NCBI RefSeq assembly: GCF_011806385.1
Contig: NZ_JAATOX010000013.1
Span: forward strand, 1-57,131
Direction of reading: 5' to 3'
Length of the DNA: 57,131 nt
Origin: Phaeobacter sp. HF9A
Lineage (GTDB): Bacteria > Pseudomonadota > Alphaproteobacteria > Rhodobacterales > Rhodobacteraceae
The translations under genes and the position numbers were made by a program. This document shows positions 1-57,131 of the stretch, one piece after another. The first letter of the stretch is position 1, and every line of letters begins with the position of its first letter. Below the pieces are notes generated by a model. That model saw only the letters and a list, made by a program, of their open reading frames with translations, was not told the origin of the DNA and did not search any database.

Positions 1-1040
1 GCGCGTCGTCACCGCTGCGCCGGATGATGGGGCTGGATTTCGAAGGCCGGGTGTTTGAGGACAACTTCCTGATCGCCGACATCACGATGAAGGCGGAATT
101 CCCCTCCGAGCGCTGGTTCTGGTTCGAACCCCACTTCAAATCGGGGGACAGTGCCCTGTTGCACAAGCAGCCCGATGGGGTCTGGCGGATTGATTTCCAG
201 CTGGGTTGGGACATCGACCGCGCCGAGGAGATGAAAGAGGAAAACATCCGCCGCCGCCTGGCCGCCATGTTGGGCCCGGAGGTGGAATATGAGCTGGTCT
301 GGACCTCGATCTACACGTTCCAGTGCCGGCGCATGAAGAAGTTCCGCCATGGCCGGGTGTTGTTTGCCGGCGATGCCGCGCATCAGGTTTCGCCCTTTGG
401 CGCGCGTGGTGCGAATTCGGGCATGCAGGATGTGGACAACCTGGGCTGGAAGCTGGGACTGGTGCTGAATGGTCAGGCGCCCGACACGCTGTTGGACAGC
501 TATGACGCCGAGCGCTGTCATGGTGCGGATGAAAACATTCTGAACTCCTCCCGCGCCACCGATTTCATCACGCCGAAATCCAAGGTGAGCCATGTCTTCC
601 GCAATGCTGTGCTGGATCTGGCGGAACATCATGCCTTTGCCCGGCCCCTGGTGAATTCCGGGCGGCTGTCGGTGCCCTGCGTCTATGACGGGTTGCCGCT
701 GAATACGCCTGATGCCCTGCCCGATGCCCCGGCGCGGGCGCGCCCCGGTGCGCCTTGCCCCGATGCGCCGCTGGACTCGGGCTATCTGCTGGATCAGCTC
801 GGGGGCGGCTTTATGCTGCTCGGGCTGGGGGTCGCGGTGCCACAGATGCAGGAGGTCGAGGGGCTGAGCCTGCGCGGGCTGACCTTGCAGGCGGGGCAAG
901 AGCTCAACGCGCGCTATCTCGGCGATGCCGAAACGGCGGTCTATCTCATCCGCCCCGACCAACATGTCGCGGCCCGCTGGCCGGGCTATGAGCCGGACAA
1001 GGTTGCCGCCGCAGTCGCGCGCGCCTTGGGAAAGGAGTGA
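1..1040 (+). CDS. FAD-dependent aromatic monooxygenase, C-terminal part (5' end outside window)
   Basis: The reading frame is open from base 3, so the start lies upstream and about 345 C-terminal residues are present. The visible part carries the second FAD-binding motif of group A flavin monooxygenases, GDAAHQVSPFGARGANSG, followed by DVDNLGWKL. It most resembles 3-(3-hydroxyphenyl)propionate hydroxylase (MhpA) type enzymes, which hydroxylate a phenolic ring using NAD(P)H and O2 in the cytosol. The first FAD-binding motif (GxGxxG) is outside the window. It lies just upstream of a homoprotocatechuate operon, so a hydroxyphenyl acid is a plausible substrate, but a terminator separates the two units. 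The exact substrate is not determined. Confidence 0.8.
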   Translation, partial: ASSPLRRMMGLDFEGRVFEDNFLIADITMKAEFPSERWFWFEPHFKSGDSALLHKQPDGVWRIDFQLGWDIDRAEEMKEENIRRRLAAMLGPEVEYELVWTSIYTFQCRRMKKFRHGRVLFAGDAAHQVSPFGARGANSGMQDVDNLGWKLGLVLNGQAPDTLLDSYDAERCHGADENILNSSRATDFITPKSKVSHVFRNAVLDLAEHHAFARPLVNSGRLSVPCVYDGLPLNTPDALPDAPARARPGAPCPDAPLDSGYLLDQLGGGFMLLGLGVAVPQMQEVEGLSLRGLTLQAGQELNARYLGDAETAVYLIRPDQHVAARWPGYEPDKVAAAVARALGKE

Positions 1041-1042
1041 TC

Positions 1043-1240
1043 ATGTCTTTGAATACCGATCCCAATATCACCGACCCCGATGGGTTCTACGCAGAGCTTC
1101 TCGATGTGCATGATGGGCTGTCCGATGATGCAAGCATGGCCGTCAATGCGCGGCTGATCCTGCTGCTGGCCAATCATATCGGCGACCGTGAGATCCTGCG
1201 CGAGGCGCTTGCCGCCGCCGCCGCAGACGGGCGCAGCTAA
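1043..1240 (+). CDS. DUF2783 domain small protein
   Basis: This 65-residue acidic protein starts at ATG 1043, with AAAGGAG at 1031-1037 as ribosome binding site; an in-frame GTG at 1037 overlaps that site and is less likely. The pattern (DPDGFYAELLDVHDGL near the N-terminus, then NARLILLLANHIGD) matches my memory of the DUF2783 family, which accompanies FAD aromatic monooxygenases in alphaproteobacteria. Function is unknown. It is two bases after the monooxygenase stop and is surely co-transcribed with it. A strong terminator follows, so the pair ends its own transcript. Confidence 0.75.
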   Translation: MSLNTDPNITDPDGFYAELLDVHDGLSDDASMAVNARLILLLANHIGDREILREALAAAAADGRS

Positions 1241-1272
1241 GCCCCTTTTCGGCAGGTGATTGATCTGATGTG

Positions 1273-1305
1273 ATCCCGGGCAGCGCGTGGCTGGCCGGGA
1301 TTTTC
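1273..1305 (+). terminator. Rho-independent terminator after the monooxygenase-DUF2783 unit
   Basis: ATCCCGG (1273-1279) pairs with CCGGGAT (1295-1301), and inside it CAGC (1281-1284) pairs with GCTG (1290-1293) across one G-G mismatch. The stem is followed by TTTTC. It lies 33 bases after the DUF2783 stop codon and separates that unit from the hpa operon. Confidence 0.8.
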
Positions 1306-1338
1306 TATATCCCCCCGGATGCATTTGGCTGTGAATTT

Positions 1339-1386
1339 ATTTAACACGTTATGTATTGACAGGGGGTGGAATATTTAACATGTTAT
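1339..1386. promoter_or_regulatory. Tandem operator-like palindromes in the hpa operon promoter
   Basis: Two 14-mers, ATTTAACACGTTAT (1339-1352) and ATTTAACATGTTAT (1373-1386), differ at one base and are 34 bp apart, about three helical turns. Each contains the palindromic core AACAYGTT. A good -35 element, TTGACA (1356-1361), lies between them, and the second site falls where the -10 would be, which fits repression. The regulator is not adjacent in this window. A MarR-type HpaR or a GntR protein encoded elsewhere is a reasonable guess. Confidence 0.7.
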
Positions 1387-1407
1387 TTTGGCCTGGGAGG
1401 ACAACAT

Positions 1408-1797
1408 ATGCCGCATCTATCCATCGACTATTCGCCATCGCTCGACTCGCGGGTGGATGTGGCGGCATTCTGTCGGATTATGCATGCGGCGCTTGTGGCG
1501 TCGCCGGATTTCCCAACCGCAGGCATTCGGGTGCGCGCCCATAGGGCCGATCATGCGATTGTTGCCGACGGTGATGCAAAAACCGATTTCCTCGCCATGA
1601 CGCTCAGCGTCGGGGCGGGACGCGATCACGCCCAGCTGAAAGACGCGGGCAACGCGCTCTTTGCCGCGGCGCAGAGTTTTCTCGAAGAGCCGCTTTCAAC
1701 GCCGTATTTTGCGCTTTCGCTGGAAATTCGGGTGCTCGACCCGGAACTCAGCTGGAAAGATACCCCCATCCACGCCCGCCTGTCGGGCCATAAGTGA
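1408..1797 (+). CDS. hpaF: 5-carboxymethyl-2-hydroxymuconate delta-isomerase
   Basis: This 129-residue protein isomerises 5-carboxymethyl-2-hydroxymuconate to its 2-oxo-3-ene form in homoprotocatechuate degradation (cytosol). It begins MPHLSIDYS. In this tautomerase-like family the proline exposed after removal of the first Met is the catalytic base, which fixes the start at ATG 1408, preceded by GGGAGG (1395-1400). An upstream in-frame ATG at 1366 would bury that proline. Length agrees with the roughly 125-residue E. coli enzyme. It is the first gene of the hpa operon, and the ribosome binding site of hpaE overlaps its stop codon. Confidence 0.88.
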   Translation: MPHLSIDYSPSLDSRVDVAAFCRIMHAALVASPDFPTAGIRVRAHRADHAIVADGDAKTDFLAMTLSVGAGRDHAQLKDAGNALFAAAQSFLEEPLSTPYFALSLEIRVLDPELSWKDTPIHARLSGHK

Positions 1798-1805
1798 GGA
1801 TTGCC

Positions 1806-3314
1806 ATGCGCGTCTTGGACGAGAAGCTGAAAACCCTGGACGGATATCTTGCGCGCTTTCGCGAGAGCGGGGTGGCAAACCGTATTGCAGGGCAGGATGT
1901 GGCGGGCAGCCAGGGCGTTTTCCAGTCGATCTCGCCAGTGGACAGAAGTGTGATTTGCGACGTGGCACTGGGCGCGGCGGACGACATCGACCGCGCGGCG
2001 CTGGCGGCGCTGGATGCCTTTGGTGCCTGGCGTGATATGCCGGCGCTGGAGCGCAAGGCGATCCTGATCCGCATTGCCGAAGGGATCGAAGCGCGCGCCG
2101 AAGAGATCGCATTATGCGAATGCTGGGACACCGGCCAGGCCTATCGGTTCATGTCCAAGGCGGCGCTGCGCGGGGCGGAAAACTTCCGCTATTTCGCCGA
2201 TCAGGTGGTGCAGGCCCGCGACGGTCAGCACCTGAAATCGCCAACGCTGATGAATGTCACCACCCGCACGCCCATCGGCCCGGTTGGGGTGATCACGCCC
2301 TGGAACACGCCCTTTATGCTTTCCACCTGGAAGATCGCCCCGGCGTTGGCGGCAGGATGCACCGTGGTGCACAAACCCGCCGAAGCCTCGCCCCTGACCG
2401 CGCGGCTCCTGGTCGAGATCGCCGAGGAGGCGGGGCTGCCGCCGGGGGTTCTCAATACCGTCAACGGTTTTGGCGAAGGCGCGGGCCGGGCGCTCTGCGA
2501 ACATCCCAAGATCAAGGCCATCGCCTTTGTCGGCGAGTCCCGCACCGGCAGCCTGATCACCAAACAGGGCGCTGATACGCTCAAGCGCAACCACCTTGAG
2601 CTGGGCGGCAAGAACCCGGTGATCGTCTTTGACGACGCTGATCTGGAGCGCGCGCTGGATGCGGTGATCTTCATGATCTACTCGATCAATGGTGAGCGTT
2701 GCACCTCCTCCAGCCGTCTGCTGGTGCAGGAGAGTATCCGGGAGGAGTTCGAGGCAAAGCTGATCGCGCGCGTCAACGCCATCAAGGTCGGCCATCCGCT
2801 GGACCCGGCCACGGAAATCGGGCCGCTGGTGACCAAAGAGCATTTCGACAAGGTCACCCGGTATTTCGATATCGCCCGCGAGGATGGCGCCACCGTTGCG
2901 GCGGGCGGGGTCACTCTTGGCGATGAGGGTTATTTCGTGCGTCCGACCCTGTTCACCGGCGCCAGCAACCAGATGCGGATTGCGCAGGAAGAGATCTTTG
3001 GCCCGGTGCTGACCTCGATTTCCTTCCGCACCGAAGAAGAGGCGCTGCAAATTGCCAATGACACGCCCTATGGGCTCACCGGCTATGTCTGGACGAACGA
3101 CCTGACCCGCGCGCTGCGCGTCACGGACAGGCTCGAAGCGGGCATGATCTGGGTGAATTCCGAAAACGTCCGCCACCTGCCGACGCCCTTTGGCGGGGTC
3201 AAGGCCAGCGGCATCGGCCGCGACGGCGGCGACTGGTCCTTTGAATTCTATATGGAGCAGAAAAACATCGCCTTTGCCACCGGCCAGCACAAGATCCCCC
3301 GCCTGGGGGTCTGA
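1806..3314 (+). CDS. hpaE: 5-carboxymethyl-2-hydroxymuconate semialdehyde dehydrogenase
   Basis: This 502-residue NAD-dependent aldehyde dehydrogenase oxidises the ring-cleavage semialdehyde made by HpaD. The ALDH core is complete: TPWNTPF near 164-170, the general base Glu265 in LELGGKN, and the nucleophile Cys299 in NGERCTSSS, the last typical of the HpaE group. ATG 1806 is preferred over GTG 1794 because GTGAGGA sits 5 bases upstream of it. It lies between hpaF and hpaD, matching the order of reactions. Confidence 0.9.
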   Translation: MRVLDEKLKTLDGYLARFRESGVANRIAGQDVAGSQGVFQSISPVDRSVICDVALGAADDIDRAALAALDAFGAWRDMPALERKAILIRIAEGIEARAEEIALCECWDTGQAYRFMSKAALRGAENFRYFADQVVQARDGQHLKSPTLMNVTTRTPIGPVGVITPWNTPFMLSTWKIAPALAAGCTVVHKPAEASPLTARLLVEIAEEAGLPPGVLNTVNGFGEGAGRALCEHPKIKAIAFVGESRTGSLITKQGADTLKRNHLELGGKNPVIVFDDADLERALDAVIFMIYSINGERCTSSSRLLVQESIREEFEAKLIARVNAIKVGHPLDPATEIGPLVTKEHFDKVTRYFDIAREDGATVAAGGVTLGDEGYFVRPTLFTGASNQMRIAQEEIFGPVLTSISFRTEEEALQIANDTPYGLTGYVWTNDLTRALRVTDRLEAGMIWVNSENVRHLPTPFGGVKASGIGRDGGDWSFEFYMEQKNIAFATGQHKIPRLGV

Positions 3315-3362
3315 CACCACCTTGGTCATTTGCGCGCAAGCCTCGCCCGACAGGAGCCCTTC

Positions 3363-4346
3363 ATGCCCGTTCCCGCCCCTAATCTTTATCCTGATTTCAA
3401 TACCATTCGTCTGAGCCACGTTTGTCTGAACGTGTCCGACCTGGCGGCCTCGCGGAGGTTCTATACCGAGATCCTCGGCTTTCAGGTCACCGATGAAAAC
3501 GACCGCCATGTCTATCTGCGCGCCATGGAGGAACGCGGCCACCACTCGGTGGTCCTGCAAGCCTCCGATCAGCCGGGAACGGTCGAGGTGCTGGGCTTCA
3601 AGACCTTTGATGAAGAGGATCTCGACCGGGCGGAGGTCTATTTCAAATCCAGGGGCCGCCCCACCCGCTGGGTGGATCGTCCCTATCAGGGGCGCAGCCT
3701 GTTGACGGCTGACAACTTGGGCATTCCGCTGGAGTTTTATCACAAGATGGACCGGCTGGCACCGATCCACCAGAGCTATGCGCTCTATCGTGGGGTCAAG
3801 CCGCTGCGCATCGACCATTTCAATTGCTTCAGCAGCGACGTCGATGCCTCGGTTGCGTTTTATTCCGATTTCGGATTTCGGGTGACGGAATATACCGAGG
3901 ACGAAGAGAGCAAGAAGCTCTGGGCCGCCTGGATGCACCGCAAGGGTGGCGTGCATGACATGGCCTTTACCAATGGCACCGGCCCGCGCATGCATCATGT
4001 GGCCTTTTGGGTGCCGACGCCGCTCAATATCATCGACCTGCTTGATCTGATGGCCACCACCGGCCATGTCGGCAATATCGAACGCGGCCCGGGCCGACAT
4101 GGCATTTCCAATGCGTTCTTCCTGTATATCCTGGATCCAGACGGCCACCGGATCGAGATATATTGCTCGGATTATCAGACGGTTGACCCGGATCTGGAAC
4201 CGATCAAATGGGATCTTCGGGACCCGCAGCGCCAGACGCTCTGGGGTGCGCCGGCACCGGAAAGCTGGTTCACCCATGGCTCCGGTTTTGTTGACGTAAA
4301 GACCCGGGAGTCTGACATCAAGGCCAGCCCGATCATCGCACCATGA
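3363..4346 (+). CDS. hpaD: 3,4-dihydroxyphenylacetate (homoprotocatechuate) 2,3-dioxygenase
   Basis: This 327-residue type I extradiol dioxygenase has two vicinal oxygen chelate modules. It opens the ring of homoprotocatechuate using O2 and a bound Fe(II) or Mn(II). Likely metal ligands are His152 (RIDHFN), His211 or His212 (MHHVAF) and Glu265 (HRIEIY), with the catalytic His198 in VHDMAF. Spacing agrees with the Brevibacterium fuscum enzyme (155/214/267, His200) as I recall it. Start ATG 3363 follows GACAGGAG. It is the ring-cleavage step of this operon. Confidence 0.92.
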   Translation: MPVPAPNLYPDFNTIRLSHVCLNVSDLAASRRFYTEILGFQVTDENDRHVYLRAMEERGHHSVVLQASDQPGTVEVLGFKTFDEEDLDRAEVYFKSRGRPTRWVDRPYQGRSLLTADNLGIPLEFYHKMDRLAPIHQSYALYRGVKPLRIDHFNCFSSDVDASVAFYSDFGFRVTEYTEDEESKKLWAAWMHRKGGVHDMAFTNGTGPRMHHVAFWVPTPLNIIDLLDLMATTGHVGNIERGPGRHGISNAFFLYILDPDGHRIEIYCSDYQTVDPDLEPIKWDLRDPQRQTLWGAPAPESWFTHGSGFVDVKTRESDIKASPIIAP

Positions 4347-4429
4347 GGCGTGCTGCGACCCTTCGGCGGCGCAATGGGGCGCGGGCGATCAAACACATCT
4401 GTGGACATGGCATAGAGGCGGAGTAGCGC

Positions 4430-5827
4430 ATGGACTGGGACGATTTTGCCAAGTGGAGCAAGGACATCGCTGATTGGGGCGCGCAGTATCACAAGACGCT
4501 GCGGGATCGGCCGGTGCGAGCACAGAGCAAGCCCGGCGCGATCGCCGCGCAGCTGCCAGCACACCCGCCCGCAGAGCCCGAGGATATGGCCGCGATCCTG
4601 AAGGATTTCGAAGAGATCGTGATGCCGGGCATGACCCATTGGCAGCATCCACGCTTCTTTGCCTATTTTCCGGCCAATGCCACGCCGCCGTCGATGCTGG
4701 CGGAACAGCTTGTCAATACTGTCGCCGCGCAATGTATGCTCTGGCAGACCTCGCCCGCCGCGACCGAGGTCGAGGGGGTCATGGTCGATTGGCTGCGCCA
4801 GGCCATGGGGCTGCCGGAACCCTATACCGGCGTCATTCAGGACAGTGCCTCCTCGGCGACGCTGTCGGCGGTGCTGACCATGCGCGAACGGGCCACCGGA
4901 TATAGCGGCAACCGCGAAGGGCTGGCGGGCAAGGGCCCCTTGCGGATCTATTGTTCCGATCAGGTGCATTCCTCGATCGACCGCGCCTGCTGGGTGGCGG
5001 GGATCGGGCAGGACAATCTGGTCAAGCTCCCCGGAACCGGGCCGCGCTATGGCCTGGACGCGGGGGCGCTGGATCGGGCGATCAGGGCCGATATCGCGGC
5101 GGGCTACACGCCTGCGGGGGTCATTGCGATCACCGGCGGCACGGGGGTCGGCGCCTCGGATGATCTGGGGCCGATCCTTGAGGTTGCCAGAGCACATGAT
5201 CTTTATACCCATCTCGATGCCGCATGGGCGGGCTCGGCGATGATCTGCCCCGAGATCCGCGCCGAGTACTGGCAGGGTGTGGCGGGCTATGACAGCATTG
5301 TCTTTAACCCGCATAAGTGGCTGGGGGCGCAGTTTGATTGCTCGGTGCAGTTCCTGCGCGATGCCACGGCGCAGTTGAACACGCTGAAGATTGAACCGGA
5401 GTACCTCAAGACCACCGGCGCGGCGGTGACCAATTATTCGGAATGGACCATTCCGCTGGGGCGTCGGTTCCGTGCGCTGAAGCTGTGGTTCCTGATCCGC
5501 GCCTATGGGCTGGAGGGGCTGCAAGCCCGCATCCGCAATCACGTGACCTGGGCGCAGGCGCTCTGCGAGGCGATCCGGGGGCTGGACGGGTTTGAAATCG
5601 TGACCGAGCCGATCCTAAGCCTGTTTTCCTTTCGCTGCCCCGGTGATGATTACACCCAGCAGAGGTTGGTCGATGCGATCAATGACGACGGGCGGATCTA
5701 TCTGACGCAAGGCGCCTTTGAGGGGCGCAAGATCATCCGTGTTCAGGTGGGCCAGTTCGAAACGACACGTGATGACGTCATGATGGTTCGTGCCGTTGTT
5801 CAGGATATTTGGGAGCAGATCAAATGA
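4430..5827 (+). CDS. PLP-dependent aromatic L-amino-acid decarboxylase family protein
   Basis: This 465-residue group II PLP decarboxylase is related to aromatic-L-amino-acid and tyrosine decarboxylases. It carries His180 (DQVHSSIDRA, stacks on PLP), Asp263 (HLDAAWAGSA, binds the pyridine nitrogen) and Lys296 (NPHKWLG, Schiff base). The expected reaction converts tyrosine, phenylalanine or DOPA to the arylethylamine and CO2. It sits between hpaD and hpaG and overlaps hpaG by four bases, so it is made together with the ring-cleavage enzymes. This suggests the operon is fed from an aromatic amino acid or amine. Substrate preference cannot be read from the sequence. Confidence 0.87.
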   Translation: MDWDDFAKWSKDIADWGAQYHKTLRDRPVRAQSKPGAIAAQLPAHPPAEPEDMAAILKDFEEIVMPGMTHWQHPRFFAYFPANATPPSMLAEQLVNTVAAQCMLWQTSPAATEVEGVMVDWLRQAMGLPEPYTGVIQDSASSATLSAVLTMRERATGYSGNREGLAGKGPLRIYCSDQVHSSIDRACWVAGIGQDNLVKLPGTGPRYGLDAGALDRAIRADIAAGYTPAGVIAITGGTGVGASDDLGPILEVARAHDLYTHLDAAWAGSAMICPEIRAEYWQGVAGYDSIVFNPHKWLGAQFDCSVQFLRDATAQLNTLKIEPEYLKTTGAAVTNYSEWTIPLGRRFRALKLWFLIRAYGLEGLQARIRNHVTWAQALCEAIRGLDGFEIVTEPILSLFSFRCPGDDYTQQRLVDAINDDGRIYLTQGAFEGRKIIRVQVGQFETTRDDVMMVRAVVQDIWEQIK

Positions 5828-6678
5828 ACTTTGCGACCTATACCGCCGGCGGGAAAACACGTTACGGGGCCGTGGCCGGGGATGGCATGATCGCGCTGAA
5901 CGAGGATTTTCCGCACTGGCCAACGCTGTTTGATGCCGTTCAGGCCGGCAGTCTGGCAGATCTCGGCAGAGCGGCGGCGGGCAAACCCGTCACGCATACA
6001 GATTTCCAGTATGAGATGGTCTTGCCCAACGCGCGGCGCATTCTGTGTGTCGGGGTGAATTTTCCTGACCGGAATGCGGAATACAAGGACGGCTCCGAGC
6101 AGCCAAAGTTCATGTCGCTGTTTCCGCGTTTTGCCAGCGGGTTCACCGGCCATGACCGCCCGCTGATCCGCCCGCCGGAAAGCCACATGCTGGACTACGA
6201 GGGCGAGGTGGCAATCGTCATCGGCAAGCAGGGGCGGCGGATCGCGCAGGCCGATGCCTATGATCATATCGCCGCGCTGACGCTGTGCAACGAGGGCACC
6301 ATCCGTGATTGGGTCCGGCATGCAAAGTTCAACGTCACGCAGGGCAAGAACTGGGACAACTCCGGCTCGCTCGGGCCCTGGCTGGTGCCCTTTACCGATG
6401 CGGCGCAACTGGACGAGGCGCGGATCATCACCCGGGTGAATGGCGCGCTGCGTCAGGACGATGTGCTGGCCCGGATGATGCATCCGATCCGGCGCGAGAT
6501 CGAATATATCTCGACCTTCATGACGCTTCAGCCCGGTGATATCATCGTCACTGGCACGCCGACAGGATCTGGCGCGCGGCTGGAGCCGCCGCAATACCTG
6601 CAACCGGGCGATGTGGTGGAAATCGAGGTGGAGGGCATCGGCACCCTGCGCAACACCATCGAGGATGAACAGCAATGA
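5824..6678 (+). CDS. hpaG: Fumarylacetoacetate hydrolase family enzyme, HpaG type
   Basis: This 284-residue FAH-fold enzyme has the metal-site segment DYEGEVAIVIG (near 123-133) and the TGTPTGSG loop near the C-terminus. In homoprotocatechuate degradation HpaG decarboxylates 5-oxopent-3-ene-1,2,5-tricarboxylate and isomerises the product. The E. coli protein carries two tandem FAH domains, whereas only one domain is encoded here and no second copy occurs in this operon. Start ATG 5824 overlaps the preceding stop, and the end overlaps hpaH as ATGA. Confidence 0.85.
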   Translation: MNFATYTAGGKTRYGAVAGDGMIALNEDFPHWPTLFDAVQAGSLADLGRAAAGKPVTHTDFQYEMVLPNARRILCVGVNFPDRNAEYKDGSEQPKFMSLFPRFASGFTGHDRPLIRPPESHMLDYEGEVAIVIGKQGRRIAQADAYDHIAALTLCNEGTIRDWVRHAKFNVTQGKNWDNSGSLGPWLVPFTDAAQLDEARIITRVNGALRQDDVLARMMHPIRREIEYISTFMTLQPGDIIVTGTPTGSGARLEPPQYLQPGDVVEIEVEGIGTLRNTIEDEQQ

Positions 6679-7475
6679 CCCCCGACGATCACGCCCGCGC
6701 CGCCGCCGATCTTCTGGCCGCCGAGCAGAGCCGCTCTCAGATCGGTCTGCTCAGCCTGCGCCACCCTGAGATCGGCATGGATGACGCCTATGCCATTCAA
6801 AGCGCGCTCTGCGCGGCCAAGCTTGCGCAGGGGCGGCGGGTGATTGGCTGGAAGATCGGGCTGACCTCCCGGGCGATGCAATCGGCCCTGGAGATCGACA
6901 TTCCCGACAGCGGCATCCTGTTTGATGACATGCTGTTTGCCAATGGCGCGACCGTGCCCGCAGGCCGGTTTATCCAGCCGCGGATCGAAACCGAGATCGC
7001 CTTTGTGATGAAATCCGCGCTGGGTGGCGAGGATGTGAGCCGCGACGCGGTGATCGCCGCAACGGATTATGTCGCCCCCGCGATCGAGATCCTTGATACC
7101 CGGATCCTGCGTCAGGACGCCAAAAGCGGAAAGTCACGCAGCGTCTTTGACACCATCAGTGACAACGCGGCCAATGCCGGCATCGTTCTGGGGCCGCAGC
7201 GTCATGCCGTGGATGCCTTTGATCTGCGCTGGGTCGGGGCGATCACCTTCCGTGACGCGGTGGTCGAAGAAACCGGCCTGGGTGCCGGGGTGCTGAATGA
7301 TCCCGTTGAAAGCATCGTCTGGCTGGCCCGCCGCATGGCGCAGTATGGCCAGAGCATCGAAGCCGGTCAGGTGATCCTGTCCGGCAGTTTTATCCGCCCC
7401 GTCGAATGCCCACCCGGCAGCCAGATTGCTGCCGATTTTGGCCCGTTTGGCGATGTTGCCATTTCTTTTGCCTGA
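6675..7475 (+). CDS. hpaH: 2-oxo-hepta-3-ene-1,7-dioate hydratase
   Basis: This 266-residue member of the HpaH/MhpD hydratase family (FAH-related fold) matches the length of the E. coli enzyme. It contains VIGWKIGLTSRAMQ near residues 56-69 and the acidic metal-site segment QPRIETEIAFVMK near 101-113, both characteristic of the family. It adds water to the 2-oxo-3-enedioate to give 4-hydroxy-2-oxoheptanedioate. It overlaps hpaG by four bases and lies nine bases before hpaI, so the three last steps are translated in sequence. Confidence 0.9.
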   Translation: MTPDDHARAAADLLAAEQSRSQIGLLSLRHPEIGMDDAYAIQSALCAAKLAQGRRVIGWKIGLTSRAMQSALEIDIPDSGILFDDMLFANGATVPAGRFIQPRIETEIAFVMKSALGGEDVSRDAVIAATDYVAPAIEILDTRILRQDAKSGKSRSVFDTISDNAANAGIVLGPQRHAVDAFDLRWVGAITFRDAVVEETGLGAGVLNDPVESIVWLARRMAQYGQSIEAGQVILSGSFIRPVECPPGSQIAADFGPFGDVAISFA

Positions 7476-7484
7476 GGACAGAGT

Positions 7485-8261
7485 ATGCCTGCACCCCGAA
7501 ATCCGTTCAAACACGCCATCGCCAGGGGCGAGCTGCAACTGGGCTGTTGGCTCGGTCTTGCCGATCCGTACATCGCCGAGATCAGCGCCGGCGCCGGGTT
7601 TGACTGGCTGTTGGTCGATGGCGAACACGCGCCCAATGACGTGCGATCCATCGCGGCGCAGCTTCAGGTGATCGCCGCGCGATCAAGCACCGCGGTCGTG
7701 CGCCCGCCGATCAGCGAGACCTGGATGATCAAGCAGTTGCTGGATGTCGGCGCGCAAACCCTGCTGGTGCCGATGGTGGAAAGCGGCGCCCAGGCGCAGG
7801 CGCTTGTGGATGCGGTGACCTATCCGCCGCATGGGGTGCGCGGGGTCGGCGCTGCCCTGGCGCGGGCCTCCGATTTCTCTGCGATTGGCGATTATCTCAC
7901 CACCGCGCGCGAAGAAATCTGCCTGTTGGCGCAGGTGGAGAACAAAAAGGGGCTTGCGGCGCTGGATGAAATCCTCGCGGTGGAGGGGCTCGATGGCGTA
8001 TTTATCGGCCCGTCGGATCTTGCGGCGGATATGGGCTATCTTGGTCAGGCCGAGGCCCCCGAGGTCAGGCGCGTCATTCTGGAGGCGATCACACGGATCG
8101 TCGCTTCCGGTAAGGCGGCCGGCATTCTGACGCTGGATGCTGAGCTGCAACAGCAATGCCGCGCGCTCGGGGCGAGTTTCATCGCCACCGAGATCGACGT
8201 CACCTTGTTTGCGCGCGGCATGCGTCATGCGGCCCAGAGCGCGCGGGATCGGTTTTCCTGA
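7485..8261 (+). CDS. hpaI: 4-hydroxy-2-oxoheptanedioate aldolase
   Basis: This 258-residue class II pyruvate aldolase of the HpcH/HpaI family cleaves 4-hydroxy-2-oxoheptanedioate to pyruvate and succinate semialdehyde. Family signatures are the DGEHAPND segment near residue 45, the PMVESGAQA segment, the metal-binding Glu in QVENKKGL and FIGPSDLAADMG, which supplies the second metal ligand and substrate contacts. ATG 7485 is preceded by TGAGGACAG. It is the last gene of the operon and converges with the reverse-strand aldehyde dehydrogenase gene. No strong terminator is seen in the 48-bp gap. Confidence 0.92.
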   Translation: MPAPRNPFKHAIARGELQLGCWLGLADPYIAEISAGAGFDWLLVDGEHAPNDVRSIAAQLQVIAARSSTAVVRPPISETWMIKQLLDVGAQTLLVPMVESGAQAQALVDAVTYPPHGVRGVGAALARASDFSAIGDYLTTAREEICLLAQVENKKGLAALDEILAVEGLDGVFIGPSDLAADMGYLGQAEAPEVRRVILEAITRIVASGKAAGILTLDAELQQQCRALGASFIATEIDVTLFARGMRHAAQSARDRFS

Positions 8262-8309
8262 ACTTGCCGAGAGGCGTGCTCCGCTCCTCTGCAATATGGC
8301 ACCTGGGCA

Positions 8310-10673
8310 TTATTCGCCGTAGGGCACCCAGATGTTTTTGACCTGCGTCGCCTGGCGCAGGAACAACGCGCCTTCGGCCTCTGGCGTGGTCCAGTCCCAG
8401 GCGCGGCCATAATCGGTGAACACCCGTTTGAGGTTGCCGGTGGACAATCTTTCTACCGTTTCAGAGAGTTGCCGCGAGCCAAAGGCCCAGACCGTGTCCA
8501 CGCCGTTGTGCTTGGCCAACTCCGCGCCCAGGGTCTCGGCGCTGCCGGTGACGATGTTGAACACGCCCGCCGGCACATCAGAGGTTTCCAGCACCTGATA
8601 GAAATCCGTCGCCGAAAGCGGATGCGCCTCGGAGGCTACGGCGACCACCCGGTTGCCGGTGGCAATCAGCGGCGCGGTGGTGCTGATGAAACCCAGCAAG
8701 GGCGACTCCTCGGGGCAGATCACGCCCGCGACGCCGATGGCCTCGGGCACCGCCAGCGCCAGCCCGCGCATCGGCGGCATATGTACCACGCCCTCGTATT
8801 TGTCGGCCCAGGCGCCATAGCTGAACAGCCGGGACACGGCGGCGGCGACTTCGGCGCGGGCCTTGTCGGATTTCACGCCGGTCTGCGCGCGCAGGCGATC
8901 CGCAAATTCCTCGGCTCGGGCAGAGAGGTTTTCGCCCATGTAATAAAGGATCTGAGCGCGGTTGTGCTGGGTCTTGGAGCCCCAGCTTGCGGCGCCGGTT
9001 GCGGCCTCCACCGCGTTGCGGATGTCCTTGCGGTTGCCGACCCCAACCTCGCCGAGCACCTCGCCCTTGTCGCCCACAACCGGTTGCGCATGCCCCCCGT
9101 CTGGGCGGGCCTGCTTGCCGCCGATGTAGAATTTCGCGGTGCGGTCCACCGTATCCAGCGCAAAGCCCTTGGCCTTGGCAGCCTGTGCCGGTTTACGCTC
9201 CGTGGCCTTGGCGAAAGCGCGGGGTTTGAGGTAGTCAAAACAGCCTTCCCGCCCGCCTTCACGGCCAAAACCGCTCTCCTTGACGCCGCCAAAGCCGACG
9301 CCCGCATCCATGACATTGGTGCAGTTGACCCAGACGATTCCGGCCTGAACCTTGGCCGCCAGATCCAGCGCCAGGTTGACGTTTTCGCTCCAGATGCTGG
9401 CGGCGAGGCCATAGCGGCTGTGATTGGCGAGCTGTATCGCCTCTGCCGGGGTGCGGAAGGTCATGGAGACCGCAACCGGGCCAAAGATTTCCTCGGTCGC
9501 CGCTTCGCAGGTGGCGGGGATGTTTTGCAACACGGTCGGCGGATAGTAGCTGCCGCCCTCGGGTGGGCTCATCTCGGCCTGCACCAGCGTTGCCCCTGCG
9601 GCGACGGCACGATCCACCATGCCCGCAATCCGGTCGCGCTGGGTGCTGTCGATGATTGCGCCCATGTCGATGGTCTTGTCCAGCGATGCGCCGATGCGCA
9701 GCGTTTTCATCCGTGCGGCAAGGCGAGCGTGGAAATCCTCGGCCACGCCTTCCTGCACGATCAGGCGCGAACCCGCACAGCAGACCTGCCCCTGGTTGAA
9801 CCACATGGCGTCCACGACCCCCTCGACCGCGGCATCAAGATCGGCATCGTCACAGACGATGAAAGGGGATTTGCCGCCCAGTTCCAGCGTCAGCGATTTA
9901 CCACTGCCAGCGGTGGCCTCGCGGATCTTGCGACCCACCTCGGTGGAGCCGGTAAAGGCGACCTTGTCGATCCCCTCATTGGCGGCAATCAGCGCGCCGG
10001 TTTCACCATCGCCGGTGACGATGTTCAAAACCCCGTCGGGCAGGCCAGCCGCCTGCGCCAGCTCCGCAAAGAGCAGCGCGGTGAGCGGCGTGGCTTCGGC
10101 CGGTTTCAGCACCACCGTGTTGCCAAGCGCCAGCGCCGGGGCGACCTTCCAGGCGAGCATCAGGAAGGGGAAGTTCCACGGGATCACCTGGCCGATCACG
10201 CCGACCGGATCATAGCCGGGGAATTCGCTGTCCTGAAGCTGCGCCCAACCGGCGTGATGATAGAAATGCCGGGCGGCAAGCGGGATGTCGATGTCGCGGG
10301 CCTCACGGATCGGCTTGCCATTGTCGAGCGCCTCCACCACCGACAAGATCCGCGCGTTGCGCTGGATGATCCGCGCCAGGGCATAGAGCTTCAGCGCCCG
10401 CTCGTGACCGGGCAGCGCGGCCCAGGATTTCTGCGCCTTGCGGGCCGCGGCGATGGCGCTGTCCACATCCTGCGCGCGGCCCTGGCTGACGGTCGCGAGG
10501 CGCTTGCCCGTCGCGGGTTCCTGGGTGTCAAACCCGTCGGCGGGGGCGGTGAAGCTGCCACCGATGAAATGGCCAAAGCGCCCCTCATGCGCGGCCAGCC
10601 ATTGCCGGGCGCTGGTGTCGTCTTCTGTGCTCGGGGCGTAATCCATGCTGTCGAAAAAGCTCGCTACGGTCAT
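8310..10673 (-). CDS. ALDH16-type aldehyde dehydrogenase with two ALDH domains
   Basis: This 787-residue protein has a complete N-terminal ALDH domain (about 30-490) with Glu264 in LELGGKSPF and the nucleophile in GQVCCAGSR (Cys298 by family position). A second, shorter ALDH-like domain (about 515-787) keeps the cofactor-domain pattern (VIGVAGVICPEESPLLGF) but lacks the Cys and Glu active-site motifs. That layout is the ALDH16 family, of which a bacterial member from Loktanella (Rhodobacteraceae) is known. It follows deoC by six bases in one operon. DeoC releases acetaldehyde, so acetaldehyde is the natural candidate substrate. Confidence 0.87.
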   Translation of the reverse strand: MTVASFFDSMDYAPSTEDDTSARQWLAAHEGRFGHFIGGSFTAPADGFDTQEPATGKRLATVSQGRAQDVDSAIAAARKAQKSWAALPGHERALKLYALARIIQRNARILSVVEALDNGKPIREARDIDIPLAARHFYHHAGWAQLQDSEFPGYDPVGVIGQVIPWNFPFLMLAWKVAPALALGNTVVLKPAEATPLTALLFAELAQAAGLPDGVLNIVTGDGETGALIAANEGIDKVAFTGSTEVGRKIREATAGSGKSLTLELGGKSPFIVCDDADLDAAVEGVVDAMWFNQGQVCCAGSRLIVQEGVAEDFHARLAARMKTLRIGASLDKTIDMGAIIDSTQRDRIAGMVDRAVAAGATLVQAEMSPPEGGSYYPPTVLQNIPATCEAATEEIFGPVAVSMTFRTPAEAIQLANHSRYGLAASIWSENVNLALDLAAKVQAGIVWVNCTNVMDAGVGFGGVKESGFGREGGREGCFDYLKPRAFAKATERKPAQAAKAKGFALDTVDRTAKFYIGGKQARPDGGHAQPVVGDKGEVLGEVGVGNRKDIRNAVEAATGAASWGSKTQHNRAQILYYMGENLSARAEEFADRLRAQTGVKSDKARAEVAAAVSRLFSYGAWADKYEGVVHMPPMRGLALAVPEAIGVAGVICPEESPLLGFISTTAPLIATGNRVVAVASEAHPLSATDFYQVLETSDVPAGVFNIVTGSAETLGAELAKHNGVDTVWAFGSRQLSETVERLSTGNLKRVFTDYGRAWDWTTPEAEGALFLRQATQVKNIWVPYGE

Positions 10674-10679
10674 CTTGGG

Positions 10680-11675
10680 TTATCCGATCGGGTGGCGGCG
10701 TGCGGCGCTGTAGGCGCCCGTCACGCGGTGTTCGAGTTGCCGTTCGATATCGCCCAGCAGGGACGAGGCACCGATACGAAAGAGGTCAGGTTGCAGCCAG
10801 TCATGGCCCAGCTCCTCTTTCATGAGGGCAAGATAGGTCAGAACGTCCTTGGCCTTGGACACGCCCCCGGCAGGTTTGTAGCCGACCTTGATGCCGGTCA
10901 TCTCCTGATATTGCCGTATGGCGCGGACCATGGTCAGCGACACCGGCAGCGTGGCGTTGACGCCTTCCTTGCCGGTCGAGGTCTTGATGAAATCGGCCCC
11001 GGCCATCATGCAGACAAGGCTGGCTTTGGCGACATTGCGCAGGGTCTTGAGATCACCAGTGGCCAGGATCGCCTTGACATGGGCATCGCCACAGGCGGCG
11101 CGATATTCGTGCATCTCGTCATAAAGCGCCTGCCAATTGCCGGTCAGCACATGTTCGCGGGTGATGACGATGTCGATCTCTTCTGCGCCATCCTTCACCG
11201 AGGCCTCGATTTCGGCCAGTTTGGTAGCATGGGGCGACAGCCCTGCCGGAAAGCCGGTGGAAACGGCGGCGACGGGAATGCCACTGCCCTGCAACGCATC
11301 CACAGCGGTGGCAACAAAACGGTGATAGACGCAGATCGCGCCGGTTGTGATCCGGTGATCCTGCATGCCAAGCGCCGCCAGGAGGTCGGGGCGCACCGGT
11401 TGGATGGCCTTGGCGCAGAGCCGCCGCACCCGGCCCTCGGTATCATCGCCATTCAGCGTGGTCAGGTCGATGCAGGTCACCGCCTTCAGCAGCCAGGCGC
11501 TCTGGGCGTCGCCCTTCACGGCCCGGCGCCCCGGCAGGGCGGCGGCGCGGCGTTCGGACGCCGAGGTGTTGACCCGCACCGATTCCACAAGGGACAAATC
11601 GAGCGGCAACCCGGGATTGCGGGCGTGACCCTCTGCCGGTGCCGTGACCTCGGGCAGGGCGGCTGTTTGTGACAT
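10680..11675 (-). CDS. deoC: Deoxyribose-phosphate aldolase
   Basis: This 331-residue class I aldolase cleaves 2-deoxyribose-5-phosphate to glyceraldehyde-3-phosphate and acetaldehyde. The Schiff-base lysine is Lys231 in ADFIKTSTGKEG. Lys201 in VKAILATGD and Asp168 in EEIDIVI match the other catalytic residues of the E. coli enzyme. It is about 70 residues longer than E. coli DeoC, mainly through an N-terminal extension (about 1-60), as in the longer DeoC subfamily. It is first in a reverse-strand operon with the ALDH16 gene and divergent from deoR across a 130-bp promoter region. Confidence 0.93.
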   Translation of the reverse strand: MSQTAALPEVTAPAEGHARNPGLPLDLSLVESVRVNTSASERRAAALPGRRAVKGDAQSAWLLKAVTCIDLTTLNGDDTEGRVRRLCAKAIQPVRPDLLAALGMQDHRITTGAICVYHRFVATAVDALQGSGIPVAAVSTGFPAGLSPHATKLAEIEASVKDGAEEIDIVITREHVLTGNWQALYDEMHEYRAACGDAHVKAILATGDLKTLRNVAKASLVCMMAGADFIKTSTGKEGVNATLPVSLTMVRAIRQYQEMTGIKVGYKPAGGVSKAKDVLTYLALMKEELGHDWLQPDLFRIGASSLLGDIERQLEHRVTGAYSAARRHPIG

Positions 11676-11768
11676 GGCGAAACCCTTTGTGACGCATGTG
11701 GCGCATCATCGGATGCGCGTTGGATTGCCTCTAGCCTACCGGCAAATGTTTTGATTGCAACTCAATTT

Positions 11769-11784
11769 TGTTATTTTTATAACA
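11769..11784. promoter_or_regulatory. DeoR operator between deoC and deoR
   Basis: The 16-mer TGTTATTTTTATAACA is an inverted repeat with arms TGTTAT and ATAACA around TTTT. Its outer five bases on each side, TGTTA...TAACA with a 6-bp centre, equal those of the E. coli deo operator TGTTAGAATTCTAACA. A wider, nearly symmetric pair CTCAA (11761-11765) and TTGAG (11789-11793) surrounds it. It lies 22 bp before the deoR start and 94 bp before that of deoC, so it can control both. Confidence 0.83.
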
Positions 11785-11805
11785 TCTGTTGAGCAGGAGA
11801 GAAAC

Positions 11806-12564
11806 ATGCGCCAACCCGAACATCGCGGCACCCCGGCAACCCGCAAGGAGGCTCGGCTTCTGTTGCTGAAGGACACGGTCGAGCGAAACGGCTCGATTCA
11901 TATTCGCGATGCGGCGGAGCTCTTGGATGTTTCCGAGATGACAATTCGCCGAGATATGCGGGAAGCACCTGAAACATTTCAGTTTTTGGGTGGGCATATC
12001 GTTCTGTCACAGGAGGCGCAAAGGCGCGCGCCCTACGAGCTGGCGCAGGCCGCGGAACTGAACGAGGCCGCCAAACGCGCGGCCTGCGCCGCCTGTGTTC
12101 CGCTGCTGATGCCGGAAGAGACATTATTCGTCGACTGCGGCACCACCCTGCCGCATCTGATCGACCTGATCCCGGATGATATGGAGCTGACGATCATTTG
12201 TTACGCTTTGAACATTGCGGATATGGTCGTGCGCAAGCCCAATCTTCAGCTGGTTCTGCTGGGCGGCGTTTATCACGCACCGACGGCGTCCTTCTATCCG
12301 GCGCAGGACGACGCGACCCTGGATGCCTATGCGATCAACCATGCGTTCATGTCGGCGGCGGGGGTAGAGGAGTCCCTTGGCGTCACCTGTACCACCTTTC
12401 GCGAGGCCGGATTGAAACAGACGGCGATGGCCCGGGCGCAGAACCGGATCTTGGTTGCGGATCAATCCAAGTTCGGGGTGGTCAACCCCGCCAGTTTTGC
12501 GCGCCTGTCCGATTTTGATCGGATCGCAACCGAAGCAGGCCTGCAACCTGCTCCGGCGGACTAA
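11806..12564 (+). CDS. deoR: Deoxyribonucleoside regulator DeoR
   Basis: This 252-residue DeoR-family repressor has the N-terminal helix-turn-helix DAAELLDVSEMTIRRDM (about 37-53). Its effector domain keeps segments shared with E. coli DeoR: LGGHIVL, ETLFVDCGTT, CYALN, LGGVYHA and MSAAGV. The likely ligand is deoxyribose-5-phosphate and the targets are deoC-ALDH16. Start ATG 11806 follows AGGAGA; the upstream in-frame codons lie inside the promoter and operator. It is divergent from deoC and convergent with the LysR gene. Confidence 0.9.
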   Translation: MRQPEHRGTPATRKEARLLLLKDTVERNGSIHIRDAAELLDVSEMTIRRDMREAPETFQFLGGHIVLSQEAQRRAPYELAQAAELNEAAKRAACAACVPLLMPEETLFVDCGTTLPHLIDLIPDDMELTIICYALNIADMVVRKPNLQLVLLGGVYHAPTASFYPAQDDATLDAYAINHAFMSAAGVEESLGVTCTTFREAGLKQTAMARAQNRILVADQSKFGVVNPASFARLSDFDRIATEAGLQPAPAD

Positions 12565-12572
12565 AGGCGGCG

Positions 12573-13448
12573 TCAGCCACCAAGCCAATCGAGCAGCGCG
12601 CGGAGCGGTTCCGAAACTGGCCTGTGCCTGGGCCAGACCAGATAATAGGTGCCTTCGACGTCAATGTAGCGGGAACTCGCAGGAACAAGGCGGCCCCGTT
12701 TGAACTCGTGCTCGGCCAGGAATTCCGGCAGCAGAGACATCCCGAAGCCTTCGACGCTGGCCTCGGTGATATTGGCGAACTGGTCAAACAACATGCCCCG
12801 CAGTTTCACCGCATCAATGCCATGGGCCTTGAACCATTCCTCCCAGGCACCGGGGCGGCTTTTGAGGTGGAGCAGTGGCTCGTCCAGAAGGCGTTCCGGG
12901 CTGAACGGCGCGCCCTTTGCGTGATCCGGTGAACAGACCGCAATCACCCGTTCTTTCAGGAGCGGCAGGTAGTGCACGCCGGGCCATTCTTCGGTGCCAA
13001 AGTGAATCGCGGCGTCGAACTCGTCGAGGTCGAGGTCAAACGGCATGATGCGCGAGCTTTGGTTGATCAGGATGCTTGGGTGCTGTTCGACAAACTTCTT
13101 CAGGCGCGGGCCGAGCCAATGCATGCCGAAAGCGGGCAGAATCGCCAGGTTGAGGTTGGGGCGCGAGCCGCTTGCCTTCACCGTGAGGCTTGCCCGGGCG
13201 AGATCATTGAGGCATTCGCGAACCGATCTGGCATAGGCGACACCGGCGGGCGACAATTGTAACGTCTTGCCGCCACGATAAAACAGCGACACGCCGATCT
13301 GCTCTTCCAGCGCCTTGAGTTGCCGGCTGACCGCCGAGTGGGTCAACGCCAGATCATCTGCAGCGGCATTTGCAGTTCCCAGACGCTCGACCGCCTCCAG
13401 TGCCAGCAATGAACTGATCGACGGCAAGAAACGCCTTGGGGCAATCAT
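12573..13448 (-). CDS. LysR family transcriptional regulator (GcvA-like)
   Basis: This 291-residue LysR-type regulator has a winged helix-turn-helix near residues 10-60 (TANAAADDLALTHSAVSRQL) and a periplasmic-binding-protein-like effector domain from about 90. ATG 13448 is chosen because the protein then starts with the usual MIAPRRFLPS; upstream in-frame ATGs would add 12 residues. It is divergent from the aminotransferase gene and the lysine-type operon, which it probably regulates. The inducer is not known; an intermediate of that pathway is a guess. Confidence 0.87.
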   Translation of the reverse strand: MIAPRRFLPSISSLLALEAVERLGTANAAADDLALTHSAVSRQLKALEEQIGVSLFYRGGKTLQLSPAGVAYARSVRECLNDLARASLTVKASGSRPNLNLAILPAFGMHWLGPRLKKFVEQHPSILINQSSRIMPFDLDLDEFDAAIHFGTEEWPGVHYLPLLKERVIAVCSPDHAKGAPFSPERLLDEPLLHLKSRPGAWEEWFKAHGIDAVKLRGMLFDQFANITEASVEGFGMSLLPEFLAEHEFKRGRLVPASSRYIDVEGTYYLVWPRHRPVSEPLRALLDWLGG

Positions 13449-13468
13449 GTGAGTTTTTCTCCAGATTA

Positions 13469-13485
13469 AGTGACAAAGCATCACT
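13469..13485. promoter_or_regulatory. LysR-type binding site candidate
   Basis: AGTGA-N7-TCACT (13469-13485) is a short perfect inverted repeat in the 95-bp gap between the divergent LysR and aminotransferase genes. LysR regulators usually bind interrupted dyads of this kind. It is short, so chance is possible. Confidence 0.45.
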
Positions 13486-13543
13486 ATTTTTGGTGCATTT
13501 TATTGCTTAGCCTAGCGAAAACAACACATGACGTGGATATGCC

Positions 13544-14731
13544 ATGACCCTTCAGCAGAATTTTCGACGGGCGCAGAGAATCGCGGCGCTGGAGATTTCG
13601 GAAATCGTGCAACTGACGGAACGCGCCGCCGAGCTGCGCGCGCAGGGCAAGGATGTTGTGGCCCTGTCCACCGGAGAGCCCGACTTTCCAACGCCGCCGC
13701 ATGTGGTGGAAGCGGCGCACAGGGCTGCGCTGGAGGGTCAAACCCGCTATCCGGCAACGATGGGAACACCTGCGCTGCGCGATGTGATTGCCGACCAGAA
13801 CGGGGTCACGCGGGCCAATGTCATCGTCTCGACCGGTGCCAAGCAGGTCATCGCCAACGCCATGCTCGCCACGCTGGATGCGGGGGACGAGGTGGTCATC
13901 CCCGCGCCCTATTGGACCAGCTATTCCGATGTCGTCCGCATGGCCGGTGGCACGCCGGTTGTGGTGACCTGCCCGATGGCGCAGGGGTTCAAGATCACGC
14001 CGGAGCAATTGGAACAGGCGATCACCCCCGCGACGCGCTGGGTGATGTTGAATTCGCCCTCCAACCCCTCGGGCGCGATTTATTCCGCGTCAGAGCAGAA
14101 GGCGCTTGGCGAGGTGCTGGCCCGCCATCCGCAGGTTCTGATCCTGGTGGACGAGATTTACGCCCATCTGAGCTACGTGCCCTTCAGCTCTTTTACCGAG
14201 GTGGTGCCGGAACTTGCGGCGCGGGTGCTGATCGTCAACGGGGTGTCCAAGGCCTATTCGATGACCGGCTGGCGCATCGGCTGGGGCATCGGACCGGCCG
14301 AGATGATCAAGGCCATGGGTGCGGTGCAGGGGCAGATAACCTCTGGCGCCTGTTCGATTTCACAAGCGGCGGCGCTGGCGGCGCTGACCGGGGATCAGGG
14401 TTTGCTCAACGAGCGTCGCGACATCCTGCGCCAGCGCCGCGACAAGGTCGTGGCGGCGTTGAACGCGCTTGAGGGCGTGACCTGCCCACAGCCCGATGGC
14501 GCCTTTTACGCCTTTCCCGACGTGAGCGGCGCGCTCAAGGCCGGTGGTTTTGGCTCGGACGCCGAATTCTGCGCCGCCTTGCTCGACAAGGCCGGCCTGG
14601 CGCTGGTTCCGGGGCGGGCCTTTGGTCTGCCCGGTCACCTGCGGCTGTCCTTTGCCTATGCAGAGAGCGCGCTTGACACGGGGCTCGACCGCATCACGCG
14701 GTTTATCAACGAATATTGTGCCGCCGCGTAG
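13544..14731 (+). CDS. Class I aminotransferase (AspC-like), probable 2-aminoadipate aminotransferase
   Basis: This 395-residue fold-type I PLP aminotransferase resembles bacterial aspartate/prephenate aminotransferases. It has LSTGEPDFPTP near 41-51, NSPSNPSGA near 170-178, DEIYAHLSY near 203-211 and the Schiff-base Lys236 in SKAYSMTGWRIGW. Alone it would be called an aspartate aminotransferase. Because amaB-, amaA-, hglS- and D-2-hydroxyglutarate dehydrogenase-like genes follow, the step it most likely supplies is 2-aminoadipate to 2-oxoadipate. Start ATG 13544. Confidence 0.87.
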   Translation: MTLQQNFRRAQRIAALEISEIVQLTERAAELRAQGKDVVALSTGEPDFPTPPHVVEAAHRAALEGQTRYPATMGTPALRDVIADQNGVTRANVIVSTGAKQVIANAMLATLDAGDEVVIPAPYWTSYSDVVRMAGGTPVVVTCPMAQGFKITPEQLEQAITPATRWVMLNSPSNPSGAIYSASEQKALGEVLARHPQVLILVDEIYAHLSYVPFSSFTEVVPELAARVLIVNGVSKAYSMTGWRIGWGIGPAEMIKAMGAVQGQITSGACSISQAAALAALTGDQGLLNERRDILRQRRDKVVAALNALEGVTCPQPDGAFYAFPDVSGALKAGGFGSDAEFCAALLDKAGLALVPGRAFGLPGHLRLSFAYAESALDTGLDRITRFINEYCAAA

Positions 14732-14862
14732 CACGCCTGCGCCCGGCACAGAGTGAAGGCCGGTCCATGCCGGTTTTCAGACACAATCAGGAACGCGCAA
14801 CCGGTCTGCCCTTTATGGAAACGCGAAGAGGGGCGACCGGCTATCCCAACTGGAGAAATGAC

Positions 14863-16362
14863 ATGACACACGCAGATATCCTTGCCGCAAACGGGCTGAG
14901 CGCAGCCGAGCTGACTGGCGGCACTTTGGCCGTGACCTCGCCCATCGACGGGGCAGAAGTCGCAAAGATCACCGAGACAAACGCCGCCGACATGCCGGCA
15001 ATCATCGCCAAATCGCAGGCTGCGTTCAAGGAATGGCGCAAGGTTCCGGCCCCGCGCCGTGGCGAGCTGGTGCGGCTTCTCGGCGAGGAGTTGCGCGCCG
15101 CCAAGGACGATCTTGGCGCGCTGGTGACGCTGGAGGCCGGCAAGATCACCTCGGAAGGGCTGGGCGAAGTTCAGGAAATGATCGACATCTGCGACTTTGC
15201 CGTCGGCCTGTCGCGTCAGCTTTATGGTTTGACCATTGCCTCGGAACGTCCCGGCCACACTATGCGCGAAACCTGGCAGCCGATGGGGCCGGTTGGCGTG
15301 ATTTCCGCCTTCAACTTCCCGGTTGCGGTCTGGTCCTGGAACACCGCGCTGGCGATTGTTTGCGGCGATCCGGTGATCTGGAAACCCTCCGAGAAAAGCC
15401 CGCTGACCGCGCTGGCCTGCGAAAAGATCTTTGAAAAAGCGCTGGCCCGCTTTGGCGATGATGCGCCGGAGGGGCTGCATCAGGTTGTCATTGGCGGTGC
15501 CGAAGTGGGCGAGGCGCTGGTGGCCTCCAAATCCGTGCCGATCATCTCGGCGACGGGATCGACCCGCATGGGCGGTATCGTCGGGCCGAAAGTCGCCGCG
15601 CGCTGGGGTCGTGCGATCCTGGAGCTTGGCGGCAACAACGCGATGATCGTGGCGCCCTCTGCTGACCTCGACATGGCGGTGCGCGCGATTGTGTTCTCGG
15701 CCGTCGGCACTGCCGGTCAGCGCTGCACAACTCTGCGTCGCCTGATCGTGCATAAATCCATCCGGGCCGAGCTGATCGAGAAGCTGAAAGGCGCCTATGC
15801 CAACCTGCCGATCGGCGATCCCCGCGCTGAGGGCACTTTGATCGGGCCGCTGGTGGATATGGCCGCGCGCGATGCGATGGTGGCCCAGCTTGACAAGGCC
15901 CGCGCCGATGGTGGCACCGTGCATGGTGGCGCGATCGTCACCGATGGCGTTCCGGGTGGTGCCTATATCGCCCCCGCGCTGGTCGAGATGCCGGCTCAGA
16001 CCGAAACCGTGCGGACCGAGACCTTTGCCCCGATCCTCTATGTTCTGGACTACGAGGAGCTGGACGAGGCGATCGAGCTTCAGAACGACGTGCCGCAGGG
16101 GCTTTCCTCCTGTATTTTCACGCTGAATGTGCGCGAAGCGGAAACTTTCCTGTCGGCTGTCGGCTCGGATTGCGGTATCGCCAACGTCAATATCGGTCCG
16201 TCTGGCGCGGAAATCGGTGGGGCCTTTGGGGGCGAGAAGGAAACCGGCGGCGGTCGGGAATCCGGCTCGGACGCCTGGAAGGGCTACATGCGTCGCCAGA
16301 CCAGCACCGTGAACTATTCGGCAGAATTGCCGCTGGCTCAGGGAGTAAAATTTGACATCTGA
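14863..16362 (+). CDS. amaB: ALDH7-type 2-aminoadipate semialdehyde (piperideine-6-carboxylate) dehydrogenase
   Basis: This 499-residue aldehyde dehydrogenase belongs to the ALDH7 group (antiquitin, P. putida AmaB). Glu254 lies in ELGGNNA and Cys288 in GTAGQRCTTLRR; the NNA and RCTT wording is characteristic of ALDH7. It oxidises 2-aminoadipate 6-semialdehyde, in equilibrium with piperideine-6-carboxylate, to 2-aminoadipate. ATG 14863 follows TGGAGAA; earlier in-frame starts would add a non-homologous leader. The next gene begins inside its 3' end. Confidence 0.9.
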   Translation: MTHADILAANGLSAAELTGGTLAVTSPIDGAEVAKITETNAADMPAIIAKSQAAFKEWRKVPAPRRGELVRLLGEELRAAKDDLGALVTLEAGKITSEGLGEVQEMIDICDFAVGLSRQLYGLTIASERPGHTMRETWQPMGPVGVISAFNFPVAVWSWNTALAIVCGDPVIWKPSEKSPLTALACEKIFEKALARFGDDAPEGLHQVVIGGAEVGEALVASKSVPIISATGSTRMGGIVGPKVAARWGRAILELGGNNAMIVAPSADLDMAVRAIVFSAVGTAGQRCTTLRRLIVHKSIRAELIEKLKGAYANLPIGDPRAEGTLIGPLVDMAARDAMVAQLDKARADGGTVHGGAIVTDGVPGGAYIAPALVEMPAQTETVRTETFAPILYVLDYEELDEAIELQNDVPQGLSSCIFTLNVREAETFLSAVGSDCGIANVNIGPSGAEIGGAFGGEKETGGGRESGSDAWKGYMRRQTSTVNYSAELPLAQGVKFDI

Positions 16363-17656
16363 TCCTCACACCTCGCTTTGGCGCGCAAGCGATCACGGCG
16401 CACTGGAGGTCCCGGCATTGAGCGAGGATCTCCAGACGGATCTCGTTGTGATCGGGGGCGGCTTTACCGGCTGCTCCGCCGCGCTGGAAGCGGCCACATC
16501 GGGCGCGAATGTTGTCCTGCTGGAGGCCCAGACGATCGGGCACGGCGGCTCGGGGCGCAATGTCGGGCTGGTCAATGCCGGGCTCTGGCTGCCGCCCGAG
16601 GTGATCAAGAAACAGATCGGCGATGGCCCCGGCACCCGCCTGATCAACGCGCTGTCGGTGGCTCCCGATGAGGTCTATCGCCTGATCGAGGCGCATAACA
16701 TCGACTGCGAGGCGACGCGCAACGGGACCCTGCACCTGGCACATGCGCCAAAGGGTGTCGAAGATCTTCAGGAGCGGTTCCGCCAGGGCAATGCCAGCGG
16801 CGCGCCGCTGCAACTCCTGGACCGGGAGGAAACCATCCGACGGACCGGCTCGCAGGCGTTTTTTGGCGCGCTTTTCGATCCGCGCGCCGGGGCGATCCAG
16901 CCGCTGGGCTATTGCCGTGGGCTTGCGCGGGCGGCGCTATCTGCCGGGGCGCGTGTTTTTGAACGCTCCGCGGTTACGAAGATTTCCCATTCTGACGAGG
17001 GCTGGCACGTCCAGAGCAACGGGCGGCGCATTCGCGCGCGGCATCTGTTGCTGGCGACCAACGGCTATATCGGCGCTCTTTCCGGCGCGCCCAAACCTGC
17101 CTTTGTGCCCTTCCATTACTGCCAGTTTGCCACCGCCCCGCTGAGTGATGCGCAACGCGCCCGTATCCTGCCCGGCGGCGAAGGCTGCTGGGACACGGCG
17201 CTGGTGATGAGTTCGCTGCGCATTGATCGCGCGGGGCGCGTTATTGTTGGCGGTGTCGGCAATCTCAACGCGCCGGGGGCTGCGATCCATCGCAACTGGG
17301 CCGCCCGGAAACTGGCGCAAATCTATCCCGAGCTTGCCGGCGTCCCGTTTGAGCACGAGTGGGAAGGCACCATAGCCATGACCTCGGACCACCTGCCCAA
17401 GGTCGTTGAAATCGGGCCGGATGCGCTCAGCGTGTTTGGCTATTCGGGGCGCGGCATCGGCCCCGGCACCGTCTTTGGCAAACGCGCGGCGCGCGCGCTG
17501 CTGTTTGGCGAGGTCGATGCGCTGCCGCTTGATATCGTCCCGGCCTATGCCGAGTCCCTGCGCGCCCCCCGCGCGGCCTACTACGAGTTCGGCGCGACCC
17601 TCACCCACGCTGTCTCCCCCAATCCACTTCGAACCAGTTCGGCCAAACGAGCCTAA
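16352..17656 (+). CDS. FAD-dependent amine oxidase, L-pipecolate oxidase-like
   Basis: This 434-residue DAO-family flavoprotein has the Rossmann motif DLVVIGGGFTGCSAALEA (about 30-47) and the FAD-contact segment GHGGSGRNVGLVN. The DadA/PuuB/AmaA group oxidises secondary or primary amines. Between amaB and hglS the best candidate reaction is pipecolate to piperideine-6-carboxylate, as by P. putida AmaA. The start appears to be TTG at 16352, inside the end of amaB and eight bases after GGGAG (16341-16345). No ATG occurs near the N-terminus, and the FAD motif sits at the usual distance from this TTG. Confidence 0.83.
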   Translation: MTSDPHTSLWRASDHGALEVPALSEDLQTDLVVIGGGFTGCSAALEAATSGANVVLLEAQTIGHGGSGRNVGLVNAGLWLPPEVIKKQIGDGPGTRLINALSVAPDEVYRLIEAHNIDCEATRNGTLHLAHAPKGVEDLQERFRQGNASGAPLQLLDREETIRRTGSQAFFGALFDPRAGAIQPLGYCRGLARAALSAGARVFERSAVTKISHSDEGWHVQSNGRRIRARHLLLATNGYIGALSGAPKPAFVPFHYCQFATAPLSDAQRARILPGGEGCWDTALVMSSLRIDRAGRVIVGGVGNLNAPGAAIHRNWAARKLAQIYPELAGVPFEHEWEGTIAMTSDHLPKVVEIGPDALSVFGYSGRGIGPGTVFGKRAARALLFGEVDALPLDIVPAYAESLRAPRAAYYEFGATLTHAVSPNPLRTSSAKRA

Positions 17657-17665
17657 GGAAGACCC

Positions 17666-19051
17666 ATGTCCGAAAAAATGCATCCCGACGATATTCGCAC
17701 GCTGTTTTCCACCGCGATGTCAGACATGTACCGCGAAGAGGTGCCGCAATACGGCACCTTGATCGACCTGGTGCAGGACGTGAACGCGGCGACGCTGGCC
17801 GCCAATCCAGACCTGCGCCGCCAGCTGGAGGATGCGGGCGAGCTGTCCCGCCTGAGCGTCGAGCGTCACGGCGCCATCCGCGTCGGCACCGCCGAGGAAA
17901 TCAACAATATGCGCCGCATTTTTGCGGTGATGGGCATGTATCCGGTGGGCTACTACGACCTCTCCGTCGCCGGTTTGCCGGTGCATTCCACCGCCTTCCG
18001 CCCGATCGAGGATGCCTCGCTCTCGCGCAACCCGTTTCGGGTGTTCTGCTCGCTGATCCGGCTTGATCTGCTGGAAGATCAAGAGCTTGCCCGCGAGGCC
18101 GAGGTCATCCTGTCCAAACGTCAGATCGTCACCGACCGCGCGTTGGAGCTTTTGGACCTGGCCGAGGCCGAGGGTGGTCTGACCGCCGCATTGGCGCAGG
18201 GATTTGTCACCGAGGCGCTGGAAACCTTCCGCTGGCATTCCGACGCCACGGTGTCGGCTCAGACCTATGCGGCGCTTCTGAAGGCGCATCGTCTGATCGC
18301 CGATGTGGTCTGTTTCCGTGGCCCGCATATCAACCACCTGACCCCGCGCACGCTCGACATCGACGCGGTGCAGAAAGGCATGCCCGAACGCGGCATCACC
18401 CCCAAGGCCATCGTCGAAGGCCCGCCGCAGCGCGCCGCCAGCATCCTGCTGCGCCAGACCTCCTTCAAGGCGCTGGAGGAAGACGTGAGCTTTGACGGCG
18501 TTTCCGGCACCCACACCGCCCGGTTCGGCGAGATCGAACAGCGCGGCGTCGCCCTGAAACCAGCGGGCCGGGCGCTGTATGACGATTGCCTTGCCAAGAC
18601 CCGGGCGCGGGTTTCCGTTGGCCCCAATGGCGAGCGCGCAGAGGAATACATGGCGGCCCTGGCCGAGGAATTTGCCGCCTTTCCTGACGATCTGACCACC
18701 CTGCGGCGCGAGAACCTCGCCTATTTCCGTTTCGGGGCAAAGGGGCAGAATGTACCGGCGGCTGCCTCGATCGAGGATCTGATTGCCTCGGGCGATCTGA
18801 TCGCCGATCCGCAGACCTATGAAGATTTCCTGCCGGTCTCCGCCGCCGGGATCTTTCAGTCAAACCTCGGCTCGGACGAGCAATCCAACTTCGGCCTTTC
18901 CTCCAACCAGGAGATTTTCGAGGCTGCGATCCAGACCAAGGTCTTTGACGAGCAGGCGCTCTATGCCAAGACCGAGGCAGAGAGCCTGAAAGCGGCGCTG
19001 GACATACTGGGGCAGGGGCACCTTGTTGCGGACGTCTTGAAGGTCGCGTGA
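17666..19051 (+). CDS. hglS: 2-oxoadipate dioxygenase/decarboxylase
   Basis: This 461-residue DUF1338 protein (vicinal-oxygen-chelate fold) matches P. putida HglS, an Fe(II) enzyme that converts 2-oxoadipate and O2 to D-2-hydroxyglutarate and CO2. The metal ligands fit well: His68 (VERHGAIRVG), His224 (PHINHLTPRTLD) and Glu289 (RFGEIEQRG), against 70/226/294 in P. putida as I recall. It follows the oxidase gene by nine bases and overlaps the next gene by one base. Its product is the substrate of that next enzyme. Confidence 0.92.
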   Translation: MSEKMHPDDIRTLFSTAMSDMYREEVPQYGTLIDLVQDVNAATLAANPDLRRQLEDAGELSRLSVERHGAIRVGTAEEINNMRRIFAVMGMYPVGYYDLSVAGLPVHSTAFRPIEDASLSRNPFRVFCSLIRLDLLEDQELAREAEVILSKRQIVTDRALELLDLAEAEGGLTAALAQGFVTEALETFRWHSDATVSAQTYAALLKAHRLIADVVCFRGPHINHLTPRTLDIDAVQKGMPERGITPKAIVEGPPQRAASILLRQTSFKALEEDVSFDGVSGTHTARFGEIEQRGVALKPAGRALYDDCLAKTRARVSVGPNGERAEEYMAALAEEFAAFPDDLTTLRRENLAYFRFGAKGQNVPAAASIEDLIASGDLIADPQTYEDFLPVSAAGIFQSNLGSDEQSNFGLSSNQEIFEAAIQTKVFDEQALYAKTEAESLKAALDILGQGHLVADVLKVA

Positions 19052-21948
19052 TGGACGGCGCGGGGGAGGTCTCGCTCGGTCAGGCGTCGATTGCGGCGTT
19101 CCTGGCCGCGCTTGAACGGCAGGGCTATAGGGGCGCGTTTTCCGAAGACGGTGACATGCGCAGCGTCTTCGGCACCGATAATTCGGTCTATGAACTTGTG
19201 CCACGCGCGGTGCTCTTCCCCCGCGAACCCGACGATCTGAACCGTATCATGCGGGCAGCAAGCATTTGCAAACTGCCGCTTGCCGCCCGGGGCGGCGGGA
19301 CCGGAACCAACGGCCAATCGCTGACCGATCAGATCGTGGTCGATTGTTCGCGATACCTGACCCGGATCGAGATGATCGACCCGGAGGCGCGCACGGCGAT
19401 CGTGCAGCCCGGTGTCATTCTGGAGCAGTTGAACACCGCCGCTGCGGCGCATGGGTTGTTCTTTGGGCCGACGGTCTCGACCGCCGCGCAGGCGACACTG
19501 GGCGGCATGGCGGCGACGGATGCCTCCGGTAAGGGCTCGCGCGTCTTTGGTCGTACCTCGGATCATATCCTCGCTATGGATGTGGTGCTCTCGGACGGCA
19601 GCGACTGGCATGCGGCCCCGCTGACTGGTGCGGAGCTGGAACAGGTCTGCGCGCAAGACGGTATCGCAGGCCGGGTGCACCGCAGCCTGCGGGATATTTG
19701 CGCTCAGGAACGCGACGAGATCGCGCGGGTTTTTCCCGATATGAACCGGGGGCTGACCGGCTACAATCTGCGCGACGCGATGACAGCAGACGGCGGCATG
19801 GTGCTCAGCCGGCTGCTGGCCGGGTCCGAGGGCACGCTGGCGCTCACCAAACGGATGAAACTGCGATTGCTGCCCAAGGCGCCGCTGCGGGCGCTGTTGG
19901 TTCTGGCCTATGATGATGCGCTTGCCGCGCTGGCGGATGCCGGTCGCCTGACCCAGGCGGACCCCACGGCGGTGGAATTCATCGACGACAAGATCCTGGG
20001 GCTGGCACAGGACGATGACGTCTGGGCCGATATTGCGCCCATCCTTGATATCTCCGGTGACCGGCCCGTGAAGGGCATGAATTTTGTCGAGGTTCAGGCG
20101 CAGGACCGGGCGGAGCTGGCGGCGGCGATCGCGCGGCTGGAGGCGTTCCAGGCGGATGCCCCCGCATCGGTGATCAGTGCCAATACCGTCGAGGATGCAA
20201 AGGTCATCTCTCAGGTCTGGGCCTTGCGGGCGAAATGCGTCGGGCTCTTGGGTCGTATGGACCCAACCCGCCAGGGCACGCCCTTTGTCGAGGATGCGGC
20301 CGTTCCTGTCGAACATCTGCCGGATTTTGTGGCTGGCTTTCGCGAGATTCTGGATCAGCGCGGATTGGCCTATGGAATGTTTGGCCACGCGGATGTGGGC
20401 TGCATCCATGTGCGCCCCGCCCTGAACATGCGTCAGCCGCAAGATGCCGCGCGGATCAGGGATGTCTCTGACGCGGTCGAAGCGCTGGCCCGCGCCCATG
20501 GTGGGGTGCTCTGGGGCGAACACGGCAAAGGGTTCCGGGGTGAATTTGTGCCGAATGTCTTTGGCGATCGTCTCTATCAGGCGCTTTGCCAGATCAAGGC
20601 GGCCTTTGATCCTGACAACCTGTTGAACCCCGGCAAGATCGCGACCCCCTCGCCGCAAGCGGCGCTGACTGCTCTCGATGCAGTGCCGTTTCGCGGCCCC
20701 CGGGATGCGCAGATCGCGCCACAGGATCTGTCAGACTTCGGCAAGGCGGTGCAATGCAACGGCAATGGGGCCTGCTTCAACCGCACCGTGTCGGATGCCA
20801 TGTGCCCGAGCTATAAGGCGACCAACGACCGCCGCTATGCGCCGAAGGGGCGTGCCGCGCTCCTGCGCGACTGGTTGCGTTTGCGCGACGGTGACGACAG
20901 GGCGGCGCAGACCACGGCGGAAGAGGCGCTTTACAAGAATTTGGCGCTTTGCCTCTCGTGCAAGGCCTGCGCCTCGCGTTGCCCGGTCAAGGTCGATATC
21001 CCGGCGATGAAGTCGAAATTCCTGGCGCAGTATTTCGCCAGCCGCCGCCGTCCGTTGCGCCATCGCCTGCTGTTGATGATGGAACCGCTCGGCGCGCTGA
21101 TGCGCACGGCGCCGGGGCTGTTTAATGTTGGCCTGCGCCTGATGCGACCCCTGAGCGACAGGATCGGCCTTGTCGATCTGCCGCATGTGGCGCCGGCCCG
21201 CAAGCGACGGGCTGTGAACAGGGCAGGCAAATCCGTCCTGCTGGTTGCGGATAATTTCAATGCGACCTTTGATGGTTCCGTCATCGAGGCCGCCGAGATC
21301 GTGCTGGAGGCGCTGGGATACCGCGTGACGCGTCTGTCAGGATTGGCGAGCGGCAAGGCGGAGGCAGTTCTGGGCTTTCGCGACCGGTTCCAGCGCATCG
21401 CCAGACAGCGCTACAACAGCCTGATGCGCCATGCCGCGCGGTATGATGCGCTTGTTGAAATAGAGCCCGCGATTTCTGCCATGGCCGGGGACGACTATGC
21501 CCAATTGGGTCTGCGCTGCGACACGCTCTGGAGCATCGACAGGTTTCTGGCGGAGGAAATTCGCGCAGGGGACATCAGGCTGCCGCGTTTGGCGCGGGCT
21601 GAAGATGCGGTGCTGCTGGCCCATTGCACCGAGCGCACCGCCGATCCCGCAGTTTCCACACGCTGGCAGGCGATCTTTGACGCGCTGGGGCTGCGCCTCG
21701 CTGTTCAGGAAACGGGATGTTGCGGCATGGCGGGGACCTTTGGTCATGAGAAAAGCAATCTCGCGATGTCAAAACAGCTGTTCGAGATGCATTGGGCGGA
21801 TGAGATTGCCGATCCGACCCGAACCCCCTTGGCGACCGGGTTCTCCTGCCGCTCTCAGGTCAAGCGCTTTGCCGGTGCGCGCGCGCTGCATCCGCTGGAG
21901 TATTTGAGCCGCAAAATCGCGCAGCAGGATCATCCGGCCATGAGGTGA
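19051..21948 (+). CDS. D-2-hydroxyglutarate dehydrogenase, FAD and Fe-S (YdiJ type)
   Basis: This 965-residue protein oxidises D-2-hydroxyglutarate to 2-oxoglutarate, passing electrons to the respiratory chain. Domain order is FAD_binding_4 (about 45-260, with ARGGGTGTNGQS), the FAD-linked oxidase C-terminal domain (about 270-530, ending LLNPGKI), and an Fe-S region with CNGNGACFN, MCPSYKATNDRRY and the ferredoxin motif CLSCKACASRCPVK. A CCG-type domain follows (GCCGMAGTFGHEKSN). Length and layout match E. coli YdiJ. ATG 19051 is used; GTG 19048 directly before it is an alternative. It completes the hglS pathway. Confidence 0.9.
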   Translation: MDGAGEVSLGQASIAAFLAALERQGYRGAFSEDGDMRSVFGTDNSVYELVPRAVLFPREPDDLNRIMRAASICKLPLAARGGGTGTNGQSLTDQIVVDCSRYLTRIEMIDPEARTAIVQPGVILEQLNTAAAAHGLFFGPTVSTAAQATLGGMAATDASGKGSRVFGRTSDHILAMDVVLSDGSDWHAAPLTGAELEQVCAQDGIAGRVHRSLRDICAQERDEIARVFPDMNRGLTGYNLRDAMTADGGMVLSRLLAGSEGTLALTKRMKLRLLPKAPLRALLVLAYDDALAALADAGRLTQADPTAVEFIDDKILGLAQDDDVWADIAPILDISGDRPVKGMNFVEVQAQDRAELAAAIARLEAFQADAPASVISANTVEDAKVISQVWALRAKCVGLLGRMDPTRQGTPFVEDAAVPVEHLPDFVAGFREILDQRGLAYGMFGHADVGCIHVRPALNMRQPQDAARIRDVSDAVEALARAHGGVLWGEHGKGFRGEFVPNVFGDRLYQALCQIKAAFDPDNLLNPGKIATPSPQAALTALDAVPFRGPRDAQIAPQDLSDFGKAVQCNGNGACFNRTVSDAMCPSYKATNDRRYAPKGRAALLRDWLRLRDGDDRAAQTTAEEALYKNLALCLSCKACASRCPVKVDIPAMKSKFLAQYFASRRRPLRHRLLLMMEPLGALMRTAPGLFNVGLRLMRPLSDRIGLVDLPHVAPARKRRAVNRAGKSVLLVADNFNATFDGSVIEAAEIVLEALGYRVTRLSGLASGKAEAVLGFRDRFQRIARQRYNSLMRHAARYDALVEIEPAISAMAGDDYAQLGLRCDTLWSIDRFLAEEIRAGDIRLPRLARAEDAVLLAHCTERTADPAVSTRWQAIFDALGLRLAVQETGCCGMAGTFGHEKSNLAMSKQLFEMHWADEIADPTRTPLATGFSCRSQVKRFAGARALHPLEYLSRKIAQQDHPAMR

Positions 21949-22052
21949 CGCCCATCGGGTGGCGCAACTGGCGAGGGGCCCCACTGCGCTGGCATTGCGG
22001 AAGACGAAGGTTTGGGGTAGCCCAATGATGGAAAACCGTCATGGAGACTCTC

Positions 22053-23081
22053 ATGGCTCGTCGCCCCACCACCCAGGATGTCGCCCGAGAGGCCGGTGTC
22101 AGCGTCACAACCGTTGATCGCGCGCTCAATGGCCGGGCAAAGGTGCGCGAGGAAACCATGCGCAAGATCGCGCAGGCAGCGCATAAGCTTGGCTATCACG
22201 CGCGCGGATTGATCGAACGGAACCTTGATGCCGCAGTGCCGGAGATGACCTTTGGCTTCCTGCTCATCAAGAAAAACCAGGAGTTCTACCAGAACTTCGC
22301 GCGCGAGCTTGAACAGGCGGTCGCGGCGCGGTCGGATATCCGGGGGCGGGCCGTTGTGCGCTTTGCCTCCTCCCAGAGCCCTGAGGATTTTGCAAAGGGG
22401 CTGGAAAGCCTCGCGCATTGCGATGCCATCGCTGCGACGGCGGTCAATCATCAGCTGATGGCGCAGGTCGTGAGCGATCTGAAGCAAAGAGGCGTGCCTG
22501 TCTTTTCCCTGCTGAATGATTTTGCCCAGGGCGTGCGCCGGAACTATCTTGGTATGAACAATATGAAAATCGGGCGCGTTGCCGCCTGGATGATCACCAA
22601 GACGGTGCCAATCCCGGGAAAACTGGCAATTTTCGTCGGCGGCAATCGCTGGCACGGGCATGATCTGCGCGAGGTCGGGTTTCGCTCCTTTGTGCGGGAA
22701 AACGCGCCGTCGTTTTCTGTTCTCGATACGCTGGTGAACCTGGAAACCCGGCAGCTGACCTATGAGGCGACGCTGGATCTGCTGGGCAGACATCCTGATC
22801 TAAAGGGGATTTATGTCGCCGGTGGTGGCATGGAGGGCGCGATCGCGGCCCTGCGCGAGGCCCACGCCAGCCCGCGTGTGGCGCTGATCGTCAATGAGGT
22901 CACCAAGGAAAGCAGCGCCGCCCTGGCCGACGGATATGTGTTGATGGCGATTACCACACCGCTCCCCGCCCTCTGTGCGGATCTTGTTGGGCATATGGTG
23001 CGTTCGGTTCAGGAAGGTGATGACGGCATCGCCGGGCAGCATTTCCTCGACCCGCATCTGGTGCTGTCTGAAATGTTGTGA
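22053..23081 (+). CDS. LacI family transcriptional regulator
   Basis: This 342-residue regulator has the LacI helix-turn-helix TTQDVAREAGVSVTTVDRAL (about 6-25) and a periplasmic-binding-protein-like sugar-binding domain from about 65. ATG 22053 follows GGAG at a 6-base spacing and gives the usual short N-terminus; ATG 22041 is the alternative. The neighbours are an inositol importer and iol genes, so it probably senses an inositol or sugar. A perfect palindrome begins one base after its stop codon, in the gap before the next gene. Confidence 0.87.
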   Translation: MARRPTTQDVAREAGVSVTTVDRALNGRAKVREETMRKIAQAAHKLGYHARGLIERNLDAAVPEMTFGFLLIKKNQEFYQNFARELEQAVAARSDIRGRAVVRFASSQSPEDFAKGLESLAHCDAIAATAVNHQLMAQVVSDLKQRGVPVFSLLNDFAQGVRRNYLGMNNMKIGRVAAWMITKTVPIPGKLAIFVGGNRWHGHDLREVGFRSFVRENAPSFSVLDTLVNLETRQLTYEATLDLLGRHPDLKGIYVAGGGMEGAIAALREAHASPRVALIVNEVTKESSAALADGYVLMAITTPLPALCADLVGHMVRSVQEGDDGIAGQHFLDPHLVLSEML

Positions 23082-23097
23082 TGACGTAAATACGTCA
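23082..23097. promoter_or_regulatory. Palindromic operator candidate of the inositol operon
   Basis: TGACGTA-AA-TACGTCA is a perfect palindrome with 7-bp arms, directly after the LacI-type regulator gene and 120 bp before the IolI-like gene. An isolated half-site ACGTCA follows about 18 bp downstream. It is the most symmetric element in the gap and the best candidate for binding of the LacI-type regulator, though the centre is not the CG pair typical of that family. Confidence 0.62.
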
Positions 23098-23216
23098 CCG
23101 TGCATGCGCGGAAAAACGTCATTCTTGGCGAAAACCACGCGGCGATGAATTGACCGTTCCCCTGACATGGCGCAGCGTCCGCCCACACCAAACAGGGTGT
23201 CGGGGAGAGGGTCAGG

Positions 23217-24032
23217 ATGAAAACAGCGTTGAACCAGATGACGGTCCGCCGTCTTGGCTATACCGCGTTTCTGGATCTGGCGCAGGCGCTGGGGTGTGTC
23301 GGCGTCGAGGTGCGCAATGATCTGGGCCGTCCGCTGTTTGACGGGCTGGACGCGGCAGAGGCCGGTGCAATGGCGCGGGACCGGGGCCTGCGCCTGTTGG
23401 GGTTGAGCGAAGTCTACGCCTTCAACTCCTGGTCCGATGAGATCCGCACCAAGGTCGAGGCGCTTTTGTCTGCGGCCAAGGCGTCGGGAGCGGAAACCAT
23501 CAGCCTGATCCCGCGCAATGACGGCACGCAAACCGGCAATGGCGAGCGGCAGGCCAATCTGCGCATCGCGCTCAAGCAAATCCTGCCGATGCTGCAAGCG
23601 GCGGATATGGTCGCCTTGGTAGAGCCGCTGGGATTTGCCCGCTCGTCGCTGCGCTCCAAGGCGGAGCTGGTCGATGTGATCGAGGATCTGGGCGCCGGCG
23701 ATCACTACAAGCTGGTGCATGACACGTTTCATCACAGGCTGGCCGAAGAGGATGCGATGTTCGCCAAGCAGACCGGCATCCTGCATGTGTCCGGTGTTGT
23801 GGATGCGGCGCCGTCCGTGGCGCAGATGGAGGACGAACATCGCGTTCTGGTCAACGCCGATGATCGTCTTGGCAATATCGAGCAGATCAAGGCGCTGCGC
23901 GCGGCGGGCTACGAAGGGGCGATTTCCTTTGAATGCTTCGCCCCCGAGGTTCACGCGATGAGTGAGCCATATGCGGCGCTCAAGCGCTCGTTTGATTTTA
24001 TCGCTTCCGCGCTTCAGCCGAACGCAGGCTGA
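23217..24032 (+). CDS. Sugar phosphate isomerase/epimerase family protein, IolI-like
   Basis: This 271-residue TIM-barrel protein of the xylose isomerase-like/AP endonuclease 2 superfamily resembles Bacillus subtilis IolI (2-keto-myo-inositol isomerase). Shared segments include VALVEPLGF, LVHDTFHHRL (likely metal-binding Asp and His) and DEHRVLVN. It probably interconverts inososes so that other inositol isomers can enter the pathway. It opens the operon that continues with the ABC transporter. Start ATG 23217 is preceded by GGAGAGGGTCAGG. Confidence 0.78.
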   Translation: MKTALNQMTVRRLGYTAFLDLAQALGCVGVEVRNDLGRPLFDGLDAAEAGAMARDRGLRLLGLSEVYAFNSWSDEIRTKVEALLSAAKASGAETISLIPRNDGTQTGNGERQANLRIALKQILPMLQAADMVALVEPLGFARSSLRSKAELVDVIEDLGAGDHYKLVHDTFHHRLAEEDAMFAKQTGILHVSGVVDAAPSVAQMEDEHRVLVNADDRLGNIEQIKALRAAGYEGAISFECFAPEVHAMSEPYAALKRSFDFIASALQPNAG

Positions 24033-24112
24033 GCCAGAGGCGCAACGGCCCCTGAGGAGGGGGTTTCCGGCAGAGGAACGGTGCGCCGGACACCATCAAA
24101 GGGAGGAAAACC

Positions 24113-25057
24113 ATGAAAAAGACCTTGATTGCGGCGGGCCTGGCTTCGCTCATGTCCACCACTGCCATGGCCGAAAACATCGGCGTGTCGATGGCGCTGT
24201 TTGACGACAACTTTCTGACCGTGCTGCGCAACGGGATCCAGGACCTGGCCGACGGCATGGAGGGTGTCGATGTCCAGATCGAGGACGCGCAGAACGACGT
24301 CGCCAAGCAGCTGGACCAGATCAACAACTTCGCGGCCTCGGGTGTCGATGCGATCATCGTGAACCCCGTCGATACCTCGGCAACCGCTGCGATGACCAAG
24401 GCGGCCGCCGATGCGGGTATTCCGCTTGTTTATGTGAACCGCCAGCCGATCAATGTGGATTCGCTGCCGGACAATCAGGCCTTTGTAGCGTCGAACGAAA
24501 TCGAATCCGGCACGCTCGAGAGCTTTGAGGTCTGCAAGATGCTGCGCGCGATGGGCAAATCTGGCGGCGCCAAGGCCTATGTCTTGATGGGCGAGTTGTC
24601 GAACCAGGCGGCCGTGCAGCGCACCAAGGATGTCGAGGACATCCTCGGCACCGACATGTGCAGCTTTATCGAGGTGGTCGATCAGCAGACCGCCAATTGG
24701 TCGCGCGACGAAGCACAGGATCTGATGACCAACTGGCTGTCCACCGGCGAAGCCTTTGACGCGGTGATCGCCAACAACGACGAAATGGCGATCGGTGCCA
24801 TTCAGGCAATGAAGGCGCAGGGGCTGGATATGGCGGATATCGTTGTCGGCGGTGTCGATGCCACCCAGGACGCGCTAGCCGCGATGGAAGCGGGCGATCT
24901 GGATGTGACCGTGTTCCAGAACGCCGCAGGGCAGGGCGCCGGCGCGCTGGATGCGGCGCTGAAACTGGCCCGGGGCGAGGACGTGGAGCAGAAGGTCTAC
25001 ATCCCCTTCGAGCTGGTCACCCCCGCGACGCTCGACATGTATATGTCGAAAAACTGA
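24113..25057 (+). CDS. ibpA: Periplasmic sugar-binding protein, probable inositol-binding protein
   Basis: This 314-residue RbsB-type solute-binding protein (Peripla_BP_4) has a signal peptide at 1-21 (MKKTLIAAGL start, cleavage after AMA). The mature protein begins ENIGVSMALFDDNF, and the ligand-domain segments VDAIIVNPVD, NDEMAIGA and GGVDATQDAL are typical. It captures the substrate of the downstream permease and ATPase. Its place among iol genes points to myo-inositol, but the ligand is inferred. A strong Shine-Dalgarno, GGGAGG, lies before ATG 24113. Confidence 0.88.
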   Translation: MKKTLIAAGLASLMSTTAMAENIGVSMALFDDNFLTVLRNGIQDLADGMEGVDVQIEDAQNDVAKQLDQINNFAASGVDAIIVNPVDTSATAAMTKAAADAGIPLVYVNRQPINVDSLPDNQAFVASNEIESGTLESFEVCKMLRAMGKSGGAKAYVLMGELSNQAAVQRTKDVEDILGTDMCSFIEVVDQQTANWSRDEAQDLMTNWLSTGEAFDAVIANNDEMAIGAIQAMKAQGLDMADIVVGGVDATQDALAAMEAGDLDVTVFQNAAGQGAGALDAALKLARGEDVEQKVYIPFELVTPATLDMYMSKN

Positions 25058-25074
25058 GGTCGATAAAAACGCAT

Positions 25075-25098
25075 GGGCGGTGCCTTTGGGCGCCGCTC
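25075..25098 (+). other. Intercistronic hairpin between binding protein and permease genes
   Basis: GGGCGGTGCC (25075-25084) pairs with GGCGCCGCTC (25089-25098) around a TTTG loop, giving a 10-bp stem with two G-T pairs and no following T run. It lies 17 bases after the binding-protein stop in a 162-bp gap. Such stems often protect the 3' end of the binding-protein mRNA and lower expression of the permease. Confidence 0.6.
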
Positions 25099-25219
25099 CG
25101 CCTGGTTCCGGCGCGAGGGCAGGGACCAGGCAGGCAAACGCGACATTGGTCTAACGGGCGGACGCGGCGCCGTTCGGTTTGATCACAAAGACAAGGTCGC
25201 GAAAAAGGGAGAAGACAGG

Positions 25220-26314
25220 ATGTCCGAGACGTCCCATGGAATTGGCGGGTTGACGTTCGACTCGAAAAAACGCGCCTGGCCGAACGAGATGAACGTTCTT
25301 ATCGCGCTGGTCGCGATCGTGATTATCTTTGAGGTCCTGGGGCAGGTCTTGCCCTATATGAAGGGGCAGAGCCTGCTGTTTGATTTCAATACGGCGCGGG
25401 ACGGCACCATTCTGAATATGGCACGTCTGAAGATCATCATCCTTCAGGTGTCGATTATCGGCATGATCGCCATCGGCTCAACCCAGGTGATCCTCTTGGG
25501 TGGGATTGATCTGTCCCCCGGCTCTGTTGTCGGCTTGACGGCGATGATCGCCATGAGCTTTGCCCAGACGGCGCTGGTCAACGGCAACCCCAACCCCAAG
25601 GCTGTGTTTGGCGAGGGCTGGATGGATCTGCCGGTGCTGGTCCCCATTGCGGTGGCCTTTGCCGTCGGCATCATCGCGGGTGCAATCAACGGGCTGCTGA
25701 TCGCTTATACCCGTATTCCACCCTTTATCGCCACGCTCGGCATGATGGTGACCGCACGCGGCGCGGCGAAATGGTGGTCCAAGGGGCAGCCGATCTCCTT
25801 TCCGACGGAGCCTTTTTCGAGCATCGGGAACGGCATGTCCGGCTGGTCGCCGGTGGTGATATTTGTCGGGCTGGCGCTGCTGTTCCACCTGATCCTGAAA
25901 TACACGGTCTATGGCAAACACACCTATGCCATCGGCTCCAACGAGGATGCGGCGCGCATGTCGGGCATCAAGGTCGACCGCCACAAGGTGCTGGTCTACA
26001 CGATCGCCGGGATGCTCGCGGGGCTGTCGGCGCTGGTGCTGGCCTCCAAGAACCTGACGGCGCAGGCGGGCATGGGCGTGATGTATGAGCTCGACGCCAT
26101 CGCCATGACCGTGATCGGCGGTGTCAGCCTTGCCGGTGGGCGCGGCTCTATTGTGGGCACCGTGCTGGGGGCGCTGATCTTTGGGGTCATCATCTCGGGT
26201 TTCACCTATCTGCGCCTCGACGCCTATTACCAGGAAATGGTCAAGGGCGTGATCATTGTGGCAGCCGTGGTTCTGGACCAATGGCGCCGTCATCGTGCCG
26301 CCGCACGGTCCTAG
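25220..26314 (+). CDS. iatP: ABC transporter permease, inositol/ribose type
   Basis: This 364-residue RbsC/BPD_transp_2 family permease has about 8-10 hydrophobic segments. Family signatures include LLGGIDLSPGSVVGL near residue 93, TRIPPFIATLGMM near 165 and DAIAMTVIGGVSLAGGRGS in the last third. ATG 25220 follows GGGAGAAG; an upstream in-frame ATG at 25073 would run through the hairpin and is not credible. It forms the inner-membrane channel, probably as a dimer, with the adjacent ATPase. IatP is by analogy with inositol transporters; the substrate is inferred. Confidence 0.85.
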   Translation: MSETSHGIGGLTFDSKKRAWPNEMNVLIALVAIVIIFEVLGQVLPYMKGQSLLFDFNTARDGTILNMARLKIIILQVSIIGMIAIGSTQVILLGGIDLSPGSVVGLTAMIAMSFAQTALVNGNPNPKAVFGEGWMDLPVLVPIAVAFAVGIIAGAINGLLIAYTRIPPFIATLGMMVTARGAAKWWSKGQPISFPTEPFSSIGNGMSGWSPVVIFVGLALLFHLILKYTVYGKHTYAIGSNEDAARMSGIKVDRHKVLVYTIAGMLAGLSALVLASKNLTAQAGMGVMYELDAIAMTVIGGVSLAGGRGSIVGTVLGALIFGVIISGFTYLRLDAYYQEMVKGVIIVAAVVLDQWRRHRAAARS

Positions 26315-26326
26315 GGGAGGAAGATC

Positions 26327-27145
26327 ATGGCAAGCGACGTGCAAACCAACACAGGCAAGAGTGCCGCCCTGGGCGATATCATTCTTGAGACCCGCAACCT
26401 GACCAAACATTACGGCGGCGTGCAGGCGCTGAATGATGCGAATTTCACCCTGCGCCGGGGCGAACATGTGGCGATCATGGGGGACAATGGCGCCGGGAAA
26501 TCGACCTTTGTGCGCCAGATCACCGGGGTTGAGACCCGCACCCGGGGCGAGGTGATATTCGACGGCAAGCCGGTGCATTTTGAAAACCCGATGGACGCCC
26601 GCAATGCCGGGATCGAAACCGTGTTCCAGACGCTGGCGCTGGCCGATCAGCTGGATGTGCCCGACAATCTGTTCCTCGGCCGCGAGCTGGTGAAGTTCAG
26701 GCTGGGGCCGTTTTCGATCCTGGATTACAAGGCGATGCGGGAACGCACCATCGAGGCGCTGGAGAAAACCGGGGTGAAAATCCCCAACATTCGCGGCACC
26801 ATCGAACGTATGTCCGGTGGCCAGCGGCAATGTGTGGCGATCGCCCGCACCGCGACCTTTCACAGCAAGCTGACGATCATGGACGAGCCAACCGCCGCGC
26901 TTGGGGTGCAGGAAACCGCGCAGGTGGAAAACATCATCCGCACGCTGAAGGAGCAAGGCGAGCCGCTGATCCTGATCAGCCACAACATGCGGCAGGTGAT
27001 GGATCTGTGCGACCGTATCGTGGTGTTTCGCAGGGGGCGCATCTGCGCCAACCTCGATATCCGCAATCAGCAGGTGACGGGCGAGGATGTCGTCGCCTAT
27101 ATCACCGGCGCCAAGACCCAACCGGAATATTCCGACGCGGCCTGA
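26327..27145 (+). CDS. iatA: ABC transporter ATP-binding protein, inositol/ribose type
   Basis: This 272-residue ATPase has one nucleotide-binding domain, unlike the two-domain RbsA proteins. Walker A is GDNGAGKST (about 53-61), the signature is MSGGQRQ (about 163-169) and Walker B is LTIMDEPTAAL (about 182-192), with the switch His in LISHNM. It energises import with the permease encoded 12 bases upstream. A dimer of this single-domain protein would be expected, as in FrcA-type transporters of alphaproteobacteria. Confidence 0.87.
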   Translation: MASDVQTNTGKSAALGDIILETRNLTKHYGGVQALNDANFTLRRGEHVAIMGDNGAGKSTFVRQITGVETRTRGEVIFDGKPVHFENPMDARNAGIETVFQTLALADQLDVPDNLFLGRELVKFRLGPFSILDYKAMRERTIEALEKTGVKIPNIRGTIERMSGGQRQCVAIARTATFHSKLTIMDEPTAALGVQETAQVENIIRTLKEQGEPLILISHNMRQVMDLCDRIVVFRRGRICANLDIRNQQVTGEDVVAYITGAKTQPEYSDAA

Positions 27146-27241
27146 CAGATCGGGCCACGGACCGATCAAGACCACATCGCGGGCTTGCCCGTTTATGCCG
27201 AACCGCCCGGCCATCGCCGGCGACCAAGAGTGAGAAAGAAA

Positions 27242-28231
27242 ATGACAGTCAGATTTGGAGTCCTGGGAGCCGGGCGGATCGGGCAGGTGCATGCCAAAGC
27301 GATTTCGGAGGTGCCCGGCGCGACGCTTGTTGCCGTGGCGGATGCGATCGAGGCCGCGGCGCAGGCGCTGCACGATCAATATGGCTGCGACATCCGCAGC
27401 ATCGAGCAGATCGAGCAATCGGACGACATCGACGCGGTGATCATCTGCACCCCGACCGACACCCATGCGGATCTGATCGAAAGCTTCGTAAAGGCGGGCA
27501 AGGCGGTCTTTTGTGAAAAGCCTGTTGATCTGGACGTGGCGCGGGCGCGTCAGGTGATCGAGACGGTCGAGGCCGAAGATGGCGTGCTCATGGTCGGCTT
27601 TCAGCGCCGCTTTGACCCGGATTTCCGCGCGCTCAAGGCCGCCATCGACGCGGGCCGCATTGGCGAAGTCGAGATGGTCACCCTGACCTCGCGCGATCCG
27701 GGCGCGCCGCCGCATGACTATATCACCCGCTCGGGCGGTATCTTTCGCGATATGACCATCCATGATTTCGACGTCGCGCGCTGGCTTCTGGGCGAAGAGG
27801 TGGAAAGCGTCATGGCGCAGGCCTCGGTGCTGACCGATCCCAAGATCGAGGAACTCGGCGATTATGACAGCGTCAATGTGATCCTGTGCACCGCCTCGGG
27901 CAAGCAATGCACCATCACCAACAGCCGCCGCGCCAGCTATGGCTATGATCAGCGCATCGAGGTGCATGGCTCCAAAGGTTCGGTTTCTGCGATGAACCAG
28001 CGCGAAGCCAATATCGAGATCGCCAATGGCGAGGGCTACACCAAGCCGCCGCTGCTGAATTTCTTCATGTCGCGCTACACGGCGGCCTATGCGGCGGAGA
28101 TCGCCGCCTTTGTCGCGGCGCTGGAGCAGGGCCAGCCGACCGAGACAACCGGGCAGGACGGGCTGCGGGCGCTGGAACTGGCGGATGCGGCGCTGCAATC
28201 GGCCAAAAGCGGGCAAGCCGTCCTGCTGTGA
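27242..28231 (+). CDS. iolG: Inositol 2-dehydrogenase
   Basis: This 329-residue Gfo/Idh/MocA oxidoreductase has an N-terminal Rossmann fold ([13 protein letters not shown] near residue 8), the catalytic-site EKP motif (CEKPVDLD near 95) and [17 protein letters not shown] near 165-181, which is highly characteristic of IolG. It oxidises myo-inositol to scyllo-inosose with NAD+. ATG 27242 is used; the upstream in-frame ATG lies in non-coding-like sequence. It follows the transporter and leads the catabolic half of the operon. Confidence 0.9.
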
Positions 28232-28256
28232 CGGCAGGCGGGAAAAGGAGCTGCGG

Positions 28257-29396
28257 ATGACCACCATCATGCCGGAAAAACCACTGGGTGTTGCGCTGAT
28301 CGGCACCGGGTTTATGGGCAAATGTCACGCCCTGGCCTGGCGCAATGTTGCGGCGGTCTTTGGCGGGGCGCATCCGCGGCTTGAGCTTCTGTGCGACACG
28401 CCGCAGGACAAGGCCCGCGCCTTTGCCGCGCAATTCGGGTTTGCCCGGGCCACGGCGGACTGGCAGGAGGCGGTGCGGGATCCCGCCGTCGATGTGTTGT
28501 CGATCACGGTTCCAAACGGCTTGCACCGCCCCATCGCCGAGGCGGCGCTGGCGGCGGGAAAGCACCTGTGGCTGGAAAAACCCATGGCGCTGACCCTGGC
28601 GGATGCCCGCGCCATGGCCCGGCTGGCCAGCCGCCACCCGCGGCAGGTCACCATTCTGGGCTACAACTACACCCGCGCGCCCGCCTTTCAGGCCGCGGTC
28701 GAGATGCTGCGCCAGGGAGTGATCGGCACGCCCCGCAGCTTTCGCGGGGTCTATGACGAGGATTACAGCGCCGACCCCGACCTGCCCTGGCATTGGCGCA
28801 TGACCCATGCGGGCGGCGGCCTTGGTGCGCTTGGGGATCTGGGCTGCCATCTGGTCAGCCAGATGCTGCAACTGATGGGCGATGTCGAAGACCTCAGCGC
28901 GATCACCCAGATCGCCATCCCCGAGCGGCGCGCGCCGGATGGGATGAAGCCGGTCGAAAACGAAGACAGCGCGCTGGCGATGATCCGCTTCAAAAGCGGC
29001 GCGCAGGGCTCTTTTGCCACCTCGCGGGTGGCGCGGGGGCGCAAATGCCGCTTGCAGTGGGAGGTTCACGGCTCCGACGGCAGCATCGTTTTTGATCAGG
29101 AAAACATGAACGAACTCTGGGTTCATCGCGCAGGAGAAGCCGGGTTTACCCGCCATCTGACCGGCCCCGAACAGCCCGATTTTTCCGCCTTCTGCCCGGC
29201 CCCCGGGCATAACTTCGGCTTCAACGAACAGAAGGTGATCGAGGCGCGCGATCTGTGCCGTGCCATCGCTGGTGGCCCCGCCTGCGGCCCCGATTTTGCC
29301 GAAGGTCTGAAGATCGAGCGGATCATACATGCCATGGCGGCCTCAGAGGGGCGGACCATAAGACTTGAGGATTTTGAAAATGACCAAACCGCTTGA
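28257..29396 (+). CDS. Second Gfo/Idh/MocA family dehydrogenase
   Basis: This 379-residue NAD(P)-dependent dehydrogenase is a distant paralogue of the preceding IolG. It has [13 protein letters not shown] (about 12-24), LEKPMALT (about 103-110) and [16 protein letters not shown] (about 185-200), with a longer C-terminal domain than IolG. It may act on another inositol isomer such as scyllo-inositol or on a related polyol. Start ATG 28257 follows AAGGAG. Its 3' end overlaps iolC by 17 bases, so the two are translationally coupled. Confidence 0.83.
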
Positions 29397-31305
29397 TGTT
29401 ATCACCATCGGCCGGGCCGGTGTGGATCTCTACGGCGCGCAGATCGGCGGGCGGCTGGAGGATATGGCCTCCTTTGACAAATATATCGGTGGCTCGCCCA
29501 CCAATATCGCCTGCGGGACGGCGCGGCTGGGGCTGACATCGGCGCTGATCAGCCGGGTTGGCGCGGAACATATGGGCCGGTTCATCCTTGAACAACTGGC
29601 CCGCGAGGGGGTCGAGACACGCGGCGTCAAAACCGACCCCGAGCGACTGACCGCGCTGGTGATCCTCGGCATTCGCGACCAAGAGCAGTTTCCGCTGATC
29701 TTTTATCGCGAGAATTGCGCCGATATGGCGCTCTGCGAAGAGGATATCGACCCGGAGTTCATCAAGAGCGCCCGCTCCGTTGTGCCCACCGGCACCCATC
29801 TGAGCCACCCGCGTACCCGCGCCGCAGTGCTGAAGGCGCTGACCATTGCGCGGGAAAACGGCGTGAAGACGGCGCTGGACATCGACTATCGGCCAAACCT
29901 CTGGGGGGTGCTGGGGCACGGCGATGGCGAGAGCCGCTTTGCCGAGAGCGCCGAGGTCACCGAAAAGCTGCAATCCACCCTGCATCTGTTTGACCTGATC
30001 GTCGGCACAGAAGAGGAATTCCACATCGCCGGTGGCTCTACCGACACGATCAAAGCCCTGCGCGCGGTGCGGGCAGTCTCAAGCGCGACCTTGGTGTGCA
30101 AACGCGGGCCGATGGGGGCCGTGGCCTTCACCGGCGATATCCCCGAGAGCCTTGATGCCGGCCAGACCGGCCCCGGTTTCCCCATCGAGGTCTTCAACGT
30201 GCTGGGGGCCGGGGATGGCTTCATGTCCGGGCTGCTCAAGGGCTGGCTCGACGGGGAAGACTGGCCCACCGCGCTGAAATACGCCAATGCCTGCGGTGCC
30301 TTTGCGGTCAGTCGCCATGGCTGCACCCCGGCGTATCCGACCTGGGATGAGCTGCAATTCTTCTTTGAGCGCGGCATCAAACAGCCCGATCTGCGCAATG
30401 ATGCGGAACTGGAGCAGGTCCATTGGGCCAGCACCCGCCATACGCGTCCCGGCGGCGACTGGCAGGCGCTGCGCAGCTTTGCCTTTGATCACCGCAAGCA
30501 GCTGGAGGAAATGGCGGGCTATACCCCCGAAAAAGGCAGCGCCTTCAAGGAACTCTGCCTCGATGCGGCGCTAAGGGTTCAGGACGGCAAACCGGGCTAT
30601 GGCATTTTATGCGACAATCGCATTGGCCGCGCGGCGCTGCATCGTGCCTCTGGCAGTGGGCTGTGGATCGGTCGCCCGACCGAGCTGCCCGGCTCGCGTC
30701 CGATCAAATTTGAACCCGAGCTTGGCGTTGATCTTGGTGGCCTGCGGGAATGGGCCGCCGAGAATGTGGTCAAGCTGCTGGTCTTTTGCCACCCGGAGGA
30801 TAGCGCCGAGACCCGCGCGATGCAGGAAGAGCGCGTCAAACGGTTGTTTACCGCAGCGCGGCGGGCGGGGCTTGAGACGCTATTGGAGGTGATCCCCTCC
30901 AAAGTCGCGCCAGTGGATGACGACAGCACCGCAACCCTGATCCAGCAGTTCTATGATATCGGTGTTTATCCCGATTGGTGGAAGCTGGAGCCCTTCAAGA
31001 CCGATGCCGCCTGGCAGAAGGCGGTTGACGCGATTATGCGCAACGATCCCCGAACCCGCGGCATTGTGGTACTGGGGCTGGACGCGCCGGAAGCCGCCCT
31101 GGCGGAGAGCTTTGCGCTGGCGGCAAAACAGCCCCTGGTCAAAGGGTTTGCGGTGGGGCGCACCATCTTTGGCGATGCGGCGCGCGCCTGGCTGAAGGGT
31201 GAGATGACAGATGCAGAGGCCGTAGAGCAGATGGCCGGGCGCTATGCGCGGCTCTGCGCGATCTGGGACAAGGCACGGGCCGGGGCCCGTCTGAACGAGG
31301 AATAA
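29380..31305 (+). CDS. iolC: 5-dehydro-2-deoxygluconokinase fused to a DUF2090 aldolase-like domain
   Basis: This 641-residue protein has an N-terminal PfkB sugar kinase (about 1-325) with [15 protein letters not shown] near 37-51 and the catalytic anion-hole motif [14 protein letters not shown] near 272-285. The second half (about 335-641) is a DUF2090 domain. The kinase phosphorylates 5-dehydro-2-deoxygluconate. DUF2090 is annotated in many proteobacteria as the associated 5-dehydro-2-deoxyphosphogluconate aldolase, which would give dihydroxyacetone phosphate and malonate semialdehyde. That assignment is from family naming and not proven here. iolD follows four bases later. Confidence 0.9.
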
Positions 31306-31309
31306 ACCA

Positions 31310-33160
31310 ATGAGCGGAACAATCAGGCTGACGGCGGCGCAGGCCATGGTGAAATGGCTCTCCGTGCAGATGATCGACGACGGCGAGACAGCAGGCCAAG
31401 CAGAGCCCAGCCGTTTTATCGAAGGCATCTGGGCAATTTTTGGCCATGGCAATGTCGCGGGCATGGGCGAGGCGCTTTATCACGCGCGCGAGGATTTCCC
31501 GACCCTGCGCGGCCAGAACGAACAGACCATGGCCCATGCCGCCATCGCCTATGCCAAGGCAAGCAAGCGCAGACGGGCGATGGCAGTGACCTCTTCGATC
31601 GGGCCGGGCGCCACGAATATGGTGACTGCGGCGGGGCTGGCGCATGTGAACCGCCTGCCGGTGCTGTTCATTCCCGGTGATGTCTTTGCCAACCGCGCGC
31701 CGGATCCGGTGCTGCAACAGATCGAGGATTTCGATGATGCCATGGTCAGCGCCAATGACTGCCTGCGGCCGGTGTCGCGGTATTTCGACCGGATCAGCCG
31801 CCCCGAGCACCTGCTGACCGCGCTGCCGCGTGCCCTGCAAACAATGACCGACCCAGCCAAATGCGGCCCCGTCACGCTGGCCTTCTGTCAGGACACCCAG
31901 GCCGAAGCCTTTGACTACCCGGAGAGCTTCTTTGCGCCCAAGACCTGGCGCATCCGTCGCCCGGAACCGGACGCCGCAGAGCTGGCGGAGGTCGTGGCTG
32001 CGATCAAGGCCGCGCAACGTCCGGTGATCGTTGCGGGGGGCGGTGTGATTTATTCCGCTGCCGAGGCGCGCCTGCAAGCCTTTGCCGCGCAGCACAATAT
32101 CCCCTTTGTCGAGAGCCAGGCCGGCAAGTCGGCCATTGCCTGGGATGATGCGCGCAATCTGGGTCCGGCGGGGGTGACCGGGGGCGATGCGGCCAACCGG
32201 GCGCTCGGCGAGGCGGATCTGGTGATTGGCGTCGGCACCCGCTTTCAGGATTTCACAACCGGGTCCTGGACGGTGTTTGCAAATCCCGCACGGCGGCTGA
32301 TTTCGATCAACGTCACCGGCTACGACGCCGCCAAACACAATGCGATCAGCCTCGTTGCCGATGCCAAAGTGGCGCTGGAGAAAATCAGCGATGCGCTGGG
32401 AGCGCAGCGCTGGCCCGACCATGACAGCGCCGCGCGCGCCGCTTGGTACGAGACAACAGATGCGGTGATGGCGGCGCCCAATGGCTCTGGGCTGCCCAGT
32501 GACGCGCAGGTGATCGGCGCGGTGCAGCGGCAGGCGCTGCCCGACACGGTGGTGATGTGCGCCGCGGGCACCATGCCGGGCGCGCTGCACACGCTGTGGC
32601 GGGCAGGGCAGGGCGGCTATCACATGGAATACGGCTATAGCTGCATGGGCTACGAGGTGGCCGGTGCGATGGGCATCAAACAGGCAAACCCGGATCGTGA
32701 CGTGATCTGCTTTGTCGGCGATGGCTCCTACATGATGGCCAACTCCGAGCTGGCCACCGCCGTGATGCGCCGGGTGCCCTTTACCGTGGTGCTGACCGAC
32801 AACCGCGGATACGGCTGCATCAACCGGCTGCAAATGGGCACCGGCGGCGCGGAGTTCAACAATCTGTACAGCTCGACCGATGTGGAGGCGCAGCCCGAGA
32901 TCGACTTTGTCGCCCATGCGGGCGCCATGGGGGCTCATGCGGTCAAGGCGGCGTCGATAGCTGAGCTGGAAGAGCAGATCCAGTCGGCGCGCGGACGCGA
33001 CATTCCGACGGTGATCGTCATTGACACCGACCCCTACCCCGGCACCGGCGCCGGTGGCTTCTGGTGGGATGTGGCGGTGCCCGAGGTGTCCGAACGCGAA
33101 GAGGTTCGCGCGGCCCGTGCCCAATATGTAAAACAAACCGCGCAGCAGCGCGCGGATTAA
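31310..33160 (+). CDS. iolD: 3D-(3,5/4)-trihydroxycyclohexane-1,2-dione acylhydrolase
   Basis: This 616-residue thiamine-diphosphate enzyme opens the diketone ring of the inositol intermediate. The layout is that of the ThDP family: N-terminal pyrimidine-binding domain with the catalytic Glu in LRGQNEQTMAHA (about 64-75), a central domain, and a C-terminal ThDP-binding domain with GDGSYMMANSELATAVMRR (about 469-487). Length matches Bacillus IolD. It lies between iolC and iolE, four and twelve bases from each. Confidence 0.92.
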   Translation: MSGTIRLTAAQAMVKWLSVQMIDDGETAGQAEPSRFIEGIWAIFGHGNVAGMGEALYHAREDFPTLRGQNEQTMAHAAIAYAKASKRRRAMAVTSSIGPGATNMVTAAGLAHVNRLPVLFIPGDVFANRAPDPVLQQIEDFDDAMVSANDCLRPVSRYFDRISRPEHLLTALPRALQTMTDPAKCGPVTLAFCQDTQAEAFDYPESFFAPKTWRIRRPEPDAAELAEVVAAIKAAQRPVIVAGGGVIYSAAEARLQAFAAQHNIPFVESQAGKSAIAWDDARNLGPAGVTGGDAANRALGEADLVIGVGTRFQDFTTGSWTVFANPARRLISINVTGYDAAKHNAISLVADAKVALEKISDALGAQRWPDHDSAARAAWYETTDAVMAAPNGSGLPSDAQVIGAVQRQALPDTVVMCAAGTMPGALHTLWRAGQGGYHMEYGYSCMGYEVAGAMGIKQANPDRDVICFVGDGSYMMANSELATAVMRRVPFTVVLTDNRGYGCINRLQMGTGGAEFNNLYSSTDVEAQPEIDFVAHAGAMGAHAVKAASIAELEEQIQSARGRDIPTVIVIDTDPYPGTGAGGFWWDVAVPEVSEREEVRAARAQYVKQTAQQRAD

Positions 33161-33172
33161 GAAAGACTGACC

Positions 33173-34102
33173 ATGATCCACATTGGTATCTCTCCCATCG
33201 CCTGGCAAAACGACGACCTGCCAGAGCTGACCGCCGCCTATACGATGGAGCAGGCGCTGAAAGAGGCGCGCGAGATCGGCTATACCGGCGTCGAACGCGG
33301 CCGCCGCATGCCCGCCGACACCGAGGGGCTGCGGGCCTATCTGGAACGCTACGACATCGCGCTCTGCGGCGGCTGGTGTTCCGGCAATCTGATGAAAAAC
33401 ACGGTCGCCGAGGAAATCGAAGCGGTGCGCGAACAGGTCACCCAGTTTGCGGCATTGAACGCCCCCTGCCTTGTCTATGCGGAATGCTCGAACACGGTGC
33501 AGGGTGATCAGGCGGTGCCGCTTGGCCGCCGCCCAAAACTCTCGCGCGATGACATCACCGCCTATGCGGGCAAGCTTTCGGAGCTGGCGAAATGGATGGC
33601 GGATGAGGGCATGGCCCTGGCCTATCACCACCACATGGGCTCGATGATCGAGGATCAGGCAGATGTGGATGCGCTGATGGCGGGATCCTCGCCCGAGGTG
33701 ACGCTGCTTTTTGATACCGGGCATCTGGCCTTTGGCGGGGCGGATGTGCTTGGCACGCTCGACAAATGGGGTGATCGCATCCGGCATGTGCACTATAAGG
33801 ATGTCCGCACCGATGTCGCAGCACGGGCGCGCGCCGAAGGCTGGTCGTTTCTGGATGCGGTGATTGCCGGGGCCTTTACGGTGCCGGGTGATGCCGAGGG
33901 CAGTGTTGATTTCGCCGCCGTGACCAACAAGCTGGCGGGCATGGGCTATGAAGGCTGGATCGTCGTCGAGGCCGAACAGGACCCGGCCAAGGCGCCGCCC
34001 TATGATTATTCGAAGATCGGATATGATCACATCGCGATGCTGTGCAATGCCGCCGGGCTGTCGGTGGCGGGTCGACCCACCCCGGCCAAGCCGCATGTTT
34101 GA
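33173..34102 (+). CDS. iolE: Inosose dehydratase
   Basis: This 309-residue TIM-barrel enzyme of the xylose isomerase-like superfamily dehydrates scyllo-inosose to the trihydroxycyclohexanedione that IolD opens. Family segments are GISPIAWQNDDLPEL at the N-terminus, YHHHMGSMIE near 144-153 and LLFDTGHLAFGG near 178-189, with VHYKDVR near 205; these supply the metal-binding His, Asp and Glu. It follows iolD by twelve bases. In many species iolB comes next, but here a small membrane-protein gene overlaps its stop. Confidence 0.92.
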   Translation: MIHIGISPIAWQNDDLPELTAAYTMEQALKEAREIGYTGVERGRRMPADTEGLRAYLERYDIALCGGWCSGNLMKNTVAEEIEAVREQVTQFAALNAPCLVYAECSNTVQGDQAVPLGRRPKLSRDDITAYAGKLSELAKWMADEGMALAYHHHMGSMIEDQADVDALMAGSSPEVTLLFDTGHLAFGGADVLGTLDKWGDRIRHVHYKDVRTDVAARARAEGWSFLDAVIAGAFTVPGDAEGSVDFAAVTNKLAGMGYEGWIVVEAEQDPAKAPPYDYSKIGYDHIAMLCNAAGLSVAGRPTPAKPHV

Positions 34103-34298
34103 CCTGCGCCACCCGTTCTTTAACCCGCTGTGGCGGCGGGTTTTGACGGTTGTGATGGCTTCGGGCTGGGCGCTGGTCGAGCTTGCAACAGGCAGCCCCG
34201 GCTGGGCGTTGATGTTCGGCGCGGTCGGCGCCTGGGCAGCTTATGCGCTGCTCTTGACCTGGACACCGGTGGAGGACAAAGGGCGCGATCAGGACTGA
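34095..34298 (+). CDS. Small two-segment membrane protein
   Basis: This 67-residue protein starts at ATG 34095, overlapping the iolE stop by eight bases. It begins MFDLRHPFFNPLWRR, has two hydrophobic segments (about 17-32 and 37-55, ending ALLLTWT) and an acidic tail. The N-terminal HPFFxPLWRR pattern recurs in short conserved proteins of Rhodobacteraceae that I remember as DUF3329-like. Function is unknown. Its overlap with iolE suggests co-expression but need not mean an inositol role. Confidence 0.68.
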   Translation: MFDLRHPFFNPLWRRVLTVVMASGWALVELATGSPGWALMFGAVGAWAAYALLLTWTPVEDKGRDQD

Positions 34299-34581
34299 TC
34301 TGGCCTCTTTGTCCCAGGCCATGGCCCGCGCGGGATGTCGCTGCGGCGGAAAATCACTTGGCAATGCGCCTCACGATTATGTCCGTCGCTCCCACACGGT
34401 CTGTCGCCGGGCTGTTCATGTCTTTTGCGGTATGGCGCGACGCCATCCTGCAACCGAGCTGCTTTGGCGCCGGAGCGTCATGTCAGGCAGTTCCGCCGCT
34501 ATTCTGCCTATTCGGTCTGTGTTTTCGGAACCTTCGCGACCTGCGCGCGTTGTCTCACTGAACGCAACATAGGAGTACACA

Positions 34582-35079
34582 ATGGCTGAAGCCCTGAAAG
34601 TTGTCCCGTCCGAAAGCAGCGTATCGACCGGCGTGCGCGATACCGCGACCCTGGCCGACGCGCTGTCACATGTTCTGTCCGACACCTATCGGCTGGTGTT
34701 CAAGACCCATGCCTGTCACTGGAATGTTGAAGGTTCCCTCTTCTATTCCGTGCACAAACTGACCGAAGAGCAGTACAGCAATATGTTCGCGGCAACCGAT
34801 CAGCTGGCAGAGCGGATCCGTGCCTTGGGCCATCTGGCGCCTTCCCGGTTGGAGGATGTGATCGAACAGTCCCGGGTGGCAGACCCTGATGCACAGGGCG
34901 ATGCAGCTTCGATGGTGGCTGACCTGGCGAAAGATCACGAAAAACTGGCCCATCGCTTGCATGCGCTGATTGAACTGGCGGGCGAGCGCAAGGATCCGGT
35001 GACCGAGGATATGGCCACCGCGCGAAGTGCCTTCCACGAACAGGCGGCCTGGATGCTGCGATCATTGGCAAAAAGCTGA
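34582..35079 (+). CDS. dps: Dps family ferritin-like DNA-binding protein
   Basis: This 165-residue four-helix protein oxidises and stores iron and protects DNA in starved or stressed cells. The inter-subunit ferroxidase residues keep the spacing of E. coli Dps: His46, His58, Glu62, Asp73 and Glu77 against 51/63/67/78/82, with HWNVEG intact and Glu in place of one Asp. It stands alone: a 283-bp gap before it must hold its promoter (no clear site seen) and a strong terminator follows. Start ATG 34582 follows AGGAG. Confidence 0.9.
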   Translation: MAEALKVVPSESSVSTGVRDTATLADALSHVLSDTYRLVFKTHACHWNVEGSLFYSVHKLTEEQYSNMFAATDQLAERIRALGHLAPSRLEDVIEQSRVADPDAQGDAASMVADLAKDHEKLAHRLHALIELAGERKDPVTEDMATARSAFHEQAAWMLRSLAKS

Positions 35080-35095
35080 TGAAACTGAAAAAAAG

Positions 35096-35121
35096 CCCTG
35101 CCATTGCGGCAGGGTTTTTTT
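35096..35121 (+). terminator. Rho-independent terminator of dps
   Basis: CCCTGCC (35096-35102) pairs perfectly with GGCAGGG (35108-35114) around an ATTGC loop, followed by seven T residues and preceded by a run of A residues. It lies 17 bases after the dps stop. The flanking A and T runs extend the stem and could let it act in both directions. Confidence 0.93.
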
Positions 35122-35262
35122 CTGCCCGGACATGTGTCTGCCACGTCTTCGCACACCCGTGACCCGCCAAACTCATCACCCTGCATGAATTGGGTCAGCG
35201 AGTTCCTGCAATGGTTCCCGATTGAGAGCCTGTTGGCACCGTGTGGCGGAGTGCAGTTTCTT

Positions 35263-35287
35263 TCAGGTATGAATATTTTATACTTGA
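35263..35287. promoter_or_regulatory. MarR-type operator candidate upstream of the anthraniloyl-CoA operon
   Basis: TCAGGTAT-GAATATTTT-ATACTTGA is an inverted repeat with 8-bp arms and one mismatch, in an AT-rich island about 80 bp before the first gene of an operon that encodes a MarR regulator. It is the only clear dyad in this gap, so autoregulation of the operon by that MarR protein through this site is likely. Confidence 0.6.
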
Positions 35288-35366
35288 AGTAAATTCGGTT
35301 CTTACCTAGGCTTTGCTCAAGGGTCGGGCCAGACCCCGGATGAATTACCGGCAGGGAGAGCCAACA

Positions 35367-37664
35367 ATGCGTGTTGCATGTCTCGGAGGAGGTCCGGCGG
35401 GTCTCTATTTCGCTATCTCGATGAAATTGCGTGACCCGTCGCATGAGGTCGTCGTGTTCGAGCGCAATCGCGCCAACGACACCTTCGGCTGGGGGGTGGT
35501 GCTGTCTGATGACGCGCTCGAAAACCTGGAGGTCAACGACCCGGTCAGCGCTCAGGCGATCCGCGATCATTTTGCCTATTGGGATGATATCGCGGTCATC
35601 CATGATGGGGTGCGCACCGTCTCGGGCGGCCATGGTTTTGCCGGGATCGGGCGGCGGCAGATGTTGATCCTGTTGCAGGAACGTGCGCGCGAATTGGGCG
35701 TGGATCTGCGCTTTGAGACCGAATTCGACAACGCCGAAGTGTTCCGCAAGGACTATGATCTGGTGGTTGCGACGGATGGGATCAATTCGCGCGTGCGCTC
35801 CGAGTATATCGAGGAGTTCCGCCCTGATATCGACGTGCGGGAATGTAAATTCGTCTGGCTCGGCACTCATCAGAAATTCGATGGGGCCTTTACCTTTATC
35901 TTTGAAAAGACCGAACATGGCTGGGTCTGGGCCCATGTTTACCAGTTCGACAACGACACCGCGACCTTCATCGTGGAATGCCAGCAGGACACTTGGGAGC
36001 GCTGGGGCTTCGAGGGCATGTCCAAGGAGCAGATCGTCGAAACCTGCCGCCAGATTTTTGCGTCCCACCTGGGCGGGCATGAGCTGATGTCCAATGCCGC
36101 GCATCTGCGCGGCGCGGCGGTCTGGATGAATTTCCCGCGGGTGATCTGCGAGACCTGGCACTATGAAAACGTGGTGCTGATGGGCGATGCGGCGGCGACC
36201 GGGCATTTCTCGATCGGGTCGGGGTCACGCCTGGCGTTTGACAGTGCGATCTCGCTGGCCAGCTATCTGCATTCCGAACCGACGATGGAAGCGGCCTTCG
36301 AGCGCTATCAGGAGGAGCGCCGCCTGGAGGTGCTGCGTCTGCAATCGGCGGCGCGCAACAGCCTGGAGTGGTTCGAACAGGTCGAGCGTTATCTCGACCT
36401 GGATCCGGTGCAGTTCAACTATTCCCTGCTGACCCGTTCGCAGCGGATTTCCCACGAAAACCTGCGGCTGCGCGATCCGAAATGGCTGGAAAGCGCCGAG
36501 CGCTGGTTCCAGACCCGCGCGGGCGTGGCCGAGGATGCGCCGGTGCGCGCGCCGATGTTCGCGCCGTTCCAGCTGCGCGAGATGGCGCTGAAAAACCGCA
36601 TCGTGGTGTCGCCGATGGCGCAATACAAGGCCGAGGATGGCTGCCCCACCGATTGGCATCTGGTGCATTATGGCGAACGCGCCAAGGGCGGGGCGGGGTT
36701 GGTTTATACCGAAATGACCTGCGTTTCGGCCGAGGGGCGGATCACCCCGGGCTGTCCGGGTCTCTATGACCCGTCGCATGAGGCCGCATGGCGCCGGCTG
36801 ACGGATTTTGTGCATGATCAGACCGACGCCAAGGTCTGCTGCCAGATCGGGCATTCGGGGCGCAAGGGTTCCACGCAGCTGGGCTGGCAGCAGATGGATG
36901 CGCCGCTGGAGAGCGGCAACTGGGAGACCGTCTCGGCCTCTGCCATTGCCTGGTCTGCCAATAACCCGGCGCCGCGCGAAATCAGCCGTGCGGAGATGGA
37001 CGCAATTCGCGACCAGTTTGTGGCCTCTGCGGAAATGGCGGATCGCGCCGGTTTTGACATGATCGAGCTTCACGCGGCGCATGGCTATCTGATTTCGTCC
37101 TTTATTTCGCCAGCGTCGAACCAGCGCCAGGATGAGTATGGCGGCAGCCTTGAAAACCGCATGCGCTATCCGCTGGAGGTGTTTCAGGCCATGCGTGCGG
37201 TCTGGCCCGAGGCCAAGCCGATGTCGGTGCGGATCTCTGCCAATGACTGGCTGGGCGAGGATGGCGTCACCCCCGAAGAGGCGGTCAAGATTGCGCGACT
37301 GTTCTCGGAGGCGGGCGCGGATATCATCGACGTCAGCGCCGGCCAGACCAGCACCGAGGCCAAGCCGGTCTATGGCCGCATGTTCCAGACCCCCTTCAGT
37401 GATCGCATCCGCAACGAGGCCGGGATCGCCACCATGGCCGTCGGCAATATCTTTGAGGCCGATCATGCCAATTCGATCCTGATGGCGGGGCGTGCCGATT
37501 TGGTGGCGGGGGGCCGTCCGCATCTTGCCGATCCGTTCTGGACCCTGCACGAGGCCGCGCGCCTCGGGGATCGGGCGGCCCCGGACTGGCCGCTGCCCTA
37601 TCTTGCCGGTCGCGATCAGGCCTGGCGTCTGGCGGACCGCGAAGCGGAGACAATCCGGGTATGA
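35367..37664 (+). CDS. Anthraniloyl-CoA monooxygenase/reductase (FAD hydroxylase-OYE fusion)
   Basis: This 765-residue protein has two flavin domains. The N-terminal one (about 1-375) is an FAD monooxygenase with [13 protein letters not shown] at 5-17 and [15 protein letters not shown] near 271-285. The C-terminal one (about 395-765) is an Old Yellow Enzyme/2,4-dienoyl-CoA reductase-type barrel ([38 protein letters not shown]). This fusion is that of 2-aminobenzoyl-CoA monooxygenase/reductase of Azoarcus evansii, also annotated salicylyl-CoA 5-hydroxylase. It dearomatises anthraniloyl-CoA with O2 and NADH. ATG 35367 follows GGGAGAG. The neighbouring kynA and CoA ligase support the anthranilate reading. 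Confidence 0.9.
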
Positions 37665-38419
37665 GCGTTGAGAACCGTCACATCATCGTCACTGGCGGCG
37701 GCACCGGCGTGGGCCGCGCCATGGCCGAGGCCTTTGCCCATGCGGGGGCCAAGGTTACCATCATGGGCCGCCGCGAGGCGCCGTTGCGCGAGGTGGCCAA
37801 ACAGCACAAGTTCATCGGCTGGGTGTGCTGCGATGTGACCGACCCGGAGGCGGTGAGAGCCGCCTTTGGTCAGGCGCGTGATCTCAATGGTCCGGTCAGC
37901 GTCGTGGTGGCCAATGCCGGCGCCGCCGAAAGCGTGCCCTTCCACCGCATGACCCCGGAGCAGTTGCAATCCATGCTGGCGGTCAACCTTGGCGGTGTGG
38001 TCAATGTCTGGCAAGCTGGTCTGCCGGATATGAAGGCCGAGGGCTGGGGGCGGTTGATCGCTGTCGCCTCGACCGCCGGGCTCAAGGGGTTCGCCTATGT
38101 GTCGGGCTATGCGGCGGCAAAGCACGCGGTTGTCGGGCTGACCCGCTCGCTGGCGCAGGAGCTGGGCGGCAGCGGGATCACCGCCAACGCGATTTGCCCC
38201 GGTTTCATCGAGACGCCGCTGCTGGAACGCTCCATCAACAATATCATGGAAAAGACCGGCATGGACGAGGCCGCCGCAAGGGCCAATCTGGTGGCGGGCA
38301 ATCCGCAAGGGCGCTTCATTCAGCCGGATGAGGTGGCGGGCGCCGCGCTATGGCTGAGCTCCGAGGCGGCGCGCTCGGTCAACGGCCATGCGCTCTCGGT
38401 TGCGGGGGGCGAGATATGA
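37661..38419 (+). CDS. Short-chain dehydrogenase/reductase
   Basis: This 252-residue classical SDR has the cofactor motif TGGGTGVG (11-18), the NAG motif in [10 protein letters not shown] and the catalytic Tyr-Lys pair in [10 protein letters not shown] (about 148-157) with Ser about 13 residues earlier. It overlaps the monooxygenase gene by four bases. In this operon it probably oxidises or reduces a hydroxy- or oxo-cyclohexenecarboxyl-CoA intermediate, but the exact step is not determined. Confidence 0.87.
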
Positions 38420-38889
38420 CACCAAAACTGGCAGAAACCGACCAGGGCGATCCGCTGTCGAAATCGCGGCTGCGGCTCTGGCTGAGGCTGCTAAAGACGT
38501 CGGGCCTGATCGAAGAGGAGCTGCGCCGCCGGATGCGCGCCGAACTGGGGACCACCCTGCCACGCTTTGACGTGATGTCGGCGCTGGCGCGCACCCCCGA
38601 GGGCCTGAAGATGAGCGAGATTTCGCGGCGCTTGCGGGTCTCGAACGGCAATATCACCGGCATCGTCGACAAGCTGACCGAAGAAGGCATAGCCCTGCGG
38701 GTCGCGGTGCCGGACGACCGACGCGCCAATCTGGTGCGGCTGACACCCAAGGGACAGGCGGTTTTTGCCGAACACGCCAGCCGTCACGAAGCCTGGATCG
38801 ACGAAATCCTGACCGGGCTGAACGCCGATGATGTGGCGGGGGTGGGGGAGGGGGCCGACCCCCTCTCTGATACGCTGGAGGAGGGCTGA
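38416..38889 (+). CDS. MarR family transcriptional regulator
   Basis: This 157-residue winged-helix regulator has the MarR DNA-binding region near 60-100 ([22 protein letters not shown] and the wing [16 protein letters not shown]). It lies inside the operon, overlapping the SDR gene by four bases, and likely represses it in the absence of an aromatic CoA ester or acid, as BadR- and HpaR-type proteins do. The last 17 residues ([16 protein letters not shown] region) come from a G-rich tract and look unlike the usual MarR C-terminal helix. A frameshift there is possible but unproven. Confidence 0.85.
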
Positions 38890-38890
38890 C

Positions 38891-39691
38891 ATGCGCAGCG
38901 ACGTGACCCATTTTCAATGCCGGATCGAGGAGGGGATCGCGCATCTGGCGCTGGATCGTCCCGACCGCAAGAACCCGCTGACTTTTGACAGCTACGCGGA
39001 GCTGCGCGACTGGTTTCGCGACCTGCATTACGATGACGAGGTCAAGGCGGTGGTCTTTGGCTCCAATGGCGGCAATTTCAGCTCGGGCGGCGATGTGCAT
39101 GACATTATCGGCCCGCTGACAAAGATGAACATGAAAGAGCTGTTGGCCTTTACCCGCATGACCGGCGATCTGGTCAAGGCGATGATTGGCTGCGGCAAGC
39201 CCATAATCGCTGCGGTGGACGGGATCTGCGCCGGGGCAGGGGCGATCATCGCCATGGCGTCGGACCTGCGGGTGGCAACGCCGGAGGCCAAGGTGGCGTT
39301 CTTGTTCAACCGGGTCGGGCTGGCGGGCTGCGACATGGGGGCCTGTGCAATGCTGCCACGGATCATCGGCCAGGGCCGCGCGGCGGAGCTGCTCTATCTC
39401 GGGCGGGCGATGTCGGCGGATGAGGGCGAGCGCTGGGGCTTCTTCAATCGCGTGGTGGCGCGGGATGATCTGCTGACCACCGCGCAGGACATGGCCGCAC
39501 GGATCGCGGCCGGGCCGGGTTTTGCCAATATGATGACCAAGACCATGCTGGCGCAGGAATGGTCAATGGGGCTGGAGCAAGCGATCGAGGCCGAGGCGCA
39601 GGCGCAGGCGATCTGCATGCAGGGGCAGGATTTCCACCGCGCCTATCACGCCTTTGTCGCCAAGGAAAAACCAGTGTTCGAGGGCAACTGA
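38891..39691 (+). CDS. Enoyl-CoA hydratase family protein
   Basis: This 266-residue crotonase-fold enzyme has the oxyanion-hole segments [11 protein letters not shown] (about 58-68) and [16 protein letters not shown] (about 111-126). It should hydrate or otherwise transform a cyclic enoyl-CoA in the anthraniloyl-CoA route. It overlaps the acyl-CoA dehydrogenase gene by one base. ATG 38891 begins one base after the MarR stop region; an earlier in-frame ATG inside the MarR gene is unlikely. Confidence 0.86.
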
Positions 39692-40845
39692 TGACTGACC
39701 GCAGCTTTCTTGACTGGCCGTTCTTCGCGCCTGAGCACCGCGAACTGGCGATCACGCTGGACGATTGGGCCGCCGCCAACCTTGGCACGGTCGATCACAG
39801 GGACACGGATGCCGCGTGTCGCCAGTTGGTCACGATGCTGGGCGAGGCAGGTTTTGCCGCGCATTCCGGTGCGATGGATGGCCGGCTGGACGTGCGCAGC
39901 CTTTGCCTGATCCGCGAAACGCTGGCGCGCCATGACGGGCTGGCCGATTTCGCCTTTGCCATGCAGGGTCTGGGCACCGGGGCGATTTCGCTCTTTGGTT
40001 CGGAGGCGCAGAAATCCGAATGGCTGCCCCTGACCCGCGCGGGCAAGGCGATTTCCGCCTTTGCGCTGACCGAGCCGGGCTCTGGTTCCGACGTCGCCAG
40101 CAACACCATGACCGCCGTGCGCGATGGGGACGACTACGTGCTGAATGGCGAAAAGACCTGGATCTCCAACGGCGGCATTGCGGATGTCTACACGCTCTTT
40201 GCCCGCACCGGCGAGGCACCGGGGGCCAAGGGCATGTCGGCCTTTATCCTGCCAGCGGGGCTTTCTGGGTTCGAGATTGCCGCGCGGCAGGAGACCATCG
40301 CGCCGCACCCGCTGGCGACCTTGCGCTTTAGCGATTGCCGGGTGCCTGCATCCGCGATGCTGGGCGCACCGGGGCAGGGGTTCAAGATCGCGATGTCGGT
40401 GCTGGATGTGTTTCGCTCCACCGTGGCGGCGGCGGCACTGGGCTTTGCCCGGCGCGCCTTGGACGAGGCCCTTGCACGTGTCACCTCCCGGCACGTGCAG
40501 GGTGCGCCGCTGATCGACTTGCAGATGGTGCAGGGGCATATCGCGGATATGGCGCTGGACGTGGATGCCTCGGCGTTGCTGACCTATCGCGCCGCCTGGG
40601 CCAAGGACATGGGCGCGCCGCGTGTCACCCGCGAGGCGGCAATGGCCAAGCTCTATTCCACCGAGGCCGCGCAGAAGGTCATCGACAGCGCCGTGCAGCT
40701 GCATGGTGGCGACGGGGTCAGATCCGGCGAGACGGTGGAGAAGCTCTATCGCGAAATCCGCGCCTTGCGGATCTACGAAGGCGCATCGGACGTGCAGCGC
40801 GTGGTGATCGCGCGCCAGACACAGGCGGCCATGGGAGGACACTAG
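39691..40845 (+). CDS. Acyl-CoA dehydrogenase
   Basis: This 384-residue flavoenzyme shows the full family layout: FAD-contact [12 protein letters not shown] (about 127-138), WISNGG near 157-162 and the region [18 protein letters not shown] (about 353-370), which carries the catalytic Glu in YEGASD. It oxidises an acyl-CoA (here probably cyclic) and passes electrons to ETF. Start ATG 39691 overlaps the hydratase stop. The exact substrate is not known. Confidence 0.88.
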
Positions 40846-40846
40846 C

Positions 40847-42466
40847 ATGCTTGGACAATCGGCACATGTGGACAGTTTCGCGCGCGACAACCTGCCGCCG
40901 CCGGACAGCTGGCCCGACCTGCTGCTCGACGGGTTCGACTATCCCGACCGGATGAACGCCGGTGTCGAGATGACCGATGCGATGGTTGCAAAGGGATTTG
41001 GCGATCACACCGCCCTGATCGGCAACGGACGGCGGCGCACCTATAAGGAGCTGAGCGACTGGACCAACCGGCTGGCGAATGTGCTGGTCGAGGATCTGGG
41101 CGTGAAGCCGGGAAATCGTGTGCTGATCCGTTCGGCCAACAATCCGGCGATGGTGGCCTGCTGGCTTGCCGCCACCAAAGTGGGGGCGGTGGTGATCAAC
41201 ACCATGCCGATGCTGCGCGCCGCGGAGCTGGCGAAATACGTGGAAAAGGCGCAGGTCACCCATGCGCTTTGTGACAGCCGCTTGATGGAGGAAATGACCG
41301 CCTGCGCCGCGCTATGCCCGGTGCTGACCTCGGTCACCGCCTTTGATGGCACCTCGAACCACGATGCCGCGCTTGACAAGCTGGCGCTGGAGAAACCCGT
41401 GCGCTTTGACGCGGTGCAGACGGCGCAGGACGACGTGGCGCTGATCGGTTTTACCTCCGGTTCGACCGGCGACCCCAAGGGCACAATGCATTTTCACCGC
41501 GATCTGATGATCATCGCCGACGGCTACGCCCGCGAGGTGCTGGAGGTGACGCCGGAGGATGTCTTTGTCGGCTCGCCGCCGCTGGCCTTTACCTTCGGGC
41601 TTGGCGGGCTGGCGATTTTCCCGCTGCGCTTTGGGGCGGCGGCGACCCTGCTGGAGAACGCCTCTCCGCCGAATATGGTCGAGATCATCGAAAAATACCG
41701 TGCCACGGTCTGTTTCACCGCGCCGACCGCCTATCGCGCGATGATGCAGGCGATGGATGAGGGGGCCGATCTGTCGAGCTTGCGGGCGGCGGTTTCAGCA
41801 GGGGAAACCCTGCCCGGGCCGGTGTATGACGCGTGGAAGGCCAAGACCGGCAAGCCCATGCTGGACGGCATCGGCGCCACCGAGATGCTGCATATCTTTG
41901 TCACCAATCGGTTCAAGGACCACCGCCCCGCCTGCACCGGCAAACCGGTCTCCGGCTACGAGGCCAAGGTGGTCGGCCCCGATGGTGCCGAGCTGCCACG
42001 GGGCGAGCCCGGGCGGCTGGCGGTGCGGGGCCCCACCGGTTGTCGGTATCTCTTTGGTGAGCGGCAGGCGGAATATGTGCAGGATGGCTGGAACATCACC
42101 GGCGATACCTTTGTGCAGGACGAAGACGGCTATTTCCACTTTGCCGCCCGCAATGACGACATCATCCTGTCGTCGGGCTACAATATCGCCGGCCCAGAGG
42201 TCGAGGCCGCACTGCTGGCCCATGACGCGGTGGCCGAATGTGCGGTGATCGGCGTGCCCGACGAGGAGCGCGGCCAGATCGTAGAGGCCCATGTTGTGCT
42301 GAGCGCCGCCGAAGTGCCCAGCACGGCAATGGCCAAGACACTGCAAGACCACGTCAAGGCGACGATCGCCCCCTATAAATATCCCCGTTCGATCGTGTTC
42401 GCCAAGACGCTGCCCAAGACCGCAACCGGCAAGATCCAGCGCTTTCGCCTGAGGGATCCGTCATGA
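40847..42466 (+). CDS. Benzoate-CoA ligase family protein, probable 2-aminobenzoate-CoA ligase
   Basis: This 539-residue AMP-forming ligase has the P-loop GFTSGSTGDPKG (about 201-212), DGIGATEMLHIF (about 341-352), the hinge region and the C-terminal lysine in PKTATGKIQR. The benzoate-CoA ligase group activates benzoate-type acids. With anthraniloyl-CoA monooxygenase and kynA in the operon, anthranilate is the expected substrate. Start ATG 40847 follows GGGAGGAC. It overlaps kynA by four bases. Confidence 0.87.
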   Translation: MLGQSAHVDSFARDNLPPPDSWPDLLLDGFDYPDRMNAGVEMTDAMVAKGFGDHTALIGNGRRRTYKELSDWTNRLANVLVEDLGVKPGNRVLIRSANNPAMVACWLAATKVGAVVINTMPMLRAAELAKYVEKAQVTHALCDSRLMEEMTACAALCPVLTSVTAFDGTSNHDAALDKLALEKPVRFDAVQTAQDDVALIGFTSGSTGDPKGTMHFHRDLMIIADGYAREVLEVTPEDVFVGSPPLAFTFGLGGLAIFPLRFGAAATLLENASPPNMVEIIEKYRATVCFTAPTAYRAMMQAMDEGADLSSLRAAVSAGETLPGPVYDAWKAKTGKPMLDGIGATEMLHIFVTNRFKDHRPACTGKPVSGYEAKVVGPDGAELPRGEPGRLAVRGPTGCRYLFGERQAEYVQDGWNITGDTFVQDEDGYFHFAARNDDIILSSGYNIAGPEVEAALLAHDAVAECAVIGVPDEERGQIVEAHVVLSAAEVPSTAMAKTLQDHVKATIAPYKYPRSIVFAKTLPKTATGKIQRFRLRDPS

Positions 42467-43302
42467 CCAGCACACCCTTCAACCCCGAACAGGACGGCGC
42501 CCGCATGAGTTTTGACGGGGCCATGTCCTATGGGGATTATCTCAGGATCGACGAGATCCTGTCCCAGCAAGCGCCGCTCAGCAGCGCCCATGACGAGATG
42601 CTGTTCATCATCCAGCATCAGACCAGCGAATTGTGGATGAAACTGGCCATTCACGAACTCTCCGCCGCGCGCGAGGCGCTGCGGCTGGGCGAAATGCCGA
42701 CCATGTTCAAGATGCTGGCCCGCGTCAGCCGCATCTTTGAGCAGCTCAACAATGCCTGGGACGTGCTGCGCACCATGACGCCGGCCGACTACACGCATTT
42801 TCGCCAGACCCTCGGCAATTCCTCGGGGTTTCAGTCCTACCAGTATCGGATGATCGAATTCGTGTTGGGCAACCGCAACGCCAATATGTTGCAACCCCAC
42901 GAGCATGTGCCGCAGGTGCATGACTGGCTGGCTGCGGAACTGGCCCGTCCCAGTTTCTATGACGATGTTGTCGGGCGGCTGTTTGACGACGTCTACGGCA
43001 CCCGCGATGCGATGCCCGCGCCCCAACTGGACGGCCCGCATACGGCGCAGCCTGAAATCCAGGCCGCCTGGGCAACCGTCTATCGCGACGTAAACCGCTA
43101 CTGGACGCTATACGAGCTGGGCGAAAAGCTGGTCGATCTGGAGGATTACTTCCGCCGCTGGCGCTTTAACCACGTCACCACCGTGGAGCGGGTGATCGGC
43201 TTCAAGCGCGGCACCGGCGGCACCTCGGGCGTGCAATATCTGCGCCGCATGCTGGGGGTTGAGCTGTTCCCGGAGCTTTGGGCGCTCAGGGGGGAATTGT
43301 GA
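42463..43302 (+). CDS. kynA: Tryptophan 2,3-dioxygenase
   Basis: This 279-residue heme dioxygenase opens the indole ring of L-tryptophan to N-formylkynurenine. It keeps the distal segment FIIQHQTSELWMKL (about 47-60) and the proximal heme-ligand region RFNHVTTVERVIG followed by GTGGTSGVQYLR (about 242-256). Length matches bacterial TDO. It is fused translationally (ATGA) to the CoA ligase gene, which links tryptophan breakdown to anthranilate activation. Kynureninase and kynurenine formamidase, needed between the two, are not in the window. Confidence 0.95.
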   Translation: MTSTPFNPEQDGARMSFDGAMSYGDYLRIDEILSQQAPLSSAHDEMLFIIQHQTSELWMKLAIHELSAAREALRLGEMPTMFKMLARVSRIFEQLNNAWDVLRTMTPADYTHFRQTLGNSSGFQSYQYRMIEFVLGNRNANMLQPHEHVPQVHDWLAAELARPSFYDDVVGRLFDDVYGTRDAMPAPQLDGPHTAQPEIQAAWATVYRDVNRYWTLYELGEKLVDLEDYFRRWRFNHVTTVERVIGFKRGTGGTSGVQYLRRMLGVELFPELWALRGEL

Positions 43303-43402
43303 CGTGAGTGGTCGCTTTTTGAACCGATGCGCGCCCGCCCGGCTTTTGGCGGCATTAGCCAGGGCGACGTTGCCGCGGACCCAGGTGCGGGGGAGCTGAG
43401 CC

Positions 43403-43807
43403 ATGGGGGTGCGTTTCACCTTTGATCAAAAGATCCTGTTCAAACACTGTGACCCGGCGGGCATCGTGTTTTTCCCGCGCTACTTCGAGATGATCAACGA
43501 TTGCGTCGAACATTTCTTCGACGCGGTCCTGGACTGGCCGTTCGAGGTGCTGTTGCAAACCAACGGAGTACCAACGGCGGAGATTTCAACCCGGTTCCTG
43601 GCGCCCAGCCGTCACGGCGATCACGTGCAACTGGCGTTGACGGTGACGCGGAGCGGGCGCTCGTCGCTGAGCTACCGGATAGACGCAACCTGCGGCCAAG
43701 AGACACGCTTTGAGGCCGAGGCCACGGTGGTCAATGTCGATCAGGCCGGTAAACCCACTGCGTGGCCCGATGCCATACGCAAGAAATTACAAGAGGACAC
43801 ATCATGA
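43403..43807 (+). CDS. Acyl-CoA thioesterase, 4-hydroxybenzoyl-CoA type
   Basis: This 134-residue hot-dog-fold thioesterase has the active-site motif HCDPAGIVFFPRYFEM (about 15-30), with the Asp of the 4-hydroxybenzoyl-CoA thioesterase family. It may release CoA from dead-end aromatic thioesters formed by the ligase or act late in the route. It is separated from kynA by 100 bp in which I see no gene. It overlaps the RidA gene by four bases. Confidence 0.86.
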   Translation: MGVRFTFDQKILFKHCDPAGIVFFPRYFEMINDCVEHFFDAVLDWPFEVLLQTNGVPTAEISTRFLAPSRHGDHVQLALTVTRSGRSSLSYRIDATCGQETRFEAEATVVNVDQAGKPTAWPDAIRKKLQEDTS

Positions 43808-44199
43808 CCCACCAAATCATTCAGCCAGAGGGCTGGCTGCCTGCGAAAGGCTATGCCAACGGCGTGCTGACCAGCGATGGCACCTTGCATATCGGGGGCC
43901 AGATCGGCTGGGACGGCAACAAGCAGTTCGTGGCCACAGACTTTGTCGGCCAGATGCGGCAGGCCCTGCAAAACATCGCCGATATCGTGACCGCAGCGGG
44001 CGGGCAGGTGTCGGATGTGACGCGGCTGACCTGGTTCGTGATCGACAAATCCGAATATCTTGCCCGGCAGGCCGAGGTCGGCGCCGCCTATCGCGATGTC
44101 TTTGGCAAGCATTTTCCCGCCATGTCCATGGTTGTGGTCGCGGGCCTCGTCGAGGACGAGGCGCTGGTGGAGATTGAGGCGACGGCGCATCTGTCGTGA
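43804..44199 (+). CDS. RidA family enamine/imine deaminase
   Basis: This 131-residue YjgF/YER057c/UK114-family protein has GQIGWDG near 37-43, VDVTRL-like VSDVTRLTWFVID near 71-84 and a C-terminal VEIEATAHL strand. RidA proteins hydrolyse reactive enamines and imines. The product of anthraniloyl-CoA monooxygenase, 2-amino-5-oxocyclohex-1-enecarboxyl-CoA, is an enamine, so a deaminase in this operon makes chemical sense. It may therefore be a pathway enzyme and not general housekeeping RidA. It is the last gene of the operon. Confidence 0.87.
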   Translation: MTHQIIQPEGWLPAKGYANGVLTSDGTLHIGGQIGWDGNKQFVATDFVGQMRQALQNIADIVTAAGGQVSDVTRLTWFVIDKSEYLARQAEVGAAYRDVFGKHFPAMSMVVVAGLVEDEALVEIEATAHLS

Positions 44200-44295
44200 T
44201 CTGACGCCGCCGCCGCGCGGCCTTCGGCTGCGACCTCCAAACCAGATAAACCAACAGACCAGCGCGCGGATCACACCGCGCGCTGACGCTTTTGT

Positions 44296-44330
44296 GGTCT
44301 TGCCATGCGATTCTGGCAGGCCGCTTTTTT
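44296..44330 (+). terminator. Rho-independent terminator of the anthraniloyl-CoA operon
   Basis: The arms GGTCTTGCCA (44296-44305) and TGGCAGGCC (44314-44322) form an imperfect stem (seven consecutive pairs including one G-T, then a mismatch). The stem is followed by GC and six T residues. It lies 97 bases after the RidA stop and isolates this operon from the next. Confidence 0.72.
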
Positions 44331-44676
44331 CCTGATCCTGTGATGTGCAACGACCAAGACCCCGGATCTGGACCGGGACACGGGGATGCGGGCGGCGTTG
44401 CTGCTGCGCTGCGCCCCGTCGTGCAAGATCCTGACTGATCCTGAATGATGCAGCGAGGACCAGCAACCGGATCGCCGCTGCGCAATGTAGGACGTGGCGC
44501 TTTCCAAGGGATGCAGTCGCAGCGTTCAACGCCCGGAAATCCCGCATCGGCAGGCCCTTGATCCGCATCGGACAAAACGGCGCGATCTAAGATATTACAT
44601 CATAAAATCAAAATCTTATCGTGATGTTGAACGCGCGTCCCAGCCTGTTCTGAGGTGCAATTACGCGATCTGGTCT

Positions 44677-44698
44677 GTCCTGTTTCTTGAAACAGGAC
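44677..44698. promoter_or_regulatory. Perfect inverted repeat, operator candidate of the biosynthetic operon
   Basis: GTCCTGTTT (44677-44685) is mirrored exactly by AAACAGGAC (44690-44698) around CTTG. There is no T run, so it is not a terminator. It lies just downstream of the AT-rich stretch and 106 bp before the first gene. A repressor site or 5' leader hairpin are both possible; no regulator gene is visible nearby. Confidence 0.58.
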
Positions 44699-44803
44699 GC
44701 AAGCGATTGGCGCGGCAGATAGCCAATAGAGGACACCCCGTCGGCAAGATCCCCATGGTTCGGCGGGCCGGTGCCAGCATCGCTCTCGTGAAGGATATCT
44801 GCC

Positions 44804-45736
44804 TTGTCCGCTCTCTGTTCTCTTGCTTTGCCCACGCATGGCATCGTGCACCGCCCGCTTGACGCCCTGGGCGAAAGCCATGGGCTGACGCCCCGCTCGG
44901 CCTTGATGTATGAGCGTTTTTTCGGATTGCAAGCGGTGGCGCAGAGCCACGAAACGCTGGGCGATATGCTGGCTGGGGCGCTGGCGCAGGCAGTCGCGGC
45001 CCTGCCAGCGGAGGCCCCCGCGGGGCGGCTCATCTATTGTCGCACCCAAACCCATAACACGCTGAGCGACCGCAACTGGCTGCGCCGCCTGGCCGATGAT
45101 CACGGGCTTGAGGACTGGGAAGTATCCGCGCTGACCCTGACCAGCTGCGCCTCGGCACTGGTGCAGATGCATGTGGCGCGGCTTGGCGGCCTCGCCGAGG
45201 GCCAACCGATGATCATCCTGACCGGCGAGAAAGCCTTTCACCCCTCGGTGAGCCGCCTGCCGGTAGGGCTCTTGGCCGAGATCCCGGCGGCGGCGCTGTT
45301 CAATGCCGGCCCCGCCCGTTGGCATCTGGTGAATAGCCACCTGCGCCACCTGTCCCGGTTCCACCAGAACCCGGACCGGATGAGCGGCGCGGATCGCAAG
45401 GCGTTGCAGGAATGTTATGCACCTGAAATCATTTCATTTATCGAGCAAAGCCTGGCGCGATACGACGCCGATCTTGCTGCCGATATGGTCTTCCTGCCGC
45501 ACAATCTGAACCGGCCGGTCACCGATGCGATACTGCGTCACTTTGACTGGCAGGACCGCTGTTTCCACGGCGATCTGGCCCAGGCCGGTCACGCCTATTG
45601 TTCCGATGGTTTTGCCAATCTCGCGGCCTTTGAGGCGGCGGGGCGCAAAGAGAGCCAGGTGCTGATGCTGGCCGCCGGCACCGGCGTCACCTTCGCAACA
45701 TGTCTTTTCAACCGCAACCTTTCTGAACCTGAATGA
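44804..45736 (+). CDS. KAS III-like thiolase-fold enzyme (paralogue A)
   Basis: This 310-residue protein has the FabH-type double thiolase fold. The nucleophile is Cys115 in TLTSCASAL, followed by GEKAFHP near 141-147. His233 lies in FLPHNLN, and a second histidine, His263, stands in GHAYCSDGFANL where FabH has Asn (GN). The triad is therefore Cys-His-His. KAS III proteins condense or transfer acyl groups on carrier proteins. The start appears to be TTG 44804 after AAGGAT; a stop lies five codons upstream in frame, and the first beta strand (LSALCSLALP) starts here. It is the first gene of the operon, followed by an ACP gene. Confidence 0.83.
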   Translation: MSALCSLALPTHGIVHRPLDALGESHGLTPRSALMYERFFGLQAVAQSHETLGDMLAGALAQAVAALPAEAPAGRLIYCRTQTHNTLSDRNWLRRLADDHGLEDWEVSALTLTSCASALVQMHVARLGGLAEGQPMIILTGEKAFHPSVSRLPVGLLAEIPAAALFNAGPARWHLVNSHLRHLSRFHQNPDRMSGADRKALQECYAPEIISFIEQSLARYDADLAADMVFLPHNLNRPVTDAILRHFDWQDRCFHGDLAQAGHAYCSDGFANLAAFEAAGRKESQVLMLAAGTGVTFATCLFNRNLSEPE

Positions 45737-45746
45737 GGACCTTCCC

Positions 45747-46019
45747 ATGACCAACACCCTGCTCAAGACCCTGTCCGAGGCGCTCAGCGACATCTGTGAA
45801 CGCGAGGTCGGTACGATCACAGAGACCACCCGCTTTGACCGCGATTTCGACCTCGACAGCTATATGTTTGTGCAATTCCTGCTGAGCCTGGAAGACCGGC
45901 TGCCGGGGCTGCGCTTTGAACCCGAGGCGATCGGACAGGCCGATTTCAACAATGCCAGCGGTCTGATCAGCTATATCGACTCTCAGCTTCTGGCAGCCCA
46001 GGGGTTGGTCGATGCTTGA
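45747..46019 (+). CDS. Acyl carrier protein 1
   Basis: This 90-residue acidic four-helix carrier protein has the phosphopantetheine serine Ser38 in FDLDSYMFVQFLL. It ends 10 bases after paralogue A starts the cluster and overlaps the next gene by eight bases. The EDRLPGLRFEPEAI segment after helix II is repeated almost unchanged in the third carrier protein of the cluster (ERLPGLEIDPSAL), so the two are related. It probably serves the neighbouring KAS III-like and dehydrogenase-like proteins. The cargo is unknown. Confidence 0.87.
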   Translation: MTNTLLKTLSEALSDICEREVGTITETTRFDRDFDLDSYMFVQFLLSLEDRLPGLRFEPEAIGQADFNNASGLISYIDSQLLAAQGLVDA

Positions 46020-46647
46020 TGCGCGCGCATGTTCTCCCGGCGCGCAGGCCTTTCAGGCGGCGCGCTGCCTGGCGCCCCGATCCGCGCTGCAACAAGCCTG
46101 CCTGGCGCTGACCGGGCAGGAGGGCTACTTGCTGGCCGGCACCCATGCGGTGCATGGCACGGATGCGCCGCTGATCGACCCGGATCAGCCCGAACGGGCA
46201 CAAGAGGCGCAGAGCTGCGGTGCCGATCCCGCGCTTGCGGCCTTTGGTCTTGGCCTCTCGCGGGTGGCGGCGCGGCCCGCCACGGCGCTGTCGCCGGAGC
46301 TGGCGCAGGTCTTTGTCGCGCTGCGGCTGGGGCTTCTGGCGCGCATCCTGGATCTGTCCTACCGGCATCTGGAGCCGCGTCAGGCCTTTGGCCAGCGGCT
46401 GCTGCACCAACCGTTGATCAAGGCGCAATTTTCCAAGAGCGGCGCCTTTGTCTCGCAGGTGCAGGAGGAGCTGGAGCAGGGTGGCGAGATCGCGACAACG
46501 CGGCTGCACGACCAGATCGACCAGCACGGCCAGCAGGCCGCCAAGCTGATGGGCGGGCACGGGTTTCGCGCAGGTGAGGTCAACGGGCTGGAGTATCTCT
46601 CCGGTCTCTTGCGGGCGACGCTGACGCCGGTTGCAGAGAGGGGGTGA
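46012..46647 (+). CDS. Truncated acyl-CoA dehydrogenase-like protein
   Basis: This 211-residue protein corresponds to the C-terminal helical domain of acyl-CoA dehydrogenases. Residues 95-145 (LRLGLLARILDL, RQAFGQRLLHQPLIK) and 180-200 (LMGGHGF, EYLSGLLRA) follow the family pattern. The usual N-terminal helical and beta domains are reduced to about 90 residues without a TEPxxGSD motif, and the chain ends before the region of the catalytic Glu. It is unlikely to be an active dehydrogenase alone. A non-catalytic partner of the fused dehydrogenase in this operon, or a scaffold, are possibilities. ATG 46012 overlaps the ACP gene, so it is translated and not debris. Confidence 0.72.
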   Translation: MLDARACSPGAQAFQAARCLAPRSALQQACLALTGQEGYLLAGTHAVHGTDAPLIDPDQPERAQEAQSCGADPALAAFGLGLSRVAARPATALSPELAQVFVALRLGLLARILDLSYRHLEPRQAFGQRLLHQPLIKAQFSKSGAFVSQVQEELEQGGEIATTRLHDQIDQHGQQAAKLMGGHGFRAGEVNGLEYLSGLLRATLTPVAERG

Positions 46648-46651
46648 GCGA

Positions 46652-47206
46652 ATGGCACGTATCTCCCTTGGGACAGTTTCGGTACTGGCGACGGGCGCAC
46701 TGCCCTTCCGAGCGGAGCCGCGCCACTGCACCGAAAGCGGGCCGAGAACCCACGCCTGGCGCGCCTTTCACGACGTCGCGCCGGAGTGCCCGCTTCAGGT
46801 TGCGCTGTTTCGCAACGGCAGTGAGACGGCTTTGCACCCGGCAGACCTGGAGAGCCACTGGCGCCAATTGCGCGCGCTGGGTGAAGAGCCGCTGCTGGTC
46901 TATCTGCATCGGGGCCATCAGGAAGACACCCGCAATCCGATCCTGGCGCCGCTGCTGGCGCGGATCGCCTATCGCGGCCCGGTGCATGCGCTGCGGGTCG
47001 AGAGCCGCCGGGCGTTGCGCGATGCGCTCGATTTCGCCCGGGTGCTCGCACAGGGGGCCCAGCGGGTGCTGGTGCTGAACGATCCGACTCATCGTCTGTT
47101 TTCTGGTGAAACCCCCAGCCGTGCACCGCTGCGATACCTCTTGCTTGGTCGTGACACCGCCTTTGACCGACCCATTGCCACGCCCTTTCAACAGGAGACC
47201 CCCTGA
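46652..47206 (+). CDS. Unknown protein, possible half-length thiolase-fold protein
   Basis: This 184-residue protein matches no family with confidence. It begins ISLGTVSVLATGALPF, like the first strand of KAS enzymes. Its middle (LLVYLHRG, then ALRVESRRALRDALDFARVLAQG and VLVLNDPTHRLFS) lines up by eye with paralogue A around its active site (LIYCRTQ, ALTLTSC..., ARLGGLAEG, MIILTGEKAFHPS). The cysteine position is Arg. It stops before the C-terminal thiolase half. If the alignment holds, it is an inactive, half-size relative. It is coupled to the MATE gene by one base (TGATG). Confidence 0.5.
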   Translation: MARISLGTVSVLATGALPFRAEPRHCTESGPRTHAWRAFHDVAPECPLQVALFRNGSETALHPADLESHWRQLRALGEEPLLVYLHRGHQEDTRNPILAPLLARIAYRGPVHALRVESRRALRDALDFARVLAQGAQRVLVLNDPTHRLFSGETPSRAPLRYLLLGRDTAFDRPIATPFQQETP

Positions 47207-48585
47207 TGCCCAGTGATGCCAACACGATTCAGCCTGCGATGCAGACACCCTCGATCCCGAGATCGCTGGGCCGCATCCTCGCCTTGGCTATCCCCTTTGC
47301 GCTAGGTGCGGCGATCACCTCTGCGCTCAACCTCGGAAATGTCGCGCTGCTGTCCCGGGTGACGGATACCGGCGCCCTGCATGTGCTGTCGCTGATGCAG
47401 CCGAGTTTCCTGCTGGTCCTGGCCCTGATGGAGGGGCTGGCGATCACCAATCAGGTGTTCAGCGCCCGGTCCCGGCACAACTGGCCACGTCGCGGGGTCT
47501 GGCGGGTGACCTTGCAGCTTTGCGCGATCGGGCTGGTGATCTTTGGTCTCGTGGCCGCTGTCGGCAAAGCGGTGCATCACTTTCTGCCGGTGGCGAACCC
47601 GGTGATCGCCACAACGCTGGAACATTTCCCGATGTTCGTGCTGTCGATGATCCCTTTTGTGATCTTCGATATTTTCTACGGGGCCCTGCGCGGGCAGGGG
47701 CGGATCCTGCATGGGCTGCTGCCCTTTGCGCTGCTGATGGTGGTGAACCTCGGGGTGCTGTATTTCCTCGCGGACCGGCTGGGGTGGGGCTTTGACGCGG
47801 TGTTGCTGGCCAATGTCGCCGGACCGCTGATCGCCTTGCCCGTCATTGCGACCCTGTTGTGGCGGGAGGTGCGCGGCGGTGAGATGCCGAACAGCGAGGC
47901 CAGCCGCGCCCGGTTGCGCCAATTGCTGGCCGGGGTTGGCATACCGGTCTTTGCCTCGATCATCGTCGGCTTTGTCAGCGCCTCGGTGGCCTACCCGATC
48001 CTGTCCGACCTCGGGTCCGAGAATGCGGCTGCGTTCTTTGTGGTCCTGCGCTACCGGATTGCCTTCATGATCCCGGCGATCGCGATCGGATCGGCGATCG
48101 CCATTCTGGTCAATCAGCTGGCCGAGGCTGGCGAGGGGCAGGCGCGGTTCCGCTATCTGGCCTATGGTGTGCCGATCATGCTGGCCGCCTATGCGCTGGC
48201 CGCGGCGGCGCTGCCCCATTGGAACGGAATGCTGGATCTTCTGGTGCCGAGCCAATCCGCCGCCCTGCGTCACGCCACGGAGCTGATGTTCCAGGGCCTG
48301 CTGCTGACCTTTTTCCTGACCCCGGCGGCGGCCATGTTGCAGGTGATCCTGGAACAGTTGGGACGCGGTGGGCTGGTTCTGGTGACCACCGTGCTCTGCG
48401 AGGGGGGCACCTGCGTGGCGCTGATTTGGGCGCAGAGCCAGGGCGACATGGCGCTGGTGCTGCAAATCCTGACCGGGTTTGCCCTGCTGAGCTTTGGCCT
48501 CTTCGTTCTGCAATTGCTGCTGCTGTTGCGCCAGTTCGGACGCCGCGCGCCGCAGCCCGTCGGAGGCTATGCGGATGCTGTTTGA
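47206..48585 (+). CDS. MATE family efflux transporter
   Basis: This 459-residue integral membrane protein has about twelve hydrophobic segments in two halves, with the MatE-type segments LAIPFALGAAITSALNL near 26-42 and FDIFYGALRGQGR near 153-165 (the conserved alpha-helical segment that precedes RGxGxT in the family). MATE proteins export cationic or amphipathic small molecules with Na+ or H+. It lies in the middle of the biosynthetic operon, which suggests export or self-protection for the product. ATG 47206 overlaps the preceding stop; ACAGGAG precedes it. Confidence 0.87.
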   Translation: MPSDANTIQPAMQTPSIPRSLGRILALAIPFALGAAITSALNLGNVALLSRVTDTGALHVLSLMQPSFLLVLALMEGLAITNQVFSARSRHNWPRRGVWRVTLQLCAIGLVIFGLVAAVGKAVHHFLPVANPVIATTLEHFPMFVLSMIPFVIFDIFYGALRGQGRILHGLLPFALLMVVNLGVLYFLADRLGWGFDAVLLANVAGPLIALPVIATLLWREVRGGEMPNSEASRARLRQLLAGVGIPVFASIIVGFVSASVAYPILSDLGSENAAAFFVVLRYRIAFMIPAIAIGSAIAILVNQLAEAGEGQARFRYLAYGVPIMLAAYALAAAALPHWNGMLDLLVPSQSAALRHATELMFQGLLLTFFLTPAAAMLQVILEQLGRGGLVLVTTVLCEGGTCVALIWAQSQGDMALVLQILTGFALLSFGLFVLQLLLLLRQFGRRAPQPVGGYADAV

Positions 48586-49507
48586 GCTGGCCTTGCCGGG
48601 TCTGTGCCTGGCGGAAACCCTGCGCTGCCTCACCGGTGCGGTGACCGGCCGCCGCAGCCCCCGCCCGCCGTTTGCCTTTCGCGCCCTGCGTGGGCGGATG
48701 GAACGAAAGGAAATCGCCCTGCTGGCGCGTTTTGCGCCGGAGCGGGGCGCCCGGGTGGTATTGTCCCGCTTTGAAGGCATGCGCCCGGGCGGGGGGCGGA
48801 TCCGGCAGCGGATCTGGCGGCCGGATTGGCGCCAGGGCGCCCCCCTCGCGCAGCGCAGTTTGAACGGGGCAAGCCCGATCCGGGTGCTGCTGTTGCACGG
48901 CTGGAACGCGGATCGCAGGATGGTGATGCCACTGGCCGAGGCCCTGGCGGGCGCTGGCATTGCGGTCATCGTCCCGGATCTGCCGGGCGAAGGCGACAAC
49001 CACGCCGAGCGGCTGAGTTTCGCGGAAAAGGCACAGCGGCTGGCGCGGGCCTATGAGGGGCAGAGCTTTGATGCGGTGATCGCCCATTCGGCAGGCGCGC
49101 TGGTGGCGGCCCTGGCCATCGAGGCCGGTCTCGACAGCAAAGGGCTGGTCACGGTTTGCGGCCATCTGTCGATGGCCAAGATGCTGCAAGGCTATCTGCG
49201 GGTGAGCGGTGCCTCGCCCGATCTGCTGGCGCCGCTTCTGTCCTGGTACGGACGCCGCGACGGCGAGGATCCGCGTCAGGTCGGTCCCCGTGTCTACCGG
49301 CGTTTTCCGGGCCGGCTGCTGGTGGTGCACGCGTCGCGCGACTGGCAGGTGCCGCCTGCCGAAGCGCATGAGATCGCGGCGCTTGCCGCCTCGCGGCCAC
49401 TCATCCTCGACCGGTGCAACCATCACAGCATTCTGTCCGATCAACGTCTTCAGGGCGCGGTCGTGGCTTTCCTCTCCCGCAACGCCAACCAGAAAAGCGC
49501 AGTCTGA
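48575..49507 (+). CDS. Alpha/beta hydrolase
   Basis: This 310-residue alpha/beta hydrolase has the oxyanion-side LLLHGWNAD (105-113), the nucleophile elbow AHSAG with Ser172, Asp256 in ASRDWQVP and His283 or His284 in CNHHSIL. It could release the product from a carrier protein or edit wrong cargo. Related hydrolases accompany the exosortase-A-type ligase/decarboxylase/carrier sets. ATG 48575 is chosen (GGAGG eight bases upstream); ATG 48569 is only two bases from that site. It overlaps the MATE gene by 11 bases and the next gene by one. Confidence 0.84.
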   Translation: MLFELALPGLCLAETLRCLTGAVTGRRSPRPPFAFRALRGRMERKEIALLARFAPERGARVVLSRFEGMRPGGGRIRQRIWRPDWRQGAPLAQRSLNGASPIRVLLLHGWNADRRMVMPLAEALAGAGIAVIVPDLPGEGDNHAERLSFAEKAQRLARAYEGQSFDAVIAHSAGALVAALAIEAGLDSKGLVTVCGHLSMAKMLQGYLRVSGASPDLLAPLLSWYGRRDGEDPRQVGPRVYRRFPGRLLVVHASRDWQVPPAEAHEIAALAASRPLILDRCNHHSILSDQRLQGAVVAFLSRNANQKSAV

Positions 49508-50433
49508 TGCTTCATATCCTCGATATCGCCATCGCCTATCCCGAGCGGCAGGAAGCCTTGAGCGACCTCCAGGAGGAGCTATCGCTGAGCCGCGATCAGA
49601 TGCGGCTCTATTCCCGCTTTTTCGGCTTTGAACAGTTTCATTGCGATGCGGGCGAGCCGCTGGACGAGATGATCGCCCGCGCCAGTGATGCGGTGCTGGC
49701 GCGCAACCCCGATCACGACGCGACCCTGGCTCAGGTGGTGCATTGCCACACGCTGCCCTCGACCAGCCCGTTCAACGGTCAGACGTCGGATATTTTGGCC
49801 CCTTTCAGGCGGCGTGGGCTGGAGTGCCAAAGCGCCACGATGAACCATTGCGCAACGGGCCTCAGCATGCTGGGGGTGATGGCCGATCTTCTGGAGGAGG
49901 GGCAAACCGGTCTGATCCTGATCGGAGAGAAAGCCTTTCACCCCGCGATCCGGGTCATCGAGAACACCACGATCATGGGAGAAGCAGCCGTCGCGGTGCC
50001 GGTTGGTCACACCGAAGGCCCCTATGCGCTGCTGGATACCCATCGCCAACACGCCACCAAGTTCTGGCGCAACACCGGTCTGCGCGGCGAAAACTATCTG
50101 GAGGGGTTTGACGAAGCCTATCTGGAGTTTGCCACGCAGGCGATCTCGGCGGCAGCGGCGCGCGCCGGGATCGCGCTGAGCGACATCGCGCGGGTGATGC
50201 CCCATAATGTGAATGCGCCGTCCTGGTATCAGATCGCGTGCAAGCTGGGTCTCGCCTCCGGCATGATCGAGCTTTCGACCCTTGGCCGGTTTGGCCATTG
50301 CTTTGGCGCGGATCCCTTTCTCAACCTCGATGCCGCCGCCCGCGGCGGGCGGCTCAGTGCCGGCGACCGGCTGCTCTTGTTCAGTATCGGGCTTGGCGCG
50401 ACCGCCTCTGCCGCGTTCCTGGAGGTGCGCTGA
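49507..50433 (+). CDS. KAS III-like thiolase-fold enzyme (paralogue B)
   Basis: This 308-residue FabH-like protein is a paralogue of the first gene. Cys115 lies in TMNHCATGLSML, His233 in VMPHNVN and His264 in GHCFGADPFLNL, again a Cys-His-His set at the same positions as in paralogue A. It shares GEKAFHP after the nucleophile elbow with A. It presumably handles a different acyl donor or carrier, since it is followed at 80 bp by its own ACP gene. Start ATG 49507 overlaps the hydrolase stop by one base. Confidence 0.86.
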   Translation: MLHILDIAIAYPERQEALSDLQEELSLSRDQMRLYSRFFGFEQFHCDAGEPLDEMIARASDAVLARNPDHDATLAQVVHCHTLPSTSPFNGQTSDILAPFRRRGLECQSATMNHCATGLSMLGVMADLLEEGQTGLILIGEKAFHPAIRVIENTTIMGEAAVAVPVGHTEGPYALLDTHRQHATKFWRNTGLRGENYLEGFDEAYLEFATQAISAAAARAGIALSDIARVMPHNVNAPSWYQIACKLGLASGMIELSTLGRFGHCFGADPFLNLDAAARGGRLSAGDRLLLFSIGLGATASAAFLEVR

Positions 50434-50512
50434 GACGCGCCCCTTTCGCTCCCTCCACGTCCTCAACCCGGAACCTGCATCGTTCCAGAAATTGCCAATA
50501 GGAGAACTCAAG

Positions 50513-50791
50513 ATGACCAATTATTCCACCACCGTTCTGGCCAGCCTCAGCGAGGTTGGTCTGGGTCCGCAACGCCTGCAGCGCGCCGCAAACGGGGAGC
50601 CGCTGCTGGGGCAGGGGGGGCTGCTGAACTCCATCGAGCTGGTGCAGTTCATCGTCACCCTGAGCGAGAACACCGACGTCGATGTCTATGATTTCATGGA
50701 TCAGGTCCGCACCGAAGGCGGTCGCGGCGACATCGCCGATCTGTCGAATTTCCTGGCCGCGCAGCACGCGCCCCAAGCGATGATGGGTTGA
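50513..50791 (+). CDS. Acyl carrier protein 2
   Basis: This 92-residue small protein has the carrier-protein pattern LLNSIELVQFIVTLSE, in which Ser40 would bear phosphopantetheine. The residue before it is Asn, where most carrier proteins have Asp, and the upstream acidic segment is replaced by GQGG. It is therefore more divergent than the other two carriers here, and modification should be tested. It follows paralogue B and precedes the decarboxylase-dehydrogenase fusion by three bases. ATG 50513 follows AGGAGA. Confidence 0.78.
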   Translation: MTNYSTTVLASLSEVGLGPQRLQRAANGEPLLGQGGLLNSIELVQFIVTLSENTDVDVYDFMDQVRTEGGRGDIADLSNFLAAQHAPQAMMG

Positions 50792-50794
50792 GCA

Positions 50795-53236
50795 ATGTCG
50801 GATTTCACTCTTTCCCCGAGCGACGCACAGCGGCTCCAGCGCGTTGCCGAGCAGGTGGGCACGCCGTTCTATCTCTATGATGCGGCGCGGCTGCGCGCCC
50901 GGGTGGCGGCCCTGCGGGCGGCGCTGCCGCAGGCGGAGTTCTTCTATTCGCTGAAGGCCAACCCCAATCTGTCGGTGGTGAGCACGCTCACCCAGGAAGG
51001 CCCCGGCGCCGAGGTCTGTTCGCGGCTGGAGCTGGAAACCGCGCTGGCGGCGGGGGTTGTGCCCGCTCGCATTCTGATGGTCGGGCCGGGCAAGTCACAG
51101 GAGGAGCTGCGCCGGGCAGTGCAGCTTGGCCTGAAGGCCATCGTCGCGGAATCCCTGGAGGAGCTGCGCGATATTGATCGCATTGCCGCCGATGAGGGGC
51201 GTCACCAGCCGGTGGCGCTGCGCATCAACCCGGATTTCACCGTCACCGGCGCGCGGCTGACCATGAGCGGCAAGGCCACGCAGTTCGGCATCGAGCAAAC
51301 GGACCTGACCCAGGCGCTGGCGCTGCTGGCGAAGCTGCCGCATCTGCGGCTGGCGGGGCTGCATGTGTATATGGGCACGCGGATCCTGTCGGCGGAGACC
51401 CTGGCGGCCAATACCCGGCAGGTGCTGGCGCTGGCCGAGGAGATCATCAACGAGGCGGCGATGCCGCTGGAGTTTGTCGATGTGGGCGGCGGTTTCGGCG
51501 TTCCTTATTCCGACAAGGAAACCGCGCTGGACCTGGAAGAGGTCGGCGCCGCGTTGCGCCCGCTGATCGCCGCCTTTCGCGACAAATACTGCGATACCCA
51601 TGTTGCCATAGAACTGGGCCGTTTCATGGTGGCGGAGGCGGGGCTGTTCTGCACCCGCGTGCTGCGTCGCAAGACCAGCAAGGGAGAGCATTTCGCGGTC
51701 TGTGACGGTGGCTCCAACGTGCATGCGGCGGCAGCGGGGCAGGGCTTCATGCGGCGCAATTTCCCGATTTCGCTGATCCCGCAGACACCCGCCATGCAGC
51801 ACGCGCCGGTGGCGCGCTGGTCGGTGACCGGGCCGCTCTGTACGCCGATGGATGTGATCGCCGCTGGCGTCGATCTGGCGGATCCCCAGCCGGGTGATCT
51901 GATCTGCATTCACCAGTCGGGCGCCTATGGGCCGAGCCATTCGCCGGTGAATTTCCTGGGCTTTGGCACCCCGGCCGAGGTGATGGCCGATGGTGACAGG
52001 CTTACGCTGGTGCAGGCCGCGCCGGACTGGCGTCAACGGCTCAGGGCGCAGGCCCCGCAGCTGCTGCCGGCGGCTGACGATATCGCGGCGCAGGCCCCGG
52101 CGACGCCCGGCCCCTTTGGCAGCGGAATGCTGGATGAGCTTTGGGGTCTCAAGGGGCTCTGTGAAGAGGTCGGCGGGCAGCTGGAAAGCGACCCCGACGC
52201 CTGGGGGCTTCTGTGGCAGAACCCGCTGCTGCGGGCCCTGACCACCATTGGGGTGCCCGCCGCCTATAACGGGTTTCCATTGTCGGAGACCTCGCTTGGC
52301 CTGGAGGACTGCCCCTATGATCTCCATGTGGCGATCATCGAGCGGCTGGCACGGTTTGATGCGAGCTGCATCATGGCACTGCCGGGGCCGTCGCTGTCGG
52401 GCGGGGCGGTGCTCGCTGCGGGCAGCGAGGCGCAGATCGCGCGGTTTTTCCGCGCCTATCGTGACGGGCCGCAGGGCACATTTTTTGCGGTGACGGAGCC
52501 CGAGGTCGGCTCTGACGCCTCGGCGGGCCAGACCCGGCTCGACAGTGCTGCCGATGGCCGGATGTCGCTCTCTGGCAGCAAGATGCTGGTCGGCAATATC
52601 GCCCGGGCGCAGATCGGTCTGGTATTTGCCCGCCGCAGCGACACCGGGCGGCCGGCGCTGGTGATGCTGGATCTGGCAGAGGCCGGATCCCGGGTCGAGA
52701 TCACCCGCTTGCCGACAACCGGGCTGCGCGGGGCGGATCTCTGCCGTATCGACATGAAGGATGTCGCGGTCACGCCCGAGATGGTGCTGGGCAGCGATGC
52801 GGCCGGAACGGCTGGCCTGCGCGACGGTTTCATGGCGATCAACGGCGTGTTCGAGCGCAATCGCCCGGTGGTGGCGGCCCTGGCCCTGGGCAATGCGCGC
52901 GGCATGTTGGATCGGCTCAAGCAGGCGGGCGCCCTTGGCTTTGAGGATGCCGAAGGCAGCTATCGGGCGCTGCTGTCGCGGCTCGCGGCGGTTCTGCACG
53001 ACTATATGCAAGGCCGCCCCCGCGCGCATCGGGTCAGCGAGATCAAGGTGCAGGCGGTGGCGTTTTCCGATGCGCTGGTGGCCCGCATCGGCGCCGAGGC
53101 ACCAGACGCCATGCTCAGTGATGCGTTGCTCCGGCGCAAGATGCGCGACGCCAAGGCGTTCGAGTATATGGAGGGCACCTCCAACATCAACCTGATGGCG
53201 GCCTTCCGCGCCTATCTCGCGGAGGTGCGGGCATGA
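50795..53236 (+). CDS. PLP-dependent decarboxylase fused to acyl-CoA dehydrogenase
   Basis: This 813-residue two-domain protein has an N-terminal half (about 1-410) that is a fold-type III (alanine racemase-like) PLP decarboxylase: Lys54 in FFYSLKANPN, the phosphate loop VGGGFG (230-235), ELGR (273-276), Cys303-Asp304 in CDGGSN and the QSGAYG motif (374-379). It resembles decarboxylases that act on carrier-bound amino acids (BtrK, VinO) and the exosortase A-associated group, more than LysA. After an Ala/Pro/Gln linker (about 410-440), the C-terminal half is an acyl-CoA dehydrogenase with TEPEVGSD (567-574) and Glu793 in YMEGTSNIN. The fusion suggests decarboxylation then alpha,beta-desaturation of one carrier-bound substrate. 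Confidence 0.88.
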   Translation: MSDFTLSPSDAQRLQRVAEQVGTPFYLYDAARLRARVAALRAALPQAEFFYSLKANPNLSVVSTLTQEGPGAEVCSRLELETALAAGVVPARILMVGPGKSQEELRRAVQLGLKAIVAESLEELRDIDRIAADEGRHQPVALRINPDFTVTGARLTMSGKATQFGIEQTDLTQALALLAKLPHLRLAGLHVYMGTRILSAETLAANTRQVLALAEEIINEAAMPLEFVDVGGGFGVPYSDKETALDLEEVGAALRPLIAAFRDKYCDTHVAIELGRFMVAEAGLFCTRVLRRKTSKGEHFAVCDGGSNVHAAAAGQGFMRRNFPISLIPQTPAMQHAPVARWSVTGPLCTPMDVIAAGVDLADPQPGDLICIHQSGAYGPSHSPVNFLGFGTPAEVMADGDRLTLVQAAPDWRQRLRAQAPQLLPAADDIAAQAPATPGPFGSGMLDELWGLKGLCEEVGGQLESDPDAWGLLWQNPLLRALTTIGVPAAYNGFPLSETSLGLEDCPYDLHVAIIERLARFDASCIMALPGPSLSGGAVLAAGSEAQIARFFRAYRDGPQGTFFAVTEPEVGSDASAGQTRLDSAADGRMSLSGSKMLVGNIARAQIGLVFARRSDTGRPALVMLDLAEAGSRVEITRLPTTGLRGADLCRIDMKDVAVTPEMVLGSDAAGTAGLRDGFMAINGVFERNRPVVAALALGNARGMLDRLKQAGALGFEDAEGSYRALLSRLAAVLHDYMQGRPRAHRVSEIKVQAVAFSDALVARIGAEAPDAMLSDALLRRKMRDAKAFEYMEGTSNINLMAAFRAYLAEVRA

Positions 53237-54096
53237 CGCTCTTTCTTTCACGCGACAGCCTGCTGGCGGATGTCTTTGAGACGCTGGAGCAGGTGGATCC
53301 CAATTGGCTCGACCAGCAGGACTATTGGGAGGATTACAATGCGCGGTTCTTCCAATCCAACGGGCTGACCTACTCCCGGTCCGAGGACAGCAATGTAACA
53401 ACCTGGCTGACGGCACCGGACCGGGCGTCCTTTGCGGCGATGTCGGATGTCTTGCTGGAACAGCTCCAGGCGCGCTGCAACCTTGGGGACATTGATCTGG
53501 TGTTGCTGGCCCATTGGACCCCGGATTTGCACCTGGGCAGCTCGGTCACCAATTTCGCCCTGCACAAGCTGGGTTTGGTGGATGGGTTCGGTTTTGCGAT
53601 CTCCGACCGGGGGTTGTCGGCCCCCTTCTACGCGCTGGATTGCGCCGAGCGGATGCTGCGGGACACGCGCAAGAAGGCGCTGGTGATGGTGATGGATCAG
53701 AAACACCTGCTTTATCGTTCGCCCTCCATCGCGCGCCTGGAGCCGCAGAATGCGGCCTGCGTCATGGTGCTGGAGCGCGACGGCATCGGCGAATTTGCCT
53801 ATGCGGGCTATCAGACCCGGCGCGGCCTGCATGCAAGCGACTTGCCAGGGCTGGTCGCGGCCCGCTGCGACGAGCTGGGCATTGCGCGGGGCGACACCAC
53901 GGTGATTGCGGCCCCAGCGCATTGTGCAGCGCTGGCTGCCGGGGGGCCGGTGCTGGCACAAGATCCCAGCCGGATGTGCTCGGCCCCCTTTGCGGCTCTG
54001 GCCCAGGATGGCCTCGCGCGCCATGCGCTTCTGCTGTCGCAGGAGGAGGATCGCGTGACCACGGTTGCCTTCCGGCGTCGGGAGGATCTGTCATGA
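53233..54096 (+). CDS. Degenerate KAS III-like protein without the catalytic cysteine (paralogue C)
   Basis: This 287-residue protein has the thiolase-fold outline (IDLVLLAHWTPDLHLGSS near 87-104, SAPFYALDCAERMLRD near 129-144, ALVMVMDQKHLLY near 149-161). The nucleophile-elbow position reads ISDRGLSAPFYAL, with no cysteine before the small residues. The PHNVN and GHxYxxDPF motifs of its three relatives are reduced to APAHCAAL and SRMCSAPFAAL. It should not be a condensing enzyme. Since it lies directly before an active paralogue with a four-base overlap, an inactive partner subunit, like a chain-length factor, is the likely role. Confidence 0.75.
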   Translation: MTLFLSRDSLLADVFETLEQVDPNWLDQQDYWEDYNARFFQSNGLTYSRSEDSNVTTWLTAPDRASFAAMSDVLLEQLQARCNLGDIDLVLLAHWTPDLHLGSSVTNFALHKLGLVDGFGFAISDRGLSAPFYALDCAERMLRDTRKKALVMVMDQKHLLYRSPSIARLEPQNAACVMVLERDGIGEFAYAGYQTRRGLHASDLPGLVAARCDELGIARGDTTVIAAPAHCAALAAGGPVLAQDPSRMCSAPFAALAQDGLARHALLLSQEEDRVTTVAFRRREDLS

Positions 54097-55094
54097 GACT
54101 CTCTGCGCTTGCCACACATATTCCCGATCACCGTATTTCCGCGGCGCAGATCGTGGCCGCCGCGGGCGGCAGCCCGGCAGAGGCAAAGGTGTTCCAGCGC
54201 ATGTTCGGCATGGAGCATGTTTCTGCCACCCGCCCGGGAGAGACGCTGGACGGGGTATTTTCCGACCTGGTGGCGCGGCTTGCTGCGGCGCATAGCGGCG
54301 AGGCGCCCGATGCGCTGATCTATGTGCGTGGACAGCCGCTGCAATATGGCCGCGGGCGCTCGCCGATGGATCGGCTGCGCCAAGAGCTGCCATTTCTAGC
54401 CTCGGTGACACGCTGCTACGAGGTGGATCAATACAATTGCGGCGGCTTGTTCTGGGCGCTGGATCTGGCGCGCACGTTGCTGGTCTCCGGCCTGGCGCGC
54501 GCGGTTCTGGTGCTGGGCGGAGACAGCCATATCGGTGTGCCGCTCGGGGATCGCTATGTGCCGGGCTGCACGCTGATGGGCGACGCCTTTTGCGGCATGC
54601 TGGTTGATCTCGACCCCAGTGGCGCGCAGATTTCGCCGATTGTGCTGCGCACCCATCCTGAATTCGCAGCCGGTCGCGGCGGCACGGCGCAGGAAACCGG
54701 CGCATTCTTCGCCGCGCATCAGCGCATCTGTGGCGAGGCGCTGGAGTTGACCGGCTTTGACTGGCAGGGCCAGGGCTTGTTGCTGCCGCACAATGTCAAC
54801 CGCTTGGCCTGGCAGGATTTTTGCCGCGCGTTCAGTCTCGACGAGGCGCGGATCCGGCTCAGCCTGCTGCCCGATGTCGGCCATTGCTACGTTTGCGATC
54901 CCTTTCTGCTGTTGGCCGAGGCGCTGGCGACGCCCCTGGCCGAAGCGCCGACCCTGCTCTCGGTGGGGATGGGGGGCTATGTGGGCGCCTGCTCGCTGAC
55001 GCCGCCACCGCCATCCTCGCCCGATTTTTCCTCTTTCCCCCTCACCACACATAGATCGGAGGCCACAGAATGTATGCTCAAGGAACACTGCTGA
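54093..55094 (+). CDS. KAS III-like thiolase-fold enzyme (paralogue D)
   Basis: This 333-residue FabH-like protein has Cys116 in DQYNCGGLFWAL, His233 in LLPHNVN and His264 in GHCYVCDPFLLL, the same Cys-His-His arrangement as paralogues A and B. The fold ends at about residue 302 (GGYVGACSL). A Pro/Ser-rich tail of about 30 residues follows and runs 25 bases into the next gene, across its ribosome binding site. Start ATG 54093 overlaps paralogue C by four bases, suggesting a C-D heterodimer. Confidence 0.86.
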   Translation: MRLSALATHIPDHRISAAQIVAAAGGSPAEAKVFQRMFGMEHVSATRPGETLDGVFSDLVARLAAAHSGEAPDALIYVRGQPLQYGRGRSPMDRLRQELPFLASVTRCYEVDQYNCGGLFWALDLARTLLVSGLARAVLVLGGDSHIGVPLGDRYVPGCTLMGDAFCGMLVDLDPSGAQISPIVLRTHPEFAAGRGGTAQETGAFFAAHQRICGEALELTGFDWQGQGLLLPHNVNRLAWQDFCRAFSLDEARIRLSLLPDVGHCYVCDPFLLLAEALATPLAEAPTLLSVGMGGYVGACSLTPPPPSSPDFSSFPLTTHRSEATECMLKEHC

Positions 55095-56617
55095 CCCATT
55101 TTCTCGCCGAAGCGGCCCAAAATCGCCCGCATGCGCCGGCGATTGCCGATGCCACCCGTCGGTTCGACTATCGCAGCCTGGCGGCAGCGGCCGCGCGGAT
55201 TGCCGATGCGCTGGAAGATCTTGGCGTGCGCCGCGGAGATCGGGTGATCCTGTCGATGCCCAATTCGGTCGCCTTTGCGTCGAGCTTCTGGGGCATTCTG
55301 GCCGCCGGTGCAGTCGCGGTGCCGGTGAACCCCAGCACCAAGGCACGCAAATTCGCCTATATCCTCGACAATTGTGCGCCCCGCGCGGTTCTAGCTGATG
55401 GCGACACCGCAGAGGAAATCTGCACCGCCATGGCCGATCTGGCCGAGCAGATCCCGCTGCTGACAACAGCGACGCAAAGCGCGCCGGGCCCGCTGGATGC
55501 GCTGCTGGACCGGGGCGAGGCGCAGCCGCTGCGGCGGCCTGATGTGATTGACCAGGACCTTGCGGTGATCATCTATACCTCTGGCTCCACCGGGGATCCC
55601 AAAGGGGTGATGCTCTCGCATCTCAACATGACCTCCGCAGCGCGATCGGTTGCAAGCTACCTCGGATATCGCGCCGAAGATCGCATCTTTGTCGCGGTTC
55701 CGATGAGCTTTGACTACGGTTTGCATCAGCTGACCATGGCGGCCTTGACCGGGGCGGCAGTGGAGGCGGAGCCCTCTTTCGGCCAGCCCTTCTTTACCCT
55801 GAAACGTCTCCAGGACACTGAGGCGACGGTATTTCCGATCGTGCCGAGCATGGTGCCGATCATCGCGCCCTTGGCGGATCGGTTTGACCTTGGCGCAATC
55901 CGGCTGGTGTCCTCGACCGCAGCGGCATTGCATCCAAGCGTCATCGACCGGCTCCAGGCGATGCTGCCCAAGGCGACCGTCTTTTCAATGTATGGGCTGA
56001 CCGAATGCCACCGTTGCACCTATCTGCCGCCGGAAGAGCTGGAGGGCCGCAAAATGAGTGTCGGCATCGCCATTCCCAACACTGAAATGTGGGTGGTGGA
56101 CGAGGCCGGCACTGCGCATCACCGCAACGCCACCGGCGAGCTGGTGATCCGGGGCGCCACGGTGATGAAGGGCTACTGGAAGAACCCGACGGCCACCGCA
56201 AAAAGGCTGAAGCCCGGTCCGCTGGCGGGCGAATGGGTGCTCTATACCGGCGATACCTGCCGGATTGATGCGGATGGTTTCCTTTATTTCGTGGGGCGCT
56301 CCGATGACATTCTCAAGATCGGCGGCGAGAAGGTAGCGCCGATCGAGGTCGAAACCACGCTGATCGCCCATCCCGAGGTGACCGCCGCCTGTGTGCTGGG
56401 CGAGGCAGATCCGGTTCACGGGCAGATCTGCGTCGCGCATGTGGAAACCGGCACCAGTGTTCAGGCGTTGCTGACATGGTGCCGTGATCGGCTCGATCCG
56501 CAGGCGGTGCCCGCAAAAATCAAAACCTACACAAGCCTTGCACGCACGCAAAACGGCAAGATCGACCGCGCCGTTCTGGCATCGGGCCAGGCCGCCACGC
56601 TGCAACCCGCAACCTAA
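55070..56617 (+). CDS. AMP-forming acyl/aminoacyl ligase
   Basis: This 515-residue ANL-family adenylating enzyme has the P-loop IIYTSGSTGDPKG (about 168-180), MYGLTECHRC near 307-316, YTGD and the C-terminal catalytic Lys497 in QNGKIDR. Its VPMSFDYGLHQL segment is shared with exosortase A-associated acyl ligases and with prolyl-carrier-protein ligases of pyrrole pathways. It therefore probably loads an amino or other small acid onto a carrier protein, most simply the one encoded 18 bases downstream. A CoA ligase role cannot be excluded. ATG 55070 follows CGGAGG. Confidence 0.86.
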   Translation: MYAQGTLLTHFLAEAAQNRPHAPAIADATRRFDYRSLAAAAARIADALEDLGVRRGDRVILSMPNSVAFASSFWGILAAGAVAVPVNPSTKARKFAYILDNCAPRAVLADGDTAEEICTAMADLAEQIPLLTTATQSAPGPLDALLDRGEAQPLRRPDVIDQDLAVIIYTSGSTGDPKGVMLSHLNMTSAARSVASYLGYRAEDRIFVAVPMSFDYGLHQLTMAALTGAAVEAEPSFGQPFFTLKRLQDTEATVFPIVPSMVPIIAPLADRFDLGAIRLVSSTAAALHPSVIDRLQAMLPKATVFSMYGLTECHRCTYLPPEELEGRKMSVGIAIPNTEMWVVDEAGTAHHRNATGELVIRGATVMKGYWKNPTATAKRLKPGPLAGEWVLYTGDTCRIDADGFLYFVGRSDDILKIGGEKVAPIEVETTLIAHPEVTAACVLGEADPVHGQICVAHVETGTSVQALLTWCRDRLDPQAVPAKIKTYTSLARTQNGKIDRAVLASGQAATLQPAT

Positions 56618-56635
56618 GACAGGACAGAGAAAACC

Positions 56636-56902
56636 ATGACACAGACATATGAATCCCACGTAATCGCCGCCGTCGCAGAGCTTCTGGACATGGACAGCAG
56701 CGACACGATCACCTCCGCCAGCCGGATCGAAGATGATCTGGGCATTGATAGCGGGCTTCTGCTTGAACTCTTTATGATGCTGGAAGAGCGGCTGCCGGGG
56801 CTGGAGATCGACCCAAGCGCGCTGCGCCCGGAACAATTTGCCACCATTGGCAGCTTCGCCGCCATGCTGAGCGAAGACCGCAGCGAGAAAGTTCCGGCAT
56901 GA
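56636..56902 (+). CDS. Acyl carrier protein 3
   Basis: This 88-residue acidic carrier protein has Ser39 in DDLGIDSGLLLELFMML, a good phosphopantetheine site, followed by EERLPGLEIDPSAL, which closely repeats the same region of carrier 1. It lies between two adenylating ligase genes and overlaps the second by four bases, so it is the most likely acceptor of an activated amino acid in this cluster. Confidence 0.9.
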   Translation: MTQTYESHVIAAVAELLDMDSSDTITSASRIEDDLGIDSGLLLELFMMLEERLPGLEIDPSALRPEQFATIGSFAAMLSEDRSEKVPA

Positions 56903-57131
56903 GCGCGCGGTTGGCACAGGAACATAGCGATCCCGGGGTGGTGATTGGCCGTCTCTACGCGCGGTTCAAGGCACTTGCGCAGCCTGCCTATCGCAGTGCC
57001 ACCAGGGATTTGAGCTATGCCGCGCTGCACGACGCGGCAGGCGCATTGGCCCAGAGCCTGGCCCGGTTGCCCCGGGCGCAGCACCGCCCGCCGGTGTTGA
57101 TCTGGGGCCATAAGCATTCAAGCTATCCGGG
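56899..57131 (+). CDS. DltA-like adenylating ligase, N-terminal part (3' end outside window)
   Basis: Only the first 77 residues are inside the window. They match the N-terminus of ANL ligases (RDLSYAALHDAAGALAQSL, about 37-55), and PPVLIWGHKHSSYP (about 66-77) resembles the PVIVYGxxxPEM region of DltA, the D-alanine:carrier-protein ligase. If so, this gene loads an amino acid onto a carrier protein. ATG 56899 overlaps the ACP gene as ATGA. The operon continues beyond the window. Confidence 0.72.
   Translation, partial: MSARLAQEHSDPGVVIGRLYARFKALAQPAYRSATRDLSYAALHDAAGALAQSLARLPRAQHRPPVLIWGHKHSSYP

Follow-up and report, generated by a model that had tools for sequence, protein, structure and literature searches.

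The window analysed here, a stretch of 57,131 nucleotides from contig NZ_JAATOX010000013.1 of Phaeobacter sp. HF9A, ends in 14 co-directional genes (44804-57131, all on the + strand, as are all coordinates below), the last of which, for a second ligase (LIG2), is cut by the contig end. The intergenic gaps are, in order, 10, -8, 4, -1, -17, -1, 79, 3, -4, -4, -25, 18 and -4 bp, the 79 bp between the genes B and ACP2 being the sole one above 20 bp. A sequence-only reading had described genes in one direction, most overlapping or less than 20 bp apart, with no modular NRPS or PKS; both points are borne out for the 14 genes, and the coordinates given were correct.

Three free-standing carriers are encoded, as had been claimed. 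ACP1 (45747-46019, motif DSYM) and ACP3 (56636-56902, motif DSGLL) reach Pfam PP-binding with 28.3 and 33.6 bits (cut-off 20.8), and the divergent ACP2 (50513-50791, motif NSIEL), which has no Pfam match at E<=1, retains the serine motif GLLNSIEL and the same place in relatives. ACP3, whose homologue adjoins the decarboxylase gene in Paenibacillus, is likely the carrier of the aspartate/beta-alanine unit. A MATE-type exporter gene (47206-48585) is present at a conserved position; its family match is weak (TIGR00797 24.6 bits, cut-off 147.4). The alpha/beta hydrolase HYD (48569-49507; PF12697 46.2 bits) is a candidate releasing thioesterase.

The gene FUS (50795-53236) carries both domains of the predicted decarboxylase-dehydrogenase fusion according to Pfam scan and alignment: a BtrK-like PLP part at about residues 1-420 with Lys54, and an acyl-CoA dehydrogenase part at about 430-813 with Glu793. 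K54 and E793 are invariant in 20 of 20 aligned sequences, and Glu793, which sits in EYMEGT in all 20, occupies what we take to be the position of the catalytic Glu in MCAD. The halves are fused, at no less than 98% query coverage, in 44 of the 120 homologues listed (170 found; the window included), while in A. vitis decarboxylase and dehydrogenase are separate adjacent genes, and such fusion or adjacency suggests that the two halves act one after the other on the same substrate. The product of DHt (46012-46647), a gene at a conserved position, has a C-terminal acyl-CoA dehydrogenase domain only (PF00441 20.0 bits, cut-off 22.4) and is probably a partner subunit.

The best PDB match of the decarboxylase half is BtrK of butirosin biosynthesis, with 272.2 bits against 165.8 for the next other protein. 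In butirosin biosynthesis an ATP-grasp ligase and glutamate are used and BtrK takes a γ-glutamyl carrier as its substrate; in a Paenibacillus relative, the decarboxylase and carrier genes are directly preceded by an ATP-grasp gene. The substrate may therefore differ within the decarboxylase family. On these grounds the decarboxylated unit could be GABA from γ-linked glutamate; the dehydrogenase would then give a 4-aminocrotonyl unit, with possible cyclisation to a pyrrolinone. We regard this route as improbable, since Pfam scans gave no ATP-grasp match among the 14 genes, which also sets aside a BtrI/BtrJ/BtrK pathway as such, and since the ligase LIG1 resembles VinN and retains its Asp and Arg.

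LIG1 (55070-56617) is assigned as a VinN-like adenylating enzyme by PDB match and residue alignment, so that BtrK and VinN, two of the relatives named in the sequence-only reading, were both recovered. Among single-domain PDB entries 3wvn matches it best (273.7 bits), two-domain gramicidin synthase entries ranking higher by adding two domains' scores. We take 3wvn, for which the database entry names only a non-ribosomal peptide synthetase, to be VinN. The VinN residues Asp230, Ser299 and Arg331, in the numbering of the bolagladin report (PMC7756342), are present in the 3wvn chain at a constant offset of 16, which supports this identity. D215, T283 and R315 of LIG1 align to D230, S299 and R331, each invariant in 16 of 16 sequences, so that two of the three proposed aspartate-holding residues are kept and Ser299 is replaced by Thr; all three are said to be kept in BolO (PMC7756342), and the AfcQ equivalent of Arg331 was modelled as turning the Asp β-carboxyl toward the catalytic Lys (PMC12186527). 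From its sequence LIG1 is predicted to load L-aspartate via the beta-carboxyl. The ranking of NCBIfam models would count against this role, as the acyl-CoA ligase models TIGR03098 (384.0 bits) and PRK06187, a fatty-acid-CoA ligase (333.2), stand above amino-acid adenylation (271.8), all below cut-off. Resemblance to the exosortase A-associated set, also suggested earlier, holds insofar as its ligase and decarboxylase models are the best NCBIfam ones for LIG1 and the decarboxylase half, whereas membership does not, both scores lying below cut-off (TIGR03098 at 592.35; TIGR03099 369.4 of 478.45 bits).

LIG2 (5' part, 56899-57131) and LIG3 are closest in PDB to DltA; the DltA-like FCGE motif occurs in 22 of 22 LIG2 sequences, and for LIG3 there is GGE at this position in 13 of 20, with no pattern match in 7. 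The likely rest of LIG2 lies on contig C192 of the same genome (L111:3-1271), along with a P450, LIG3, exporter genes, a flavin oxidoreductase, a second dehydrogenase and a phosphopantetheinyl transferase, and this contig likely carries the remainder of the cluster. The phosphopantetheinyl transferase-like gene is below NCBIfam cut-offs (TIGR00556 43.0 of 45.35); the counterpart in Tritonibacter does reach that of Pfam ACPS. Pfam scans of the 14 genes and an NCBIfam scan of eight C192 genes gave no condensation domain; nothing in the 14 genes or in the scanned genes of C192 matched citrate synthase or methyltransferase; and a modular PKS was absent from scans of both and is not annotated in five related plasmid loci.

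A further reading is that the operon makes a dehydro-β-alanine starter for an NRPS encoded at another place in the genome. For bolagladin, such a cassette has been proposed to feed an NRPS (PMC7756342), and contigs C222 and C239 of the genome contain extended open reading frames, of 1653 and 1397 aa, that give adenylation-type matches. We find this reading highly unlikely, given that ligases, a hydrolase, exporters and a phosphopantetheinyl transferase all belong to the cluster itself and that annotation shows no NRPS in the five proteobacterial plasmid loci, whose gene tables are incomplete. A bolagladin cassette proper was rejected on this last observation and on positions 1-12000 of C192, where adenylation queries match LIG2 and LIG3 only and no NRPS is found.

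The earlier count of four or five thiolase-fold proteins resolves into four full ones and probably a truncated one. A (44804-45736; start codon uncertain, TTG 44804 or a later start), B (49507-50433) and D (54093-55094) are KAS III-like by motif alignment, with Cys115/His233/Asp268, Cys115/His233/Asp269 and Cys116/His233/Asp269, respectively; B is above the gathering score of the KAS III model, and A and D are just below theirs. These residues are kept in 13 of 13 orthologues of B and likewise of D, and in the aligned A orthologues Cys in 9/9, His in 8/9 (Tyr replaces it in A. vitis) and Asp in 9/9. At what is presumably the FabH Asn site, Asn is absent from A, B and D, and His stands there in all aligned orthologues. 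D had no phage match. The work on AFC-BC11 reports Cys/His/Asp for AfcL and AfcO and the passing of the chain by AfcL to lysyl-CoA in vitro (PMC12186527); the Asp of A, B and D may be equivalent to that of AfcL, and B and D are acyltransferase candidates.

Protein C (53233-54096) has, by alignment and structure model, a KAS III fold that lacks both the catalytic Cys and the His: the Cys is present in 0 of 13 aligned orthologues, and while the sequence match to KAS III is weak, the predicted structure (pLDDT 94.9) matches KAS III structures. It is probably an inactive partner of D. The short protein X (46652-47206; 184 aa, model pLDDT 77.2) gives weak thiolase-fold PDB matches (best E 2.4e-3); judging by its model it is probably a truncated thiolase-fold fragment, and possibly an inactive KAS partner. 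The adjacency of C to the active-looking D, as in a heterodimer, together with AbyA1 as the top Foldseek match of C, would suit KAS III-like pairs that condense carbon chains in a PqsBC-/AbyA1-like manner, with a small N-heterocycle or polyketide-like amine as product rather than a peptide. This seems unlikely to us, as the FabH Asn is missing from A, B and D, which carry Asp, the set reported for AfcL/AfcO (PMC12186527), and no gene reached the model cut-off for malonyl-CoA ligase or ketoreductase in the Pfam/NCBIfam scans made.

Homologues of the genes stay together across genomes, Rhodobacterales included, in line with the sequence-only reading. The order from ACP1 to LIG2 is kept in 12 of 12 other loci compared, not every one of them independent of the others (two come from the same species), with single genes missing in some; and gene C occurs in 6 of 394 family genomes, in all six of which (the window's included) decarboxylase-dehydrogenase, C and D lie side by side. 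Taken together, this is more than chance. In 5 of 13 loci gene A does not adjoin the operon; for one of them, L020, the reason is that the contig begins at this point. Rhodobacterales and Rhizobiales share the conserved set, and rearranged relatives of it occur in Vibrio, Pseudomonas, Rahnella, Lonsdalea and Prodigiosinella. Hosts of the conserved run include marine, soil and plant-associated bacteria, Azospirillum among them. In a decarboxylase tree of 31 of 87 decarboxylase-bearing loci plus the window, the latter groups with Yoonia and Pseudooceanicola, and the branch leading to B. cenocepacia is long and of unsure placement. That B. cenocepacia locus (L118) has KAS III-like genes, two dehydrogenase-like genes, a LIG1-like gene (34% identity) and a decarboxylase-like gene (39%); it was rejected as an afc cluster, having no carrier match and neighbours that differ from the published ones, and is taken as a further relative. 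Several Streptomyces loci share homologues of B, decarboxylase, C and dehydrogenase and may be enamidonin-type lipopeptide loci.

The operon had been thought to match no known pathway, yet two reports describe the same kinds of enzymes at work on L-aspartate, in AFC-BC11 (PMC12186527) and bolagladin (PMC7756342). The whole gene set in one characterised pathway was not found in the literature searched, and no publication on this cluster for Phaeobacter, Rahnella or Tritonibacter was among the matches listed. In the biosynthesis of AFC-BC11, an antifungal of the Burkholderia cepacia complex reported in 2025, Asp is loaded, decarboxylated and desaturated to dehydro-β-alanine without condensation domains, the steps of AfcQ, AfcK and AfcP being shown in vitro; the bolagladin precedent is an in vivo deletion of bolQ (PMC12186527, PMC7756342). 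Going by the published descriptions of AfcE, AfcL, AfcP, AfcQ and the Bol proteins, afc and our cluster have in common a VinN-type ligase, a carrier, a PLP decarboxylase, KAS III-like acyltransferases and the lack of condensation domains, and our acyl-CoA dehydrogenase domain with conserved Glu793 may correspond to the dehydrogenase homologue BolQ/AfcE. As reported, afc differs by one carrier, a fatty-acyl-AMP ligase (afcA), a citrate synthase (afcS) and an O-methyltransferase (afcT), and its third KAS III-like protein, AfcR, has Thr/His/Glu, none of which is present in C (PMC12186527). Our cluster has instead three carriers, two DltA-like ligases, the fusion, an inactive KAS-fold partner, a P450 and a MATE gene, and is not filed as afc because no afcA/afcS/afcT-type genes were found among the 14 genes and the C192 genes covered by the scans.

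The bolagladin starter genes (bolC, N, O, M/P, Q) share the Asp-type ligase, carrier, BtrK-like decarboxylase, KAS III homologues and acyl-CoA dehydrogenase, but feed a tetramodular NRPS, none of which was found here (PMC7756342). Vicenistatin VinN/VinO/VinL share aspartate β-carboxyl loading and PLP decarboxylation on a free carrier (PMC7756342). Those starter genes feed a modular PKS, whereas none was found in the genes scanned here or in the annotation of the five related plasmid loci, and a macrolactam starter of this type was rejected. To our knowledge the vicenistatin pathway has no dehydrogenase step. Enamidonin, autucedine and olenamidonin of Streptomyces contain a dehydro-β-alanine residue but are cyclic lipopeptides (PMC11204786), and solanimycin, which surfaced in the search, was rejected, being said to have dehydro-α-alanine (PMC10204066).

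From this analysis we consider it fairly probable that the operon is about half of a conserved cluster in which stand-alone enzymes, in place of a modular NRPS, make a small peptide with dehydro-β-alanine (an enamide). The phosphopantetheinyl transferase on C192 would prime the three carriers, LIG1 would activate the L-aspartate β-carboxyl and load a carrier, likely ACP3, and the PLP half of FUS would take off the α-carboxyl to leave a β-alanyl thioester. Its free amine would likely be acylated by B or D, as a KAS III-like acyltransferase of the Cys/His/Asp kind, and the flavin half of FUS, perhaps with DHt, would desaturate the unit to the dehydro-β-alanyl thioester; the authors of the AFC work consider the free-amine β-alanyl thioester a poor dehydrogenase substrate (PMC12186527). 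Neither a fatty-acyl-AMP ligase nor a citrate synthase was identified in the cluster to account for the acyl donor, which speaks against this reading. LIG2 and LIG3 would load further amino acids onto the other carriers, and the role of condensation domains would fall to the KAS III-like enzymes, which would pass chains on to amines together with their inactive partners (C next to D, and perhaps X with A), before release by HYD, tailoring by the P450 and flavin enzymes and export by the MATE and a MacB/Lol-type ABC exporter. The chemistry proposed in the sequence-only reading, in which a unit is loaded, decarboxylated, desaturated, transferred and exported, fits published enzymes of the same kinds in outline.

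Relative to the known afc and bolagladin kinds, the three carriers, two DltA-like ligases, fusion, inactive partners and P450 set this cluster apart. We suggest, more tentatively and as something short of probable, that it can serve as the type example for peptide factories without condensation domains, a widespread class whose dedicated amide synthases are active/inactive KAS III-fold pairs, whose several free carriers are charged by VinN-/DltA-type ligases, and whose fused decarboxylase-dehydrogenase converts aspartyl to dehydro-β-alanyl carrier. For AFC-BC11 of Burkholderia, a reconstituted system showed that an adenylating enzyme and a KAS III-like enzyme form an amide with a free carrier (PMC12186527). 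If our suggestion is true, this logic would be much wider, extending to roseobacters, rhizobia and Azospirillum and, rearranged, to Vibrio, Pseudomonas and Rahnella; FUS would offer a single-polypeptide decarboxylase-dehydrogenase for study, and the cluster would point to an undescribed metabolite of hosts that can be cultured, Phaeobacter and Tritonibacter among them.

The fourteen genes which the sequence-only reading had placed in one operon are all present on the + strand from 44804 to the contig end at 57131, in the order A, ACP1, DHt, X, MATE, HYD, B, ACP2, FUS, C, D, LIG1, ACP3 and LIG2 (A-D, KAS III-like proteins; ACP1-3, carriers; LIG1 and LIG2, adenylating ligases; DHt, a truncated dehydrogenase; X, a short protein; FUS, a BtrK-like PLP decarboxylase fused to an acyl-CoA dehydrogenase). 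Eight of the 13 intergenic gaps are overlaps, four measure 3-18 bp, and B is separated from ACP2 by 79 bp. A RidA-type gene ending at 44199 precedes the operon, and at 44260-44320 three terminator-like hairpins were found against 0.6 expected (consensus matches only). The genes at 39559-44196, upstream on the same strand, may form a catabolic operon; among their products are an acyl-CoA dehydrogenase, an AMP-binding ligase and a RidA-type protein.

The window spans its entire contig. With LIG2 of a Phaeobacter MAG as query, residues 5-70 match the last gene of the window and residues 85-507 match positions 3-1271 of C192, another contig of the same genome, which is likely the remainder of LIG2. 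After it come a P450 and a third ligase (LIG3), then genes for a periplasmic adaptor, for an ABC ATPase and for two permeases of the FtsX type. C192 further encodes a luciferase-like flavin oxidoreductase, a second acyl-CoA dehydrogenase and a protein resembling phosphopantetheinyl transferases. We infer that C192 follows the window because on a Tritonibacter mobilis plasmid these genes form a single run downstream of LIG1 and ACP3, with one additional gene between the permeases and the oxidoreductase. The cluster part of C192 (3-11665) comprises what is probably the rest of LIG2 plus nine more genes, and the window operon would therefore make up roughly half of a cluster spanning some 24 kb. 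At L098, a related locus, the ABC permeases are separated from the luciferase-like gene by a gene annotated as hypothetical protein (31215-32570) with weak FAD-oxidoreductase matches, to which nothing on C192 1-12000 matched.

In a PDB search the decarboxylase half of the fusion scored 272.2 bits with BtrK and 165.8 with the next other protein. Its Lys54 is invariant in 20/20 sequences, as is Glu793 of the dehydrogenase half, at the position of the MCAD catalytic Glu. The sole domain match of DHt is the C-terminal helical domain. Among the KAS III-like proteins, by the catalytic numbering of FabH, the Cys, the His and the Asp are each kept in 13/13 aligned sequences of both B and D, and in 9/9, 8/9 and 9/9 of A, respectively; C has the catalytic Cys in 0/13, and its confident predicted model matches KAS III structures. 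The moderate-confidence model of X gave weak structure hits (best E 2.4e-3; none at 0.001), and all but two of the 50 matches listed are, judged by title, thiolase-fold enzymes or complexes thereof.

DltA was top-scoring among single-domain PDB entries for LIG2 and LIG3 (Tritonibacter proteins as queries), and in NCBIfam DltA models were best, yet below cut-offs. For LIG1 the best single-domain PDB match was 3wvn, presumably VinN, and a 156-residue piece matches at E ≤ 1e-18 only the 3wv4 and 3wvn sequences. Positions 246, 315 and 347 of the 3wvn chain are Asp, Ser and Arg, and a single offset of 16 fits them to VinN Asp230, Ser299 and Arg331, to which D215, T283 and R315 of LIG1 align, each invariant in 16/16 sequences. 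These VinN residues are named in PMC7756342. Counter to a VinN-like reading, NCBIfam acyl-CoA ligase models outscore the amino-acid adenylation model on LIG1.

AFC-BC11 is assembled without condensation domains: AfcQ puts L-Asp, via the side chain, on AfcK and is also responsible for the following amide bond, AfcP acts as the decarboxylase, the authors expect AfcE to carry out the desaturation, and AfcL, which is KAS III-like, passes the chain on to lysyl-CoA (PMC12186527). For bolagladin, bolQ deletion gave the β-alanine analogue (PMC7756342). Each of these enzyme kinds is present in the window operon, so an AFC-BC11-type mechanism is proposed as the most likely one. The fusion suggests that decarboxylation and desaturation take place on a single carrier-bound chain, and LIG1, if AfcQ-like in behaviour, might add more than one β-alanine by itself. 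We rejected a classification of the window cluster as afc, because the afc fatty-acyl-AMP ligase, citrate synthase and methyltransferase were not found in it and it has three carriers and two more ligases; no published account of it was found within the literature searched.

Scoring 7998 candidates against the fusion gave 170 homologues at E ≤ 0.001, with named sources in Rhodobacterales, Azospirillum, Pseudovibrio and Rhizobiales, and query coverage is at least 98% in 44 of the 120 matches listed, window included. A genome scan gave 195 relatives (80 loci kept, eight, L018-L025, with the full fusion), and a plasmid search 467 matching records, six with coverage of at least 80%. Our comparison covered 13 loci at which the decarboxylase and dehydrogenase lie side by side (the window, L018-L025 and L098-L101; L022 and L098 belong to one species). 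By similarity search ACP1, DHt, X (a short stretch only in L099), MATE, B, C, D, LIG1, ACP3 and LIG2 are present in all 13; HYD is absent only from L019, and ACP2 only from L101, which has an unmatched small gene at that place. A lies directly upstream in eight; L020 begins at its contig end, L023 has A elsewhere, and A was not seen in L024, L025 or L100.

The cluster is rare in the sampled family (gene C in 6/394 genomes), and the co-occurrence that the earlier reading had proposed to check was borne out, decarboxylase-dehydrogenase, C and D being contiguous in all six. At class level 183/385 genomes match the fusion profile at E ≤ 1e-60; among the matches listed only two span both halves, the others hitting the decarboxylase part, and gene C occurs in the same two genomes.

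On the Agrobacterium vitis plasmid pRvVAR031a (L101) the operon is unfused, decarboxylase and dehydrogenase being adjacent separate genes, and has an additional KAS III-like gene between D and LIG1. Related clusters in which the two are separate genes were also seen in Vibrio, Prodigiosinella, Lonsdalea, Pseudomonas and Rahnella, and a smaller common core in Paenibacillus, Cohnella and actinobacteria. A related Paenibacillus cluster (L033, 7609-18860), with an ATP-grasp gene ahead of the decarboxylase and an arginase-family gene, is possibly a glutamate-based version. A Burkholderia cenocepacia plasmid record (L118, 8793-20045) holds an unannotated cluster of KAS III-like, dehydrogenase-like, LIG1-like and decarboxylase-like genes, accompanied by genes for a GNAT protein and a LuxR-type regulator, and differs from afc as published.

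A search with D over 148 relatives matched 15 genomes at E ≤ 0.001, strongly in 4 and weakly in 11. Of 7994 candidates scored, 47 proved homologous to D at E ≤ 1e-8; identity is 39-69% for 46 of them and 24% for the remaining one. Homologues at 48-49% identity (P0157-P0160) occur in Phaeobacter inhibens, P. gallaeciensis and other Phaeobacter, and these species may be tractable hosts.
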